Of a stretch of DNA of 64,000 bases, positions 1 to 64,000 are shown piece by piece (positions within the stretch are counted from its first letter, which is position 1; every line of letters starts with the position of its first letter). A model generated the notes under the pieces. That model did no database searches. It was not told the DNA's origin and worked only from the letters and a program-made list of their open reading frames with translations. The DNA is from Dryococelus australis. Lineage: Eukaryota > Arthropoda > Insecta > Phasmatodea > Phasmatidae. The translations under genes were made by a program, and so were the position numbers. The DNA lies in NCBI GenBank assembly GCA_029891345.1, contig CM057000.1, forward strand, positions 124,667,838-124,731,837, in the 5' to 3' direction.

Positions 1-3000
1 TTTATGTTAGTGCACAATGAATGCATATTTACACCAAGGGTGTATTTGAGTTACATGGTAGCAATAAACAAAGAATAATTGAAAACTAAAAATGAAAACT
101 AATAACACTGTTTGGAAACAATGAAATTGTAAACGAAAATACAGTAAAGTGAAAATATTGTAATAAAAACTTCAGTAACCCAATAGACTATTACAGAAAT
201 AACCATGTTATCAATGTGCCTACATCTTAAAACTGAATTCCTTAAAACAAGGTTGATTAATTTATAACTCCTAGGCTACATGTGACCAAGCAAAAAAAAG
301 TTTAATCTGTGATTCATATATCTTTTTAAATATTATCGAGAAAAAAAAAAAGATCTATAGATCCCAAATGCCAATTTATACAATTAACAACCACAAACAG
401 ATTAAGTTGCAAGTAGGCCACTAGGCTACCAAAAATATATAAAAGGACAGGAATTCTATTACTACACTACGAGTACTAGATTAGAAGTTAACAAATACTG
501 ATCCGTAATCTAACGCTGCAACACATTTATACATTAAGATTTAAATGTTTCATAGAGCAGAGTTTTTTTAACTCATAACTCGAAAATTAACACATTAAAC
601 GACAATTTCAGATGAAGTGGTAGAAGAAAGACTCTGGGATCAATGTACACAATGGGTGTGTGCGGCAGAATCAGGGATAAACTACCTAAAAGGAAATCCC
701 AGTAACAACTAAGACATCAAATTATGTTCCTAGGATGAAAATTACTGATGTGTCTACAGACTTTCAAAAAGGATCAACAAGAACAAAAACTTCGAAAAAC
801 AAGAAGTTTCAAGCCATTTCAGCTGCTTGTGTGTGCACTTTAACAACACACACTTAACAAATAAAATTAAATTATGTAGCATGCCTAACAGCACTGGACA
901 GGAAGTAATTTCTACAGAAATTCTGTTGGTTTGATTTTATAAGTACCCAGTGAGACAGCATATCATAGCAAACGAACTAAAAACTGAACTGCACACATGA
1001 ATTCTGAACATGTTTATGGCATTGATAATAAAATAAGTGTTTTGTCCAATATGTGTAAGAACATTTAAAAGTTGCCACAGGCATAAAAAAACAGTAACAG
1101 ATCTTTTTTTTAAATAATAAACATGGAAACATTCAAGTAAAATGAAGAAAAAATAAATTTCTGGTTGCTTATTCTTATAAAGGGCACAACTGCTTAAGCT
1201 GCTTTCATGCCATTAGCTTGCAATTTACAGAAGGAAACCAGAACTGATGGTAAAAAAAAAAAAAAGAACAAACTGTTAGCTAGTCCCATATACATCTGAA
1301 CATGTACCATACTGCAACCTGCTCTCGAAAAAGCATTTTGCTTCAGTTACCAACAAGAAGAATTACCTATTCAAGGGTTAGGCATAACTACATTAAATAA
1401 AAAATTACAAAGAATGCACAAAAACATAATTCTATTTTTTTCCACTGGCAATAAATATCTGTCACTTCCACTGTCACACAGGACTATCTTCCAGCACTGA
1501 ATCAATTTTTTTTGGAAAAAATCTATTTTTAATTAAAACAATGAATACCGGTGTTAAAAATGTTTAAGATCAACCCTTTAAGAAGAAGTACATAACAGCT
1601 GTATGATGTGTAACTATATCATCACTACTGTACGTCTATTTATTTCCAACTGCCACAACTACAGGTAGATCATTTACATTATTAAATGCATACTAATAAC
1701 TAACAGACTGATTAAATTTGTGTCTTAATTAAAAAAAAGAAGTCCCTGCAATTGCATTATTTGATAATATAGCTGGAGTTGTCTGCTGACGAACAGCCTT
1801 AAGAATCACTTGGCAGCACTATAAATAATTTCACGTTACATATACTGCCAAGCTAAGTGAATGCTTCTTGAACTATACAACTAGTTATCCTAGTACTAGC
1901 TGGATTAGTCTGTACAGCTAACACTGACCCACACACCACTCAGCAGTTCTTCCAAGCCTGCAATAATGTGAGTAGCAAACTTCAAGTTCAACAGAAAAAA
2001 AAACAATTACAACCTGCACAGTGTCATAACTGAAATACGTATTCAGGCTGCAATCCACAAATCCTCTTAATTTTAATACTTGTTATTTTCTCAGTAGAAT
2101 GCTATGCAGTTCACTTGGATGATTATTTTAGGAAATATTCACATGATATTCCATTCTTGCTTACATCAACAATCATCGAACTTTCCATTAGAATGATTAT
2201 GAAATGAAGCTGGGCACAAATATTTTCTGAAAGTCCATTTATTTCACTGTATCCGGCCTGTCGTTCAAGCCAGCACAAATGCTTGTCTAGCACAATATTT
2301 ATTCTCAATGCTATATGCCGATTTTTCTATGGCGATCTTCAGTTAGGTACATTGCTCAGTAACAGTTGACACCTATGTATCAACTGTGATACATAACAAA
2401 CCCAATATTGGTAATACATGCTATGAAACTGCTAACCTGGCCACACTGCTGCCTTTTCATCCAAATGACTGCTCATTTCACAATGTGATATGATCTGATC
2501 AGTGCACTGCAGATACACACACGATATAACTCCATTGTTACAGTGACATCCCAGCTGCCACTCTGCATGCTCTCATATTGGTACACATTCCTACCAATAA
2601 CTCTTTCTTAACAATTACCAGTAATTAAGCTACAAATCGAAATTTCAACTGAATGAAGGTAAAAGGTCCATCTTACAACCTTGAAATCAGATTCATGAAT
2701 TGCTTTCTGAACTAACAGTTCACACGGTTCTTTATTGGCAAGAAAATTCGTTGTGCTTGCAAAAATTTGCAGAAAACTGCATTATGCTTGGCATGCCTAA
2801 TAGAATCAACTGGTTGTGTGTGGCGTTAAACAAGTGCTAACTACTTTGCCGATATTGCAAAGGATGACTAAATTAATTTAACCCTTTTAAAATTAAGGGA
2901 GAAAAATATAGATACACAGTTTTTAATACTAACTACAATATCTCTATTTTACATACTGTACACATACTACATTACACATTCAACCACAAAGGTCAAAATT

Positions 3001-4983
3001 TGACTACTGTCAAAAATATGCAGTAGAATAAATTTTAAAACATTATACAGTATATACACTGTCCTACTTACTACACAGAAACACATCACTAAATAACACT
3101 TTCAATGTTTCAATATGTATTTTCAGATGAAACAGCCTATGTCACAACTACCGTTTTAAAATTTCACATTGTAATATTTTAGCAAGTTATCACCGTGAAA
3201 TAAGTTCCATAAGGAACTTTCTTGTAGAACCAATATACACACTAATATTTAGCTTTTTACACATTACAGTGAACAATATTATTTCTACAATGTCGTACCT
3301 TTTACATTCATAGGCCTTTTCTGGCACACACAGATTTGTTAATACATAACATCACCAGCCACAGGCAACTAACAACTCTAACAATTTCAAGCAATTCTCT
3401 CATTGCAACATAACAAAACTCAGTTTAAAATAATTCAGGAACCAACATCTTTTATTTTAGAAAGCAACTATACAAATACAAAAAGTAACAAAACTACTGG
3501 AATTTAAGAGACAAAAGAAATACAGTAATATCAATTATAAAAATTTTCATATAAACATGTTGCATACCTAAAATCGAAATTAAACAGGTTATTATTGAAC
3601 TAAAAATTAATTTTTAAAAATCATCTTCTTTCAGCAAATATTTCAAACTAAATATTGCGGTCACCTTTAAACATAAGTTTTTGACTGATTTTGTACATTA
3701 CAATTCCAAAAATATTTATGCTTAAAATGCAACAATTGCTATCTGTAGACTTATCTAATGACGACATGAAAGATATTTTTCAAGTACAAAGTGCCAGTGT
3801 TCTTGTATGAAACTTCTGCCATTGAGTTTACCATGACTTTACAGGACAGGTCAAAAATTCTTTCACACCTAAAACATAAAGCATCTATACAGTAGAACCA
3901 GCTGTGTACAAATTTCAACACAACCACCAGATAACAGCTCAAAACGTGAGGTAATTTTGGATATGTTGAGCCTTTGCATCCTACAGCAAAATTCTCTTAA
4001 AAACAAACTACACTCAAGATTTCAAAACAGGAAACCATTCATTGCAGTTGCTGTAGTGGACTGGCAGGCTGTGGCATGAAGCAGTACATTTTCCTCAAAA
4101 AACAAATGAATCAAATTTTGCTTGGACAGCAATTCAGAAACGTTACACAGATACACAGATAAAACTACCAGTTTCTTTGCCTCTCCTGAAGGCTTTCTTT
4201 TGTAGCCAACAATAAGGCTGAAATGGATATTTCCATTGTGGTTTTTCAAGACAGAAAATTTAGATTCAAACATTTCCAAGAATTACAAGTCGTCAACAAA
4301 ATACTATATAGTAAGTTTTTGTAATTAACTACATGTAACAAAATGGTTCTTATTTTTACAGGGTTGTGCAAATGAGACATTTTTTTCTCACTAAATCAAA
4401 ACAGAAAAGATATTATAAACTTTTGTGAATGTGAAATGAAAACAAAAAATAATTTCATAAGAGATCAGTCTTAATATAAGTTTAATGAATTTCATTACAT
4501 TTTATCCAGTTATTCATTACAACAAATTTGTTGCAAAACCAAACCCAAAAAATTGGAGATATGTAATATTTACCACAGGGATTAATGCCTATACTTAAGT
4601 TCCTATTTTATGTACTTACTTTAGATACTTAATAATGAAAACAAACAAAATGAATTACTACTGAAAATTTCCTTTACTGGTGCACTCAATGTACATTCAT
4701 TAAACACCCAAATATTCACTGAAATAGAGACTTTTCATTTCATTACAACTTTTGGCAACCAAATTTCCTACTGAAACAAAAATAAAAGTTGCAATTTTTT
4801 GTTTTCATTTTGGTATACTAAATATTTACACAACCCTAGCTTTTTATTTAAATGTTACAGACACTGACAAACATTGCCAGCTGTAGCATTGGAATGGAAG
4901 TGACAGCAAGTACTTATAGTGCTGCCTTTCTGCACTGACACACACCCTGTGTGTGCACATGCGTGTTCACTTCCAACAAAAAG

Positions 4984-5960
4984 TGCTAGGCGGATACAGA
5001 CTTTTAGTACTCCCAGTACGAGCCGATACTTCCTTGCCGATAAAACCGATATCAGATACCTGTACAATGGACATATGAGTAGTGGACTGAAAGACTTCTA
5101 CTAGCATTAAAAGTATTTTGGGAAGTTGATGAAAATATTTGTTAAAGTAAGTGTCACACAATGTACTATTTGATGCTTTAAGTAGACCTACAAAACATTA
5201 GGAAAATTAATTTCACATCAATTCTTCAAAATCAGAGAGTGAAAGCAGCACTCAAAATATACTTTAGTAATTTATTTCTAAATTTAGGTCATGGCAACTT
5301 ATTCAATTAATGTTTTAAAATTATCAAATAAAATATTAAATCTACAAGATCGAGTATTACGTTTCGCAGTGTAAATTAACTTTTTGCATATTCAGAAAAT
5401 TAAAAATTATTTATGTGTTATAGTTTTTAAATTCAGCATTCCATTATTTAACTGAGAGTAAAATTCAAGCACTGCCAGTTCCCACGTTATGAATGTCAGA
5501 ATCATTACTTTTAAAAGATTTTAAATACTGAAGTGACAAGGTGGTGCTGAAGTGTGATGCCTGCAAAGCTGGAGTTGTAGATGATTATCTCTTACAGGGC
5601 TTGTCACAGCATACCACAGTGTGGTGGGAGGGGCATTTCTCTCTTTATCCCCCTTTCCCCTAGATGATTATCTCATAGCAGGGTAGCATCTCCCTTCTTT
5701 CCTTTCTCTTCCTGGAGTGACAATCTGTCAGTTTAGTACTTAGAATAAGAACGGCAATTGCTGAGATAAAACAGCAGTAGTTGAATCTGTCTTACTGAAA
5801 CATTGCCCCCCTCTGCCCCATCATCCTCTGGTTTAAAGGTCCGACATAAATTAAAATATTGGGTGTCTATATTGGTTAAAAAGAAAATTGGTTCAGACGG
5901 GTTCGGATACTATAACCTTGGCCGATATTTAATATCCGTTATCTGTATCGGCTAGGCTCT
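4984..5960. mobile_element. possible terminal-inverted-repeat DNA transposon (MITE)
   Basis: The left end reads GTGCTAGGCGGATACAGA. The reverse complement of the right end reads GAGCCTAGCCGATACAGA. Both are followed by further GCCGATA and CGATATC-type motifs in inverted arrangement (5017-5060 and 5925-5955). This looks like a non-autonomous DNA transposon of hAT-like style with GCCGATA-rich termini. No coding sequence and no clean target duplication were found, so the exact boundaries are uncertain. Confidence 0.35.
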
Positions 5961-7613
5961 AGATATTAGTGCTCCTTTTATTACAGAGCCAGAAAATTTG
6001 GTTATTTCCTTTTGTAGCTGTCATGTAACCTCAGCTGTCACAGCATGATGCCACTATACGTAGACTGAAAACAGAATAAATTATATTTAATTGAAACGCT
6101 TGTTTAGAAAATTTGGTACTTGTTTAATTGTATCACCACCAGGGTGAAAACAAAACGTGGTTTTCACTGGGATGTGATTAAAAGCATGCAGTGGGTCTAC
6201 GAAAGTGTTAATCCAGCCAATAAAATGCAAAGTTGACAGTGTCACAACTGGATGTTCTTTCTAGCATAAACCACAAAATACTCTGTAAAAGTGCTCCAGG
6301 TCCCCCCCTCCCTCCCTCCCCCCCCCCAAAGCTGGTCACTTAGAGCAACCCAGGTGGTCATGCTCTACAGAAACTCATTATCTTATATGCTTCACAAACA
6401 ACACATCAAAAGGAATCCAAATAAAATACAGTATTTACCTGTGTACAACCCGCAAATTTTTTCCTTTAAATTAACGTCAAAAACAGAGATACAGGAGATT
6501 CACAAGACTTGAGTCGGTTTTGTGCCTGGGAGTAATGGCGTGTCTACAGCTGTATTTATCGGTGTGTGCAGTTCCTTTTACAGATTTAATGTCAAATACA
6601 GTCAATTTTCGATGATACATTCCAATTATTTTGTTTACCGTATTTCCCCTTTGAACATTCACCAAATACTGCACGCATAATTTATTTTTTTTAACACCAA
6701 GTGAATGCAAAACAATGTGGACAATTGACAACTGGTGCTATCAATAGTATTATTTACATCCCGCAACAGTTTTTTCTGTTCTATTGGCTACTTCTTCTTA
6801 TATCTTTACTGCATTCGTAGTTTGGCAACAGTGAGAAAGCATTTTGTATTCCTATTCTTCTTATGCATTTACTGCACTCGTAAAATGGCAGTATTTTGAC
6901 AGGCACAATTATTATAGGAAACTATTGGCTGCGGGTTTGGTTAGAAACGTAAGGGTTCTAAAAAGGTTTCGCGAATAATGATTAGCAAACATTGTTGAGC
7001 ATGGCTTAGCCAACAAAGGAACACTGAACAATTTTTAATATAAATAACATTTAAATTTTGCACGATCCAAAGAATTAAAGTTTTTAATTTAAAGTGAATA
7101 TTTAATCATAAGTTGACTTGAATAAGTTGTTTTTAATGACATCATTTGGCTGTTGGTTTAAACATACATGCATTTTGAGGTTGTGTACGATATTTCTCAA
7201 GTCTGAAATCCAAGTCCTAATCCATTGCTTCCCAGCATGCTTAAATTATTTTTGTTCGTCCATCGAAAAACAAATTTTCAAGAATCCAAAATATTTATAC
7301 TTTAGTCCAACCATATTTTGTTTCAAAAATTTTTTCCCTACCAAGTTATGCTAAAAATTAGGGTGCGAGGCATACGGGGGTGGGGAGTACCTGGCTAAAT
7401 ATAGAAAATTACAGCTACTTCCTTTTGCTGTAAACGCCAAAATTCTGGTCATCTGTTTTAAAGAGCAGAAGAAACTGGTAATTATTTTATTGAATTGCAT
7501 TGCCTAGATTCTATTTAGGTTGGCCAGTAATCAAACTCAATTCAATAACCTTTGAGGAAACACATTTTGCTAAAATTTTAATTTTGCACATATATCAATC
7601 TCTGTTCAAACCG

Positions 7614-7760
7614 CGGGGGTGGGAGGGGGGGGGGGAAAGCGACTACACGCCAGTATGCACCCCTGCTCGCATGGACACACACACAAACAGGCATGCACCC
7701 ACACGCGCATGCATGCATACACGCACTTGCACTTGCTCTCTCTCTCTCTCTCTAAAAACC
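7614..7760. repeat. simple-repeat cluster: G run, CA-rich tract, (TC)n
   Basis: A G-rich stretch at 7614-7635 is followed by CACA/ATGC-rich alternating purine-pyrimidine sequence to about 7730, then by a (CT)n run at 7735-7754. Open frames across it have repetitive His/Thr or Ser/Leu composition and are not genes. Confidence 0.8.
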
Positions 7761-10019
7761 CATATATGAAGATAAGAAATTTTCAGTTAAATGCTATCAA
7801 CAACAGGTTTTTAAAAAGTGTATCATTTATTTGTAAATATATTTTAAAGAAGTGCCAGAACACACTACTGCAAAACTGGTTTCATGTATATAATTCCAGC
7901 GTGGCTTTGCGAAAAACATCCTTGTACTTTAAATACAAGCAAATTAATTTACATAAGCAGTCATGGCAACACATACAAAAAAAAAAAAAGATCAAAGTTT
8001 AGAATTCAGCGACTGCTCATACAACTAAATTACCATTATAACATTCGCTAAAATCTATAACCACTAGATTACTGCTATTTTGTTCTGCTCAAACCTACAA
8101 TGTACAAGTGTTAATTGTACACTAAATATGACATTAAAACACATGAATGGAAAACTAAAATGTTTAACAACCTGGCAGCAGAAGAGCATATCATATAGAA
8201 TAACAAGCACACTTGTAACAAACTACATGTCTACCAGAAATACTAGTGAAGGTATGGTCTGAGATCTAGCTAGCAACCTGCTGTGACAGGGTAATGAAAT
8301 ATGAAATGCCAAGACTGCAAAACAACCATCATAATTGACTACCAGAATTTACATACGTTTATATTAAATCACCCCAAACACCTACTAGTAAAACATGTTA
8401 GGACAAATGCAATACAGAAATTAGGTGCATAAAACAGAAGAAAATATTCACGGTACTTCAAAACATTTGGCAGGAAATTTAACAACATTACGCAAAGTAT
8501 GCTAAAAGCTTGACAACTCATAAATCACTGTACTTACCCATGTACCCCACCAAATATTTCAAACAGCAAAGCATAAAAATCAAGTACGTATGTCTTCCAT
8601 ATAAAGCCTATGAAGAGTATACAACAAATTGTACACATACATGAGAAAAATGTGAGCATAGCATGGAATAAAAACTAAGATTTTGTATTTACTCCAATGA
8701 TAATTGTATTTACAAACATGAGAAACAACATTAATTGCACTGAACATATTTTTATGATAATCTGCTGGTATCTGTCCTTTTTTTTTAAAAACCCCCCTTC
8801 ACTGAAAAACTGCGTACAGAAAATACAATAGTTTGGTACGTACTACTCAAAATGGCCAATCATATTTTTCCTAGAAGGTTAACTGTTAACAGTTTCTGCA
8901 AGGTTAATTCTTTGCATTTTCCTGACAAAAATTGCAAATTAATATCTACAACAATATATTAACACCAAAAAGTCCTTGTTTTATATATGTATATACAGAA
9001 TTAATGAAAATTTTAACATTTTGAGTAATTTATAACTATAACCAAAAATATTTGCTTACGTGCTGAACACTCTTCAGACTTCACAGGGTAACATTTGAGA
9101 AGAAATATTGATCATTATGTTTCAGGCCACTGGTACTAGTTGTTTTTCATTGATGCAATACCCAATACAAAATTGACAACCAACATTTCAATAGCAAAAG
9201 TAATATAAAATGCATTTTTAAATTTTTTTAACTAGCAGTGACAATAATCCCTGGTTAGCAAATAAACATGTACATATACATATAATATGAATGAAACTAC
9301 AATTGCAATAAAATCTAAAGCATAATGGCCTTAATCCTTACAAATTATGAAACACTGAAGGATTTTTCTAAAGTAATTTAACTCTTCCTTTTTTTTTTTT
9401 TTTTTTTACGATTAACAAATTATGAAATTTACTACAAATAAAGAAATCTTCTACATATTCTGCTTTTGAAATGCACAAATCCTGAAATACAAGAAAAGGA
9501 AAGCATATGAAGCTTAAAATGCTTTAAAATAATTTGTTGTCTGTACAGCGGTGCTAGGAAATTTCTCCCTGGCAGACTCTAGTACCACAATAAGATCAAT
9601 GTTCAGCCAAGCTGCGGCAGCAAACAAAAATTGTTCAAAAAGAAATATTTTCAGTACCTATGTTTTGTTTGCTCTTTATTTAGCTTCAGTTCAGTCATAC
9701 TTGTTACAAGAAAAAAAAATTCCGTTTATGAACAGAATACCTTACTTAATAGTAACAGTTAGAACTAAAATTTCAATACTACTGCAGAGCTGCTAGTAAA
9801 ACAGACAGCAAACCACCTTTCAGTTGCAGAATTTTGTTCAATTATTCGTCACAATTACATTATTTGAAATGTTTATGGGTAAAAACAAAGTAAATTTAAA
9901 GGTGAAACAAACAAAGCTTTAAACATTACAATGTCATCTTTATTTTATGACATAACTACAAATTTTATTCGTATTTTTTTTTTTTAATACTGGGTAGTTG
10001 CGCAAAAAATTATGAACCA

Positions 10020-10021
<2 letters not shown>

Positions 10022-10055
<34 letters not shown>
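10022..10055. repeat. poly(T) tract, poly(A) on the sense strand of the gene
   Basis: An uninterrupted run of about 34 T on the plus strand is poly(A) when read in the direction of the minus-strand gene. It lies about 65 bases beyond an AATAAA (minus strand, 10120-10125) and about 0.9 kb beyond the stop codon. Confidence 0.85.
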
Positions 10056-10058
<3 letters not shown>

Positions 10059-10119
10059 TTTGCTCTTTGCACCATCAACAAACTGTACTATCTACCCCAC
10101 AAAATATAAATTCTGAATA

Positions 10120-10125
10120 TTTATT
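10120..10125 (-). terminator. candidate polyadenylation signal AATAAA
   Basis: The plus-strand TTTATT reads AATAAA on the gene's strand, about 0.8 kb past the TGA at 10937-10939. It is a plausible proximal poly(A) signal. AATAAA hexamers are common in such AT-rich sequence, so it is only one candidate. Confidence 0.3.
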
Positions 10126-10936
10126 ATGCCTCAATGAAGTTGGACAACACCAACTGAGGCACACGTGAAGTCAATTAAACACAACTCACATGAAGTCATA
10201 AATTCACTGACAAATAAGACGACTACGTACCTCTGAAAATACCTGCAGTTTGAATCAATAAATTCCAATTTCAGACAATGAAAAATACCTTGCAAAATAT
10301 GACAACAGTTATAGTAATTATAAATCAGCGAATAAGGACTAGTGTCCATTACAATATGCAAACAACTCTTGGATGATTAACAACACGGTGCATTTTCAGT
10401 CACTAGTACTCAAATTAAGTTCAGAAATGATTAAAATGCACTAACTCATCAAGAGCATTCAACAGTAAAATTTATAAGAAATATGACAAGTCAACAAATA
10501 CTGAAAACTTCTTTCAGCCAATTACAGACGTGTACATGATGCTACACAATTGCCAGTACACTTAAACTACCAAACAACAAGTTTGCAAGCCTTTGCTCAT
10601 TATTGCAATAATCCTGTTTAAAATGTTAACAAGACACTCAACATGTACACAAACACGTGAGCAGAGGGGTAAAACATTTCCACACCATACCAACGAGACA
10701 AATACTTTTGGTACAACAATTGAGAGATAGAGTTCAATAATTGACAAGTGCGCATGATAGAAACAGCATTTCACAAAAAAGCTGAACAGAAGTGGAAGTA
10801 GAAAAAAGGTAAGGAATAAAGTAAAGAGACAGGCACTCGACAACATATCGCAACAAGAGAAAATGAGAAGGAAACTGAAGAGCAGCGGCAGAGCAATAAT
10901 AGAGATCTGTACAGGAGGTTGCTACACACAACCACC

Positions 10937-11134
10937 TCATAACATGGCCCCGCTACTGACGAAGTTGTTGCAGAGCGGCTGTGAATACTGCAAGGACTTT
11001 GGCACCTTGACTCCGCCTTTCCACATGCCACGCATGCCATATCCACCACGTCCTCTCTTCCTGTAGGGGGCAGGCCGTTGCTTGCTCCTCCCGCCGTTCA
11101 TTGTCCGCTCTTTGTGCTTGCGTGACGTCAGGTG
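10937..11134 (-). CDS. terminal coding exon of a ZNF385-like C2H2 zinc-finger protein
   Basis: This 198-base exon encodes 65 residues and a TGA (10937-10939). It starts directly after an acceptor AG at 11135-11136, in phase 0. Its first residues, HLTSRKHKER, supply the His-x5-His half of a zinc finger whose Cys pair is in the exon at 44329-44495. The completed finger is C-x2-C-x12-H-x5-H, the spacing of U1-like/JAZ fingers that bind structured RNA or DNA. A basic, RGG-like tail follows, with the stretch YRKRGRGGYGMRG; such tails commonly aid RNA binding or nuclear location. From memory, human ZNF385B has a very similar NSEIQL...QH..SR.HK.R finger, so this family is the best guess. The exon is GC-richer than its surroundings. 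Exact orthology is inferred, not searched. Confidence 0.8.
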   Translation of the reverse strand, partial: HLTSRKHKERTMNGGRSKQRPAPYRKRGRGGYGMRGMWKGGVKVPKSLQYSQPLCNNFVSSGAML

Positions 11135-13572
11135 CTGGCCACAAACAACCCACAAGTCTCTGCACAACCACTCCTCCACATATATGGCTGACATTTCGAA
11201 ACTACTAAAATTAACTATGACAAAAAAAAAAAAAAAAAATAGTATTTTGATCATTATTTACTGAACATGTCTGAAGGAATGAACTTCCATTTGATCTGTT
11301 AAACACAATGTATTTTATAATGCTAAGTATGAGGCTATTGTAAAGAAAAGCATGTAAATAAAATTTTAAAACAGTATTAAATCAAGATAACACAGAAATC
11401 AGAATATCAGCACATAACTTGTGAAGAGACATAGATGAAAATATGGTGTAAGCATGATTCACATCTACAGACTGAAGGGTTTCACATAACGAATAGAATA
11501 TTTTGCAACAGCCATACAGAAATATGTGACGTGAGCCGCCCTCTAACCACGGCGGGTTACAGGGTACTCAATACTACCTCACTCCACGTATTTAACCCTA
11601 AACCTCCTAAACAAAACCTGGGAATAGACAGCAAACTCAACTACAAAAAATAGTTGTTGGATATCTGTAATAAACGCTGCGCAGTGTCCATACTCATGTG
11701 ATCAGCCAAAAATCTTTCACCAATGTATGTGACAACATATAGATGAGTAGGGTTTTGCTTTGTAAGTCAATAGCGTTCACAGTCTATTTAAGTTTGAATG
11801 TAAGGTTATTTTATTTACTATTTAATACACTAGGATAGTTTTCATTGCACTTCACACCCTGTAAATTTCATGCCAAAAATAATACAAGCTAAACTTGCGA
11901 CCAAAATGGTAACCAAACTATGATTAAAAGTTAACCACATTTACATCTCTGATGTTACACACTTTGCAATGCTAAAATTCCATTTAAAATATTCTGGGCA
12001 CACAATACATTTAACATTTTCAGTTTGCAATGCCAGACGGCCATGAAAATTGTGCGCTACGTGTTGAATTAAAAAGTTTAAAACACTTCCGAAGATTTCC
12101 AGCAGAATTAAACTGCCCTGACAACTACGGGTAAACAAACTCCAATGCCGCTCGTACCTGGTAATTTACTGGTAAGAAACAGCAGCATTCAAAGGGCACC
12201 TTATAGCCCCAATGAAACTCGTCATTCCTCCTGTTGCGTTACAGGCAGGCATCAGTGCCTGCACAATAATGTATGCTCGGCTGAGAAACGAGCAGCTGGT
12301 TTAGTCCAGCAGCGATCCAAAACACAGCGGCGATCCAAAACACATCACCGCACATATCACCTCTTCTACACGTCCCCCACGTAAATATAAGCGTGGAAAA
12401 CTTCACAGTAAGGCTGGATCACGAGTCTACCAATTGCTCGCATAATATGCAGTCTCATGTCAAGTTACGCAAGGATAATTTAAACATTGCACAATAAACA
12501 ACGGCATTAGTGGCCATTAAAACTAAATTCGCTATATGACATGTTATCAAACGTGCAGCCTTATACCAATACAATCTCTAGTCACACGCCACATTTTACC
12601 AGCCAAGCCTGTCATCACGCCAGCAGCGTGCACTACAGCTACTAATAGCACGTCTGGCAACAGAAGACTGGTTGGCCACACACACAAAGCGCTCACGTGA
12701 CTTCCCCAACTAGTGTGTTCAGCCAGCGTCACGTGATACAGACCCACTCACAATGCACCCAGTGGCCACCACCTTTAACAGTATATGCGCTGCGACTGTG
12801 ATACATTACAACACAAACATAAGTTTAAATAACAAAAGTACAATATATTACAGAACGTGATAACAAGATTATAAAGATATTACATGTTGAAATATAATTA
12901 CGATTATATTGGCCGTCTAATTAAAAATACATTTTATATATGGTAAAACATAACACACTATCAAGTTACCAAATAGTACCAACCCTGGCAAAAAAAAAAA
13001 CACTATTAACAAAAAAAATCCCTGAGACGAATTGATTCGTTTCAGACGAAATGTCAGATTTGGATAGCAAAAATAAGACCGGAGGCAGCACCTTCCATAA
13101 GAACTCCAGACTGAAATACAACTAGAAAAACTGCAATGAACTTCATGGGACCTTATGCAAGTTCTGCAAGGAGGAACCAATATACAGTAAAACCCGCATT
13201 AATGAATATTCCATACCACAAATAATTAATTTGGTCCTACCAAATGCTTGTGAAACCATATACTTTTCAACTCTACCTACCAAAATTTGATGTTTGAAAC
13301 TGCAAAACTCAGTTTATAAAGAGGTTGTTATTATAATGAAGTTTTCCTGTATCTTCGTAAGTGACACATAAAATGTGCCTGCGCATTACATTCCCTTTAG
13401 TCTTGAAATACACTTCACCTCCCAAAAACTTAAAGTAAACAACACATTTAAGAGAACTACATGTATTTGTTCACAAGTACTGAACCATTACTTCCAAACA
13501 AGTCTTTCTACTATAGTCCATTGACGGTTTCTTCGGATGTTTTGAAACAAACTTTGAAAAATCACCCTAGGA
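11135..13572. other. intronic AT-rich sequence, no gene seen
   Basis: There is a 17-base A run at 11221-11237 and an isolated end resembling a mariner/pogo terminus (CAGTAAAACCCGCATT, about 13186). A GC-richer patch at 12145-12780 holds only short, unremarkable frames. I see no exon or recognisable element. Confidence 0.5.
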
Positions 13573-14329
13573 CAGGCCTGCCTTTTTTACGGATTTTATC
13601 CGTTTTTACGGATTTTTAAAACTCTTAGAATAGAAAATCCAAATTCAAACTTAAAAAATAACACACTTTTTTAAAAGCACTTTGCTCAAAGTGGCGACAC
13701 TAACGTCCACAGCAATGTGCGTCAGTTTCACTGTTGTATTTGTTTGAAAGATTCCTATAATGGAGGTGGATAATAAACAAATTGCGTCCACAGTGACATG
13801 TGTCAGTTTCACTGATGTATTTGTTTGAAAGATTCTTATAACAGAGTTGGATAAAAAATATAATATTTTGGACGTGCGCCATTGCTTTACTAATGTATGT
13901 CCAAAATATATTCCTTAATTATTCACTTACGCGGGTATACAGTTATCTACGTATTCCTGTTTCTGACTGTATGATCACATGCAAAGGCCAAGGCCATTAT
14001 TGAAAAAAACCTTTGCTGCAGAATGCCGTTTTTATGTATGCAATCCGAATTTGGTGACTGTGTTTTGCATTTGGTATTGATATCACAATGGAGAGGAAAC
14101 AAAAATTATCGCTGATACAGTTGTATAAACGAAAGTAAAAGTGTGAGTGGAGAAAAGAATTAACATGGTTTGTACATTACAAACCAAAACAACTACATTA
14201 AATATGTAAACGTCTTTCATATCCAATTTTTTTCCTTCAGTAATTTGCAATTTTTTTAATTCCAAGGATTTTACAGGATTTTTATATACAGGAACCAGGA
14301 TTTCAGCTTCAGGGTTGGTGGCAGCCCTG
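13573..14329. mobile_element. hAT-type MITE, copy 1, with perfect 8-bp target duplication
   Basis: The element starts CAGGCCTGCC and ends GGCAGCCCTG, giving terminal inverted repeats CAGG(C/G)CTGCC. It is flanked on both sides by the identical octamer CCCTAGGA (13565-13572 and 14330-14337). An 8-bp duplication is the hallmark of hAT transposition, and nnnTAnnn is the target consensus of the Buster group. It is 757 bp long with no intact transposase, so it moved in trans. A related inverted copy lies at 42286-42983. Confidence 0.9.
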
Positions 14330-14337
14330 CCCTAGGA

Positions 14338-17300
14338 GTAATATGTTAACCTGTTTTTTAAATAACTTGTATACCACAAATATATAACACTGATTAACTT
14401 AAAAAGTATTATATTATTGAATAACCAATACTTTACCATACTATATTCTATAACTTAACTTGTAATATTCATTACATATTCAATATGAATTAAAAATAGT
14501 GAGAGCAGCAATGTTTTGGCAACTGCTAGTAATAAATAGTTCACAGTTAAAATGTTCTAACTACCTATTGAAATATTCTAAATTTTAGGTAGCCCCGACG
14601 GAAACATATTTCATTATTACAGGACTTTTCCAATGACTACTGTTCTGCTAACAAGACATCAATCCTGACGTCATGGGTGGGATGCGTGCTGGACAGCAGG
14701 CTGTGGACTAGGCTTATTTGCTGTGCGTTGGGTGTGTGCGGGAGGATCCATCTAAAGGTGATCCACCAGGTAGCAGTGCATATAGATTAAAGATTCAGAC
14801 TGAGAAACCCTTGCTCGGAGTGGGAGGGAACGTACAGTGGAAATAGCACCCCATACAGTGTGGGTTGTTTCCAAGAAGTGCCAAGTCTTCCCCCCCCCCC
14901 CCCCAACAACGGGACTTCGGACAATGGCACGTGCTGCATCCACCTGCCACTGCTGTAGGCTAGCCATAATCACTTTCTGGCCACCAAAATTCTCTTTAAT
15001 ATGGCAACTTACTTTCGCCTAGTGTGTCCATGTACAAAGGAATTCGGAGACGATAACCTGATCTCGTTTACAAGAAGCAATGTAATCTGAATTATCTCGT
15101 TTTGGACAGCAATTTCACTAAACTACTTGACACTTAATGTGAACATAGTACTTACGTGTGTTATTAAAACACAACAGTTTCATGTATAACTCAGAAGTAA
15201 TTTTCTCCTAATAAAAGCATAGGCAGAAATTGCGATGTTATATATTGTACGGATTATCTGTGAAATAGATTTTCGCAAAACTTGCAGTATACTGATTGTT
15301 ACAAACTAACTTGAAAGTGTATTGTCAAATTGGAGGTATTTGACAGAGCTTCTGAGCTGTAACTGAACAATGGTAAAGCACTCGTTCAGCATGCACGTAC
15401 ATGGAAAATGTTTCAGGAGTATTAATTTGTCAATTATTTGTAGCATATTACATATAATATTTCAGTACCTATACATCTAGAAAAATATTTTCACTATTGT
15501 TACGAATACTGCGGAAAAGTTGGTTTTTGTACTGAATTGAAATTTGAAAGCACTACAAATGAAAATTATTATTCCTAGATTTAACCTGCAAAAGTTATCA
15601 AAAAAAGTTTTCCATCACATCACTACAGCCTCGATACACTGTCTGTTGTGTGGCAAGCTAGCAGCAAAATCGTCTAAACGTTTACAAACATTCTGTACTT
15701 GAAGACAGGAGAAAATGTATTTCAATCTATGCTTTCAGTGACGAGGTGTGTTTACGAGTGAAGGAATTAGCGATAACCATACACAAGCCACTGGCATTCC
15801 CTTGTAACTGCTCCTACATACTTTGTAATCAACAATGGCAGAAAACAGAGGAACTATGTTAATTGTCTGAGTATAAAAATAACAAATATTAACTATTGTA
15901 TAGAAACTCATAGAGTGAAATTATTTTGCAGCTACTTTAATAATGTTGATGACAGTAGTTGTTAATTGTGTATTTATTGAACAGATACAGTATAAACAAT
16001 ACAGTCTAATCTTCGGAATAGTGGTATGTAAACATTTTGTTTGAAAATTCAGGAATATGGCAATGTATATTCTTATATGCTACGAAAGTACGCATATTTA
16101 CTGAGAGGAGAAATGAAAAGGCTTACAAAATTACTTATTGTGATCAGCTTAACACCCTCGAACCTAGGAATCTGGTTTTGCACGATCTGTAGTCGCTGTG
16201 AATTAGCAGTTATAAGCCTACTATTGTCAAATTATATAGTTCGCAGCAAGTACATTTAAAATTACAGTATTGATAATGTTGCGACCATTTGCATTTCTAA
16301 CAATTGCAAAGTCTGTGGTTTGTTAATGTTGTGAATTGCAGTTATGCATAAAAGTGGTTTCTTTTATAGCGTGTCATTTCATTGGACGTGAGCATATAAC
16401 AATACCCTACTGTACAGTTGCTACCTACAGAAACTTTTCTGAATGTAGATACAGTGGATTACGTTATCGCAGATTTCCAGCTGATCTCTTTTGCTCTAGT
16501 CGTTGGTTTCCAGCTAATAAAACAACATAAACTGCTGTAACATCTGCAGATATTTCTACCTCCCAATTCATGTTTCCAACTAACAAGGATACATGCCTGC
16601 ACTGCAGTGTCTGCCGAGCTCGGACCCACGCACAGTGGAAATATCCGCTGTGCGCCATTCAGGTAGAAATGCTCCTCCACCACTACCATGAGCGGGCCTT
16701 TGCACGCACGTGGGTCGTGCGCAGTTTAACCTGCAATGGAAAAGGCTTGGTCGTGAGAAGGAGGACGTTGTCTTAGGGAACCCACGAGCATGTGATGTCA
16801 CCTTGCTCGAGTGGACACGCACCAATGGAAAGCCCGCTTTAAGTTTAAAATAACAGCACAAAATATTGTGCATAGGCCCTAGTGACATGGTGTTTTTTTT
16901 TTTTTGACAGAGGAAGAAACTGTCTGCTGAGCGGAGCTTGTCTCTCTCTCTCTATCTTTGTCTCTCCTTCCCTCAGGAAGATTCGCATCGCTGGTAGTAG
17001 CAGGAAAATTATACATTTTCAATTTTAGCATATTTCATACTTACTACAGCTAAATAATGATATCTCAATTTGTAATTTACAACTGAATAGATTTTAATGT
17101 TTGAATACTAATTTTAATATATTTAGATGTGATGGTGGGAGGTATACAAATCCTAAGTTGGCAGACGTGGTGAGCCATGACATGGAGTGTTGCTTTTTGT
17201 CAAACGAAGCATAAATTTTTCTCGCTCCAAAAAAAAACTTCAAATTACCACATCAAGTTAGTACACATTGTCTCTTTTAAACTTACCTACGCAAGTTACG

Positions 17301-17510
17301 ATGTTGTGATGAATCAGTTTTTCCATGGCAAGAATAAATATACTGTAATGTGTGTCATGATCGCTGCGTCATAAAAGGGTATGGCTGCCACTTCCTTCTT
17401 CTATGGTGGCTGCGTAGTGGTTGTTACACCGGCCCGGTGTGTGATTTCAAATATTGGATGTGCAAAACATAATTTTTTTTAACAGTGAACTGTTTTTATG
17501 ACAAAGTTAA
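14338..17510. other. intronic sequence, nothing recognised
   Basis: Mostly AT-rich. It contains a C run at 14890-14903 and GC-richer patches at 14640-15010 and 16450-16830, where short overlapping frames have no protein-family signature. A short (TC)n lies near 16939-16954. I see no exon, RNA gene or named transposon. Confidence 0.5.
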
Positions 17511-18225
17511 TTACCGTATTTAGGTATGTACAGGCCATACATTTTTACAAAATAAATGACTACAAAAAGTGAGGTGCAGCTTATATAAGAGATATTGGCA
17601 TAACATTTTTTTTCCCCAAAACATGTTTAGAAATTTGTCAACGTACAGTACATGTTAATGTTTTAATTCTTAAAGGCAGGAAAAAAGGGAAGGGAAAGAA
17701 TTTAACACACAAAAAAAATTACACTTGTGCAGTTATTTGTTCACTCACGTTCATACACAAAATAACCCTCATCCCGCACGTGTAAAATGTAAACTTGTTG
17801 GAGCTTGCCCACATATGTTGTACATGAGAAAATAATTTCTTTACTCTACAAGAGAAAAATATCTTACGTAGTTAGCACGCCTGCCGTGGCTCTACAAGTG
17901 CACATTGATAAGATGCCATTCTGTGTAACATGTTGATATGGTTTTGCTTTCTCAAGTCCATTACCATCTGTGGAATAGTAATTGAGCGATGCATATCCGT
18001 AAAAATTGCAACATAACACAAATTTTCTGTTACTAATGTTTTGTAGGGGAGAAATTAAGCCGGAATTCATTATCTTTGTACGGAATTGTGACTTAACAAT
18101 ATTTACCGGAATACAAAAATTCGGTGAGTCCTATACTTGAAATATTGATCGTCCCTAATTTTTCATCAAAAACTTCTGGTGCAGCCTATACATGCATACA
18201 GCCTATACACGCCAAATTGTGGTAA
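17511..18225. mobile_element. MITE with TTACC-type terminal inverted repeats
   Basis: The left end reads TTACCGTATTTAGGTATGTA. The reverse complement of the right end reads TTACCACAATTTGGCGTGTA, followed on both sides by CAGGC or TAGGC. The right-hand 100 bases (about 18125-18225) recur in opposite orientation at 29822-29915, sharing CTTGAAATATT and TTTTTCATCAAAAACTTCTG. It has no transposase. The target duplication is unclear (TTAA on the left, TTTA on the right), so the superfamily is not assigned. Confidence 0.6.
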
Positions 18226-18393
18226 TTTAAATTCATGTCTGTTTATTTATCACAATGTTGTACCTTTGCCCTAGACGTTTTAAACACAGTTGTGTAACGT
18301 GCTTACGTTTCTGCGATTTGAATGTTTGCCACAATCCCAGCAAAATACTAAGCCCAGCCGGATAAATTAAAACAAAAAATTAAATAAACCTGA

Positions 18394-20034
18394 TGCGTAC
18401 CTGGATAGCCTACGAGGCACGATGGTTGTGGATTTTGTCCGCTAGATCAAAAGCGGGGTGATTTGGACTAAATAGATGGCGGGAGACGAGGGGTGTTGGT
18501 TAGTGCATATTTACTACTGATTCTTGGGCGCCGTGGATTGTGGTGGGTTTTACACAGCCGTAGAGAGCTTGCCTACGTCGAACTGGCGATTCCACAGGTT
18601 TGCTTCGGTCCAGAAGTGGATGTTATCCCAGCCGAATCCTGTAGCAGTGCCGGTTAACAATCCTTTGACCACGGGATGGCACGAGGGATGAATTCGTAGA
18701 CACGGAGATACAAATAAGATAGTTACCGGAGCAGTCGATACTGACTCGTGCCTGAGTTGGTTGGCATGGTCCTGTTCCACCTGTCGCTCCAGTATAGGTT
18801 GAAGTACAATCAACTGTGGCTGCAGGGATGCTGCATTTCGTTCCCTACGTTTACAGCCATGCCAATTGTCATAAGGCATTGAGTCTCTGTTCACAGTATG
18901 CTAGGTACACCTTGATGCGAAAAAACTAATCATAGTTTACAGTCAGTCCAGTTTTGGCTTGTTGACCAGGCTATGTTAAGTCTCCACTGATACCCCACGC
19001 TATGCAGGCTGATCAGAGACGGGGAGCCGTTTGGGTCATCAATGCCGCCACTCGATGTGCATCCACACAGGAATGGGCAGCAGGTCTCAAGCTACAAGAT
19101 ATCCCAGCACTAACAATGCTGTGGGATAAGGCAATAACTCGAGACTATCGCTTCTCCCTGGGTGAAGGTGTTGCTAGTGGTTGTGGCTCCTCTGTTCCTC
19201 TCTGCTGGCACTGATACAGTGCTGTGGTAGTAGGAAAGCAACAGATGGCCGTCTAATGGGTGTGTAGAAAAAATGACGGACCCCTGAAGGGCGCCCGTTG
19301 TTGAAGTTAATTAGGTTATATCAAGAACCCGGTGCTTGTCAATGGTGTACGTAGCAACCCATGTCTAGTAGGCAAACAGACAGATACTCTAAGAAATAAA
19401 AGTGATAAGGTAGGAAACAAAAGTATGTTTATTGATGGTTCAATAAACATGTGATGTGTGCTACCTCCTACTAGGCAATTGAGTGCTGAAGGTTACTACA
19501 CTGGCCCGGTGTAGGTGACCTGGTTCTAATGGAAAAGCGGGAAAGAAATATCTACACGAGAAAAGATATAATACTTCTAAACTGTTCTAAGAAAGGTGTC
19601 TTAAGGAGATAAAGTGAGTTTAACATGTTAGTGAGCATGTTCACTGGTTGGCGGATCATCGATGGTGAAGTAGCCGCAAGGGGTGTACTTAAAGCTTCGA
19701 AGTTCTCTGGAGATCTCAGTACTGAGCAGTGCTGTGGGATGTCGCGAGAGAAGAACAAAAATGACTCCCGAGCCCGGCAGCATCCCAACTTGTATAGTGG
19801 AAGCTTGTAGGGTGCCGGTGTGGGGGGAAAGCGTGACGTCCTCCTGCCTTGGTTGGCATGAGAAAACTTTGGTCAGTGTTTCTGCTTCGTGCCTCGTCGG
19901 TGGCACTCTGCCTTGCCCGAGGTCTGGGCAGCTTGTAGGCTCTCAGCACGGGGTGGGCACCATGTCTGCCCGGTTGTGTATCCTCCAGGTGAAGAGAATA
20001 CGCTCATAAGTTCCTGTTGCCTGTAAGGTACGCA
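18394..20034 (-). repeat. long LTR 'A' of a gypsy-like retroelement (left LTR)
   Basis: The unit starts TGCGTACCT and ends with its inverse, GGTACGCA (TG...CA form), 1641 bp. Read on the minus strand, it has a TATA-like box at 19791-19798 about 240 bases from the 5' end, then a hairpin (19425-19450) with AATAAA in its 3' arm. Copies B (about 24560-26460) and C (47048-about 48600) share the same order of blocks. Shared landmarks are GGTGTAGGTGACCTGG, the hairpin, and CTTGTAGGCTCTCAGCA near the right edge. A minus-strand frame (18894-18550) contains HPVVKGLLTG and GWDNIHFW, matched by HPVVNGLLTG and GWDNLIFW in copy C. It is probably the 3' LTR of the element that continues to B. Confidence 0.65.
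19425..19450 (-). promoter_or_regulatory. LTR poly(A) hairpin, copy A
   Basis: Arms ATGTTTATTGA and TCAATAAACAT close a 4-base loop. On the minus strand the 3' arm carries AATAAA. The equivalent stem recurs in LTR copies B, C and D, and a similar one occurs in the plus-strand family at 33211 and 38198. Confidence 0.6.
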
Positions 20035-21298
20035 ACGTTTCACGTCTGTAGTGGTGGAAGAGGTACTCTTGGCGATGAGTCGTAATCGTATTAAATTAGT
20101 TGTATAAGCGGCATGCGTAAAAAAAAAAAAGAAGCAATGCAGAGAAATATGAGCGGAATAAAAGTTATGGTAGGCCTATTATGTGTGTGCATGTTGACCA
20201 ACATTTTTTAAGTTTGTCGCTGCTACATACAAAAATTAGCAACACGAGTTGAATTTACTGTGTCCTTCAATTTAATTTTTATTCCAACAGGGTTAAACAC
20301 AATAGCGGCAAAATATTAACATGTATTACGTGTGATGTGCTATGTTGTGTATAACAAATATGTTAATGTTAAATAATAACCGCAACAACTATAGTCAGCA
20401 CAGACATTGATAAAAAGTCATATAATAAAGCTGACCTAAATATGGTTATATGCCTAAATTGTGAACATCCATCAGAAATGATTTTTGAAAGATGACTAAA
20501 TTCTTTGAACAGCTGTAAACAGTAAACAATGCATTTGACAGTTATAAAAGTAGAAGTCACATGGCAGTGTTTACATTTACGTGTAGCGGAAGGATATGCA
20601 AACAGTAACCAAAAGTAGAAATTTGGCAGGGCTTCAGAAACATCCGAAGATACGTTGAATGGACTCTAGTATCTGTTCATTACGATCTCTAAATGACTAA
20701 CTCGGTCTCACAACACAAATTGTTTACATGCACTTCCAAAAGAATATAAACCACAAACTTCTTAATTAGACTAACTAAACTTGGTTGTAATTAAAATTTA
20801 TTTTTAAAAATAACTACATATAAATATTTTGTTCAAAGCAGTCAATTAGTTTTTGCAATACCAATTTGATTGAGTAATTTGATCTACTGCTGTTAGAAAG
20901 AAAACCTGTTTAGTTGCTATATTTAAATTAATATAATTATTCTTATGGCATTTAGTACAAAATGCATAAGATCTAATTCATTGAAATTTAAATATGCTCA
21001 CCTAAATTTTACACCACATGCTTCAACTATTAAAACAAAAATTGTAACTTTTGATTCCATATCTGTTTTTTATTTTTATTTTTTATTTATTTTTTGCTAG
21101 TCTCATGACATTGTAGCTTTTCATTGTTAAATGAAATAATTTTAAGTGACTGACAATTTTTCTCAATTATTTCAACAAAAAACTTGGTTGAAATAATAAA
21201 TGTAATACTTTAAAACCATCATCGCCAATATCATAAAATTTTATTCCATTCCACAAGCCAAATTCCAAATTATGGTAAATGCAACGTACTGTATTATC

Positions 21299-21301
<3 letters not shown>
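20035..21301. other. AT-rich internal remnant of the A/B element, no coding seen
   Basis: Very AT-rich sequence between LTR A and the (AT)n run. In an intact element this stretch would hold reverse transcriptase, RNase H and integrase, but none is visible. The pol region has been deleted or replaced. Confidence 0.45.
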
Positions 21302-21337
<36 letters not shown>

Positions 21338-21340
21338 TTG
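21302..21340. repeat. (AT)n microsatellite
   Basis: A run of about 17 AT units directly abuts the left end of the retroelement coding remnant. It is a likely breakpoint of the deletion that removed the pol region. Confidence 0.9.
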
Positions 21341-21426
21341 ACTGTATTCGCATGTAAAGAGTAACTTAAGAAATAGAGCTGAGCGAATACCAATACCCAA
21401 TATTAAATATTGTTCAATATTACACA

Positions 21427-23724
21427 ATGGGTTCGTGCTTCCTCCAATACGAGAGGGAAGGCAAAGGAGACCGCTATGCTGTCTGGTGGGGTTGTCTTGC
21501 AGATATCCTGGTCTTGGTAGACCAGAGTTCTGGTGGTAGTTCAGGCCAAGGGCATGGGTTGTGGCAAAATCTCTGCCGCAGTGGCCTCCTGGGTTGCACT
21601 GACCTCGGTGATCATTCTGGGGGAAGGTGGTTGTTGCAGGTGCCATAAGCAAAGGTGCCCAATGCACTATCCACCGTGATAGTGTACCGAGGTATTTTGC
21701 CTCGACCATTAGGTTGATCCCTTCTTGTTCCTGCAGACGAGTGTGACAAGGACGACCTGGGGTAATGGGGAGGGTCCACTTGGGCATCCTGATTATGTAT
21801 GGTTTTGTTTGTCTGGTCATAGGAGCCACTGGCAAGACTTCGTCCAGAGGGCTTCCCAATACCACCTTGTAAAAGACAGGATTCTGATGGGGCATTCTGC
21901 TGCATCTGGCGGATGTTAGTTGGATTTCGGGATCGAGTGTCGAGGGCAGTGTCCGAGCAGACATACCTCTCTGATACTCCAGGAATGGGATGTCCCTGCG
22001 AGAGGGAGGATAGGGATTTCTCTATATAGTGCCATCTGAAGTTCGGGCTCCCGTGGCCTGGGAGGCTCGGTTCTTGAGGCTGAGTGTGGAGGAGGTGAGG
22101 AGTTCCCCTGCTGTTGTCTGGCCCGATGGCATCGGGCTTGTAGGGTTTGACAACGGAATTTATTTAGGGGATTTGGCACAGCTGGGGGGTTCTCACCCGG
22201 AGCCGTAAAAGTTGAACAGGCGCAGGGGGAGGCGTAGCCTTGACCATGTTACCCTCCCAATCGACAACCAAACGCTTGTATTTCCCCAGGACGGTGCGCT
22301 GTTGCCCGCAGTCAATTAAGCAGTGTTGTGACCAACTACGGTTGCCCCAAAATCATCTGTTCCCCAAGGTCGGGGGCAAATAATAAGGGGACCCAGATGG
22401 TGTTAGAGTGGACCCTTATAATTCGGGGTTATTTCACTGAACAATCTAAGGAGGTTGTTTAAAGCCACTGTGAGTGTCTCGTGGCAGTCAGACTGGCTCT
22501 TTGACGTCGCGTAAGCAGGTCACTCCTAATAAAATTGTGGGCGATGGCTGTATACAGCGCAGCTACAGCAATTTTATTATTTAGGAGGACTCGCAAATGG
22601 GGTTTGTAGGAGAAAGAATACTCGGTTTCCAACATCTGGAGCCTACCGTAGCTTTATTCACGTGGGTTGGCCCCTTAATGTGGCGAGCACGGGGTAGCAC
22701 GTCTGTTGCTCCTATATTCATTGTAGACCTACTCTGACCTTGCCGGACGGGGTAACTTCCGTGTGAGTGCCTCCACAGGCAGTCCCAGCAGGGGCGAAGG
22801 GTGGTGGCAAGAGGAGGAGGTGGCAGCGGGCTGCAAACAGCTGGCAGCCTGGAAGGAGGGGCTGGGACAGTGACCTTGGGGGTACATGCCGAGCCATCTA
22901 GCAGAGCTTGCTCTGTTGTTTTTCTCTACCTTCCCCGCCCTCTCAACTAGTTCGTCGACCATTTATGGTCTTTGGGTTAACAGAAGGTTCCGCAGAGAGG
23001 GGAGAAGAGTACGCGTGATGTTGCGTACACAACTCTCTTCGTTTTCGGTAGGATATATTCGTCGGCGCATTTGGGCCTTCCGAAGAATATATATCTCCAC
23101 TTTGTCCTCTAGGCTCTGGGTTCAAGTATGGAAGTCCGCAATGAGGTTTGCGATCACCTCCTCCCCTGTTAATTGGGAAGTGAGGTGACCTTGCAATTGT
23201 CCCCATTCGATTACAAACTCTCAATATCACCACCACCATTCTCGAGCCTTACCAAACAGTTGTCATTGTGCCTTACTGTTTCACTATTTGGTAGGTATTT
23301 GGTGTTCCATCAGTTCCTGCTCCAATTCGTTCAGGAATGTGATAGGGTCCTCATGAGGTCAGCCACTGAATTCCGGCAGATGGAATATGGCAGTGGGAGT
23401 CTGTGTTGCGAGACTAATCATGGCCGGTAAATGAGGTTTAGCTGGCATACCCCACATTGGTATACCTTACCGGGATGAGCGATACTCTCCTCCGACCAGC
23501 CTATACACAAGGTGGAATTCTGCCACACAGATGATGCAGCGGATAGTGTGGGTACATCGCCCTTTGCACTCAGGCCGATTGTAATGGGCTGCTTGTCATT
23601 GTTGGCAAGATGTACAGTGGTATTCGAGCCCGTCTGTCCCCCAGCCTAAACACGCGTAGTGGAATCGACCCTGGCAGTACGCACAATGAAAAACATGTAG
23701 GCCTATGCCTGGGTATGTACTCAT
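21427..23724 (-). pseudogene. gag-protease remnant of a gypsy-like retroelement with a PHD-like finger
   Basis: Read on the minus strand from 23724. First comes an ATG-led frame with a PHD-like finger (23599-23724). Next is a capsid-like stretch (23208 to about 22923) containing WGQL, TGEEVIANLIADF and ENEESCVRN, with two in-frame stops. A proline/serine-rich spacer follows. Last is a possible protease start near 21700-21750 (ITVDSALGTFAYG, a weak D-S/T-G match). The capsid aligns with the plus-strand element at 34470-34787 (EEVLANLATEFYSRM, ESCVR), which establishes the two as one family. Stops and frameshifts make it non-functional. No reverse transcriptase follows. Confidence 0.65.
23599..23724 (-). 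pseudogene. PHD-like zinc finger at the start of the Gag-like protein
   Basis: The frame MSTYPGIGLHVFHC continues as CAYCQGRFHYACLGW and then EYHCTSC before a stop. The pattern C-x2-C, x4, F-H-x2-C-x-x-W, then C-x2-C matches the second half of a PHD (C4HC3) finger, including the hydrophobic residue before His. PHD fingers usually read histone tails. In a retroelement they could guide integration or packaging, but that is inference. The first Cys pair is not obvious upstream. Confidence 0.6.
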
Positions 23725-24249
23725 TGAGCATTGCTTGATTATATAGAGAAGATTTTCTTCAGGCATTGGAGCCTCGGGAGCATCATGCTGGCTTCACTGA
23801 GTCAGACATGATGTGGCTTGCATTTGTTGAGTGCCACAGGGTGTTTACGTAAGGCTCCCTGAAGTCATGTTGCTGAGGTTCTGATTCCATTAGAATACTA
23901 ATTTTTAAGTGGTGTCTTAGGGAGAAATAAACAACTAGTTAAAGGGGCCAGTAGAGGCTCTACAATAACCAGCTTACACCAGGGGGTTACATAGTACGTA
24001 CGTAACAAGTAAATTATACAGGCGAGCTACACGCACCGTATAATGTATATGTATGGGTGGGTGTGAATTAGCCATCCGGCTAATTGCTTACTAAAACACA
24101 TGACATGGAGTATGTATATGTATCGTACACCAAGGTTCTTCAAGTTATGCTCCGATCGCTTCAGTTATACTTTGACTGTGAAGGTTGAGGTTACGGGGTG
24201 CGGCTGGCTTAGTCCTAATGACCTAATCGGAAATTGTTAAAGCCCCATG
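23725..24249. other. probable 5' leader of the A/B retroelement, no coding seen
   Basis: Sequence between the leader repeat and the first ATG of the PHD-type Gag. It is intermediate in GC. I see no protein similarity. Confidence 0.4.
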
Positions 24250-24570
24250 ATGGGTATCACTTGATGCATTGATAACTACCGCTACCTCCCCTTTTCATTG
24301 CTCGTGGATTGAGAGTTAAATCCTCTCTGAGTTAAACTTAGCAACTAGTAAAATGTAAGAGTTAAAAGTGATAGTTGCCAAGCTGGGTCGGGGGTTTCCC
24401 CACGTTGAAAAAAGTTATGTTTTTGATCTCTTTGGTTTAATGACTACTAAGGGAGGGGAGTTAAACCCCAGGGTAAACTTAATTTGAAAGGTTTCTTGAT
24501 AAGAGACTGGTTTTGCTTATCGTTAGGGCCACCAAATATTGTGAAGCCAGCTTCTCTGGGAGCATGGGCG
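24250..24570 (-). repeat. leader repeat shared with 43780-43990
   Basis: Read on the minus strand, CTGGCTTCACAATATTTGG starts the block and TTCAACGTGGGGAAACC ends it. The plus-strand copy at 43785-43945 reads CTGGCTTCGCGATATTTGA and CCCAACGTGGGGAACTCC, with matching sequence between. The block lies between LTR and Gag in both elements, so it is the primer-site/leader region. I could not assign a convincing tRNA primer. Confidence 0.55.
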
Positions 24571-26460
24571 GAAAGGAACTAAACGGGGTCCTTAAGTTTG
24601 CGTGTTGCCAGGCCTTCATAGAGGGTTGGACTGGTCGACTGATGTGTGGGAACGAAGTCGGGGATTATTGAGACAACACTCCGATGTTTAGTTACCTGGT
24701 GCTGGAGGTACATATGTGGATAATCTATCCAGCCATGAACAATACACAACTGCAGGAAACAAGGGTGTCTCCAATACTGGTGCAAAATATTTTATCGTCT
24801 CTGTGAACACCTGAACTGGAGAGTATTTATATTTGTCTGTTTCCATCGATTCATCGTCTGCAACAGGTTGATGCGTGTCTGATAGTTAAGGCTGGATCAC
24901 GGTCGTGTGGCTTTGGTTGCATTTAGGTCGGTTGTGCGTGCGGGTTTGATTTAGGCGAATTTCTACTGGATATAGCAGTCGGGAGTGTACGTAGCGGTGC
25001 TGACAGGAAAATAGCTGGGTTGACGGCAGTCGTCGTAGGTGGTGTCGAACGAAGTATGGCAGCACTATCTCGTTCAGCTCGTCAGCTATCTGTAATCAGC
25101 GTTAGACCAGCCAGCTGTCTGGTAGCAAAGCGCGCAACTCTTTGCTCCTCTCTCCTGGTGCAGTGCCTCACCTTGAATGGCATAGAGTGGTGTAATTACG
25201 GATAACTCGAAATAAGCAACACGGACACGGGTATCCCTAACATAGTTTTGCCTGGCGACAGCCTTAACGCGAGCTCCAGTTCTTCAGAAGATCCCCCATT
25301 GTTGCCCATCATTGTGAGCTGATCAGAAGCATTGGAGCCATGTGGGTTGCCACTATCACTGGGTGTGAGTTTTCCAACCAAGGCCAAGCCGTAGCACCTG
25401 AGCAAATACCCCCACCAGCACCAGCACCCCGGTCCTCCGGTAGGGGTACAACTCAGATGTACCGTCTCTCCCTGATTGAGAAGTGATACTAGTGGTCGTA
25501 GCAGATCTATTCTATTCCTCCAGTACCTGTATACATGGCAGGAATAGAATAGATGGCCATCTAATGGGTGTGTTTTCAACTTGGAGCCATCTAAGGGGGA
25601 GTCTCCAGTTGTAGTTAATTGCGGAAATACAAATACTTTCCCGGCTCCGATCGGCGGTGTTCAATTCGAGGTTCTCCCAGTAATTGGTGACAAATTACCC
25701 TATGAATGAGACTCAAGAGTAAGAGAAACTAAGCCGTGTTTATTAAAGACGTATTAAACACATGAAACGTACTCTCCTGCCAGGCAGACCGGTGTTTGGA
25801 AGTAATCGTATGGAATCCAGGTGTAGGTGACCTGGTCCTAAGCTAAGTGGGGAAGTTACGTGAAAAACTGTTGAAGATTACTTCAATACAAACCTAAACT
25901 CTATATAGGGGTGTAGTAGGAGACAAAGAAAGAATTACGTGTGGAACATATATGTACAGAAAGCATCTGGTAACTATTGGCATAGTCGGAGCGTCCGGTA
26001 GAGGGGCTGCAGAGCTCTAACGGCGACATCAATGGTGGCAGCCTCTGGTGGCTGCGGAAGACTGTTAAGTCGTTGGCGACAGCCTCTAGAAGGGCTGTTG
26101 AAAGGCTCCCTTCTAGAGGCTCGTTTCAGTCTAGACTCCAGCACCCAGGTGCTCGGAAAAGACTGCAGGAACAACTGGCGAGGGCCGCCACGCACGGCCT
26201 TATATAGCGAGGCAGTGCATGTCGCGGCGGCCACGGGGGAGGGCATGTGATGTCCCTCAGGTGCGAGGCCGGAGTGGGGGTAGCACCCTCTGGTCATCTC
26301 TCGCCCTTCGTGTATCCTCGATGGCGCTCGTGCATGGCCCGAGGTGGATGATGGCTTGTAGGCTCTCAGCATGGTGGAGGTTACTCGCCGCTGTCTTTCA
26401 CAACTCCTTGTATCCATGTGTCCGGCCGCCCTCCAGGATCGTGGCAGACCGGTACTTCCA
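24571..26460 (-). repeat. long LTR 'B' of the gypsy-like retroelement (right LTR)
   Basis: It carries the same ordered blocks as copy A. From the right edge these are CTTGTAGGCTCTCAGCA (about 26355), a TATA box on the minus strand (26209-26216, CTATATAAGG), the hairpin with a degenerate poly(A) arm (25736-25761), GTGTAGGTGACCTGGTCC, and the ATGGCCATCTAATGGGTGTGT block (25551-25571). A second TATA-like site lies at about 24827-24836. Its right edge abuts the RNase H tail of a different gypsy element (26485 onward), so it inserted into that element. The left edge is placed near the leader repeat and is approximate. Confidence 0.55.
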
Positions 26461-27102
26461 TGTATGAAATGGAGCGGGTTTAAATCTCACGAGTGTAAAA
26501 GTGTACACCATCTGCATGTGGAATTCGCTCTCCCGGCTTGCATCTAATTTCGTAGTCGCATCATGCCAACACTACCATCCAGCATTGCAATCGTGCTGCT
26601 GCCATGGTTGATACTGCTGTCTTCTCCCCAAAAATAGTAGCGAGAGGTTTGTGGTCAGTTTCCAACATGAACTTGCACCCATAGATGCAATTGTGAAATT
26701 TTTTGACAGCCTGTATAATGGCCACAGCCTCTCTATCCAATTGTGAATAGTTTCACTCTGCCGCAGACAGTGTTTTGGATGCAAACCCGATGGACATTTC
26801 CCTTCCGTCTTTAATTTGCGACAAGGCAGCACCAACGCCTTTTGGGGAAGCATCTCACATCAACACTAAGGGTTTATTAGGATCGTAATGCACTAACAAG
26901 CTGGACTACAAAAGCCAACCCTTGCTGTCCTGAAACAGTCACTGCAAGTCAGAATTCCACTCCCATGGCACATTTTACTTCAGTAACTCCTAGAATGCAC
27001 GCAGCCGGCTAGCTAATGCTGGAAAGAACTTACCATAGTAATTTAGCAGCCCACAATAAACACTGACTTCTTCTTTGTTAGTGGGTTCAGGAGCCTCTTC
27101 AA

Positions 27103-27702
27103 TCACCTGGAGTATAATTTGTTTGATGGCTTGATGCCACTGCCATCAATAACGTGCCCAAGATACGTTACTCGTGGCTGCAAAAACTTGCACTTTGCAA
27201 TATTGACCCGAACCCCATGCTGCACGAACCAAGCCAACACCCCATCAAGTCTTTCCGTCACTAACTCCAACATTGGGCCTGTCACTAGAACATCATTCTG
27301 ATATGTTGTCACTCCCTGAAGACCACTCAACAACTGTTCAATCACCGACTGGAAGAGAGCACGTGCGGAGGATAATCCGAACTGTAATCATTTGAACCGG
27401 AACAGTCCCTTGTGGGTGTTAATCGTTAACAGAGGTTGAGACTCTTTTGCCACTTCTAATTGCTGATATGCTGCTGACAGGTCCACAACTGAGAAAAACT
27501 TATCCCCTGCTAGAGAAGCGAAAATGTCCTCTGGCAGAGGTAATGGATAATATTCCTTTTCAAGTACAGGATTCAAAGTTACTTTGAAATCGGCACATAA
27601 CCTCAAGCCACCGTTTGCCTTCATCACACACATCAGCGGTGTGGCCCAGTCACTTTTGGTCACTGGATAAATTATCCCTTGTGATACCAACATCACCAAC
27701 TC
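27103..27702 (-). pseudogene. reverse transcriptase of the gypsy element
   Basis: Two collinear frames. The first (27699-27388) carries WATPLMCVMKANGGLRLCAD and FFSVVDLSAAYQQLEV, which are RT blocks 1-3 with the first catalytic Asp in VDLSAAY. The second (27345-27103) has YQNDVLVTG where YxDD is expected (one Asp is Asn), then VNIAKCKFLQPRVTYLGHVI, the usual RT end. One in-frame break separates them (about 27385). It is inactive as it stands. Confidence 0.9.
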
Positions 27703-28479
27703 TTAATCCACTCGTGGTTTCAAGGCATATGGGACCATTCTAGCCTTACAAAACTTAGGCACAGCATTGGGTTTTAAGTGTAGTGTTGCAGTGTAACCTG
27801 TGATAGTACTAATCCCTTTGTGGAAAACTTCTGGATGCCTTCGTTTCAGTCTCGCCACCGCTTCTGCTACTTCCTTGGGCCCACTAACCTCTACCTTAAA
27901 TATTGTATGCCAACCCAACTTAAGCTGCTTTAACCAATTGCACCCTATCAACACTGGCATATCCTGACTCAACTGTTTAACCACTAACAGCAGTAAGTTC
28001 AAAGATTGGTTATTATGTGTCACTTTGAGCACTAACTGCCCCAGAACAGGTAAACACTGACCACCATACGTATTCAATTTAACAGAGACTGGTTTACACT
28101 CTAAATGATGCAGCTGTTGTAGATAGACTTGCTCTGGCAACACACTGACTGCTGCTCCTGTATCCACTTCCATTACAATGGGCTGACCCTCAATATCAAC
28201 ATGTAACCGATATCTGCTTGCTTCAGTGTTTATTTTCATATTATACATTGAGTAATAAGGGTTCTCACCCATGTCCATTTCTGCCACTGCCTTCATTCCA
28301 TTATCAGGCTGAGCATTCAATTCAGCCCCTACCTGGTACACTCTCCGTAGCGTAGGGATCGCTCGACCCTTGTTGGCTGGTTCCTTGTTCTTTCCTTTAC
28401 TCATGCCGTGTCTTGCCAAGTGACCCTGGCGCGAACAACTAAAACACATTACGTCTTTGAAGGGGTACACATCTGCCAA
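27703..28479 (-). pseudogene. zinc knuckle and retroviral-type aspartic protease of the gypsy element
   Basis: A 258-residue open frame. Near its start, CFSCSRQGHLARHG is a CCHC knuckle with the final Cys replaced by Gly. The other knuckle, CFCCGQTSHLADVY, just upstream in another frame, ends in Tyr. The protease active site VDTGAAVSV and the flap-side motif PVLIGCNWL are intact in this frame. The C-terminal end, beginning GYTATLHLKPNAVPKF, is the linker into reverse transcriptase. Confidence 0.85.
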
Positions 28480-28587
28480 ATGCGAAGTTTGGCCACAACA
28501 AAAACATTTTGTTTGTTTATCACCACTTCCACTTTGCTTGCCAGACAGGTTAATTTTGGCTACTTTCCCCGTTACTTTGTGTCCATA

Positions 28588-29066
28588 TTACCATGCATTC
28601 TTCTGGAAATTAGTTTGTTCAAGACAAATGGCTAATTTGTAGGATTCTGCAAAGGACAAGTCTTCCGATAACAACCGCTGACGCACTCGCTCGTCTGCTA
28701 TACCCACCATGAGCTTGTCCCACAATGCTTCATTCAAAATTATGCCAAAATTGCATAATGTTGCAATATGTTTGATGGCTACCACAAACTCAGCTATCAT
28801 CTCTGTATTCTTCTGCACTCTGCTGTAAAACACATATTGTTCTGCAACTACGATCATCCGCGGTGTATAATGTTCTACCAACACCTTAATTAACCCTTCA
28901 TACTGCTTTTCGTCTACCAGACCTGGCGACACTAAATCGCTTAGCACTGCTAGCACTTTTGGTCCATATAAGAGTGATTAACACGGAAACTTTATTTTCA
29001 TCTTTAATATGATGCAACATTTTCTTCTTATGGACAAAACTCTCCTACCCTACTGATTGCCGCCAT
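28588..29066 (-). pseudogene. Gag (capsid) of the K02A2.6-like gypsy
   Basis: The frame starts MAAISRVGEF and then shifts. The longest open part, 28956-28588, contains VEHYTPRMIVVAEQYVFYSR and DERVRQRLLSEDLSFAESYK, the typical capsid pattern of this group. The protein would have assembled the particle and packaged element RNA. A frameshift and stops near 28960-29030 break the N-terminus. Confidence 0.8.
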
Positions 29067-29130
29067 ACTAGAAAACAACACATCCAATACACTTCCGCTA
29101 TTTACTTCCACTAAATAGCAATCCCATCCT

Positions 29131-29139
29131 CCACGCCAA
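29131..29139 (-). other. primer binding site of the gypsy element
   Basis: On the minus strand, directly after the LTR end TAACA and one T, comes TGGCGTGGAGGATGGGAT. Its complement fits the 3' end of a tRNA: loop AAT, T-stem CCCAT, acceptor CCTCCAC, discriminator G, CCA. The isoacceptor cannot be named from this alone. The sequence continues to about 29121. Confidence 0.55.
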
Positions 29140-30735
29140 TGTTATGTAAAGTAAAACGCCACCATTACGACCCCATTTATTATGACCACCTCTCTGTTAC
29201 AACCCAATCCTGAGGAACCGTGAAAAGTTTGGGTCGAAAAAGTAAAAAATTTGACAACGGTTTCAGTTATGCTTATGCGCGAATTTGTTTTTGTAGACCT
29301 TTTCTCCAACTGCGGTACTAGTTTCTATTATCCACAGTTTCCAGTCTATGGAAAATTAACCCTTACAGATGTTAGTGGTCGCACATTTCTCAAGCTGCCT
29401 TCATAGACTTTGACATTTGTTGTCCCAAGTAGCACGAAGCAATAAATTACTTAATGTCAGAAGGGGACACTGGTGTATATTGTCCATGGAAGCATTTAAG
29501 GGGGGGGGGGGGGGAGGGTTGTCCTAGTCGCATGCCGCCACCTCTGCCTTACCCTACTTGTCTTTTATTGCTTCCATTACCCCTCCTCTTTTGCTGTAAA
29601 AATAGCGGCACATTACAGACTAGTTTCTTAATCAGTGTATGTGTAACTTCAAATTTAATTCAATGCCCCTTCTTTAATGATTTTTTTTTTTTTTCCAGTT
29701 TATGTGCGCTCATGCCTATGTAAAATGCTAATTTTTTTGGTGGGCATTTGCTTTTTTTTGTGAAGTCAATTTTATGTGTTAAATGAGTAAAGGTAAGTGT
29801 GTGCAAATAAAATGTGTTTTGTTACCATATTTTGGTGAGCACGGCCGTGTGCGTGTATAGGTCATGTCAGAAGTTTTTGATGAAAAATTCAGGATAATTA
29901 ATATTTCAAGTAGACCACACTAAATTTTTATATTCCCGTGGCCGCCAGCTGGCCCCTGCCCGCCAGAATAATCTTGTAGAGACCGATCAACAGCTGCCCA
30001 GCCCCGAGAATCTAGGACCGATCGACAGATGTGAGTCGCCGCGCTGCAGAGGATCTAGGTGGTCGCCCAACTATGTGTGCAAGGCAATGTATTCGCTGCT
30101 AGCCCCAGCACACGAGTGATCCAATGTATCTTCATACATATTATCAATAAATAAACTTCTGTGTTTTGCTTCAAACATAAGGCATCTCCAACAGTGTTTA
30201 GTTATATTTTAATAATACATAGTCTTATCGTTTCACACTCTTTCAATGGCAATGTCATATTGTGTTTTCTTTTTTATGACAAGGGGTGGTCCAATATGCC
30301 TTTCTTGGATATCATATAAATCAGGAAACGTCCAGCTATTAAAATATACATACGTATTTATATTTAATTAGAAAAGTTGTTTTTTATGCGCTAGAGACGA
30401 TAGAAAATGAAGGTCATGCAAAAAATGGCAGGTTTGGGGGCATAGGGATTAGGTAGGGGTGGGTCAAAATCGGCTCAAAATTTTCCAAATTTTTTATTAC
30501 GACCCCCCCCCCCCCCCCCCTCCCTCTATTTCGACCCTATTCTTAAGAACCGTGAGGGGTCATAATAGAGAGATTCTACTGTACTTCTCTTTATTCCTCT
30601 TCTCTATTCACTTACAACATACCATACAACTCTGTTACTGCTGACCGTCATGTTACCACCATGTTACTGCCTGCTGCCGGTGGCGCTCCCCAGTGCAGGC
30701 CTACCAACTCCCACTGCTCGTACCAATCCACTACA
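29140..30735 (-). repeat. 5' LTR of the gypsy element, split by a MITE
   Basis: On the minus strand the LTR runs from TGTAGTGGATTGG at 30735 to an AATAAAGAGAAG poly(A) region at about 30584-30595. It is then interrupted by the element 29149-30581 and resumes as CATAACA ending at 29140. Without the insertion it is about 160 bp, TG...CA, a normal length for this gypsy group. The 3' LTR is not present. Confidence 0.7.
29149..30581. mobile_element. 1.4-kb TA-flanked MITE inserted in the gypsy LTR
   Basis: Left terminus AAGTAAAACGCCACCATTAC. Right terminus, reverse complemented, CAGTAGAATCTCTCTATTAT. Both continue into GACCCC and, further in, AACCGTGA...GGGTCGAAA-type sequence. Both ends abut TA dinucleotides (29147-29148 and 30582-30583), as in mariner/pogo elements. 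It has no transposase. Inside lie a G run at 29502-29513, a C run at about 30503-30520, and a fragment of the TTACC MITE (29822-29915). Confidence 0.7.
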
Positions 30736-31043
30736 GTAAATTGTAATAACAATAATGTATCTTTATTAAGAATTTACACAGCCCTGCTATAATGACATGA
30801 TTCAAAATAACTTTTAAGTGTATAGAAATGCTTGTTAACATTAATGTAATAGGTTAAGTGAGTAATAGCCTGCTCTGCCATGTCTTACGACTCTCTAAAG
30901 TACAGTGCAATACCGATCCATTAATGGGTCTATAAAAATAAACTGGAATTAAAGTAACAGTCGCACATTTTTTCAGTTTTACAGAAAATACATGGCAGTA
31001 TTCATATATCTACGTTATGTGCTATAGAATATGGTGTTCATAT

Positions 31044-32028
31044 AAATTCGTGGATTATTCTAGCTGTTTCCAGTCTTCGAGTCACACCTCTCCCATAAAC
31101 GTTGGCTTCTTGTACGACTTCTTCTCCTAGTTCATTCATTTGAAGGTTTTCAACAGGAAAATCTTCATCTTGTAAATACTTTGCAAGATTATGTAAAACA
31201 AAACATGAGAGAGAACTACAGATAGTATTCTGTAATGCCTTTCTGCCCGGTATTCTGTCCTGTCTTTTATTTTATGTTGAAGAATTTGAAATCTTTGTTT
31301 AATTTGACCAAAGCACCTTTAAATTACACACCATTCCCTTTTATGTAAATTGCTGTAAGAATGTTGTTCTGCTGTATTTGGGTCCCAAAATGGAGTAATT
31401 AGCCAGGGTGCTGCTAATCCACATTTTTGGTCTCCTAATATTAATGCACCTGATGTATTTTCCCGAATCACCCTGAAATGTGCAGAATTCCTCCAAATCC
31501 TTGAATCATGCACTGATCCTGGCCAAGAACAATCTACACTTGTAAATAATTCTTTACTATTGCAAGTAGCTTGCACATTAAAGGTTGCCACACTTTTCCT
31601 GTTTATATATTCATCATGAACATAAGGCTTGTGTATAGGAATGTGTGTACAATCCAATGTTGCTATAGCACATATAAACGTATACAGTACTTATCTTGCC
31701 ATGCAGCCTTTGCATCCTCTAGTTCTTGCCGAGTAATTGGAAATTTAATCCATACATTAGACTTTCCTGTTATTATGATCGTAACAAAGCCTATAGTTTT
31801 GGACTTAGATGTCTGATTAATGCCTATGTCTTCACCAACACCGGACTGGAAGACTGGATCACCAACATAACTAAGGAATACCATCATTTTTTCTTCCCTT
31901 GATAGTGCTTTACCTCTTGTCTCAACATACTCACCGAGAAAATAGTGTGCCAACCATGATATATTTTCAGGGTTAAACATGTACAGTATTTTACCGTTTT
32001 TTTTCTGTAGCACTTCTTCGCACATCAT
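31044..32028 (-). pseudogene. PIF/Harbinger (HARBI1-like) transposase pseudogene
   Basis: Read on the minus strand from 32028. The N-terminal half (to 31663) has LAHYFLGEYVETRGKALSRE and DIGINQTSKSKT, the helix-turn-helix region of HARBI1-like proteins. After a frameshift near 31660 comes the DDE nuclease: LDCTHIPI (first catalytic Asp), WPGSVHDSRIWRNS (second Asp), ILGDQKCGLAAPWLITPF, then CVI followed by TAA where CVIE, with the catalytic Glu, is expected. The C-terminal part continues as RCFGQ...QRFQILQHKIKDRT and, in a shifted frame, CFVLHNLAKYLQDEDFP to a stop at about 31045. Cut-and-paste DNA transposase, dead. No terminal repeats were delimited. 30736-31043 and 32029-32440 are AT-rich flanks, probably the element's ends. 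Confidence 0.85.
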
Positions 32029-32439
32029 ACTTTCGTCTTCCTTAAACCATGCAAATTCATAAATCCTGCCATTATAAACAACTTGTAACTACACCTGTGC
32101 CTGCTCAATACCACACTCAAGAAACAGGGAGTAACTGAGTTTAAGCTTTCCTTATTCATGTCTCTCTGGAGTATAAACTAAGTGGTTGAGCATTTCCCCC
32201 ACTCTTTAGTTTCTTCTCAACTATGAGTTTATACTTCAAACTTTTATTCAAACAAAACATAATTTAAACTCCATAAATCGTGAGCAAAAGTATATGCTCG
32301 GTTTTATGGTTTTATTCATATCACCCTATGTTAAAAAAAACCCACATGCTACCCCACCCCTCCCCATTAAATCATTAATTTGATGCATTACGTCTTTCTA
32401 TATATAATTTCAACAACTTCTACTCATTAGTACAAACAA

Positions 32440-33340
32440 ACAAAAAGCACCTTCAATGGAGTTTGAGATGCTGCCAGAAGCAATGAGACGCCAGAAATTT
32501 TTTCATCTACCCGGCAAAGGACGGATGCTCCATGCCAGATATAATTATTCCCCGGCCGAGCCACCGAAGCCACGCATTGAGATCAACCGGGTACAGCAGC
32601 GCACCGCTAGATGCCACTACTAGTTCGAGAGCCAAGGTGTGGGCATGGATCCAGCACCCGCCAGTGACCTCACTCGGTGAGGATCTACGTCACGCACTTC
32701 GCAGCTACTACCCCCTCTCCATGACAACCCCTATGCCAGGCAAGCAAGGGGCACACAGCCGAGAAGTATAAATAGAGGGCCACACCAAGGCTCTTGACAG
32801 TCTTCAAGTAATTGACGTCTGTCATGTTCCTTCACCGCACCTCACAGTGCCGCAGGAACCATCAACTCCTACCTTGATCTTCATGGCGCACTAGTGGTGC
32901 CGAAGACATATCCGCTCCTCAAGATTTCACCGCACCTTCGGGGGCCCAAGATCCTTCTCTTCACCAGTCTTGCATCACAGCTAACACCGAGACACGTACC
33001 GGTCCCTTCTGGACAATAGCCGTAAATTATAATTATACTAAATTATATTATAAATTATATTATATTAAATAGCTTAAATTCAGAGTTGTTTTGATAGCCA
33101 CCTTACTTCCTACCCTGTTAGTCTAGGAGCAGGAAGCCTTCACGCATGTTTACGTAGGATGTTTTAACTTCCGCATACTCACGTGGATAGGAGGTAGTAC
33201 TTCACTATCACTGCTTATTTCCATTAAAAGAAATAAACAATGTTTTACCAACTTACGAATATCACTCCCGTAGTCATAGTATCTCTCCTCGTAAACATCA
33301 GGCCCATATGAGGGACAACAGGTGACTGGGATTTTATTCT
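32440..33340 (+). repeat. LTR 'G' (5') of the plus-strand PHD-gypsy element
   Basis: A strong TATA box (GTATAAATAGAGG, 32768-32780) is preceded by about 300 bases of GC-rich U3-like sequence. A hairpin carrying AATAAA lies at 33212-33239, about 440 bases downstream. The block 33000-33335 recurs at 37990-38320 on the same strand: CCCTTCTGG, GTTTTGATAG, AATAAACAA, then CCTCGTA or CCTAGCGTA. These are the two LTRs of one element. The outer left edge is uncertain. Confidence 0.55.
33212..33239 (+). promoter_or_regulatory. LTR poly(A) hairpin, copy G
   Basis: TGCTTATTTC pairs with GAAATAAACA (one mismatch) around an 8-base loop. AATAAA lies in the 3' arm. The copy at 38198-38228 has perfect 11-base arms. 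Confidence 0.55.
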
Positions 33341-33874
33341 CTCCATTCAGACACGTAAAACAATAGTACAATCTTGGAAGGCCACCCATTCACTGCACCC
33401 AGTGTAGTGAATGGTAGAGCCACGGCAGTAGGTACATGTTTCTCTTAGGGTCAGCTTGTCAACTTTGAGATTGCACTTCTCATAGCGCACTAGCGGTGCT
33501 GAGAGGGGTATTTCTCCGGGTCTGGAAAGAACTCTAGCATGACCTCACCCCCATATGGGGATGGTCCCCAGTGCTACGCAGCTCACCTAAACTCGCACCT
33601 CTGGTACTTGAATTGGAGGGTAAGAGATGGCATTGGCTCGCTGCCACCATATGCACATTATTACACACTTCCATGCCAACTGCTCCACTTCTACAAAGTA
33701 AGATCGTAGGATTCTCTTTTCCTCATGCCCTTTTACTGTAGTTGTGGTATTCATAATAGAACAACCAGGCAAGCATGACCCAGAGACAGGCTAACTAGCC
33801 GGAGAACCAAGCAGCCATAAGAACAGACTTCGGGGAGTCTGGAAAGACTCTGTGGCGTTCAACAACACGCAATA
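33341..33874 (+). other. leader between LTR and Gag of the plus-strand element
   Basis: No protein similarity is seen. Position and polarity make it the 5' untranslated leader. It holds an imperfect inverted repeat around 33387-33412 (TTCACTGCACC...AGTGTAGTGAA). Confidence 0.4.
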
Positions 33875-34398
33875 ATGTCAGATACAGATACTGATGTAAG
33901 CGAGCAAGCCAAAATCACAATGACTACAACCAGCGCAGAACATTGCACGAAAGCCCACTGCCCTGGCAAAAGGATACATCCCATTGAATGCGCTCACTGC
34001 ATGCGCAGTTTCATTAATTCTGTCCTACATATGGATTAGAATTCCGTTGCGAAGAATGCCGAACCTGACAAATGACACATTGCAGCTGGGCATCTTGCCC
34101 ACAACGTGGGACCCATACCATCCGTTGTATTATATGTGCAGATTCTTTCCCCCACAGTTGCATTGACTGGCCCGAAGAACAGGTAACCCAACCTGGCATG
34201 GTTTACAGGTGTGAGGTATGTCAGAGCACCACCAAATACTGTCCATGGAACCCGGAACATGCCACTTGTACTGTATATACAATAGAGGACCCCCAAATTC
34301 CTGACTTTGTGGGCCAACTCCACGAGGACCCCACACTTTTCTCGCCGCGTGCGAGAAACAATTTCGTGCACAAGAAATCCCTCCTAAGCAAAGGGTAA
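33875..34398 (+). pseudogene. tandem PHD-like fingers of the plus-strand gypsy-like Gag
   Basis: The ATG at 33875 opens MSDTDTDVSEQAKI, then HCTKAHCPGK and IECAHCMRSF. After a frameshift (about 34030), EFRCEEC completes the first C4HC3-like finger. A second finger follows in the 34072-34398 frame: THCSWASCPQRG, IRCIICADSFPHSCIDW, then VYRCEVCQ. Both have the spacing C-x4-C, C-x2-C, (H)-x2-C-x-x-W and C-x2-C. The minus-strand relative at 23599-23724 has the same finger at the head of its Gag. The role is unknown; chromatin reading is a guess. A stop at 34037 breaks the frame. Confidence 0.65.
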
Positions 34399-34469
34399 GC
34401 CAAACCCTGAGCAAGTTATAAGGCAAGGCACTGGATTGGTGAAACTGGTACGGCAAATTAACAACTGAC

Positions 34470-34787
34470 TGGACTCAGTTGTATAACCCACCTGCCACCG
34501 AATTCACTGAAGAGGTGTTAGCGAACCTCGCCACAGAGTTCTACAGCAGAATGCAAAACTCTGGCAAAGAAGCTGAGCTGTTTATACAACGAAAAGTTTA
34601 GATGATCCGTCAAATTTTCCAGGAGGAAAATTAAGAAAGCTGTGTGCGACACGTGACGCTGATGCTAATACCCAAGCTCCAAAACTTTCTACAATGCCCA
34701 AAACCCCGGTCGTTTGAAGAAATGATAGCACTGGCCACAGAACTGGAATGTAATTTCCGCAAACAGGATGAGATGGACCATAGATAA
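34470..34787 (+). pseudogene. capsid-like segment of the plus-strand gypsy-like element
   Basis: The frame contains WTQLYNPPATEFTEEVLANL, then ATEFYSRMQN, ESCVRHVTLMLIPKLQNFL and EEMIALATELECNFRK, with two in-frame stops. It aligns segment by segment with 23208-22923 on the minus strand, which shows that both derive from one protein family. The helical composition and position after the zinc fingers fit a Gag capsid. Confidence 0.6.
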
Positions 34788-35108
34788 AGGGGCAGGGGGA
34801 AGGAAGAAGCGAGAATAATGAGCCGCGTGCCCTCCCCCACCTTCCCCGCAGAGTCATTCATAAACAACCCCTGCCACACTTCTGCGTTACGCTGGCCGCA
34901 AGGGAGCGGGGAGAAGGGAAGAAGGCAAGGTCAAGCCTGTCCCCTCCCAGTAGTACCACGCTGCTGCCGAAATGCTAGTTTTGTCCAGAGACATTTCCAC
35001 CGCAACTGTACTGTAAAATCGGCCAGCTGGAAGAGGAAACGAGAAGACAACCCACCACCCCAGCAGGATAAGGATGAAAGGAAAGGTAAACCCGAAGTCA
35101 AATTACAA

Positions 35109-35470
35109 TGTTAATTGAGGGACCCTACTCCCCACAACCTCCCCGGCTAAAAGTGAGAATCAACCGGCAAGCGACAGCAGCCATGATTGACACAGTAGAC
35201 ACAGGGAATTTTATTCTGAGCGACCTGCTCACGCTCCAACAAAGAGCCCACCTGATGCCCCCTGAAGGCTGAGTACAGATGGCACAGCCCGATCGCCTAT
35301 TTTTGGTCACAGGCAGAATAAGAATACCCATACAAATCGACCAGATGACCACCCACATGGAGTTTTTAGTAGCACCCGAAATGAGGAAAGATGTTATTTC
35401 AGCTCCAAAAATAAAATTGTGGTGGACTGCACGCAACACCAGCTGCACATCAGAGGGAGAGAAAAGCGCC
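35109..35470 (+). pseudogene. retroviral-type aspartic protease remnant
   Basis: VRINRQATAAMIDTVDTGNF has the family's catalytic Asp-Thr-Gly in a hydrophobic context (the local MIDTVDTG looks partly duplicated). It is followed by FLVTGRIRIPIQI and HMEFLVAPEMRKDVI. It would cleave the element's polyprotein. Stop codons interrupt it. No reverse transcriptase follows downstream. Confidence 0.55.
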
Positions 35471-36870
35471 TAGTGATCCCCTGGGAATCAAGCAGTGAAG
35501 TGACCTTTCAGCCTCCAACCCCACCACGTGGACCGGGAGGACTAAAATGACTGCAACAGTTGGAAGTAGTAATGGACCAACCGACCCCAAGCCCACCAAA
35601 GAAGACGAGAAACCAGGTCCAAAAGCAGAACAATGTCGCCTGCGGCTTCCACTTCAAGAAGCCCTAGACCGGAATAAGAATGCTACCGCCTCAACCACTT
35701 CAGAAGCTCCGGACAACGTGGATGAACCCACAACAATGGCTGCCCAACAAGTGCAGCCACTCTCACCCAAGGGACCTGAGGTGAGGTCCAACACCAGCCA
35801 AGGGGCAAGCTACTCCGTTCCAACATGGACAGGAGTGCTACAGCAAAAGGCAGGGTCAATGATCCACACGCTGCCAACCACACCCACCGATTTTAAATTC
35901 AAAATGGAAGCCCGGCAAGGAAGATGGTCGCAGAGCACCAGCGAGATATCCTGGCGTAGTCCCTTGGATCGGGAAACATGCCTGGTATGGCCACCTCCAA
36001 GCCTGATATACTAGAGGGAAGAAAGGCCAAAGGTCAACACACAGACTGCACCCCACAGGCCTATCCCTCCAGCAACAAGCCACGCCACACCGCCTCCAAC
36101 GAGCCATAACGCGGAAATGGGCCCAATGCCAAATGACATTACGAACACCTCCGAAATGCAGCCATCCTCAAGAGAGGGCCATACCAGAAATATCAGTCAA
36201 GACCGCGTCCTGCTGAAGGCCTTACTCAAACTGGTACCTTCGGCAAAGATGTAGACAGCGCAAGAACCCCACTGGCCACAGAGACATATAGCACTGAGAC
36301 TGCTGGCGACACATATGCCAGTGTTGCTTGATGCCACAGCCAAATTCACTAAGCAGCGCTTCGAACGAGAAGATGGACTGCCTTCAACCGGAGGGGCAGC
36401 AGAAGATAACCTGCTGCAGAGCCTACCCCAGACGGTAGTCAAAGTCCCGGTGTCGCATACTTCTAAGGCCGACACCCAGGCCAACATCCCGAATGAGAGG
36501 ATGTCAACCACCATGACAAAGAGAGAGGGGGGCATCTGTCCAGCCCCCAAAACCAACGCAGCCAGCCAATGAGGCAGTACCACCATTAGAACCACTGCCT
36601 TTGACAGCTACCCCGATGGCAACATTTCCGGACAATGAGGCAGCTGATCACCCCAGGCGCCTGCTGGTCTGCTCCAGACCAAGGCAGAGGGTGAACCCAC
36701 GACGTGGGCCCTGCCAAACTGGAGAGTGCAGCCACTACGAGACTGCCAGGACAGCTCAATGCCGGGCCAGTACCAGGAGGTTATCTGGAGGCCAACCATC
36801 AGATTCACCTGGCCTTACCTCCAGCCGCTGCCCGAGACAACGGGAGAGGCCACCGAAGACGACATAACGA
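35471..36870 (+). other. Pro/Thr/Ser-rich coding-like tail of the plus-strand element
   Basis: Open stretches 35547-36014 and 36315-36572 encode low-complexity, proline- and threonine-rich protein (TTSEAPDNVDEPTTMAAQQ). No polymerase domain is visible where one would be expected. This is either a spacer/U3 region or the scar of an internal deletion. A TATA-like site (ACATATATAATG) follows at about 36892. Confidence 0.4.
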
Positions 36871-37989
36871 GTGAGTGATGTGCCATGCACGGACATATAT
36901 AATGACAGCCGTTATTAAGCTGTCGCTCAGTGAGAATGTACCAGTAACAAGTACATAAATTCAGTCAAGAGTTACGTACTCTCAGATAAAGTGCAATCAA
37001 CTAGTACTGTCCAAGAAAACAGCTTAATTATGTAACAGATATCAGTGGGGGATAATGGCCACGTGCCATTCACATTCAGTCAGTGCTAACTAATGTAAAC
37101 ATTTTGGGACACTCCTTCATGCCCAGGCAACCCAAAAGTGCTAAGAAGAAATACAATGTGCGTCAATATAAGCTAACGAAAATTCTTGTAGAAAGAAAAG
37201 AGACAGAAAAAGTAAAATTTTTTTACAATGTTGAAAGAAAATTTAAAGACTTTAATATCTCAACTTAATTGCCTTATGTAGAGGCTCTTTAGAAACCAGT
37301 AAATTTTCTTAGTTATATATAAATGCAAATTTTAAAGTTTAAATGCATTGTTGCAAAAAATTGTCTTAAAACTTTAAAAATCACTTTGCTGTATACGCAT
37401 TTTAAAGAAAGTTGGAAATTTCTATTAGCACATGCATTTTTTATGAGCAATCAAAGTTTCTTTTGTGAATTACAAAAAAGTCAAGAAACTCACAAACAAA
37501 AGATAATTTAACAAGCCATTAAGAAAAGTTGTGAAGTAATTTCATTCTGAATATGTAAAATTATTCCAAGTGCTTTGTTGTACGTCAACTGTTTGTGAGG
37601 TATTTTCTTCTTAATATGTAACATTATTCCAAGTGCTTTGTTGTACATCCACTGTTTGTTTGTTCAACATGCAATCTTTTTTGAGTGTCTCAAATGAAAC
37701 GGACAGTTTAACAAGCCCAGCAAGAAAAGTTGTGACACAGAATTTGCATCAATATGTAAAATTATTCTAAGTGCATTATGTGTTTGAAGTGCCTTCTATG
37801 CCTCTTTATCTATTTTGTGTACGATGGTGAAGTACATCTTTAAACCTCTTTTTGACAACACTCTCGCATTCCCAAACCTAGCTGTTCAGACAAGATGACG
37901 GAAGGTATCTACTAACAAACCCCGTAACTATATTTTCATGTAAAGGCAGTGGTCGAGTTTTATTATTTTCGCATCAGGCAGCTACAGCC
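36871..37989. other. AT-rich sequence before the 3' LTR block
   Basis: A TATA-like box lies at 36893-36900. A direct repeat of about 60 bases follows: TTATTCCAAGTGCTTTGTTG occurs at about 37562 and 37625, and the related TTATTCTAAGTGC at about 37763. No genes were seen. It may be an insertion within the 3' LTR. Confidence 0.4.
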
Positions 37990-38330
37990 GATTAGCTAAG
38001 AAAACACGTCGTCTACACAGACACACTGCGGCCCCTTCTGGGCAACACATGCGTAAAGAGTGGTACCAGTTTAAGTTATTTTGATAGACTTGTCTACCCC
38101 ACCATTGTTAGCTCAGAACCTAGTCACCTTCACCTGGATAACGTAGGTTTAAACTTCCCTAAGCTCTTGCCAACGTTAGGAGGTAAAGCGACACCACTTG
38201 TTTATTTCCCATCAAATGAAATAAACAACAGTTTTTCTGACTCAAGTGTATCCTTCTCTGTAGATGTAGTACCTCTCCTAGCGTACCTCACACCAAGCAA
38301 GGGATTGTAGGTGACCCCAGAAAATTTAAT
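37990..38330 (+). repeat. second copy of the LTR 'G' block (3')
   Basis: It matches 33000-33335 in order and strand, including the AATAAA hairpin at 38198-38228 (arms TTGTTTATTTC and GAAATAAACAA, loop 9). Its right end abuts a TIR element at 38345. Confidence 0.55.
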
Positions 38331-38344
38331 AACATATATATATA

Positions 38345-40812
38345 AGGGATGTCAAAATATCAATTTTTCTCGATTGCAATTCTCGATTCCACCAGCAAAA
38401 CTTTTCACTCAATTCCACCTCAATTCCGATACTATAAATTAGGATATAGTGATTATCAACATGTGCATTTTTTTTATAGGTCAAATAAGACAGACACAAA
38501 TATGAAGACAATTACAGGAAAGACTTTCTGGTCTGTTAAGTGAAGTTAATTTCCTATAGTAATGTAACATTCAGACTTATCTAATTTGGTCAAATATGTA
38601 CATATCAGTATTTTTGATAAATCTACGATTTATTTGATATGAACACAATCACAGTATTATACAAAAAGTTAAACAAAAGTTCTCAACTTCTCAATGCAAT
38701 ATTTTAGGTCAAATTATAAAGCTAACCAATATGTACACAAATATTGACGCCATTCAGTAATGAAACTGAAATACAAGTAACATTTTATTTACCATTGCTA
38801 AATGAAAATACTGCTACCAGACATTTTAAGTTGAAGAGACACTGGGTGACTTGCTGCTACACGGATCTTTACCCAAAAGATCTCCTGAAACATCATTATT
38901 GGTAATTTTCTTGTACTTGTGTTTACTTAAGTGTTTTCTCAAACTGCAAAATGCGTAATTTGTATAATTTATGTAAACGAAAAAATAATTCCACACATCG
39001 CTAGACATTTTCTTCACGTCTAAGTAAATAAAATCCTCAGTAGGTACACTGAAAACTTTAACACTACCCACATTTTTTTTTTGAGAGAAAAAAAAAATAA
39101 TAATTTCAATCTCGACTACCTCAAAAACGAAAATGTCACAAACAGGAAATATGTATGGCATGGAAAATGTATCTGTTCGTTATCTAATATACCGTTAAAT
39201 AACAGGTAAACAAAATAAAAAAATCAGAAAAATAATACCAGGTATCCGGGTATTATTCAGGATCCTGGTCCAGGATCATTATGCTCCCATTACTAATAAC
39301 TATCGCGCAAACAGACTAAAAGACAATGCATGTTCCGCGTCAGCGACCCGGAACTCAAAGCACTTGCCGCTAGCAAAGGCTATCATCTACAAACCACCTC
39401 TGGCTGCAGACCGAGCCGACTTCTGACACCCAGCTTATCAACTAACGCTGATCGCAACACTTACAAACAGCAAAGTGCTATCTCCAACAGTATCCGCGTG
39501 TGCGGCTGTGGCCTTTCATCCGTGACTGACAGTTTGTTTTAGTGCTTCACCTACGCGGACATTTACAGGTTTAGATATTGTGTGGTATATATCCACGTGC
39601 GTTTGTAGCATTCTTGCAACAGTATACACATAGTACTGAATCAAGTCAGAAAGTGCACAAAAAAAAAAAGAGTGCAATTTTCCTATTAAAGCCGCACCAC
39701 ACATCACATAGTGTGACGTCAGAGTGGAATGAGGCAGCCAAATACTGATAATAGCCATCTGCCACATGGCAGCCATCAAGATAAACATAACTCATTTAAC
39801 CGCGAGTTTCGATTATAGGACTATCTCTTCGCCTGTATTATTGTGGATAATCGAGGTTCTACTGTATTATCTTCATTATTTCATAGTCAAAATATCATTG
39901 AATGGCTAATTCCGGTCAATGCATGCGAGTTCAGTGCAGGTTCAACCTATTTGGAAAATCAAAGACCTGTTGCAATGCTACATAACCTCAAAAAACCATG
40001 TGAAGGTGGACGAGGATTTATAACAATTGCAAATGAATTTTTACATACATACATACATAAACTAGACAAGCATCATCCATGTAATATTAATATCATATAA
40101 ATTATTTAAAAAAAAAAAAAGTCTTCTCATACCAGTTCAGGTATGTTTTTGTACTGATTTCTTGCACACTTTACACTCGCCTTTGCACTTTTCTTTTTAC
40201 ATAAAATGTCCAAATGATAGACATTTACAGTCTTTAACATCACCTGCAGCATCTTCCATAATTTATGAGACTAGATATTATATGAAAACAGTCCATTTAA
40301 TGTATCAATTTAGATATCACTCTTTCATTTAACGCACTCGTGTCCACGTGTCAATGTAAACAAGCAATGTCTCGACCATAGATTACTACACACATTCTAG
40401 TTGTGTGTGTTCACTTCGCACAATTGTTACTAGCGCTTGGAGGCAGTTTGTTGTCAAACTACTGTAGCTTATCTCAAATTTATTCACCTGGAGAATTTCT
40501 CGATATTCCAGACACTCGCATGTCTTAAGAATTTTTAGTGTCGAGGTAATTTTGTATATATAACACGGGATAATAGTTCATTTCTTGTGGAGAAAGCTCA
40601 TTTAAGATACCGCGCATTAGTCTTATTTTGCGTTATGTCACGTTTTAACTTGTATTTCGGTGTCATTTCGATTTACCCGAAATCGTGCCTCTAGTCTTAG
40701 GTTATGTATTTGTAGTAATCGGTTTTTCATTCTTTGATTCTTGGACTTCCGATTCTCTATTATATGATTCTTCAAGAATTGCGGGTATCGAGAAATTGAG
40801 TTTGACATCCCT
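38345..40812. mobile_element. 2.5-kb DNA transposon bounded by AGGGATGTCAAA inverted repeats
   Basis: The left end reads AGGGATGTCAAAATATCAAT. The reverse complement of the right end reads AGGGATGTCAAACTCAATTT. Both then contain CTCGAT and GCAATTCT. Ends of this style occur in hAT elements, but no matching 8-bp duplication was seen (TATATATA on the left, ACTTCTGA on the right). No transposase was recognised inside. A lone pogo-like terminus (ATAATCGAGGTTCTACTGTA) sits at about 39848-39867. Confidence 0.5.
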
Positions 40813-41760
40813 ACTTCTGAGGCATACCCCCACGTGCAGGGACTGTCAACGATGAGGCATGACTTAGTGCTCACCATGTTTAGACGCAGACCGCGAGCGC
40901 TGCCATTAGGTGTCCGTCGAGTTGTCGGACGTTTCACGTTCTACACAAGTAGGGCAACACGTCACCTGCGATCACTTCACGGATGTGAGAGTGTATTTCC
41001 GTCAGAGTGGTATCTGGGAGGAGGTTAACAGTCCTAACTGCCTCTGGGCGCTTGCAAGATCTTACCCCTTCCATACACCACACTTAACCAACTCTCGCCT
41101 AAGGGCATTGCACGGACTGTCGATTCCTGTCACACCAGAAATCCCAAAGAATCTTTCCGAGGTCCTTGTATCGCCGAATACCGACAGTCAGATATGCCCA
41201 TGGAAGTTCCAACCACCAGCTACAGAATTTCCTCCGCTGTTCCAACTCCGATAGCTCACACAAACTTAGAGTTCCGAACCTGTCGCTCACACACGCCCAT
41301 CAGAGATGAGTCCGGTCACACCATCATCTAAGGTTACGAGTCGCCCAGGTATCCCACAGTCAGTCAACAATCTGAAGTGAACAATTATTCTAGCCGAACC
41401 CGACTTTGTGCCCTGCCGCAAAGATACCAGGCCAGTCTTCTACACTGGACATGCACCAGTACCACGTATGGACTAAGTATAACTCATAAACCCCGCCAAG
41501 AGTGTGCCTGATCTAGCGCCCCCCAAACCCAGTTCCTTTCTGACGTAGTGAACGTCCAGTCAGCCGAGACGTCAGACACCACAACTTTTAAAAAGACAGG
41601 ATCTAAAGGCAGGCGAACCTGCTGCTATCTGTTTGCTATCGTGCTCTGCTCACAAGAACACTAATTGGCATGTCATACGCACCATCTGTCTGATCTGTCC
41701 AGATCCTATTCTGCCAGGAAGACCAAAAGAATAGGTTTTGTGTGTAAAATAACAAATTTG
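40813..41760 (+). repeat. LTR-like fragment 'E1' with a conserved coding-like block
   Basis: The plus-strand frame 40910-41254 contains SIPVTPEIPKNLSEVLVSPN. Further on in the same frame, past stops, come RPGIPQSV and DFVPCRKDTRPVFYTGHAP (about 41340-41465). LTR D, read on its minus strand, has DPVTPEIPKHFFINP (50130-50085) and RPDIQKPV and DSLPCRQPTRPILYSGKIP (49895-49780). A TATA-like TTTAAAAAG follows at 41587. It is a member of the long-LTR family; its edges are not resolved. Confidence 0.45.
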
Positions 41761-42285
41761 TGAACAGACACCAATTGTTTTATTTTTCCGTGAGATCGGC
41801 ATAATTTTTAAAGAAACACATATTTTGTGTACAGTGGTTTTGAGTACTAGTAATTTCTATTGGGTTGGTAGTTAACGTCCATTAAACGCGATATTTTTCT
41901 CCTGCAAACCCATTCCCTTGTTTTCCTGTTGTTACTATATTGTATTAATGAAACAAAAAAAAAAAGTGACACATAAGTAGTTTTTAAGTAATTCTTACGT
42001 TTTTCCAAGCCCCACATTTCCAACTAAAACTGTTTAGTATCAGTAAAAGTATAATTACTGCTTTTGATTAGTCGTCAGTGAGTTTGGAAAATAAAAGCCC
42101 ATTGTCAAGGAAGTTCCCCGTATTACTTTTAGTTCCAGTTATATTAGCTGTAAGGTCCAAAGTGTGATAAGAACTACAATTACCATCTCACAAACATTAA
42201 CCTAAACTCACTGTCTCGGACAAATTAAAAGAGACTTAGTAAATATTTAATTATCTTGCAAGGGTTTATATTTTTACTTTTATAA
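41761..42285. other. AT-rich intronic sequence, nothing seen
   Basis: No coding or repeat signature was recognised apart from an A run at 41955-41965. Confidence 0.5.
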
Positions 42286-42983
42286 TAGGGCTACCACCAG
42301 CCCTGAAGCTGAAATCTTTGTTCCTGTACATAAAATTCCTGTAAAATCCTGGAGTCATTGAGTCAAATCCTGTGAAATCCTTGGGATTAAAAAAATGGCA
42401 AATTACAGAAAAAAAAAGTGGATATGAAGGACATTTATATACTTAATGTAGTTGTTTTGGTTTGGAATGTACAAACCATGGTAATTCTTATCTCCACTCA
42501 CACTTCTACTTTTGTTTATACAGTGACTGTATCGCTGATAATTTTAGTTTCCTCTCCATTGTGATATCAATGCCAAGTGCAAAACACAGTCACCTAATTC
42601 GGATTGCATGCATAAAAACAGTAATTTGCGGCAGACTCTTTTCAATAATGGCCTTGGGCTTTGCATGTGAACATACAGCCAGGAACATGAACATAAATAT
42701 GTAGATAACTGTATACCCACAACAGTGAATAATTAAGCAAAATATTTTGGACATACAATATTGAAACAATGGCGTATGTCTAAAATATTTTGCTTAATTA
42801 TTCACCTCTGTTGTAACAATCTTTCAAACAAATGCATCAGTGAAACTGACACAACGATGTGGATGCTTGTGTCGCATGTAGGCAGCAGTCACTTTAAGCA
42901 AAGTGCATATAAAAAAACTATTATAAATATAAAAAAATAAAAGTTTTCTCTATTGTTATAAATCCATTAAAACGTAAGGCCTG
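42286..42983. mobile_element. hAT-type MITE, copy 2 (inverted relative to copy 1)
   Basis: Its left edge (AGGGCTACCACCAGCCCTGA, then AGCTGAAATC) is the reverse complement of the right end of the 13573-14329 element. Its right edge ends GGCCTG, matching the other end. Shared internal stretches include the ATTCACTTA/AAATATTTTG region and TTGGTATTGATATCACAATG, inverted. The flanks are TTTTATAA on the left and TTTATAA on the right, a target duplication with one base lost. Confidence 0.75.
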
Positions 42984-43330
42984 TTTATAACCTACAAATT
43001 TTTTTAGACAGATGTCAGTCTAAAATACCTTAAAATTTGTTTAGCATTACAGTACACTGGCAAATGGATTAGCTGACAGTGTGTTGATAAAATATACATC
43101 CTTAACTTGACGCACCAGCCGATGGTGAAAAGATACATAAACAAAAAGTTAACATTTGCACTACTTTTGTCGAACTGTCAAAATCTTGCCAAGTTACATG
43201 AGACAGAGAGTAACAGTATCATCTCTATGAGCAGAGTTTAAATGCCTTATACACAGCAGCGTAGTTTAAGTAAGCAAGAAAAAAAAAAAACCTGCAGGCC
43301 GCTGTAAGAGAACTACAGTACTTGCATTAT
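42984..43330. other. AT-rich intronic sequence, nothing seen
   Basis: No gene or repeat recognised. An A run lies at 43278-43290. Confidence 0.5.
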
Positions 43331-44050
43331 CGCCAGTGGAAACAGCCCCAGATACTAGGGACACTCCTCAACCTGCACAAGCCTTAGTACCTCTATTGGT
43401 CCAATAATATGAACCCCTAACGATCAAACTGCTGTTGAGGCCATACAACAGGGAGGGGAGATTCTCCTGGGGCTTGATTGGCTGTGGCACAGATTAGAGT
43501 AACCAGAGCCTCAGTGCACAGACAACTCTCCAGATATGAACCCCCATCACTCCCAGCTTTCTCGAGCCCACAGCTACATCACAGCCAACATGTAGAGTGA
43601 GCACGGCAGCTGGGAAGAATATCCACCTTCGACTACAAAACCAAGTTCCAAAACGTCAAAAGGTTATCTCTGTAATCCCGGATTTTGCACCCTTTCGCCA
43701 ACCCACCCAGCCAACTATCTATAAAGACAGGGCTTCTCAGGAATTTAAGATACCTACCTGAAATCCATTAATGCTCCCCATGAAACTGGCTTCGCGATAT
43801 TTGACGTCCCCAAAAGTGAACCAAACCAAGGTTTCCTACCAGGAAACTTACCAGGTCACGTTTACTTTGGGGTTCAAGTCCCCCACATCTTTGGTCATCA
43901 CTAGAATGAAGAAATCCAAATAGTAAGCAATCCCAACGTGGGGAACTCCTGACCTAGTCTGGCATCATCCTTGCATTTCAGTACATATATGTTCCACTAA
44001 GAACACGTATTGTGGACCAGAGACCAAAAATACCCCGACGGGGTGGACAC
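43331..44050 (+). repeat. LTR end 'E2' plus leader of a PHD-gypsy relative
   Basis: The frame near 43440 reads GGEILLGLDWLWHRLE, loosely like the GWDN block of LTRs A and C. A TATA-like CTATCTATAAAGACAGG lies at 43711-43727. At 43785-43945 the leader block shared with 24250-24570 follows (CTGGCTTCGCGATATTTGA). The element is cut off before any Gag, and the zinc-finger exon lies 280 bases further on. Confidence 0.45.
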
Positions 44051-44328
44051 GACAAAAGAAAAGAAGTTGACATGTTTTAAACAAACACAAATTGTAGAAC
44101 AGTTATGTTTTTAATACATTGGTTTTATATTACCTTCATCATGGGCATAAAAGTTAAAAAAATATGTACATTCCACTACGTTGCACATGTGCGTACTTAA
44201 CACGCACATAGAGACAATTTTGGTACAGTATAAGTGTGTCAGCTGTGATGAACATGTGCAGTAGTTGAAGTTTCAAGAGACAACATAGATGGATGAAATC
44301 CTGCACTATAAGCAAAATTTTAACTCAC

Positions 44329-44495
44329 CTGCTCAAGCTGTATTTCGGAGTTGAGCGACACGCTGCACTTATCACAATAGTACTTGTTGCTCTTAGCACC
44401 GGAACATTCTGGCAGCTTGTGAACGCCAGGCGGAACCTCCCCATTGGTGGCAGGGTCGCCCTTAACGCTGTCCGTGGTGGATCCTAGAGGCACCA
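44329..44495 (-). CDS. internal coding exon of the ZNF385-like protein (Cys half of the last finger)
   Basis: 167 bases: two bases completing a split Val codon, then 55 codons. The acceptor is GATGACCAG and the donor is CAG|GTGAGTT. The protein runs from a Ser/Thr/Gly-rich linker (VPLGSTTDSVKGDPATNGEV) to SNKYYCDKCSVSLNSEIQLE and Q. The C-x2-C pair here joins His-x5-His in the exon at 10937-11134 to make one U1-like finger. Length, phase and content agree with both neighbouring exons, which strongly supports the model. The CpG-containing codon-like composition contrasts with the AT-rich introns. Confidence 0.85.
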
Positions 44496-46203
44496 CTGGT
44501 CATCAACACTATCTATGTATCCACATCAGTGAGCATGCACAGCTGACGGGATAAATAAATCAGTTTGATTCACTGAACAGAGGCAGACCAGAGGAGGAGA
44601 AAAAAAAACAAGACAAAAATAAAAACACATGCTGAAAAAATTAACAAAATCAGTTCGAATAAGCACAAACACCCACATTAACTGCCAACTAAGTACAGTG
44701 TGTGCTATAAAACAGTGCCTGTATACATTGCATACAGAAACTCATTAGTAAATTCAAAAATTTGTGTTCTAACCTGTTAATAGCTAACACCAAAGTGCAC
44801 ATTCTCAAAACAGATTTTAGAAAGGTCTGTTCCCACACACGCTACTTCCTGTTGTCCTCGCACCTTAAATACGTACAGAATGTTTGTAATGGCTTTAGTA
44901 AAAACTTTTGCTTCTATCTAAATGAACACGATGAATAATGCCAATTCAATGGCACTAAAATTTGCTGCCTATATTAAACACCTAATTCTGCTGATTTGAC
45001 GTTATGTTAACCTCACCTGCACAAAGGTTAAATGTGTTAGCCATGTGTATAATCCTACTTTTTTTTACCCACATTGGAACAAACAATGTATTTATGAAAT
45101 AAGCAACAACTACATAGCATGTGCAAAAATAGACCATATATATTCTCAAGTATAGCATGCCCTTTTTTTTTCCAAAACAAATATACAGGCAGGCAGAGCA
45201 GTAGTGATAAAGTGTTGAGAGATACTTAGACGATGATAAAGTGTTGTGGAACAGTCTGTTATCTCTCCTCTTGCTTTTCTCTCTGTCCTCATCACTTCTC
45301 TCCCTTTTCTTTCTCTGCACCCCCTTCTGGTCACCCCTCCATCCCTTTTTCACAACCCTCTCACAATGCGGCTCCTATTTTGTCGTTATCTACGTCCCTG
45401 TTGCCAAGTGTTTTCAGTCTGTGCTTCATCAATACATGAGCAAAAAGGTGTCTTTTCGTCTCATCACTCAATCAAGGTCATTCGTAGTCACTTTCTCACA
45501 TGTTTGCATTTCTCCTCTCTTGTCCAGCTGTCGCCAATTGTACATCTCCACACATTCTCGGTTTTTGTGTATAGAAGGGCAATGGTCACGAGGAGGAAGA
45601 GCGGCAAGTGAAGGAATGGGAAGACACAACATGTTGCAAAAAACCATGGTGCACTATATACGCAAGCGTGATATACACGAGTACATGAAACACCGTAATT
45701 TCGACATAATCATTGCATAACTTTACTTTAGGTCTCTACTAATAAAAATAAAAATTAACGAACAAAAAATGATGCTAGAATATAAATTTTGATTGCCTGC
45801 AAATATTGGAAAGTATTCACTTGTGTCTGTACTTCAAAAATAGCTCTTGAAAAATCATATAAAATTAAGAATAAATACTTTAATCAGTTGAGAAACAAAA
45901 ACATACTGCAGACAAAAGCATACAAAGTTCTTAAGTTATTCTGCTACCTTCATCCCAGGCACAACAAAAAAACAATATACAGTACATACTATAAATAATT
46001 TTTGTGACAAATAAATGCAATGAAATCAGCAGATTCAGAACAAATCTTTAAACTCAGTAATTGACAAAAATATCCAAAGTTGAATTTACTACAGACAATT
46101 AACATATGTACCAAATAAAAGAAGAAAACTTGTGAACCTGGCATGCACCCCTTACAAATATCACTAAAAAAATAGACTGACACACGAATCCTGCAAAGTT
46201 TGT
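44496..46203. other. AT-rich intronic sequence with a pyrimidine-rich tract
   Basis: No exon was recognised. 45255-45355 is strongly pyrimidine-rich on the plus strand. Overlapping frames there are Ser/Leu/Phe low-complexity and not genes. Confidence 0.5.
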
Positions 46204-47047
46204 CATGCCACCTGATATCACCGATGCAGTGATTCGAGGGCAGCCCCTGGCTGTGCCAGCAACAATGTGTAATGGATCACAGTCAAAGAAGAGTATATCT
46301 TAAAGACAAGCACAGAATAATAGCCAAATGGGAGCACCACTCTGAAGCAGTAATCCCACCTCTTATTAAACACTGCCCGGGCAAAACTAACGACCTACCC
46401 GATGCCCTTTCATGCCAGCTGGTCTTCGATGGAGGAGCCAAAGAGGATGAGGAGAGAGATAGTGACATCCCCTTCAGTCCTGAACCGAAACCCTGAAGAG
46501 CACCTCCAGTTGCTACAATTACAACCAAGCAGGTACCAGATTACCTACCACCAACAGCAGGACCCAGAAATTCAGAGGATCCTCCAGCAGCACACCCAGC
46601 GGTTTGAACTCAGAGACAATGTCACCTGGTCCTGGAGCGGTCAACACGGGGAAAAATGGAATATCTGGATACCCAAGAGCACAAGGGTGGACATCTGCCA
46701 TCACTACCACAACCACCCGCAGGACGGACACCCCAGCATTAAGGGGATGCTGCATGACATAGGGGCAATGTATATATGCGACGGGATGAGCCCCGACTTC
46801 CGCCAGTACATCAACAACTGTGAGGCATACTGTCGGAGCAAGGCGTATTCCGTATCCCAACCCACTGCAAAATCCCGTCGACCGCATACGGCCTGGATGC
46901 ACCTTGTGGCCAATCTGATGGGATCCTATAAACGAAGCATCAGGGGCAACATGTATCTATTGGTGGTCACCGATAAATTTTCCCATTACACAGATAGAGG
47001 CGTTCCCTCTACCGAGCCAGGAAACATCAAACATCAATCGTAAATTT
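46204..47047 (+). pseudogene. RNase H tail and integrase N-terminus of a gypsy-type element
   Basis: The frame near 46275 has DHSQRRVYLKDKHRIIAKWE and then HCPGKTNDLPDALS, the end of gypsy RNase H. After a shift, the 213-residue frame (46402-47043) holds the integrase zinc-binding domain: HHYHNHPQDGHPSIKG gives the His pair, and NNCEAYCRS gives the Cys pair. The catalytic core begins next: WMHLVANLMGSYKRS, where the expected VDLMGP Asp is Asn, followed by GNMYLLVVTDKFSHY. The remainder of the core is missing because LTR C interrupts it. Confidence 0.85.
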
Positions 47048-48600
47048 TGACGCATGCCCAATTAGACTGACTTGGCACGTTAGTCGAGGATTTTGACCGC
47101 TAGACCAAAAGCGGATTAACTGGATTTATATATCTGGGGTGAGACGGGTATTGGCTAGAACTTACTCACTCCTGCTCCTGGATGTTGTAGTTTATGAAAG
47201 CATGGCTTTATGCGGGACGAATTCGGTCGATGCCAGGACGGATATTCCACAGACAAGCTTCTTTAGACCAGAAGATGAGATTGTCCCAGCCTAGGCGCAC
47301 TTCAGTTCCGGTCAGGAGTCCGTTGACAACCGGGTGACACATGGTACGGTAACGGAGACAGAGTGGAAATTCAATTACTAAAACAGGAGCAGGTGCAACT
47401 GCTTGTCATCTCAGTTTGGCGGCACATTCCCGTTCCACCAGTCTATCCTGTGTAGGATGGGTAATGCTATCCTCAGTCTGAGAACGAGGTGAGCCAGGTG
47501 TTGTTCCCTGCATTTTCTACCACTCCTCCTCTCATAAGGCATAGGGTAACAGTTCTCTAGCTTATGTAGTGCACCTTAGACAGAAAGAATAACAGTGTAA
47601 CCCAATAGTGACTTGCCGGCTCGAGCTCGATAAGAGTCCCCACTGATCCCCTACCGTAGGCGGGCTGATCAGGATGTGGAGCAGTGTGGACCGCCAAGCC
47701 TCTACTGGTTGTGCGTTCGCACTAGGATGCCCGGCAAAACTACAGGCCACTAACTAGTCCGGATAATGAGAAGTAACCTGAGTCTGTTGTGCATCCTGGT
47801 GTGAAGGTGTTGCTAGTGGTTGTGTCGTCACTGTTTCCCGCCACGAGCATTAAAAGTGCTGATGTGTAACTGGGAAGACACAGGTGTTCGTCTAATATGT
47901 ATGTCTTAATTCGGTTTAATAAATTCCTGGTTTCTGTCTACAGTGCACAGCGTAGTCTACCTTTAACTGTGGATACAAATAAATACCCTGAAAATAAAAG
48001 CAGAAAGGTAGAGAGCAATGTGTGTTTATTGAAAGTTCAATAAACACGTGATCTGTGCTACCTCCTACCAAGTTGAGGATAGCTGAAGGTAACTGCGTGG
48101 TTCCAGGTGTAGGTGACCTGGTTCTAAGTAAGAGGGAAAAAGCTGGTTCTAGATGAATATACATGAGTTAAAGTTATTCTGCTAATGAAAGGTGTCTAGA
48201 GGAGACAAAGTGAAGTTAAAAAAAAATGTTCGTGTTCGTATGTTGTCAGGTTGACTGGTCGTCGACGTACGTAGTCACGGGGGAGTACTTGTGAGGAACA
48301 AACTTCTCCAAAGATCCCGAGGACTAGTAGTGCTGTGGGACGTTGCTAGAGATGCGAAAGTATGACTCCTGAGCTCGGCAGCAGCTGGACTTATATAGTG
48401 GAAGCTTGTAGACTGGCGGCCGGACTTATATAGTGGAAGCTTGAAGGCTGGCGGCGCGGGATGGGGGGAGGCGTGATGTCCTCCAGCCCTGGGTGGCGTG
48501 AGAATCCTATCAGCGATTTTGATTCGTGCCTCGTCGGAGCAGCTCAGCCTTACCCGAGATCTGGGGAGCTTGTAAGCTTCAAGTGTGAAGTAGGGGGTGG
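47048..48600 (-). repeat. long LTR 'C' inserted in the integrase
   Basis: It matches LTR A in order on the minus strand. Landmarks are GATTTTGACCGCTAGACCAA at 47090, the HPVVNGLLTG/GWDNLIFW frame at 47340-47240, TTGCTAGTGGTTGTG at 47811, the hairpin at 48022-48047, GTGTAGGTGACCTGG, and the right-edge block GCTTGTAAGCTTCA at about 48569. TATA boxes on the minus strand are at 48391-48398 and, in a duplicated 20-base unit, at about 48427. The last about 60 bases of the right edge seen in copy A are missing, so it is 5'-truncated or rearranged. The left edge starts TGACGCATG. Confidence 0.6.
48022..48047 (-). promoter_or_regulatory. LTR poly(A) hairpin, copy C
   Basis: Perfect 12-base arms GTGTTTATTGAA and TTCAATAAACAC close a 2-base AG gap. 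AATAAA reads in the 3' arm on either strand. Compared with copy A, the terminal pair is G-C instead of A-T. Confidence 0.65.
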
Positions 48601-49016
48601 GGGCTGCCTTCGACTCAGTGTGGAAGAAGTCCACCATCAAAAAGACTGGCACATCCTGACAATCCTGTTCGCACTCAAGCAAAGCACAAACAAGGCCGTG
48701 AACACCAGCCCAAGCCCGCTCATCCTGGGACAAACTCTCACCGCTCAGGTGACTGGCAGTGAGAGCAGAAACCTACAGAGATGCCCCGACCAGAGGATAT
48801 CCGCGTGGCAACTTTAGCCAGGACCAACAGAGCTCAGGAGGCCCAAGCCCAATACATAGACAAGAAATATCCACAATCCTGCACTGGCATGCGGAGCTTC
48901 AACGTGGGCGAAGCAGTACTCTTCCACAGCCACCCACCGAGTAAAGACCAAGGCCAGTACAGTAGAGGTCTGGCACAAAAGTGGGAGCAGCCATTTAAAA
49001 ACGTGGGGCGCCAAGA
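48601..49016 (+). pseudogene. integrase C-terminal part of the gypsy-type element
   Basis: The frame from about 48627 reads HHQKDWHILTILFALKQSTN and then SPSPLILGQTL, the end of the catalytic core where a small ALN...TG.SP..L.FG block is typical. After a stop and shift, RSFNVGEAVLFHSHP and GLAQKWEQPFKNVGRQD form the C-terminal GPY/F-type domain. Between 47043 and here, about 85 residues with the second and third catalytic acids are absent. The frame is cut at a TA by the pogo-like element at 49019. Confidence 0.8.
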
Positions 49017-49713
49017 TACAGTCGACTCTCGCTGTAACAAAATTGCATGTACCGATAAATCGTATCCACAAATAATTTTCAGTGGTCCTGCAGAAATCAT
49101 ATATAAACAATGATAAAGCTAAAAGCTCGTATCATTATCAGATGGTGTGCTGATCAAAGGCTATTTTGGGTCCCGTCACCTAATATAATATTTCCCGCAC
49201 CACTAGTTTTTAAGCTGATTTTTTATGCAAACGTCTAGTAGTAACTGGATGTGAAATACGTCCCGCGCGCCACCACATATCACTGCTCTGCGGCACATTC
49301 TGTCTTCACAACACGTCTGCGCTGCGGTGCGAGTCTGGCTTGCTACCTCCCTTACATGCATGACGAGAGAGGAAGTGGTTACCTAGCAAACCAGCATGGC
49401 AACTTTCCCCTCTGTCTCTCTCAGTCACGTATCTTCCTTCCTCCCCTTACATGCCGTTGTAGTCTAGCAAAAGATAAAACACATCCTCTCTCTCTAGGCC
49501 ACATCCGCTTCGCTTGCCTTCACACGCGAGCTGCAGAGCAAATAAAATGTGCCCAACGAACATAAAAATTTTATCAAGAATATAAGTCGCTCAAAATAGT
49601 TGTACCGATCACTTGTATTTCAAAGCATGGTTTCGTCTGAAAATGTTACACTGACGCAAGACCATTAGTGTACAAGTAGGTTCCTCTTTAACGTGTCATA
49701 ACAGGAGTCTTTT

Positions 49714-51515
49714 TGTTCTAGAGCTAAGCAGAGCACTCCTGGATGGATTGTGGGTTCAGATTCTGTCGGACTGCTGGGATTTTCCCGCTATACAGAATAG
49801 GCCGAGTTGGCTGTCGGCAGGGCAAAGAGTCCACAGCTTTCAACATGATGGGGCGTTTCGGAGTTATCACTGGCTTTTGGATATCTGGACGACGGACCAC
49901 TGGAAATAACCATGCAACAATAGGACCTACTGTTGGCTGCTTCGTGTTCTTAGGTGGTTGAGGTGTGTAGACAGGTCACAGGACGTCTGAACCCTGAAGG
50001 GTACGACAGGCGGCTGTGGAGCTGATGAGAGACTGACTAGCTCTGCAATCCAGTGGGGTAGCTCTGATCGTCCTGTTTGTATCGGATTGATGAAAAAGTG
50101 CTTTGGTATTTCCGGCGTCACTGGATCCTGCAAGTGTCGAACGGCCTGTGCTTGCTCTCTGAGTGGAAGACTGGCGATGGACACCACCAAAACTGGGGAG
50201 TATTCTTGCCGGCACCCAGAAGCAAGTTGGGTCAACTTTACCTTCTCCTCGAGACCCCGTCTCTTGGAGTAGAGCATGAGGACACAAAATACACCACCTC
50301 CGTTAATTAATGGAAAGCAGGCTCCTTGTTTCTTCCCCCCCCCCCCGCCCCAAGTTTCGTGTCAAACCACAGACGTGCGATAACGCAGCAGTCACCCTAC
50401 TTCAGGCATCTGGCAGAGACTGCAGTGGGTGCTGGAGGTAGGGTAGCACTGGTTAAAGTCAGTCACATGGGTGTGTCTCCGGTTCAGTCTTCCCTACTCC
50501 ATGAACGTCTGTCTCTCTTGGCAGGGCTACAGTAGAGAAGCTTGCGGACACTAGACTGACAAGCTGTTCCAAAGTCAGTGTACCTATGTGGCACCCCCAT
50601 TTCACTCAGAGGGAAAGGTTAGCCAAGCTAGGTGAATGTGGGTAACACAAAAAAGTAGAGTTTGTAAAGCGCTTGAGAAATTTTCCTGGATTACCGGAAT
50701 TCCCTTCCTTTAGAGCAGACAACTTGGAGCTAGCTACTAGGTCTACCGAAATGGTAAGTCTCAAGGTTTAAAGCTCAGTTCACGTTTTATTCCAGTAACG
50801 GAATGAACGTGGTGACGTACTCGCAACTGTGCACTGGCACAAATAATCGGCAGGAAACTGGGATACGATGGTGGAGGCCGGTAGAGGCAACCGGTGCTAC
50901 GTTGAGGTGTGTAATGAGCAAAGTGCAGCATGGCCTGGCTTGCAAATTCTTCTCACCTATTGTTGCCGCAGTTCCCTATGCTGATGACAGTACGTGGTGC
51001 TGTGTACGACGTAGGGAGACTAAAACAAGGTAAGGAGGGAATAGTCCTAAGAACAACTGAAGGAAGAGGTTTCCCTGTCTCAAACACATCTGTACTGAGA
51101 AGAGGGGTGGGAGATAGCAGGGGAGATGCCTGACTAACGTCGACGAGTGGGCAGACCATTATGACTAAACGGAACAGCAACAGTGCTGGAATAAACTAAG
51201 GTTTGCTCTGAGCAGTGAGTGCTAGAGATAAGATGAGCAAAGAAGTCTGAGCAACGAGTGCTGGACTGACTGCTAGTCCGAGCCACGAGGGCTAGACTGC
51301 AGACTGCTGCAAAGGTGTGAACGGTATCTCCTTTTATACTAACTCGGGACACTGTCCTTTGTTGATTGGCCGGCGTCATGAGGGCGAGAGGGATGGCCGA
51401 AAAGCAGGGGGAAGGCATGGCTTACAGCTAGGACGTCACAGGCCGGCTGGAGGATGGGAAGCAAAAGACAAATTACAATATAACTAATGCTATCTAGCGG
51501 TGAGAAAAGGAACTA
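49714..51515 (-). repeat. long LTR 'D', probably solo, inside the pogo-like element
   Basis: It starts TGTTCTAG and ends GGAACTA (TG...CA with one change). It is flanked by TTTT, within a longer shared TTTTTGTT (49710-49717 and 51516-51523). On the minus strand a TATAAAAG box lies at 51331-51338, about 180 bases from the 5' end. A poly(A) hairpin is at 50781-50811, and a coding-like block (50277-49760, PVTPEIPKHFFINP) is shared with E1. One LTR-sized unit bounded by a short duplication is what a solo LTR looks like. Confidence 0.6.
50781..50811 (-). promoter_or_regulatory. LTR poly(A) hairpin, copy D
   Basis: CACGTTTTATTCC pairs with GGAATGAACGTG (one bulge) around a short AGTAAC loop. On the minus strand the 3' arm reads GGAATAAAACGTG, containing AATAAA. 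The arms differ almost entirely in sequence from copies A-C, yet the stem is kept. Confidence 0.6.
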
Positions 51516-52471
51516 TTTTTGTTGTATCTGGTGTAACATTAACAGGATTTTAAAACATATTATTTATTCAACTCAAGGGGCAGCAACTTCACAAACAAAA
51601 TTATATGCTCAGAAGCGTGACCTCTCCTTGCCGTCAAAAATTGTTTGAATATCGAGCGACTTGTATTATAAGTGCGAAGTTCATTTCTGTAACTTCTTGT
51701 GGGGAAATCAGAGGATTTATTTCAATAGACACACGTCTTTTGAACAAACTAATAAAAAAGGAAGGGCACATTCAATACCTTTGCAGTCTAATAATGGGTA
51801 GGTAAGGAATGAGCCGAGTATAGTGTAACTTAACGACACGGAAAATCAGAGGATGTGGTTTTGAATCATTAATTATTAAAGAAAGTGAAGAAATAAATTA
51901 TAATCACCTTATTCAATCATTTCTGTTTTAAAATTACAATTTTCCTTTGCAGTAAAATATAATTAATTACTCTTTAAAAGATATGCATTTTCCACGCATG
52001 CTAGGTGTCGCCAACATGTAGCAGCATGAGGTGGTAATACTTCCGTCGCCACCCCTCCTCCACCAGTCGCAGTAAACACAATGCCCAATCGATAACTTCT
52101 CCGCGCACACTCAGCTGATTGAGTATGCACGGGACACTCAAAATTTGACTTGTATTTGGTGTCGGATTACAATCAATCATACGTAGTATTTTGATATGAT
52201 ATATTTTCTTTATTTAAACAAGTTTAGGTGAAATATTTTTTTAATGTATTATTTACAGTAACACTTTTTCTAAAATTCCCATTTTTATTGTGTTTATTAG
52301 TTAAACTTTATTCACAGATAATGTATGGCTTTTACTATACTCAACATAATTTAGACAGTTAGAAGTTGTATTTTATTGATGTACATGTCAGAAATCTGAT
52401 CTACTGAAATCCCACATGTATGGACATTTCTCGACAGTCCCCTGAAAACTATACACCGAGAGTCGACTGTA

Positions 52472-53570
52472 TTTGCCTAGTGTTCTGGAGGAACTAAAAT
52501 AGAATGTAAATTACCAGAAGGGCAGTGTTAACAATTGTCGTAACCGTCACGGCAGGGTGGCCATGAAGGGACTGTCGCGACCGTTACCATCTGGGGTCAA
52601 TACCAGGGAGTGGTAAGGAAGGAGCAGTTGGCATCTGCAGGAACTGTTGAAGGTACAGTCTTCCAGAAGCAGAGAGGTCTGCGTCTGCTGCAGAAGTGGC
52701 TCCTGAAGGGGTTCTCTTCTAATGGTAACTGGTTCCGGCCCTCAGAAGAGCAGCCGAATCTACAAGCGTACTAGAGAGCGTAAACCGCTTGTGGCTTTCT
52801 CCGGCCCAAAACCTGAGCGGTGGAGGAGCAGAGACTGTATTTGATAGTCGCGCTAGCTATTTAATACTCACTTTTGGTGGGCCGGAGTAGGCGAGGAGTG
52901 AGGAAGGAGATAAGCTCCTCCCCTGGAGATGACTGATGTTGTCTACTGGTCGTCGTCTGCTGGGCAGAGTTATCGCTGATGCAGCGGGTTTCATCCCTTA
53001 TCTCGGCAACCGGGTGCAAGTAGAATGTGTCCGACCCTCCCCTGGCTCACCGTGGAACTACGTAACCTTGGTTTGAGTGAGTGAAGAGATTTGAATGGCT
53101 CTTAACATCAAGGTCTTGAGAGCCGATGAGGGTGATTGGGGCGAGTATGGAGCAGCACCGGAATGAAAGGGAGGGGGAAACTGAAGATCCCCGAGAAAAC
53201 CAGCCAACCAACGGCATCGTCTGACACGATTCCCACATGCGAAAATCCGGAGTGATCCGGCTGGGGAGCCATGGTTGGAAGAGGCGGTGTCTCGCTCCGG
53301 CAGTATAATCTCACTTCGGGGGGCTGTTGACGTGACTTTTTTGGAAAATTTGGGTGAACAGTACAAGCTAGACTGACGTGTATGTAATAGCTTCCAACAC
53401 TGCAACGGTGTATCCTGTAGCCACATGTCCAGCCTCTTCAGTACTATTAGGGAGGACTTGCCCAAAGGGTTGGACATTGCATCCAATATGGAGCAAAGTC
53501 GAGTGCACATCAAAGATACGTAAAAATGTCATGCGTCAATATGCACAAAATCTAAGTTGACTCTACTTGA
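52472..53570 (-). repeat. LTR-like fragment 'F'
   Basis: GC-rich block. On the minus strand, TATTAAATAGC (about 52856-52866) resembles a TATA box. A frame at 53513-53058 contains APRSEIILPE and FPPPFHSGAAPYSPQ, faintly like the PVTPEIP...YTGHAP block of E1 and D. Assignment to the long-LTR family is tentative. The first 60 bases after the pogo element may still be gypsy integrase. Confidence 0.3.
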
Positions 53571-53639
53571 GTGACAAGTCAATCTCTGTTAACTAGAGTC
53601 GATTTTTCGAGACTAGACCCATCACTATAAAATATGATC

Positions 53640-54120
53640 AGGCATCCATTGGTGCATTGCATTTGTCATGCGATTTCACCTGCTTCCTGTGGTCAATCTC
53701 TTCTTGCCGCTAGGACAATGTATCAGTCCTCCGTTGCCATGATCGATTGTGGACGAACACTACTAAACATTCATTCAGCTGTTCATGTCATTTGAAATGT
53801 TGTCAAAGGTCTTGGTATGATGCTGTGCACAATCCCTAACTCTGAACCCACACTACTCACACTTTGACCTCCTTCCAACTCTCCAATGATTTGACCTCAA
53901 GAAAAGTCATCAAGATATGGTCTACAAGACTGACTATTGGCCATGTAAAATACGAGACAGTAACCAACATTTTTCAACCCTATGTGGACTGTGCAATGCT
54001 GAACATATATTGTGCACATGCTTTATATCCTCTGCACACGCCCGCAGATACGGAAAGAACATTCCTAACAATACCAGACCCTAGGTAATCTTCCGACTGG
54101 TATTTCAATGACTTCTGCCT
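53640..54120 (+). pseudogene. 3' tail of a non-LTR retrotransposon (LINE) with RNase H-type end
   Basis: The frame to 53960 reads LTSRKVIKIWSTRLTIGHVK, like the TRLRIGHT motif at the C-terminus of Jockey/CR1-type ORF2. After a shift (about 53975), TLCGLCNAEHILCTCFIS and ARRYGKNIP follow, matching the usual C-x2-C-x3-EH-x4-C zinc motif. Only the last about 80 residues are recognisable. No poly(A) tail was identified. 54121-54571 is AT-rich with nothing else seen. Confidence 0.55.
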
Positions 54121-54571
54121 GCTCGTTATGTTATATTGATATGTTTAATTTTATAAACCAGTGTACTTCGACTATATCATTTTAGTTACAAAATGATTTG
54201 TTTGGCTTAAATGTACACAATAAAAAAATATTTAATCACCTTAAATTTAAAGAATTTTCTCTGCAACATATAATAAAGATAAAACACAGTATTACAAAAA
54301 TATTAAACAGGCAAAACTGATTTAAATGTGTTAAATTCTGATGGGCCACTATAATTGTGACTGTGAGGATGTTATATTATCAGCCCATTAAAAATGAGAC
54401 CTCCAGTCTTAAAAAAAAAAAAAAAATTAATGAACACACACATACATAGCGAGAGAGAATCACTATTAACCAACAGAAATTACCTGCTGTTTTTATACCG
54501 TTTCAATAACAGATGAAGCACTACCATGCACATAAAAACTTAATGAAAACAGTCAGTATAGGATGTAATAC

Positions 54572-54679
54572 CTCCGTTCTCTGGAGAGCTAGTCCCAGAG
54601 TCTGTTTTGAGTACAGTCGCATTGGTTGGTTTGGAAACACTGCTGCCTTTCTTCATTGTCTTCTGCTTGTGCTTGTTTC
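54572..54679 (-). CDS. internal coding exon of the ZNF385-like protein (His half of an upstream finger)
   Basis: 108 bases: two bases finishing a Gly codon, 35 codons, and one base of the next. The acceptor is ATGTTGTAG and the donor is GGAG|GTATTA. The protein starts NKHKQKTMKKGSSVSKPTNA and ends TDSGTSSPENG. The motif G-N-K-H-x-x-K is the C-terminal side of a U1-like/JAZ finger (H-x5-H), so its Cys pair and first His must lie in an exon to the right, outside or unrecognised in this window. Its end phase (1) matches the start of the exon at 44329-44495. Confidence 0.75.
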
Positions 54680-55050
54680 CTACAACATACATGCACATTT
54701 CAGTACATTACAAATAACCCTCCTCAATTTCAGTTGTCACTTTCACACTGAGTGATGTTTGGAAACATTACTCCAAGAGTAACATACAGTAAAAGCTGAG
54801 CAAAGCAAGAGAGAGTTATTTTGTAACAAGCATAATGTAAATATGTAGCATGTTGTGTTTATAAACATGTCTTAAGCAACCAATGCAAATTCAAAAGAAA
54901 TACATACACACGAACAATTTCTAGATCATCTTTCCTTTTTCGGAAAAGAATTACACACACAATATAATATGACAAGCCAATAATAAAAATATGAAAAATG
55001 CAGCAGTATATAAAATATAACTTGCTGGGACTGCTGCATATACACTATTG
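54680..55050. other. AT-rich intronic sequence, nothing seen
   Basis: No coding or repeat signature recognised. Confidence 0.5.
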
Positions 55051-55057
55051 TATGTGA

Positions 55058-55845
55058 AAATTGCAACACCCAGAAAGAATGGTTCAAATGAATCCAAACT
55101 CAGACGATGTGTAGAACGGTGTACCAGCAATAAATGATTACGATTGCAGAGAGATGGCGTGCATGTAAGCTCAGCAGCACCCTCTCTTGTGTGACCGGAA
55201 AAGTCACTGTTACGCCAGTGAAGAGCCGTCAAACGACTTGAAAGCAAGTGCCAGTATGCCTCGTCAATGTCAAATGGCATCATATCAGCATGTGAGTGAC
55301 TCAGAATGGGGCAGATCGATTGGTCGCCTGGATTGTCACACAGTGACATTTTGGCTCGTACAGGGCATGCTGCTACGCCAGTGATGCTTGTATGGAACCA
55401 GTGGATAGAAGAGGGTCGTTTGCAGCAACAAGCGGGTACTGGACCACGCAATGTGACAACAGCATGCGATGACTGCCATCTTGTCCACATGGCTGTACAG
55501 GACCATACAGCCTCGTCCACAGCGTTGGCTCAACACTGGAGCACTGCACTGGGTGTGGTCCTTTCTGCATCGATGGTTCGACACAGTCTGCTGCGGGCTG
55601 GACTGGTGGAATGCATGCCATTGCATCGGCTTCCATTGTCTAGAAACCACAAACGCCTCAAGACAGCAATGGGCACTTGAATGCCATCACTGGCATGTTG
55701 AGTGACAAATGTAATGTTTTCGGACGAGTCCTGCTTCAACCTGTCCTACAGTGATGACCGCATACGTGTTAGATGCTAATGCTACCATGGTAACCGCAAT
55801 CTGGCAGACTGCATTGTGGAGCAACACAAAATTCAAATGAGATAT
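55058..55845 (+). pseudogene. truncated Tc1-like (Tc1/mariner) transposase and 5' end
   Basis: ATTGCAACACCCAGAAAGAA near 55060 is a typical Tc1-type terminal repeat. The transposase begins at ATG 55256 (MPRQCQMASYQHVSDSEWGR). After frame changes it continues in 55306-55680 with the DNA-binding helix-turn-helix: VMLVWNQWIEEGR, GTGPRNVTTACDD and HSLLRAGLVECMPLHRLPLS. The catalytic domain starts with VFSDESCFNLSY (first Asp) at about 55718 and ends after NRNLADCIVEQHK. The second Asp and Glu and the 3' terminal repeat are absent. It has at least three frame breaks. Confidence 0.85.
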
Positions 55846-58235
55846 GCAGAATGTTATTCTTTTATGTGCACATTAATAGTGAGACAAATAACGAGAATTA
55901 ATTTGTTAAATTAAGTTTACATTTTAATGATACATTAATCACTACATGTGAGCACTTTGTTACTTCTATTAAAGAAAATTTGAAATTTCCGGCAATGTAC
56001 AAAATATTACAGAATTTACAGATGAAATAATCAACTTTATTTCAGGTACTTATATTATGCAAGTTATTCATTTTGTCTCCCTACTGTACGAACACATTAT
56101 GATATTTATGTATGGTACACCTACTTTTGTTAAGCAGCTGTCTTTAATTTTCTGTTATGAAGTAGACTAACTTTATAATCAATTCGTCTCCCATTCAGGA
56201 ACAAAAGGACAGTATATGTGCTTGGTTAAATATGTGAGCAAACGGCATTGCAAAATAAAAACAACTCCGATATTTTTGTGAGTGGCCAGTAACAGGCGAT
56301 ACAGTGTCACAGTTCAAACTGACACTATGTGAAACTATCGTAATAGGTCTTATTGAAACACACTAGTCAAGGTATAGCCAGTTAACGTGAACATGTTTAT
56401 TGAACTTACAGACCACATCAAAAGTGTAGGACCACGCAAGGTGTAAATTAAAACTTAAACTTTACATGACATAGGACATAAATCAATAAGAGAAATAAGA
56501 AAACCGTGCAAAATAATTTACTACTTCTCAAAAATATTACTGAAAATTAGGTAACAGACGAACATTAGTTGGTGTTTTTAATACTTTTTTTTCGCATGTG
56601 TATTATACTCCTGACTTCAAAAAGAATTTAATGTATTTGATATACATGCCTTCGAAATGCCTGGCTGGGTTGCAATTTTTCTTTGTTTTGTTGCATTTAC
56701 TCATTCCAACAATTTGCCATGTTATGTTCGGTAATGAACTGTCGCCATTTTATACACAACTGTTTTTAATGTGTTGTTGTAATATCAATGTTATAATTTT
56801 TTTGCACTGACATATATGTCAAGTTTTCTAAGATATTGATTGCATTTTCATCTCAAAGCTCACTTAATGGATACATAAAAAGTGTTTGTGTGCCCTTGTT
56901 AACATTCCCATGCATTAACGATTTTGAAATTCCCCTACAGTGGTGTATTTGAATTATCTTGGTAACAGAGACAGTACAACAAAATTCTAAGCTTAATTCA
57001 TCATCCGAGGTCGATGAAATAGCAAATAAATAATGCTTCGTACAACATGATAACCTGTGGCTGGGTAGTTGGTTCGTAATTTTAGCTAAGCTGTTACTAT
57101 ATTTGTTTTGGATTATTTAGGCACTTAAAAAATTGGCTTCTGTTCAGGCACTTACTACACACATCACCACCACCAGCATAGTTGTGATTAATTACAGAAA
57201 ATGTTTATCCTTATGCATCAAGGACAGGGGTTTCGGAGTTGGTATAAGGATTATTTTCCTGTTGTTTTGCACTCCTGTAAATGCAATAAATGCTGATATT
57301 ATCCGAGGTTACACACCACTGGGAATCAAACCCAAATCCCCTTATTACCTTTGAAGGATTCAACATACATTGTAAATTTAATCTTGTTCTTATATGGAAA
57401 ATTGTGCCGCTCAGCTGCCAAAATAATTCTTAGTAGTCTACGAGTAAATCACTTTCCTTTGTAATTAGGTGTGTGTGTATACTGGTTTTAGTGTTTTGAA
57501 TAGTTTTCGAACGAATATTAATTTTTTTTAATAATTTTCAAATATTTTTCAAATACTGCTTTTTAGTTTTCAAATTGCAAAGATTGCATAATCTTGCATT
57601 AACAGAAACAAAAAAATACTTTTCATTCATAAATAAATGCATCTAAATATATTTTATTTACATGAAAATCCTGAATAGTGTCTTGAAAACCAACATAATA
57701 TGTTACTATGTACCAATACTTACAACAAAATGCTTTCTTCTTCTTTTATGTTGATGTTTATGAGAAAACAAAAATATACTTTTATGCTATAGATGGTACA
57801 GGTGATAAAAGTTTAGTTTTTAGCTCACATTTCTTAAGTACTAAAAAAATACTTTACACTAGTAGTTACAACATATAAATAATTAGTTCTTTGTTAACAC
57901 TAAAAAAAATCACTTTGCACTATGATTGCAGAATGCAGCACTGATAAATATACAGCGATTTGTTGAAATCTGTAAGAAAAAATTATTATAAAAGTAATTT
58001 TTAGTTCTTTGCTGACTTTTTTGGAAAACAGAAGAGAAAATAAAAATATATTACTATTTACTAGTACTTACTACACAAGAATCAAGAAACCTTAAATGGT
58101 TTTTGGTATGGATGTTATCAATTGATGGTGCGCCTACATATGTAAAAAAAAATGTTTTTGCATTAAGGCTACTAAATAAGATACCACTAGTAAATAAATA
58201 TTTGCTGAAGGTTATGTAAAACAATATATTTTCAG
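55846..58235. other. AT-rich sequence, nothing coding seen
   Basis: Probably intronic or upstream sequence of the host gene plus the 3' part of the hAT element. A TTCGAA-rich stretch at 57489-57520 may be a hAT terminal repeat (compare 61470-61511), but no duplication was found. Confidence 0.45.
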
Positions 58236-59939
58236 TTACTTTAAATTTTCATGTAAAAAAATTAACTGCTCGACATGAGCAGGGAGAAGGGCTTCTTGAC
58301 GAGCTGTGACTACATTGCCACCTGTTGAGAAAATTCTCTCACTAACAACCTCTACTGCAGGAATGGGTAGGTAATGCCTGGCAACCTTGACAAGTTGAGG
58401 GAATTATTCGCTGTGACTCCACCATTCTAAAGGGCTGTCATGCCTGGAAATCCTCTCCGTAGCGAAGTACTGGATCACTTAATTTCCAGCTTTGGTAACA
58501 GATCCAGGTGTGCATGCTTTTTTGCTAGGAATTTTTTCCAGCCATGCCCAAAGAGACATCTTCTGAGAAGCATCCAAAGTGTTGCTTGTGTCTTCTGAAG
58601 TTTCGAGTAACTATTTCCCTTCTTCATCATATAAGTTTTTGACTATGGTTGTTAGATGCCCAGTGACAACAGTTTGGCTTTCACTATTTAAAGCATCAGT
58701 TTTAAAACATGGGTACATGCAACGAGGTAAGTTCGATCTTGTGATACTAAAGGGAATCTAGATTTTAATGCTTTTAGCACATTCTGTGCAAACAAAATCC
58801 CAGGTTCCATTACTTCTATATGATTGAGCAAGCAGAACTCAATTCCTTGAATAAGTGGTTCTACCATTGATAAGGTGGGATAAGATTAACCACTTGTCAT
58901 ACAAGTTGCCTCTGAAATAGGTTCCGGAACTTTTATGATCCCAGTAATAGTTTTCCAATCCGCCTAAGTCAAGTTATCAATGTCGGAACTGTCTGAAGCT
59001 AGCTAAGCAGCTATGAATTCTTTGAGTGTTGGCAGTCTCTTCAACATCTGAGCTCAGAGTTCCACCGAGAATCAACGTCTTGGATCACTTTCAGTTCAGG
59101 AATTCCCATCTGTCATTGTTTTTCAAGGAGCCTTTCTCTAGCAGATGTGCTTCTTGAGTAGTGGTTAACAATCTTCCAGGATTTCTTGCATGTTGCTTCC
59201 ACTCCAGGTGTGCTGTTTTTTGCATCATGGATGATGAGCCGCAGTGTGTGAACAAAACATGACAATCTATTCCAGTTTACATTTTCTACAGCAGTTTTGA
59301 TATAGTAAGCATTGTTTGTCACAACATATACTATTGGAATTGAGGTTGGGACATTCAGCTGTGAAAAAAGCTCTGAAAGTTCTTTTTCAATGTTTGCAGC
59401 AGTGTGTGAAGATTTCATGTGAAAGCAGTTCACCATTGTAAATTTTATTTCAAAGTTAGCAGTCATGTAATGAGCTGTTAGTGACAGATAACTGTCAACT
59501 GCATACGAGGTCCACCCATCAGTCATAAGTGAAAAGGACCTCTCACCGTTTTCCATGTAGCTGAGCATTTCTCAAAGAACTTTAGCCTTTGTTTCATCGT
59601 ACAAAAGTGGAATGACTGATCTTGAAAATTTTGTTCTGCAAGGGACAACGTACTGTGGGTAGGCAACGTTCATCAAATCCTTGAACCCTATTTCCTCTAC
59701 CACTGAGTAAGAATGAAGACCAGCTACTGCAAATTAAGCAATTTTTCCAGTAATCTGTTGTGCATTTTTGCTGTTTGGAGGCCAGTTTTATTTTGGAACA
59801 AATTTTGCGATAGTTTCCTGCGGAACATTCTTCAGCTGAAATGTTTTTCGATGTCTGGAGCTGGCATACTTTCGCTGGTACTCCTTATGTATATGTGGGT
59901 GTTTCATGCACAGATGATTTCTGATGGATGTGGTTGTTC
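58236..59939 (-). pseudogene. hAT transposase, ZBED-like, degraded
   Basis: Read on the minus strand. After an acceptor AG at 59940, TTTSIRNHLCMKHPHIHKEY is the His half of a BED zinc finger. SVVEEIGFKDLMNVAYP and RTKFSRSVIPLLYDE follow. An open 151-residue frame (59568-59113) then contains FSLMTDGWTSYAVDSYLSLT (catalytic Asp) and YVVTNNAYYIKTAV, where TTDNA with Asp is usual, followed by RLSCFVHTLRL. After many stops, the dimerisation domain PLEWWSHSE, HYLPIPAVEVVSERIFSTGG and LLPAHVEQLIFLHENLK ends at a TAA (58236-58238). Conserved blocks run the full length, but the gene is dead. The Cys half of BED was not found to the right. Confidence 0.85.
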
Positions 59940-61830
59940 CTGAAAATAATTTTCTTAGTATAAGTGTTTACACTTTACATGTAAGTAAATATGAATAATT
60001 TAAAGATGCAAACAAGTATTGCTTAAAGGCCAACACAGTATCCACTTTTGTTGTTGACTAGCCAATGGTTGTAAAACATGGCCTGAAAAACCATTATTTT
60101 AGAATCAAGTTTTGTTCCATATAGAGAAAATCATTTATAGTTGTTTAGGCAAAATTTTGATTTCAGCAAAGGGATTAAAGATACTTACTATCGTGCAGAT
60201 TTTTTAATGCTTTGTGTAAAATAGATTTAAATGACAAGTGGTTTACACTTTGTTTTCACCAGTGCTGGATCCATCAATAGAGAAAATAATTTACAGCACT
60301 CAAAATGTCTGAAAACGACAATTAAACAAATTTTGTTTGTTATTATTTCTGATAAGACAGTCTTAAAATGTATTTATTTCATTGGAATAGCTCGTGAGTG
60401 TCAAACATTCGGAGTAATCTTAACATAAAAGTTATAGGTACCTATAGGAATCTTCACAATAGTTTTGCATATTTTGCAACTAGCTGTCTGTTTTCTATCA
60501 TCGTGGTCAAAATACAGCCATATAACAGTTTTTGGCTGTTCATCCATTTTTCATTTGTTTGCGATGAAAACAAAACTTAATAAAATAATTCACTTCAACA
60601 CTATTAAATACCAACACGACAGAATGACGTAAAGACTGTATGCATGTGACAAAATTTCTTTTTAAAAAGTTATATTTTGATAGCTATATCAGTATTGCAG
60701 CTGCCAGTAGAAATCACTATGGCTTCAATCATTTACAACGTAAAGATACCCTCGCAACTATTGTCATCGCAATAGGAACGAATGTTTGTGACCAAAACAT
60801 AATTTTGTTCATCTAGATCAATGGAACTAACAATCAGAGCGCAGCAACCACCGCACAAAATCGCCCGAGAAATCTGCACAAAATTGATTTTAATCGCTAA
60901 GATATTAGGTTTATTTCGTTCAACCTTATCAGTGTAGCATGTGTAGTGCGGCTACACTACAACATGTAACCCCTAATTGAAAAGAGGTGTAAATTAACTG
61001 CTGGAATAGCTACACCACAGTTGAAAGAAATTACGGTTATGCAGTTTTCTTGGAGGTATGTTGTCAGTGAAATATGTGTAGTTGAATGTAAATGAACACA
61101 GACCTACAGGTATAACGAAGACATTCTGAACACGATTCTGCAAATGTATAATGTAAAAATACAATAAAATAACAGTTTAGAAGTACAAAAAATGAATTCA
61201 ACAGTTAATTTTTCTACACGGACAATTACCTAATAAATGTATGTTACTCACTGTAAGAATTCAGTTTTCATGTAATTGCAGCTTCCCTAACCTACAAGCA
61301 TTGTTTTGGTTTGCCATTAGCAGTGCCGCTGGTAAAATTCTTTTGGAGATTGAAATTATGACAACTCTGTTTATATGCAACAATAAATTAGGTTACAATT
61401 AACTGAAGTGTTCAAAAATTTTGTGAGGCTTGTACACATATAACTGAGTATACGCAGAAATTTATGTAACTAGTTGGTTAAAATTCAGTATTCGAAACTG
61501 CTCGAACACTACGATAATTTCAACATCTGGTATTAATTTATAGAATACGAATAATAATATTTTATTATTCGAAAATATTCGAATTTTCGATTATATGTCA
61601 CAGATATGCTGTTGTAATAACAAAGATAATGTGATATTACCATGTTTTTACTTCGGAAACAAAAATTAAATTAAGCTAATCAATTTATTTATTTATTTAT
61701 TCAGACTTTATTTTGATGCATGCCACACTGCTGCGCAGCACGACTGCGCACACTATGAGTCGACTTTGCCCCATCAGCAAGCGCTGAGAGCTTTGGGGCA
61801 AGTGCGGAATTGCATACATGATTCTAAATG
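59940..61830. other. AT-rich sequence; possible right end of the hAT element
   Basis: No coding was recognised. 61470-61580 holds TTCGAA-rich inverted motifs such as ATTCGAAACTGCTCGAACAC and ATTCGAAAATATTCGAA. These may be a hAT terminal repeat paired with about 57489, but the flanks (ACTGGTTT and CGATAATT) do not match. Confidence 0.4.
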
Positions 61831-62600
61831 GCTACAGGGCTGATTCCATGTGTTGGACAACTACAGACACGGAAAATAATAAATGTGATTAATTATTTAA
61901 ATTGTACTGCCCGCCCAGAATTCGGCATGTGGTCACACCCTCTCGACCAGAAATTGTTTTACCCAATGAGCAACGGACCAGCCGACACCGATAGGGAAGT
62001 TAAAAGAGTCACCACAGATCGTCGCACACCTTGCGCCCAGTGACGTCACAGCCGCAGAGCCTCGAGCAGAGGCGGGAAACCTGTCATCAGCCTCCAACCA
62101 GGGCGATAAGAAATATGTGGCGCTGCCCGCTACCATGAGTTAATCTACCCCTGTAGTGACAGGCTTGCAACCCCTGTACTCCTGGGAGAGCCACGAAGCT
62201 AAGATCTCAACTATATAAGAAATCCTGAAAACACTCTTGCCAGAGTTTGTCGGCCCACCAACCGCAGAGGTTGGGGACTCTCCTGAGTCTGGACAAGACC
62301 TCCACCTCCGGCCGCTTCGGAAGGCTTTCCGGAGGTAACTTCATCGTCCGCACCCTGCACCATTTACCGAAGTCTTTCCTTGATTCCGCGGTAGCAGGCT
62401 GTTGATACGTCACATATGGACAACCATCACTCGGAAAATTAACTCACTGTCAATTGCGACGTTTTCCAGACGTTAGTTGTTTCGGAGAAATTTAGTCCAA
62501 GTTCGCCTTCACCTGGTGTTAAGTCAATTAATAATTTAAATCAAATTATTTAGATTATACAAGAACCGGATCCCCAGTGTTTTCACTAGCGGCAAGAAAA
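61831..62600 (+). repeat. putative solo LTR with plus-strand promoter
   Basis: A GC-rich island in AT-rich surroundings. CTATATAAG (62211-62219) is a good TATA box. It is preceded by promoter-like GC-rich sequence and followed by a GC-rich transcript-like segment (ACTCTTGCCAG and so on) to about 62420. Its layout resembles the other LTRs here, but no second copy or clean ends were found. Confidence 0.35.
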
Positions 62601-64000
62601 TTCTACGTCAAACAGTCATCCAAAATCAATTTAGAAATTTTCCAGCGAGGAGAATAGATAAACGTATATAGTTTCGTTGAAGAGAAAAATAAATTTTAAA
62701 GCATTACACTGATATAATTAATAACATTCTGTCAAAGTACAACAAAAATCAGAGAAAGTAACTACACTAGCACGGAATATCTGAAAAGTTTCGCAGGACG
62801 ATAATGCAACTAAAATTTGTTCGCTAATATTATGGATTATGAATGTATTATTTGGTCTTGTGTACGTACGAAACAAACGTTAACAAAATAAAGTTAATCT
62901 TGGGGTGGTGATGGTACTTATCACGGCACAATTAGTTTAGAATAAAATACTTATCACTAAAGCGTAAACTTTGAACATTCTCTGGAATTAATAGCTGGGG
63001 TGTTGGTTAACAAATAGGCACTGTTTCATGATACAATGCTTTTCTTTCAGGTAGTCAATAGCTTATGTGTGATAAGAATGTGAAAAAATAAACGATTCTC
63101 AAAGGAACGAAATAAAAAAAAAAGTTTTTGAAGCAGAAAGCAGGGGATCACCACCTAATACTAGAATAATTGCCTTTTTAGTGCACTGGCTAAAAGACAC
63201 GCCTCATTTTATTAACATATGCTGAAACATGCATATAACACGTTAAAAATTACACATAATCAACATAAAGCCACAAAGATGTATGCCACTTGTCAACTTA
63301 TTAACCGCGGTCTGGTAGTGCGCCTGCGGAGGAGGATGGCCTACAAATAATGACATCATAGCAGTGTGCGCAGAACTTCTATCTATAGTCTTTTCCCCAT
63401 TGGAAGTAACTTTCTCGGAGCCCTGCTAAATATCTACCCGCAGGCCCGTTTCGTATCCTTCTGCCAAATGTACACAAACATTGCCATGTGACTGCCATGT
63501 AGCAGCTGTCAAAATCAATGTTTACACTCCATTGTGTGTGTACATATGTTTGTATACTTTCGCTACACCTAAAAATAAACGCTGAAATGTGACTTCACTT
63601 TTATACCTGTCAAATGTGTTGTTTACGGTTTACAGCTTTTCAAAGAATTCTGTCATATTCCAAAAACCATTCCATATGAATATTCACAGTTTAGGCCTTT
63701 AACATTATTTAGGTCAGCTTTATGAAGTTTCAAAAATGCCTGAATTGAAGACAGTTCTTACGGTTATTTTACATTAACATATTTGTTTTCCACAACATAA
63801 CTCAATACATGTAATGCACGTTAGTATTTTGCCTCGACTGTGTCTAACACTGTTACAAATGCAAGATAAAGGGTTGTACTAATTGTAATTATCCTTTTGT
63901 TATATGTGTTGGGTCATTTCTCTAAAAGGATGGCCTCAGTTGGAATAAATATTAAAATGAAGGAACAAACAGTGAAAAAGATACATTAAATTCAAGCATG
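62601..64000. other. AT-rich sequence, nothing recognised
   Basis: No exon, RNA gene or named repeat was found. A GC-richer patch at 63300-63470 has no protein-like frame. Confidence 0.5.

What the first reader, a model, noticed from the sequence alone, without database searches (positions are those of the whole stretch)
23599..34398. PHD-like zinc fingers at the head of a gypsy-like Gag in two independent copies
The minus-strand copy (23599-23724) and the plus-strand copy (33875-34398, two fingers) share C-x2-C...C-x2-C fingers with an F-H-x2-C-x-x-W core. They also share a homologous capsid further downstream (EEVIANL/EEVLANL, ESCVR), and the plus copy then has a protease. PHD fingers are known in some CR1-like LINEs; in a gypsy-type Gag I do not know them as standard. 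Reading chromatin during integration is a possible role, inferred only.
Basis: partly seen in the sequence, partly recalled or inferred. Interest (0 to 1): 0.75.

Follow-up and report, generated by a model that had tools for sequence, protein, structure and literature searches.

The report
Double PHD-like fingers on retrotransposon Gag
Two decayed copies of an old virus-like jumping gene both carry, at the front of their shell protein, a pair of zinc fingers resembling those that cells use to read histones, which hints that the shell itself may once have gripped chromatin.

Summary
Both copies (plus 33875-35523, minus 23809-22218) carry TWO tandem C4HC3 fingers, then a Ty3/gypsy-type capsid, a weak knuckle-like motif and a probable retropepsin. 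Order is the same and spacing close, and one DNA alignment (56%, E 2.8e-19) runs from before the ATG through both fingers and the linker into the capsid, so the fingers belong to the Gag gene. The capsid matches Retrotrans_gag and Arc. Read across their frame breaks, 4 of 4 fingers match Pfam PHD, below its cut-off; 18 of 19 PDB matches are PHD fingers. Ligand-keeping shuffles match Pfam PHD in 1 of 8 rows but reach similar PDB E-values: PHD-like is well supported, PHD not proven. Both copies are fossils beside related LTR-like repeats. No RT or integrase was found in either; a third fragment may link the family to a gypsy integrase. Ten PMC searches, seven with a PHD term, listed no PHD in an LTR-element Gag; Repbase and the host genome were out of reach. 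Best mechanism (inferred): a Gag-borne histone tether. New variant of a known kind.

The parts
33084..33326 (+). P5: 5' LTR-like repeat of the plus copy
   Evidence: 65% to 38074-38315, same strand, 5 kb apart
33875..33937 (+). ATG and N-terminal stretch of the plus Gag
   Evidence: M-S-D opening shared with the minus copy; DNA similarity starts before the ATG, at 33822
33938..34065 (+). finger 1, plus copy, broken by a frame shift near 34010
   Evidence: profile hits 33938-34033 and 33970-34065 in two frames; Pfam PHD E 1.1 when read across the break
34075..34227 (+). finger 2, plus copy, unbroken
   Evidence: Pfam PHD E 0.054
34422..34784 (+). capsid, plus copy, 3 stops in 121 codons
   Evidence: Arc C-lobe E 6e-5; A2 profile to PDB Arc 2e-6; stops
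34962..35009 (+). weak knuckle-like C/H motif
   Evidence: by eye; no Pfam match for the ORF
35123..35523 (+). probable retropepsin, plus copy
   Evidence: motif and position; aligned to the minus copy; no Pfam or PDB match
35524..36880 (+). GC- and A-rich, Pro/Thr-rich stretch after the protease, nature unknown
   Evidence: composition; no Pfam match to an RT or integrase in the 7 of 16 ORFs of 45 aa or more scanned
38074..38315 (+). P3: 3' LTR-like repeat of the plus copy
24376..26374 (-). R: LTR-like repeat and leader just upstream of the minus Gag
   Evidence: 60% to L in the aligned part, 63% to T; 24733-24376 is 64% to 43609-43964
23439..23595 (-). finger 2, minus copy, broken by a frame shift
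   Evidence: Pfam PHD E 0.017 when read across the break
23599..23736 (-). finger 1, minus copy, unbroken
   Evidence: Pfam PHD E 0.06
22897..23379 (-). capsid, minus copy, 8 stops in the 157 codons 23379-22908
   Evidence: Retrotrans_gag E 2.5e-4
22752..22790 (-). weak knuckle-like C/H motif
   Evidence: by eye; no Pfam match for the ORF
22218..22653 (-). probable retropepsin, minus copy, active-site motif decayed
18353..19951 (-). L: LTR-like repeat, possible 3' LTR of the minus copy
   Evidence: 60% to R but 63% over 1.67 kb to T
43609..43964 (+). X: relative of R's leader
   Evidence: 64%, E 1e-29
46233..47043 (+). G3: fragment with a possible protease end of this family, then an integrase zinc-binding domain
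   Evidence: Integrase_H2C2 1.1e-9; protease-end resemblance E 6e-4, 0.065 and 0.007, 0.34 with the whole protease profile

Best explanation
A family of Ty3/gypsy-type LTR retrotransposons whose Gag begins with two tandem PHD-like zinc fingers, followed by an Arc-like capsid, a knuckle-like motif and a protease. SHOWN: fingers, linker and capsid form one conserved unit in two separate decayed copies, each beside LTR-like repeats of one family. INFERRED: in the live element Gag assembled through its capsid with the finger pair as an N-terminal appendage. After maturation the fingers stayed with the capsid or pre-integration complex and bound a histone tail, holding the complex on chromatin and biasing where it integrated. 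A reader domain would thus do in Gag what nucleosome-binding peptides of MLV p12 and foamy virus Gag do. The confidence given is for the architecture; I put the chromatin tether at about 0.4.
For: One DNA alignment from before the ATG through fingers and linker into the capsid, 930 columns, 56%, E 2.8e-19. Same order and close spacing: finger 2 to capsid 380 and 369 nt, within the capsid 186 and 189, capsid to protease 476 and 402 (places). Capsid: Retrotrans_gag 2.5e-4 (minus copy), Arc C-lobe 6e-5 (plus copy), five PDB Arc sequences 2e-6 to 5e-5. Fingers: Pfam PHD in 4 of 4 when read across breaks, 1 of 8 ligand-keeping shuffles; 18 of 19 PDB matches are PHD fingers of nine proteins. Mismatches prefer third codon positions in fingers plus linker (p 0.035) and capsid (p 3e-4); zinc-ligand columns identical in 11 of 13 against 28 of 70 others, p 0.005. 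LTR-like repeats beside both copies share a segment. Tether by Gag products is known for MLV p12 and foamy virus Gag (PMC6021111, abstract and passages).
Against: All PHD scores lie below Pfam's cut-off. As plain ORF pieces only 2 of 4 finger pieces matched PHD (E 0.51 and 0.14), and a zinc ribbon (0.008) scored better for one; for minus finger 1 C1 and a zinc ribbon score slightly better than PHD. Ligand-keeping shuffles reach PDB E-values of 0.005 and 0.032 against 0.009. The structure model was uninformative. The protease has no profile match and no third-position excess. No RT or integrase found in either copy. Only two copies, no intact relative, host unknown. Nothing here tests histone binding.
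Confidence: 0.85

Rival explanations
1. The fingers belong to an unrelated element, such as a CR1 or L2 LINE ORF1, that lies beside the Gag.
For: PHD fingers are common in CR1 and L2 ORF1 (PMC4120745, passages).
Against: Two copies keep the same order and close spacing, and one DNA alignment crosses finger, linker and capsid.
Confidence: 0.03
2. The fingers are PHD-like in sequence but act as RNA-binding or Gag assembly modules, with no histone binding.
For: Gag zinc fingers usually bind RNA (recalled). The classical knuckle here is weak. PHD scores are low and C1 or zinc-ribbon models score as well for one finger.
Against: Ligand order is C4HC3, Pfam and PDB matches favour PHD, and a separate knuckle-like motif follows the capsid.
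Confidence: 0.35
3. These are non-autonomous Gag-protease elements that used the RT and integrase of another element, rather than broken autonomous ones.
For: No RT or integrase was found after the protease in either copy.
Against: Two decayed copies cannot tell loss from absence; only 3 of 21 (minus) and 7 of 16 (plus) downstream ORFs of 45 aa or more went through Pfam; G3 may be a relative with an integrase.
Confidence: 0.35
4. A host gene that captured a capsid (an Arc-like domesticated gene with PHD fingers), duplicated and decayed.
For: The capsid profile's nearest solved structures are Arc, a domesticated Gag.
Against: LTR-like repeats of one family lie beside both copies and a protease region follows the capsid.
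Confidence: 0.05

Closest known systems
Ty3/gypsy (Metaviridae) LTR retrotransposons; capsid nearest Arc
   Same: Retrotrans_gag and Arc-like capsid, probable protease after it, LTR-like repeats
   Different: Two PHD-like fingers ahead of the capsid; no RT or integrase found in these copies
CR1 and L2 LINE ORF1 with PHD (PMC4120745, passages)
   Same: PHD-type finger near the start of the retroelement's RNA-packaging protein, in several subgroups
   Different: LINE ORF1 has RRM, coiled coil or CCHC, no retroviral capsid or protease, no LTRs
Gag chromatin tethers: MLV p12 and foamy virus Gag (PMC6021111, abstract and passages)
   Same: Proposed function: a Gag part holds the capsid-containing complex on chromatin
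   Different: They are short nucleosome-binding peptides, not zinc-finger reader domains; likeness of function is inferred
Ginger1 transposons with a PHD finger (PMC2836005, passages)
   Same: A PHD finger carried by a mobile element related to gypsy through its integrase
   Different: PHD is at the C-terminal part of a transposase of a DNA transposon, not in a particle protein

Membership tests
PHD finger | zinc ligands in the order C4-H-C3 | tested here: met
   29 of 32 ligand places hold Cys or His as expected over the four fingers, two of them read across a frame break
PHD finger | score above the curated Pfam cut-off | tested here: not met
   9.7 to 15.6 bits, cut-off 24
PHD finger | nearest to PHD rather than other zinc folds | tested here: met
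   PHD best Pfam family in 3 of 4 fingers; 18 of 19 PDB matches; shuffles 1 of 8 in Pfam, and 6 of 11 and 0 of 13 PHD by name in PDB
PHD finger | three-dimensional fold | tested here: inconclusive
   mean pLDDT 66.7 with two sequences; no match below E 2.5; HPV E7 first, BAZ2B PHD ranks 8 and 15 of 18
PHD finger | histone binding | not testable with these tools
   needs protein
CCHC zinc knuckle (rival for the fingers) | C-x2-C-x4-H-x4-C | tested here: not met
   fingers are eight-ligand; no CCHC family among Pfam matches
Ty3/gypsy LTR retrotransposon | gypsy-type Gag capsid | tested here: met
   (Pfam scores slightly under the curated cut-offs)
Ty3/gypsy LTR retrotransposon | flanking LTRs in direct orientation | tested here: met
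   P5 and P3 for the plus copy; R and L for the minus copy are doubtful partners; no exact ends or target-site duplications determined
Ty3/gypsy LTR retrotransposon | retropepsin | tested here: inconclusive
   motif and place fit; no Pfam or PDB match, hhalign not significant
Ty3/gypsy LTR retrotransposon | RT, RNase H and integrase in the same element | tested here: inconclusive
   none found in the ORFs scanned; G3 integrase link is weak
CR1/L2 LINE with PHD ORF1 | RT after a capsid-less ORF1 | tested here: not met
   a capsid is present; no RT among the downstream ORFs scanned. Endonuclease was not looked for by name

The most novel reading that the evidence does not exclude
A lineage of LTR retrotransposons placed a tandem histone reader in Gag itself, so that the capsid rather than the integrase read chromatin marks and steered the particle to its integration sites; part of the lineage lived as Gag-protease elements without their own pol.
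Probability: 0.3. Interest if true: 0.78.

Novelty: new variant of a known kind. Interest (0 to 1): 0.55.

Why it matters
Known reader domains of LTR elements sit in the integrase (chromodomains, recalled); known Gag tethers are short peptides (PMC6021111). A reader domain in Gag would be a third solution and would make it testable whether capsids choose chromatin. It would also extend the PHD shuffling known in LINEs (PMC4120745) to elements that form capsids.

Tried and rejected
Homologues: three protein searches scored nothing at the limits set (E 1, 1 and 0.001); viral contigs gave 9 pattern matches and no relative; phage records gave 5 places, all with E of 5 or more. I suspect these collections hold few such elements; I did not test that. 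The window's own genome (genome search) answered 'busy' all 12 times, so copy number, host and intact relatives are unknown. In the window no further finger scored better than E 0.11 with the four-finger profile, no further capsid better than 1.2, and no further protease better than 0.34, the last at G3. A single-finger query gave one 0.037 hit antisense to the integrase, taken as chance. NCBIfam: no match for the four fingers. Rfam at gathering scores and ARAGORN: nothing. The neighbour gypsy (26561-28977, minus) was considered as the pol of the minus copy and rejected: it has its own knuckles, protease, RT and RNase H (knuckles and part of the RT by eye) and lies on the other side of repeat R. 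The first 40 residues of G3 could also be RNase H by eye; I lean weakly to the protease end.

Literature: ten searches of open PMC papers. Seven held a PHD term (17, 21, 60, 61, 68, 87, 90), and only part of the finds was listed (25 of 37, 12 of 23, 12 of 31). By title and abstract start none concerned a PHD finger in an LTR-element Gag. I saw listings only, except passages of PMC3286476 (its PHD hit is a host gene near an insertion), PMC4120745, PMC2836005 and PMC6021111. Repbase and subscription papers were not searchable.
Full report
What is there. Translation of both stretches shows, on opposite strands, the same series: two cysteine-rich fingers, a capsid, a weak knuckle-like motif and a probable protease. 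The plus copy has an ATG at 33875 and the minus copy one at 23809; both open with M-S-D, though similarity begins before the ATG and the frame may start earlier.

Are fingers and Gag one unit? Yes. A single DNA alignment covers 33822-34705 and 23871-22967 (930 columns, 56%, E 2.8e-19). From the tblastn places the distances are 380 nt (plus) and 369 nt (minus) from finger 2 to capsid piece 1, 186 and 189 to capsid piece 2, and 476 and 402 to the protease piece. Mismatches prefer third codon positions in fingers plus linker (0.34, 0.38, 0.52; p 0.035) and in the capsid (0.30, 0.32, 0.63; p 3e-4); the short protease alignment shows no such pattern. An amino-acid-guided count agrees for fingers and capsid but is biased towards it, and is not significant for the protease. 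Zinc-ligand columns are identical in 11 of 13 cases against 28 of 70 other columns (p 0.005); three ligand columns at frame breaks were left out.

Which finger? The ligand order is C4-H-C3, as in PHD. Read across the breaks, all four fingers match Pfam PHD (E 1.1, 0.054, 0.06, 0.017; 9.7-15.6 bits, cut-off 24), and PHD is the best family for three of four; for minus finger 1 a C1 domain and a zinc ribbon score slightly better. As plain ORF pieces only two of the four matched PHD (0.51, 0.14), and a zinc ribbon did better on one. The four-finger profile matches 19 PDB sequences at E up to 1, best 0.009: 18 are PHD fingers (KAT6A, KAT6B, AIRE, PHF8, PHF2, PHF10, PYGO2, SET3, RCO1) and one is an antibody. 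As a control I shuffled the gap-free non-ligand columns twice. One shuffle matched 11 PDB sequences, 6 of them PHD by name, best E 0.032; the other matched 13, all Mdm2, best E 0.005. Of the 8 shuffled rows one matched Pfam PHD. So the PDB E-values alone are what a cysteine skeleton gives; the consistent PHD assignment is what stands out. A structure model was too poor to help.

Which Gag? The minus capsid read matches Retrotrans_gag (2.5e-4) and the plus read the Arc C-lobe (6e-5), both under the curated cut-offs. The two-copy profile matches five Arc sequences in the PDB (2e-6 to 5e-5) and one unrelated ribosomal protein at 0.86. The protease is inferred from position and motif; neither Pfam nor PDB matched it, and hhalign set its motif on the DTG of the neighbouring gypsy protease without significance.

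What surrounds it. P5 (33084-33326) and P3 (38074-38315) flank the plus copy in direct orientation. R, directly upstream of the minus copy, resembles L downstream of it (60%), but L is nearer to T at 47.0-48.6 kb (63% over 1.67 kb), so R and L may not be partners. R, L and T share a segment with P3, which ties both copies to one LTR family. No RT or integrase was found after the protease; of the downstream ORFs of 45 aa or more, 3 of 21 (minus) and 7 of 16 (plus) went through Pfam, and the neighbour's RT pieces found no relative in the window. A fragment at 46233-47043 has an integrase zinc domain (1.1e-9). Its first 40 residues resemble the protease ends of both copies (6e-4 and 0.065; profile 0.007), and X, a relative of R's leader, lies about 2.3 kb upstream on the same strand. 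I take this as a hint, not proof, that the family had a gypsy integrase. T lies inside this fragment.

Age. The capsid reads hold 3 stops in 121 codons (plus) and 8 in 157 (minus); aligned bases of the LTR-like repeats are 66-77% identical. These are old fossils, so any function concerns the live ancestor.

How it may work. Shown: paired C4HC3 fingers fused to a capsid, with signs of selection on both before decay. Inferred: the pair held the capsid-containing complex on chromatin. MLV p12 and foamy virus Gag tether in that way with peptides (PMC6021111, abstract and passages). For PHD in LINE ORF1, general targeting of the genome during integration was suggested, with no functional studies known to the authors in 2014 (PMC4120745, passages). 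RNA binding or assembly is nearly as likely.

Novelty. PHD is known in CR1 and L2 ORF1 and in a Ginger1 transposase. Ten searches of open PMC papers, seven with a PHD term, listed no case in an LTR-element Gag; Repbase was not available. I file it as a new variant of a known kind.

Noticed in passing
26561-28977 (-): A second gypsy-type element without PHD fingers: two CCHC knuckles (by eye), protease (8.5e-7), weak RT (0.038), RNase H (5e-13). It ends near where repeat R begins.
   Followed up: partly
46233-49000 (+): Integrase fragment split by the LTR-like repeat T; about 100 residues of the core seem to be missing at the junction (by eye).
   Followed up: partly
18353-19941 and 47012-48578: Two long LTR-like repeats, 63% over 1.67 kb, same strand.
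   Followed up: partly
31319-31690 (-): PIF/Harbinger-like transposase fragment, DDE_Tnp_4 2.5e-17.
   Followed up: no
48387-48455: 35-bp tandem duplication with a TATATA box inside repeat T.
   Followed up: no
42263-42866 and 14351-13784: Inverted repeat pair, 80%, about 600 bp, with an internal palindrome at 42719-42814.
   Followed up: no
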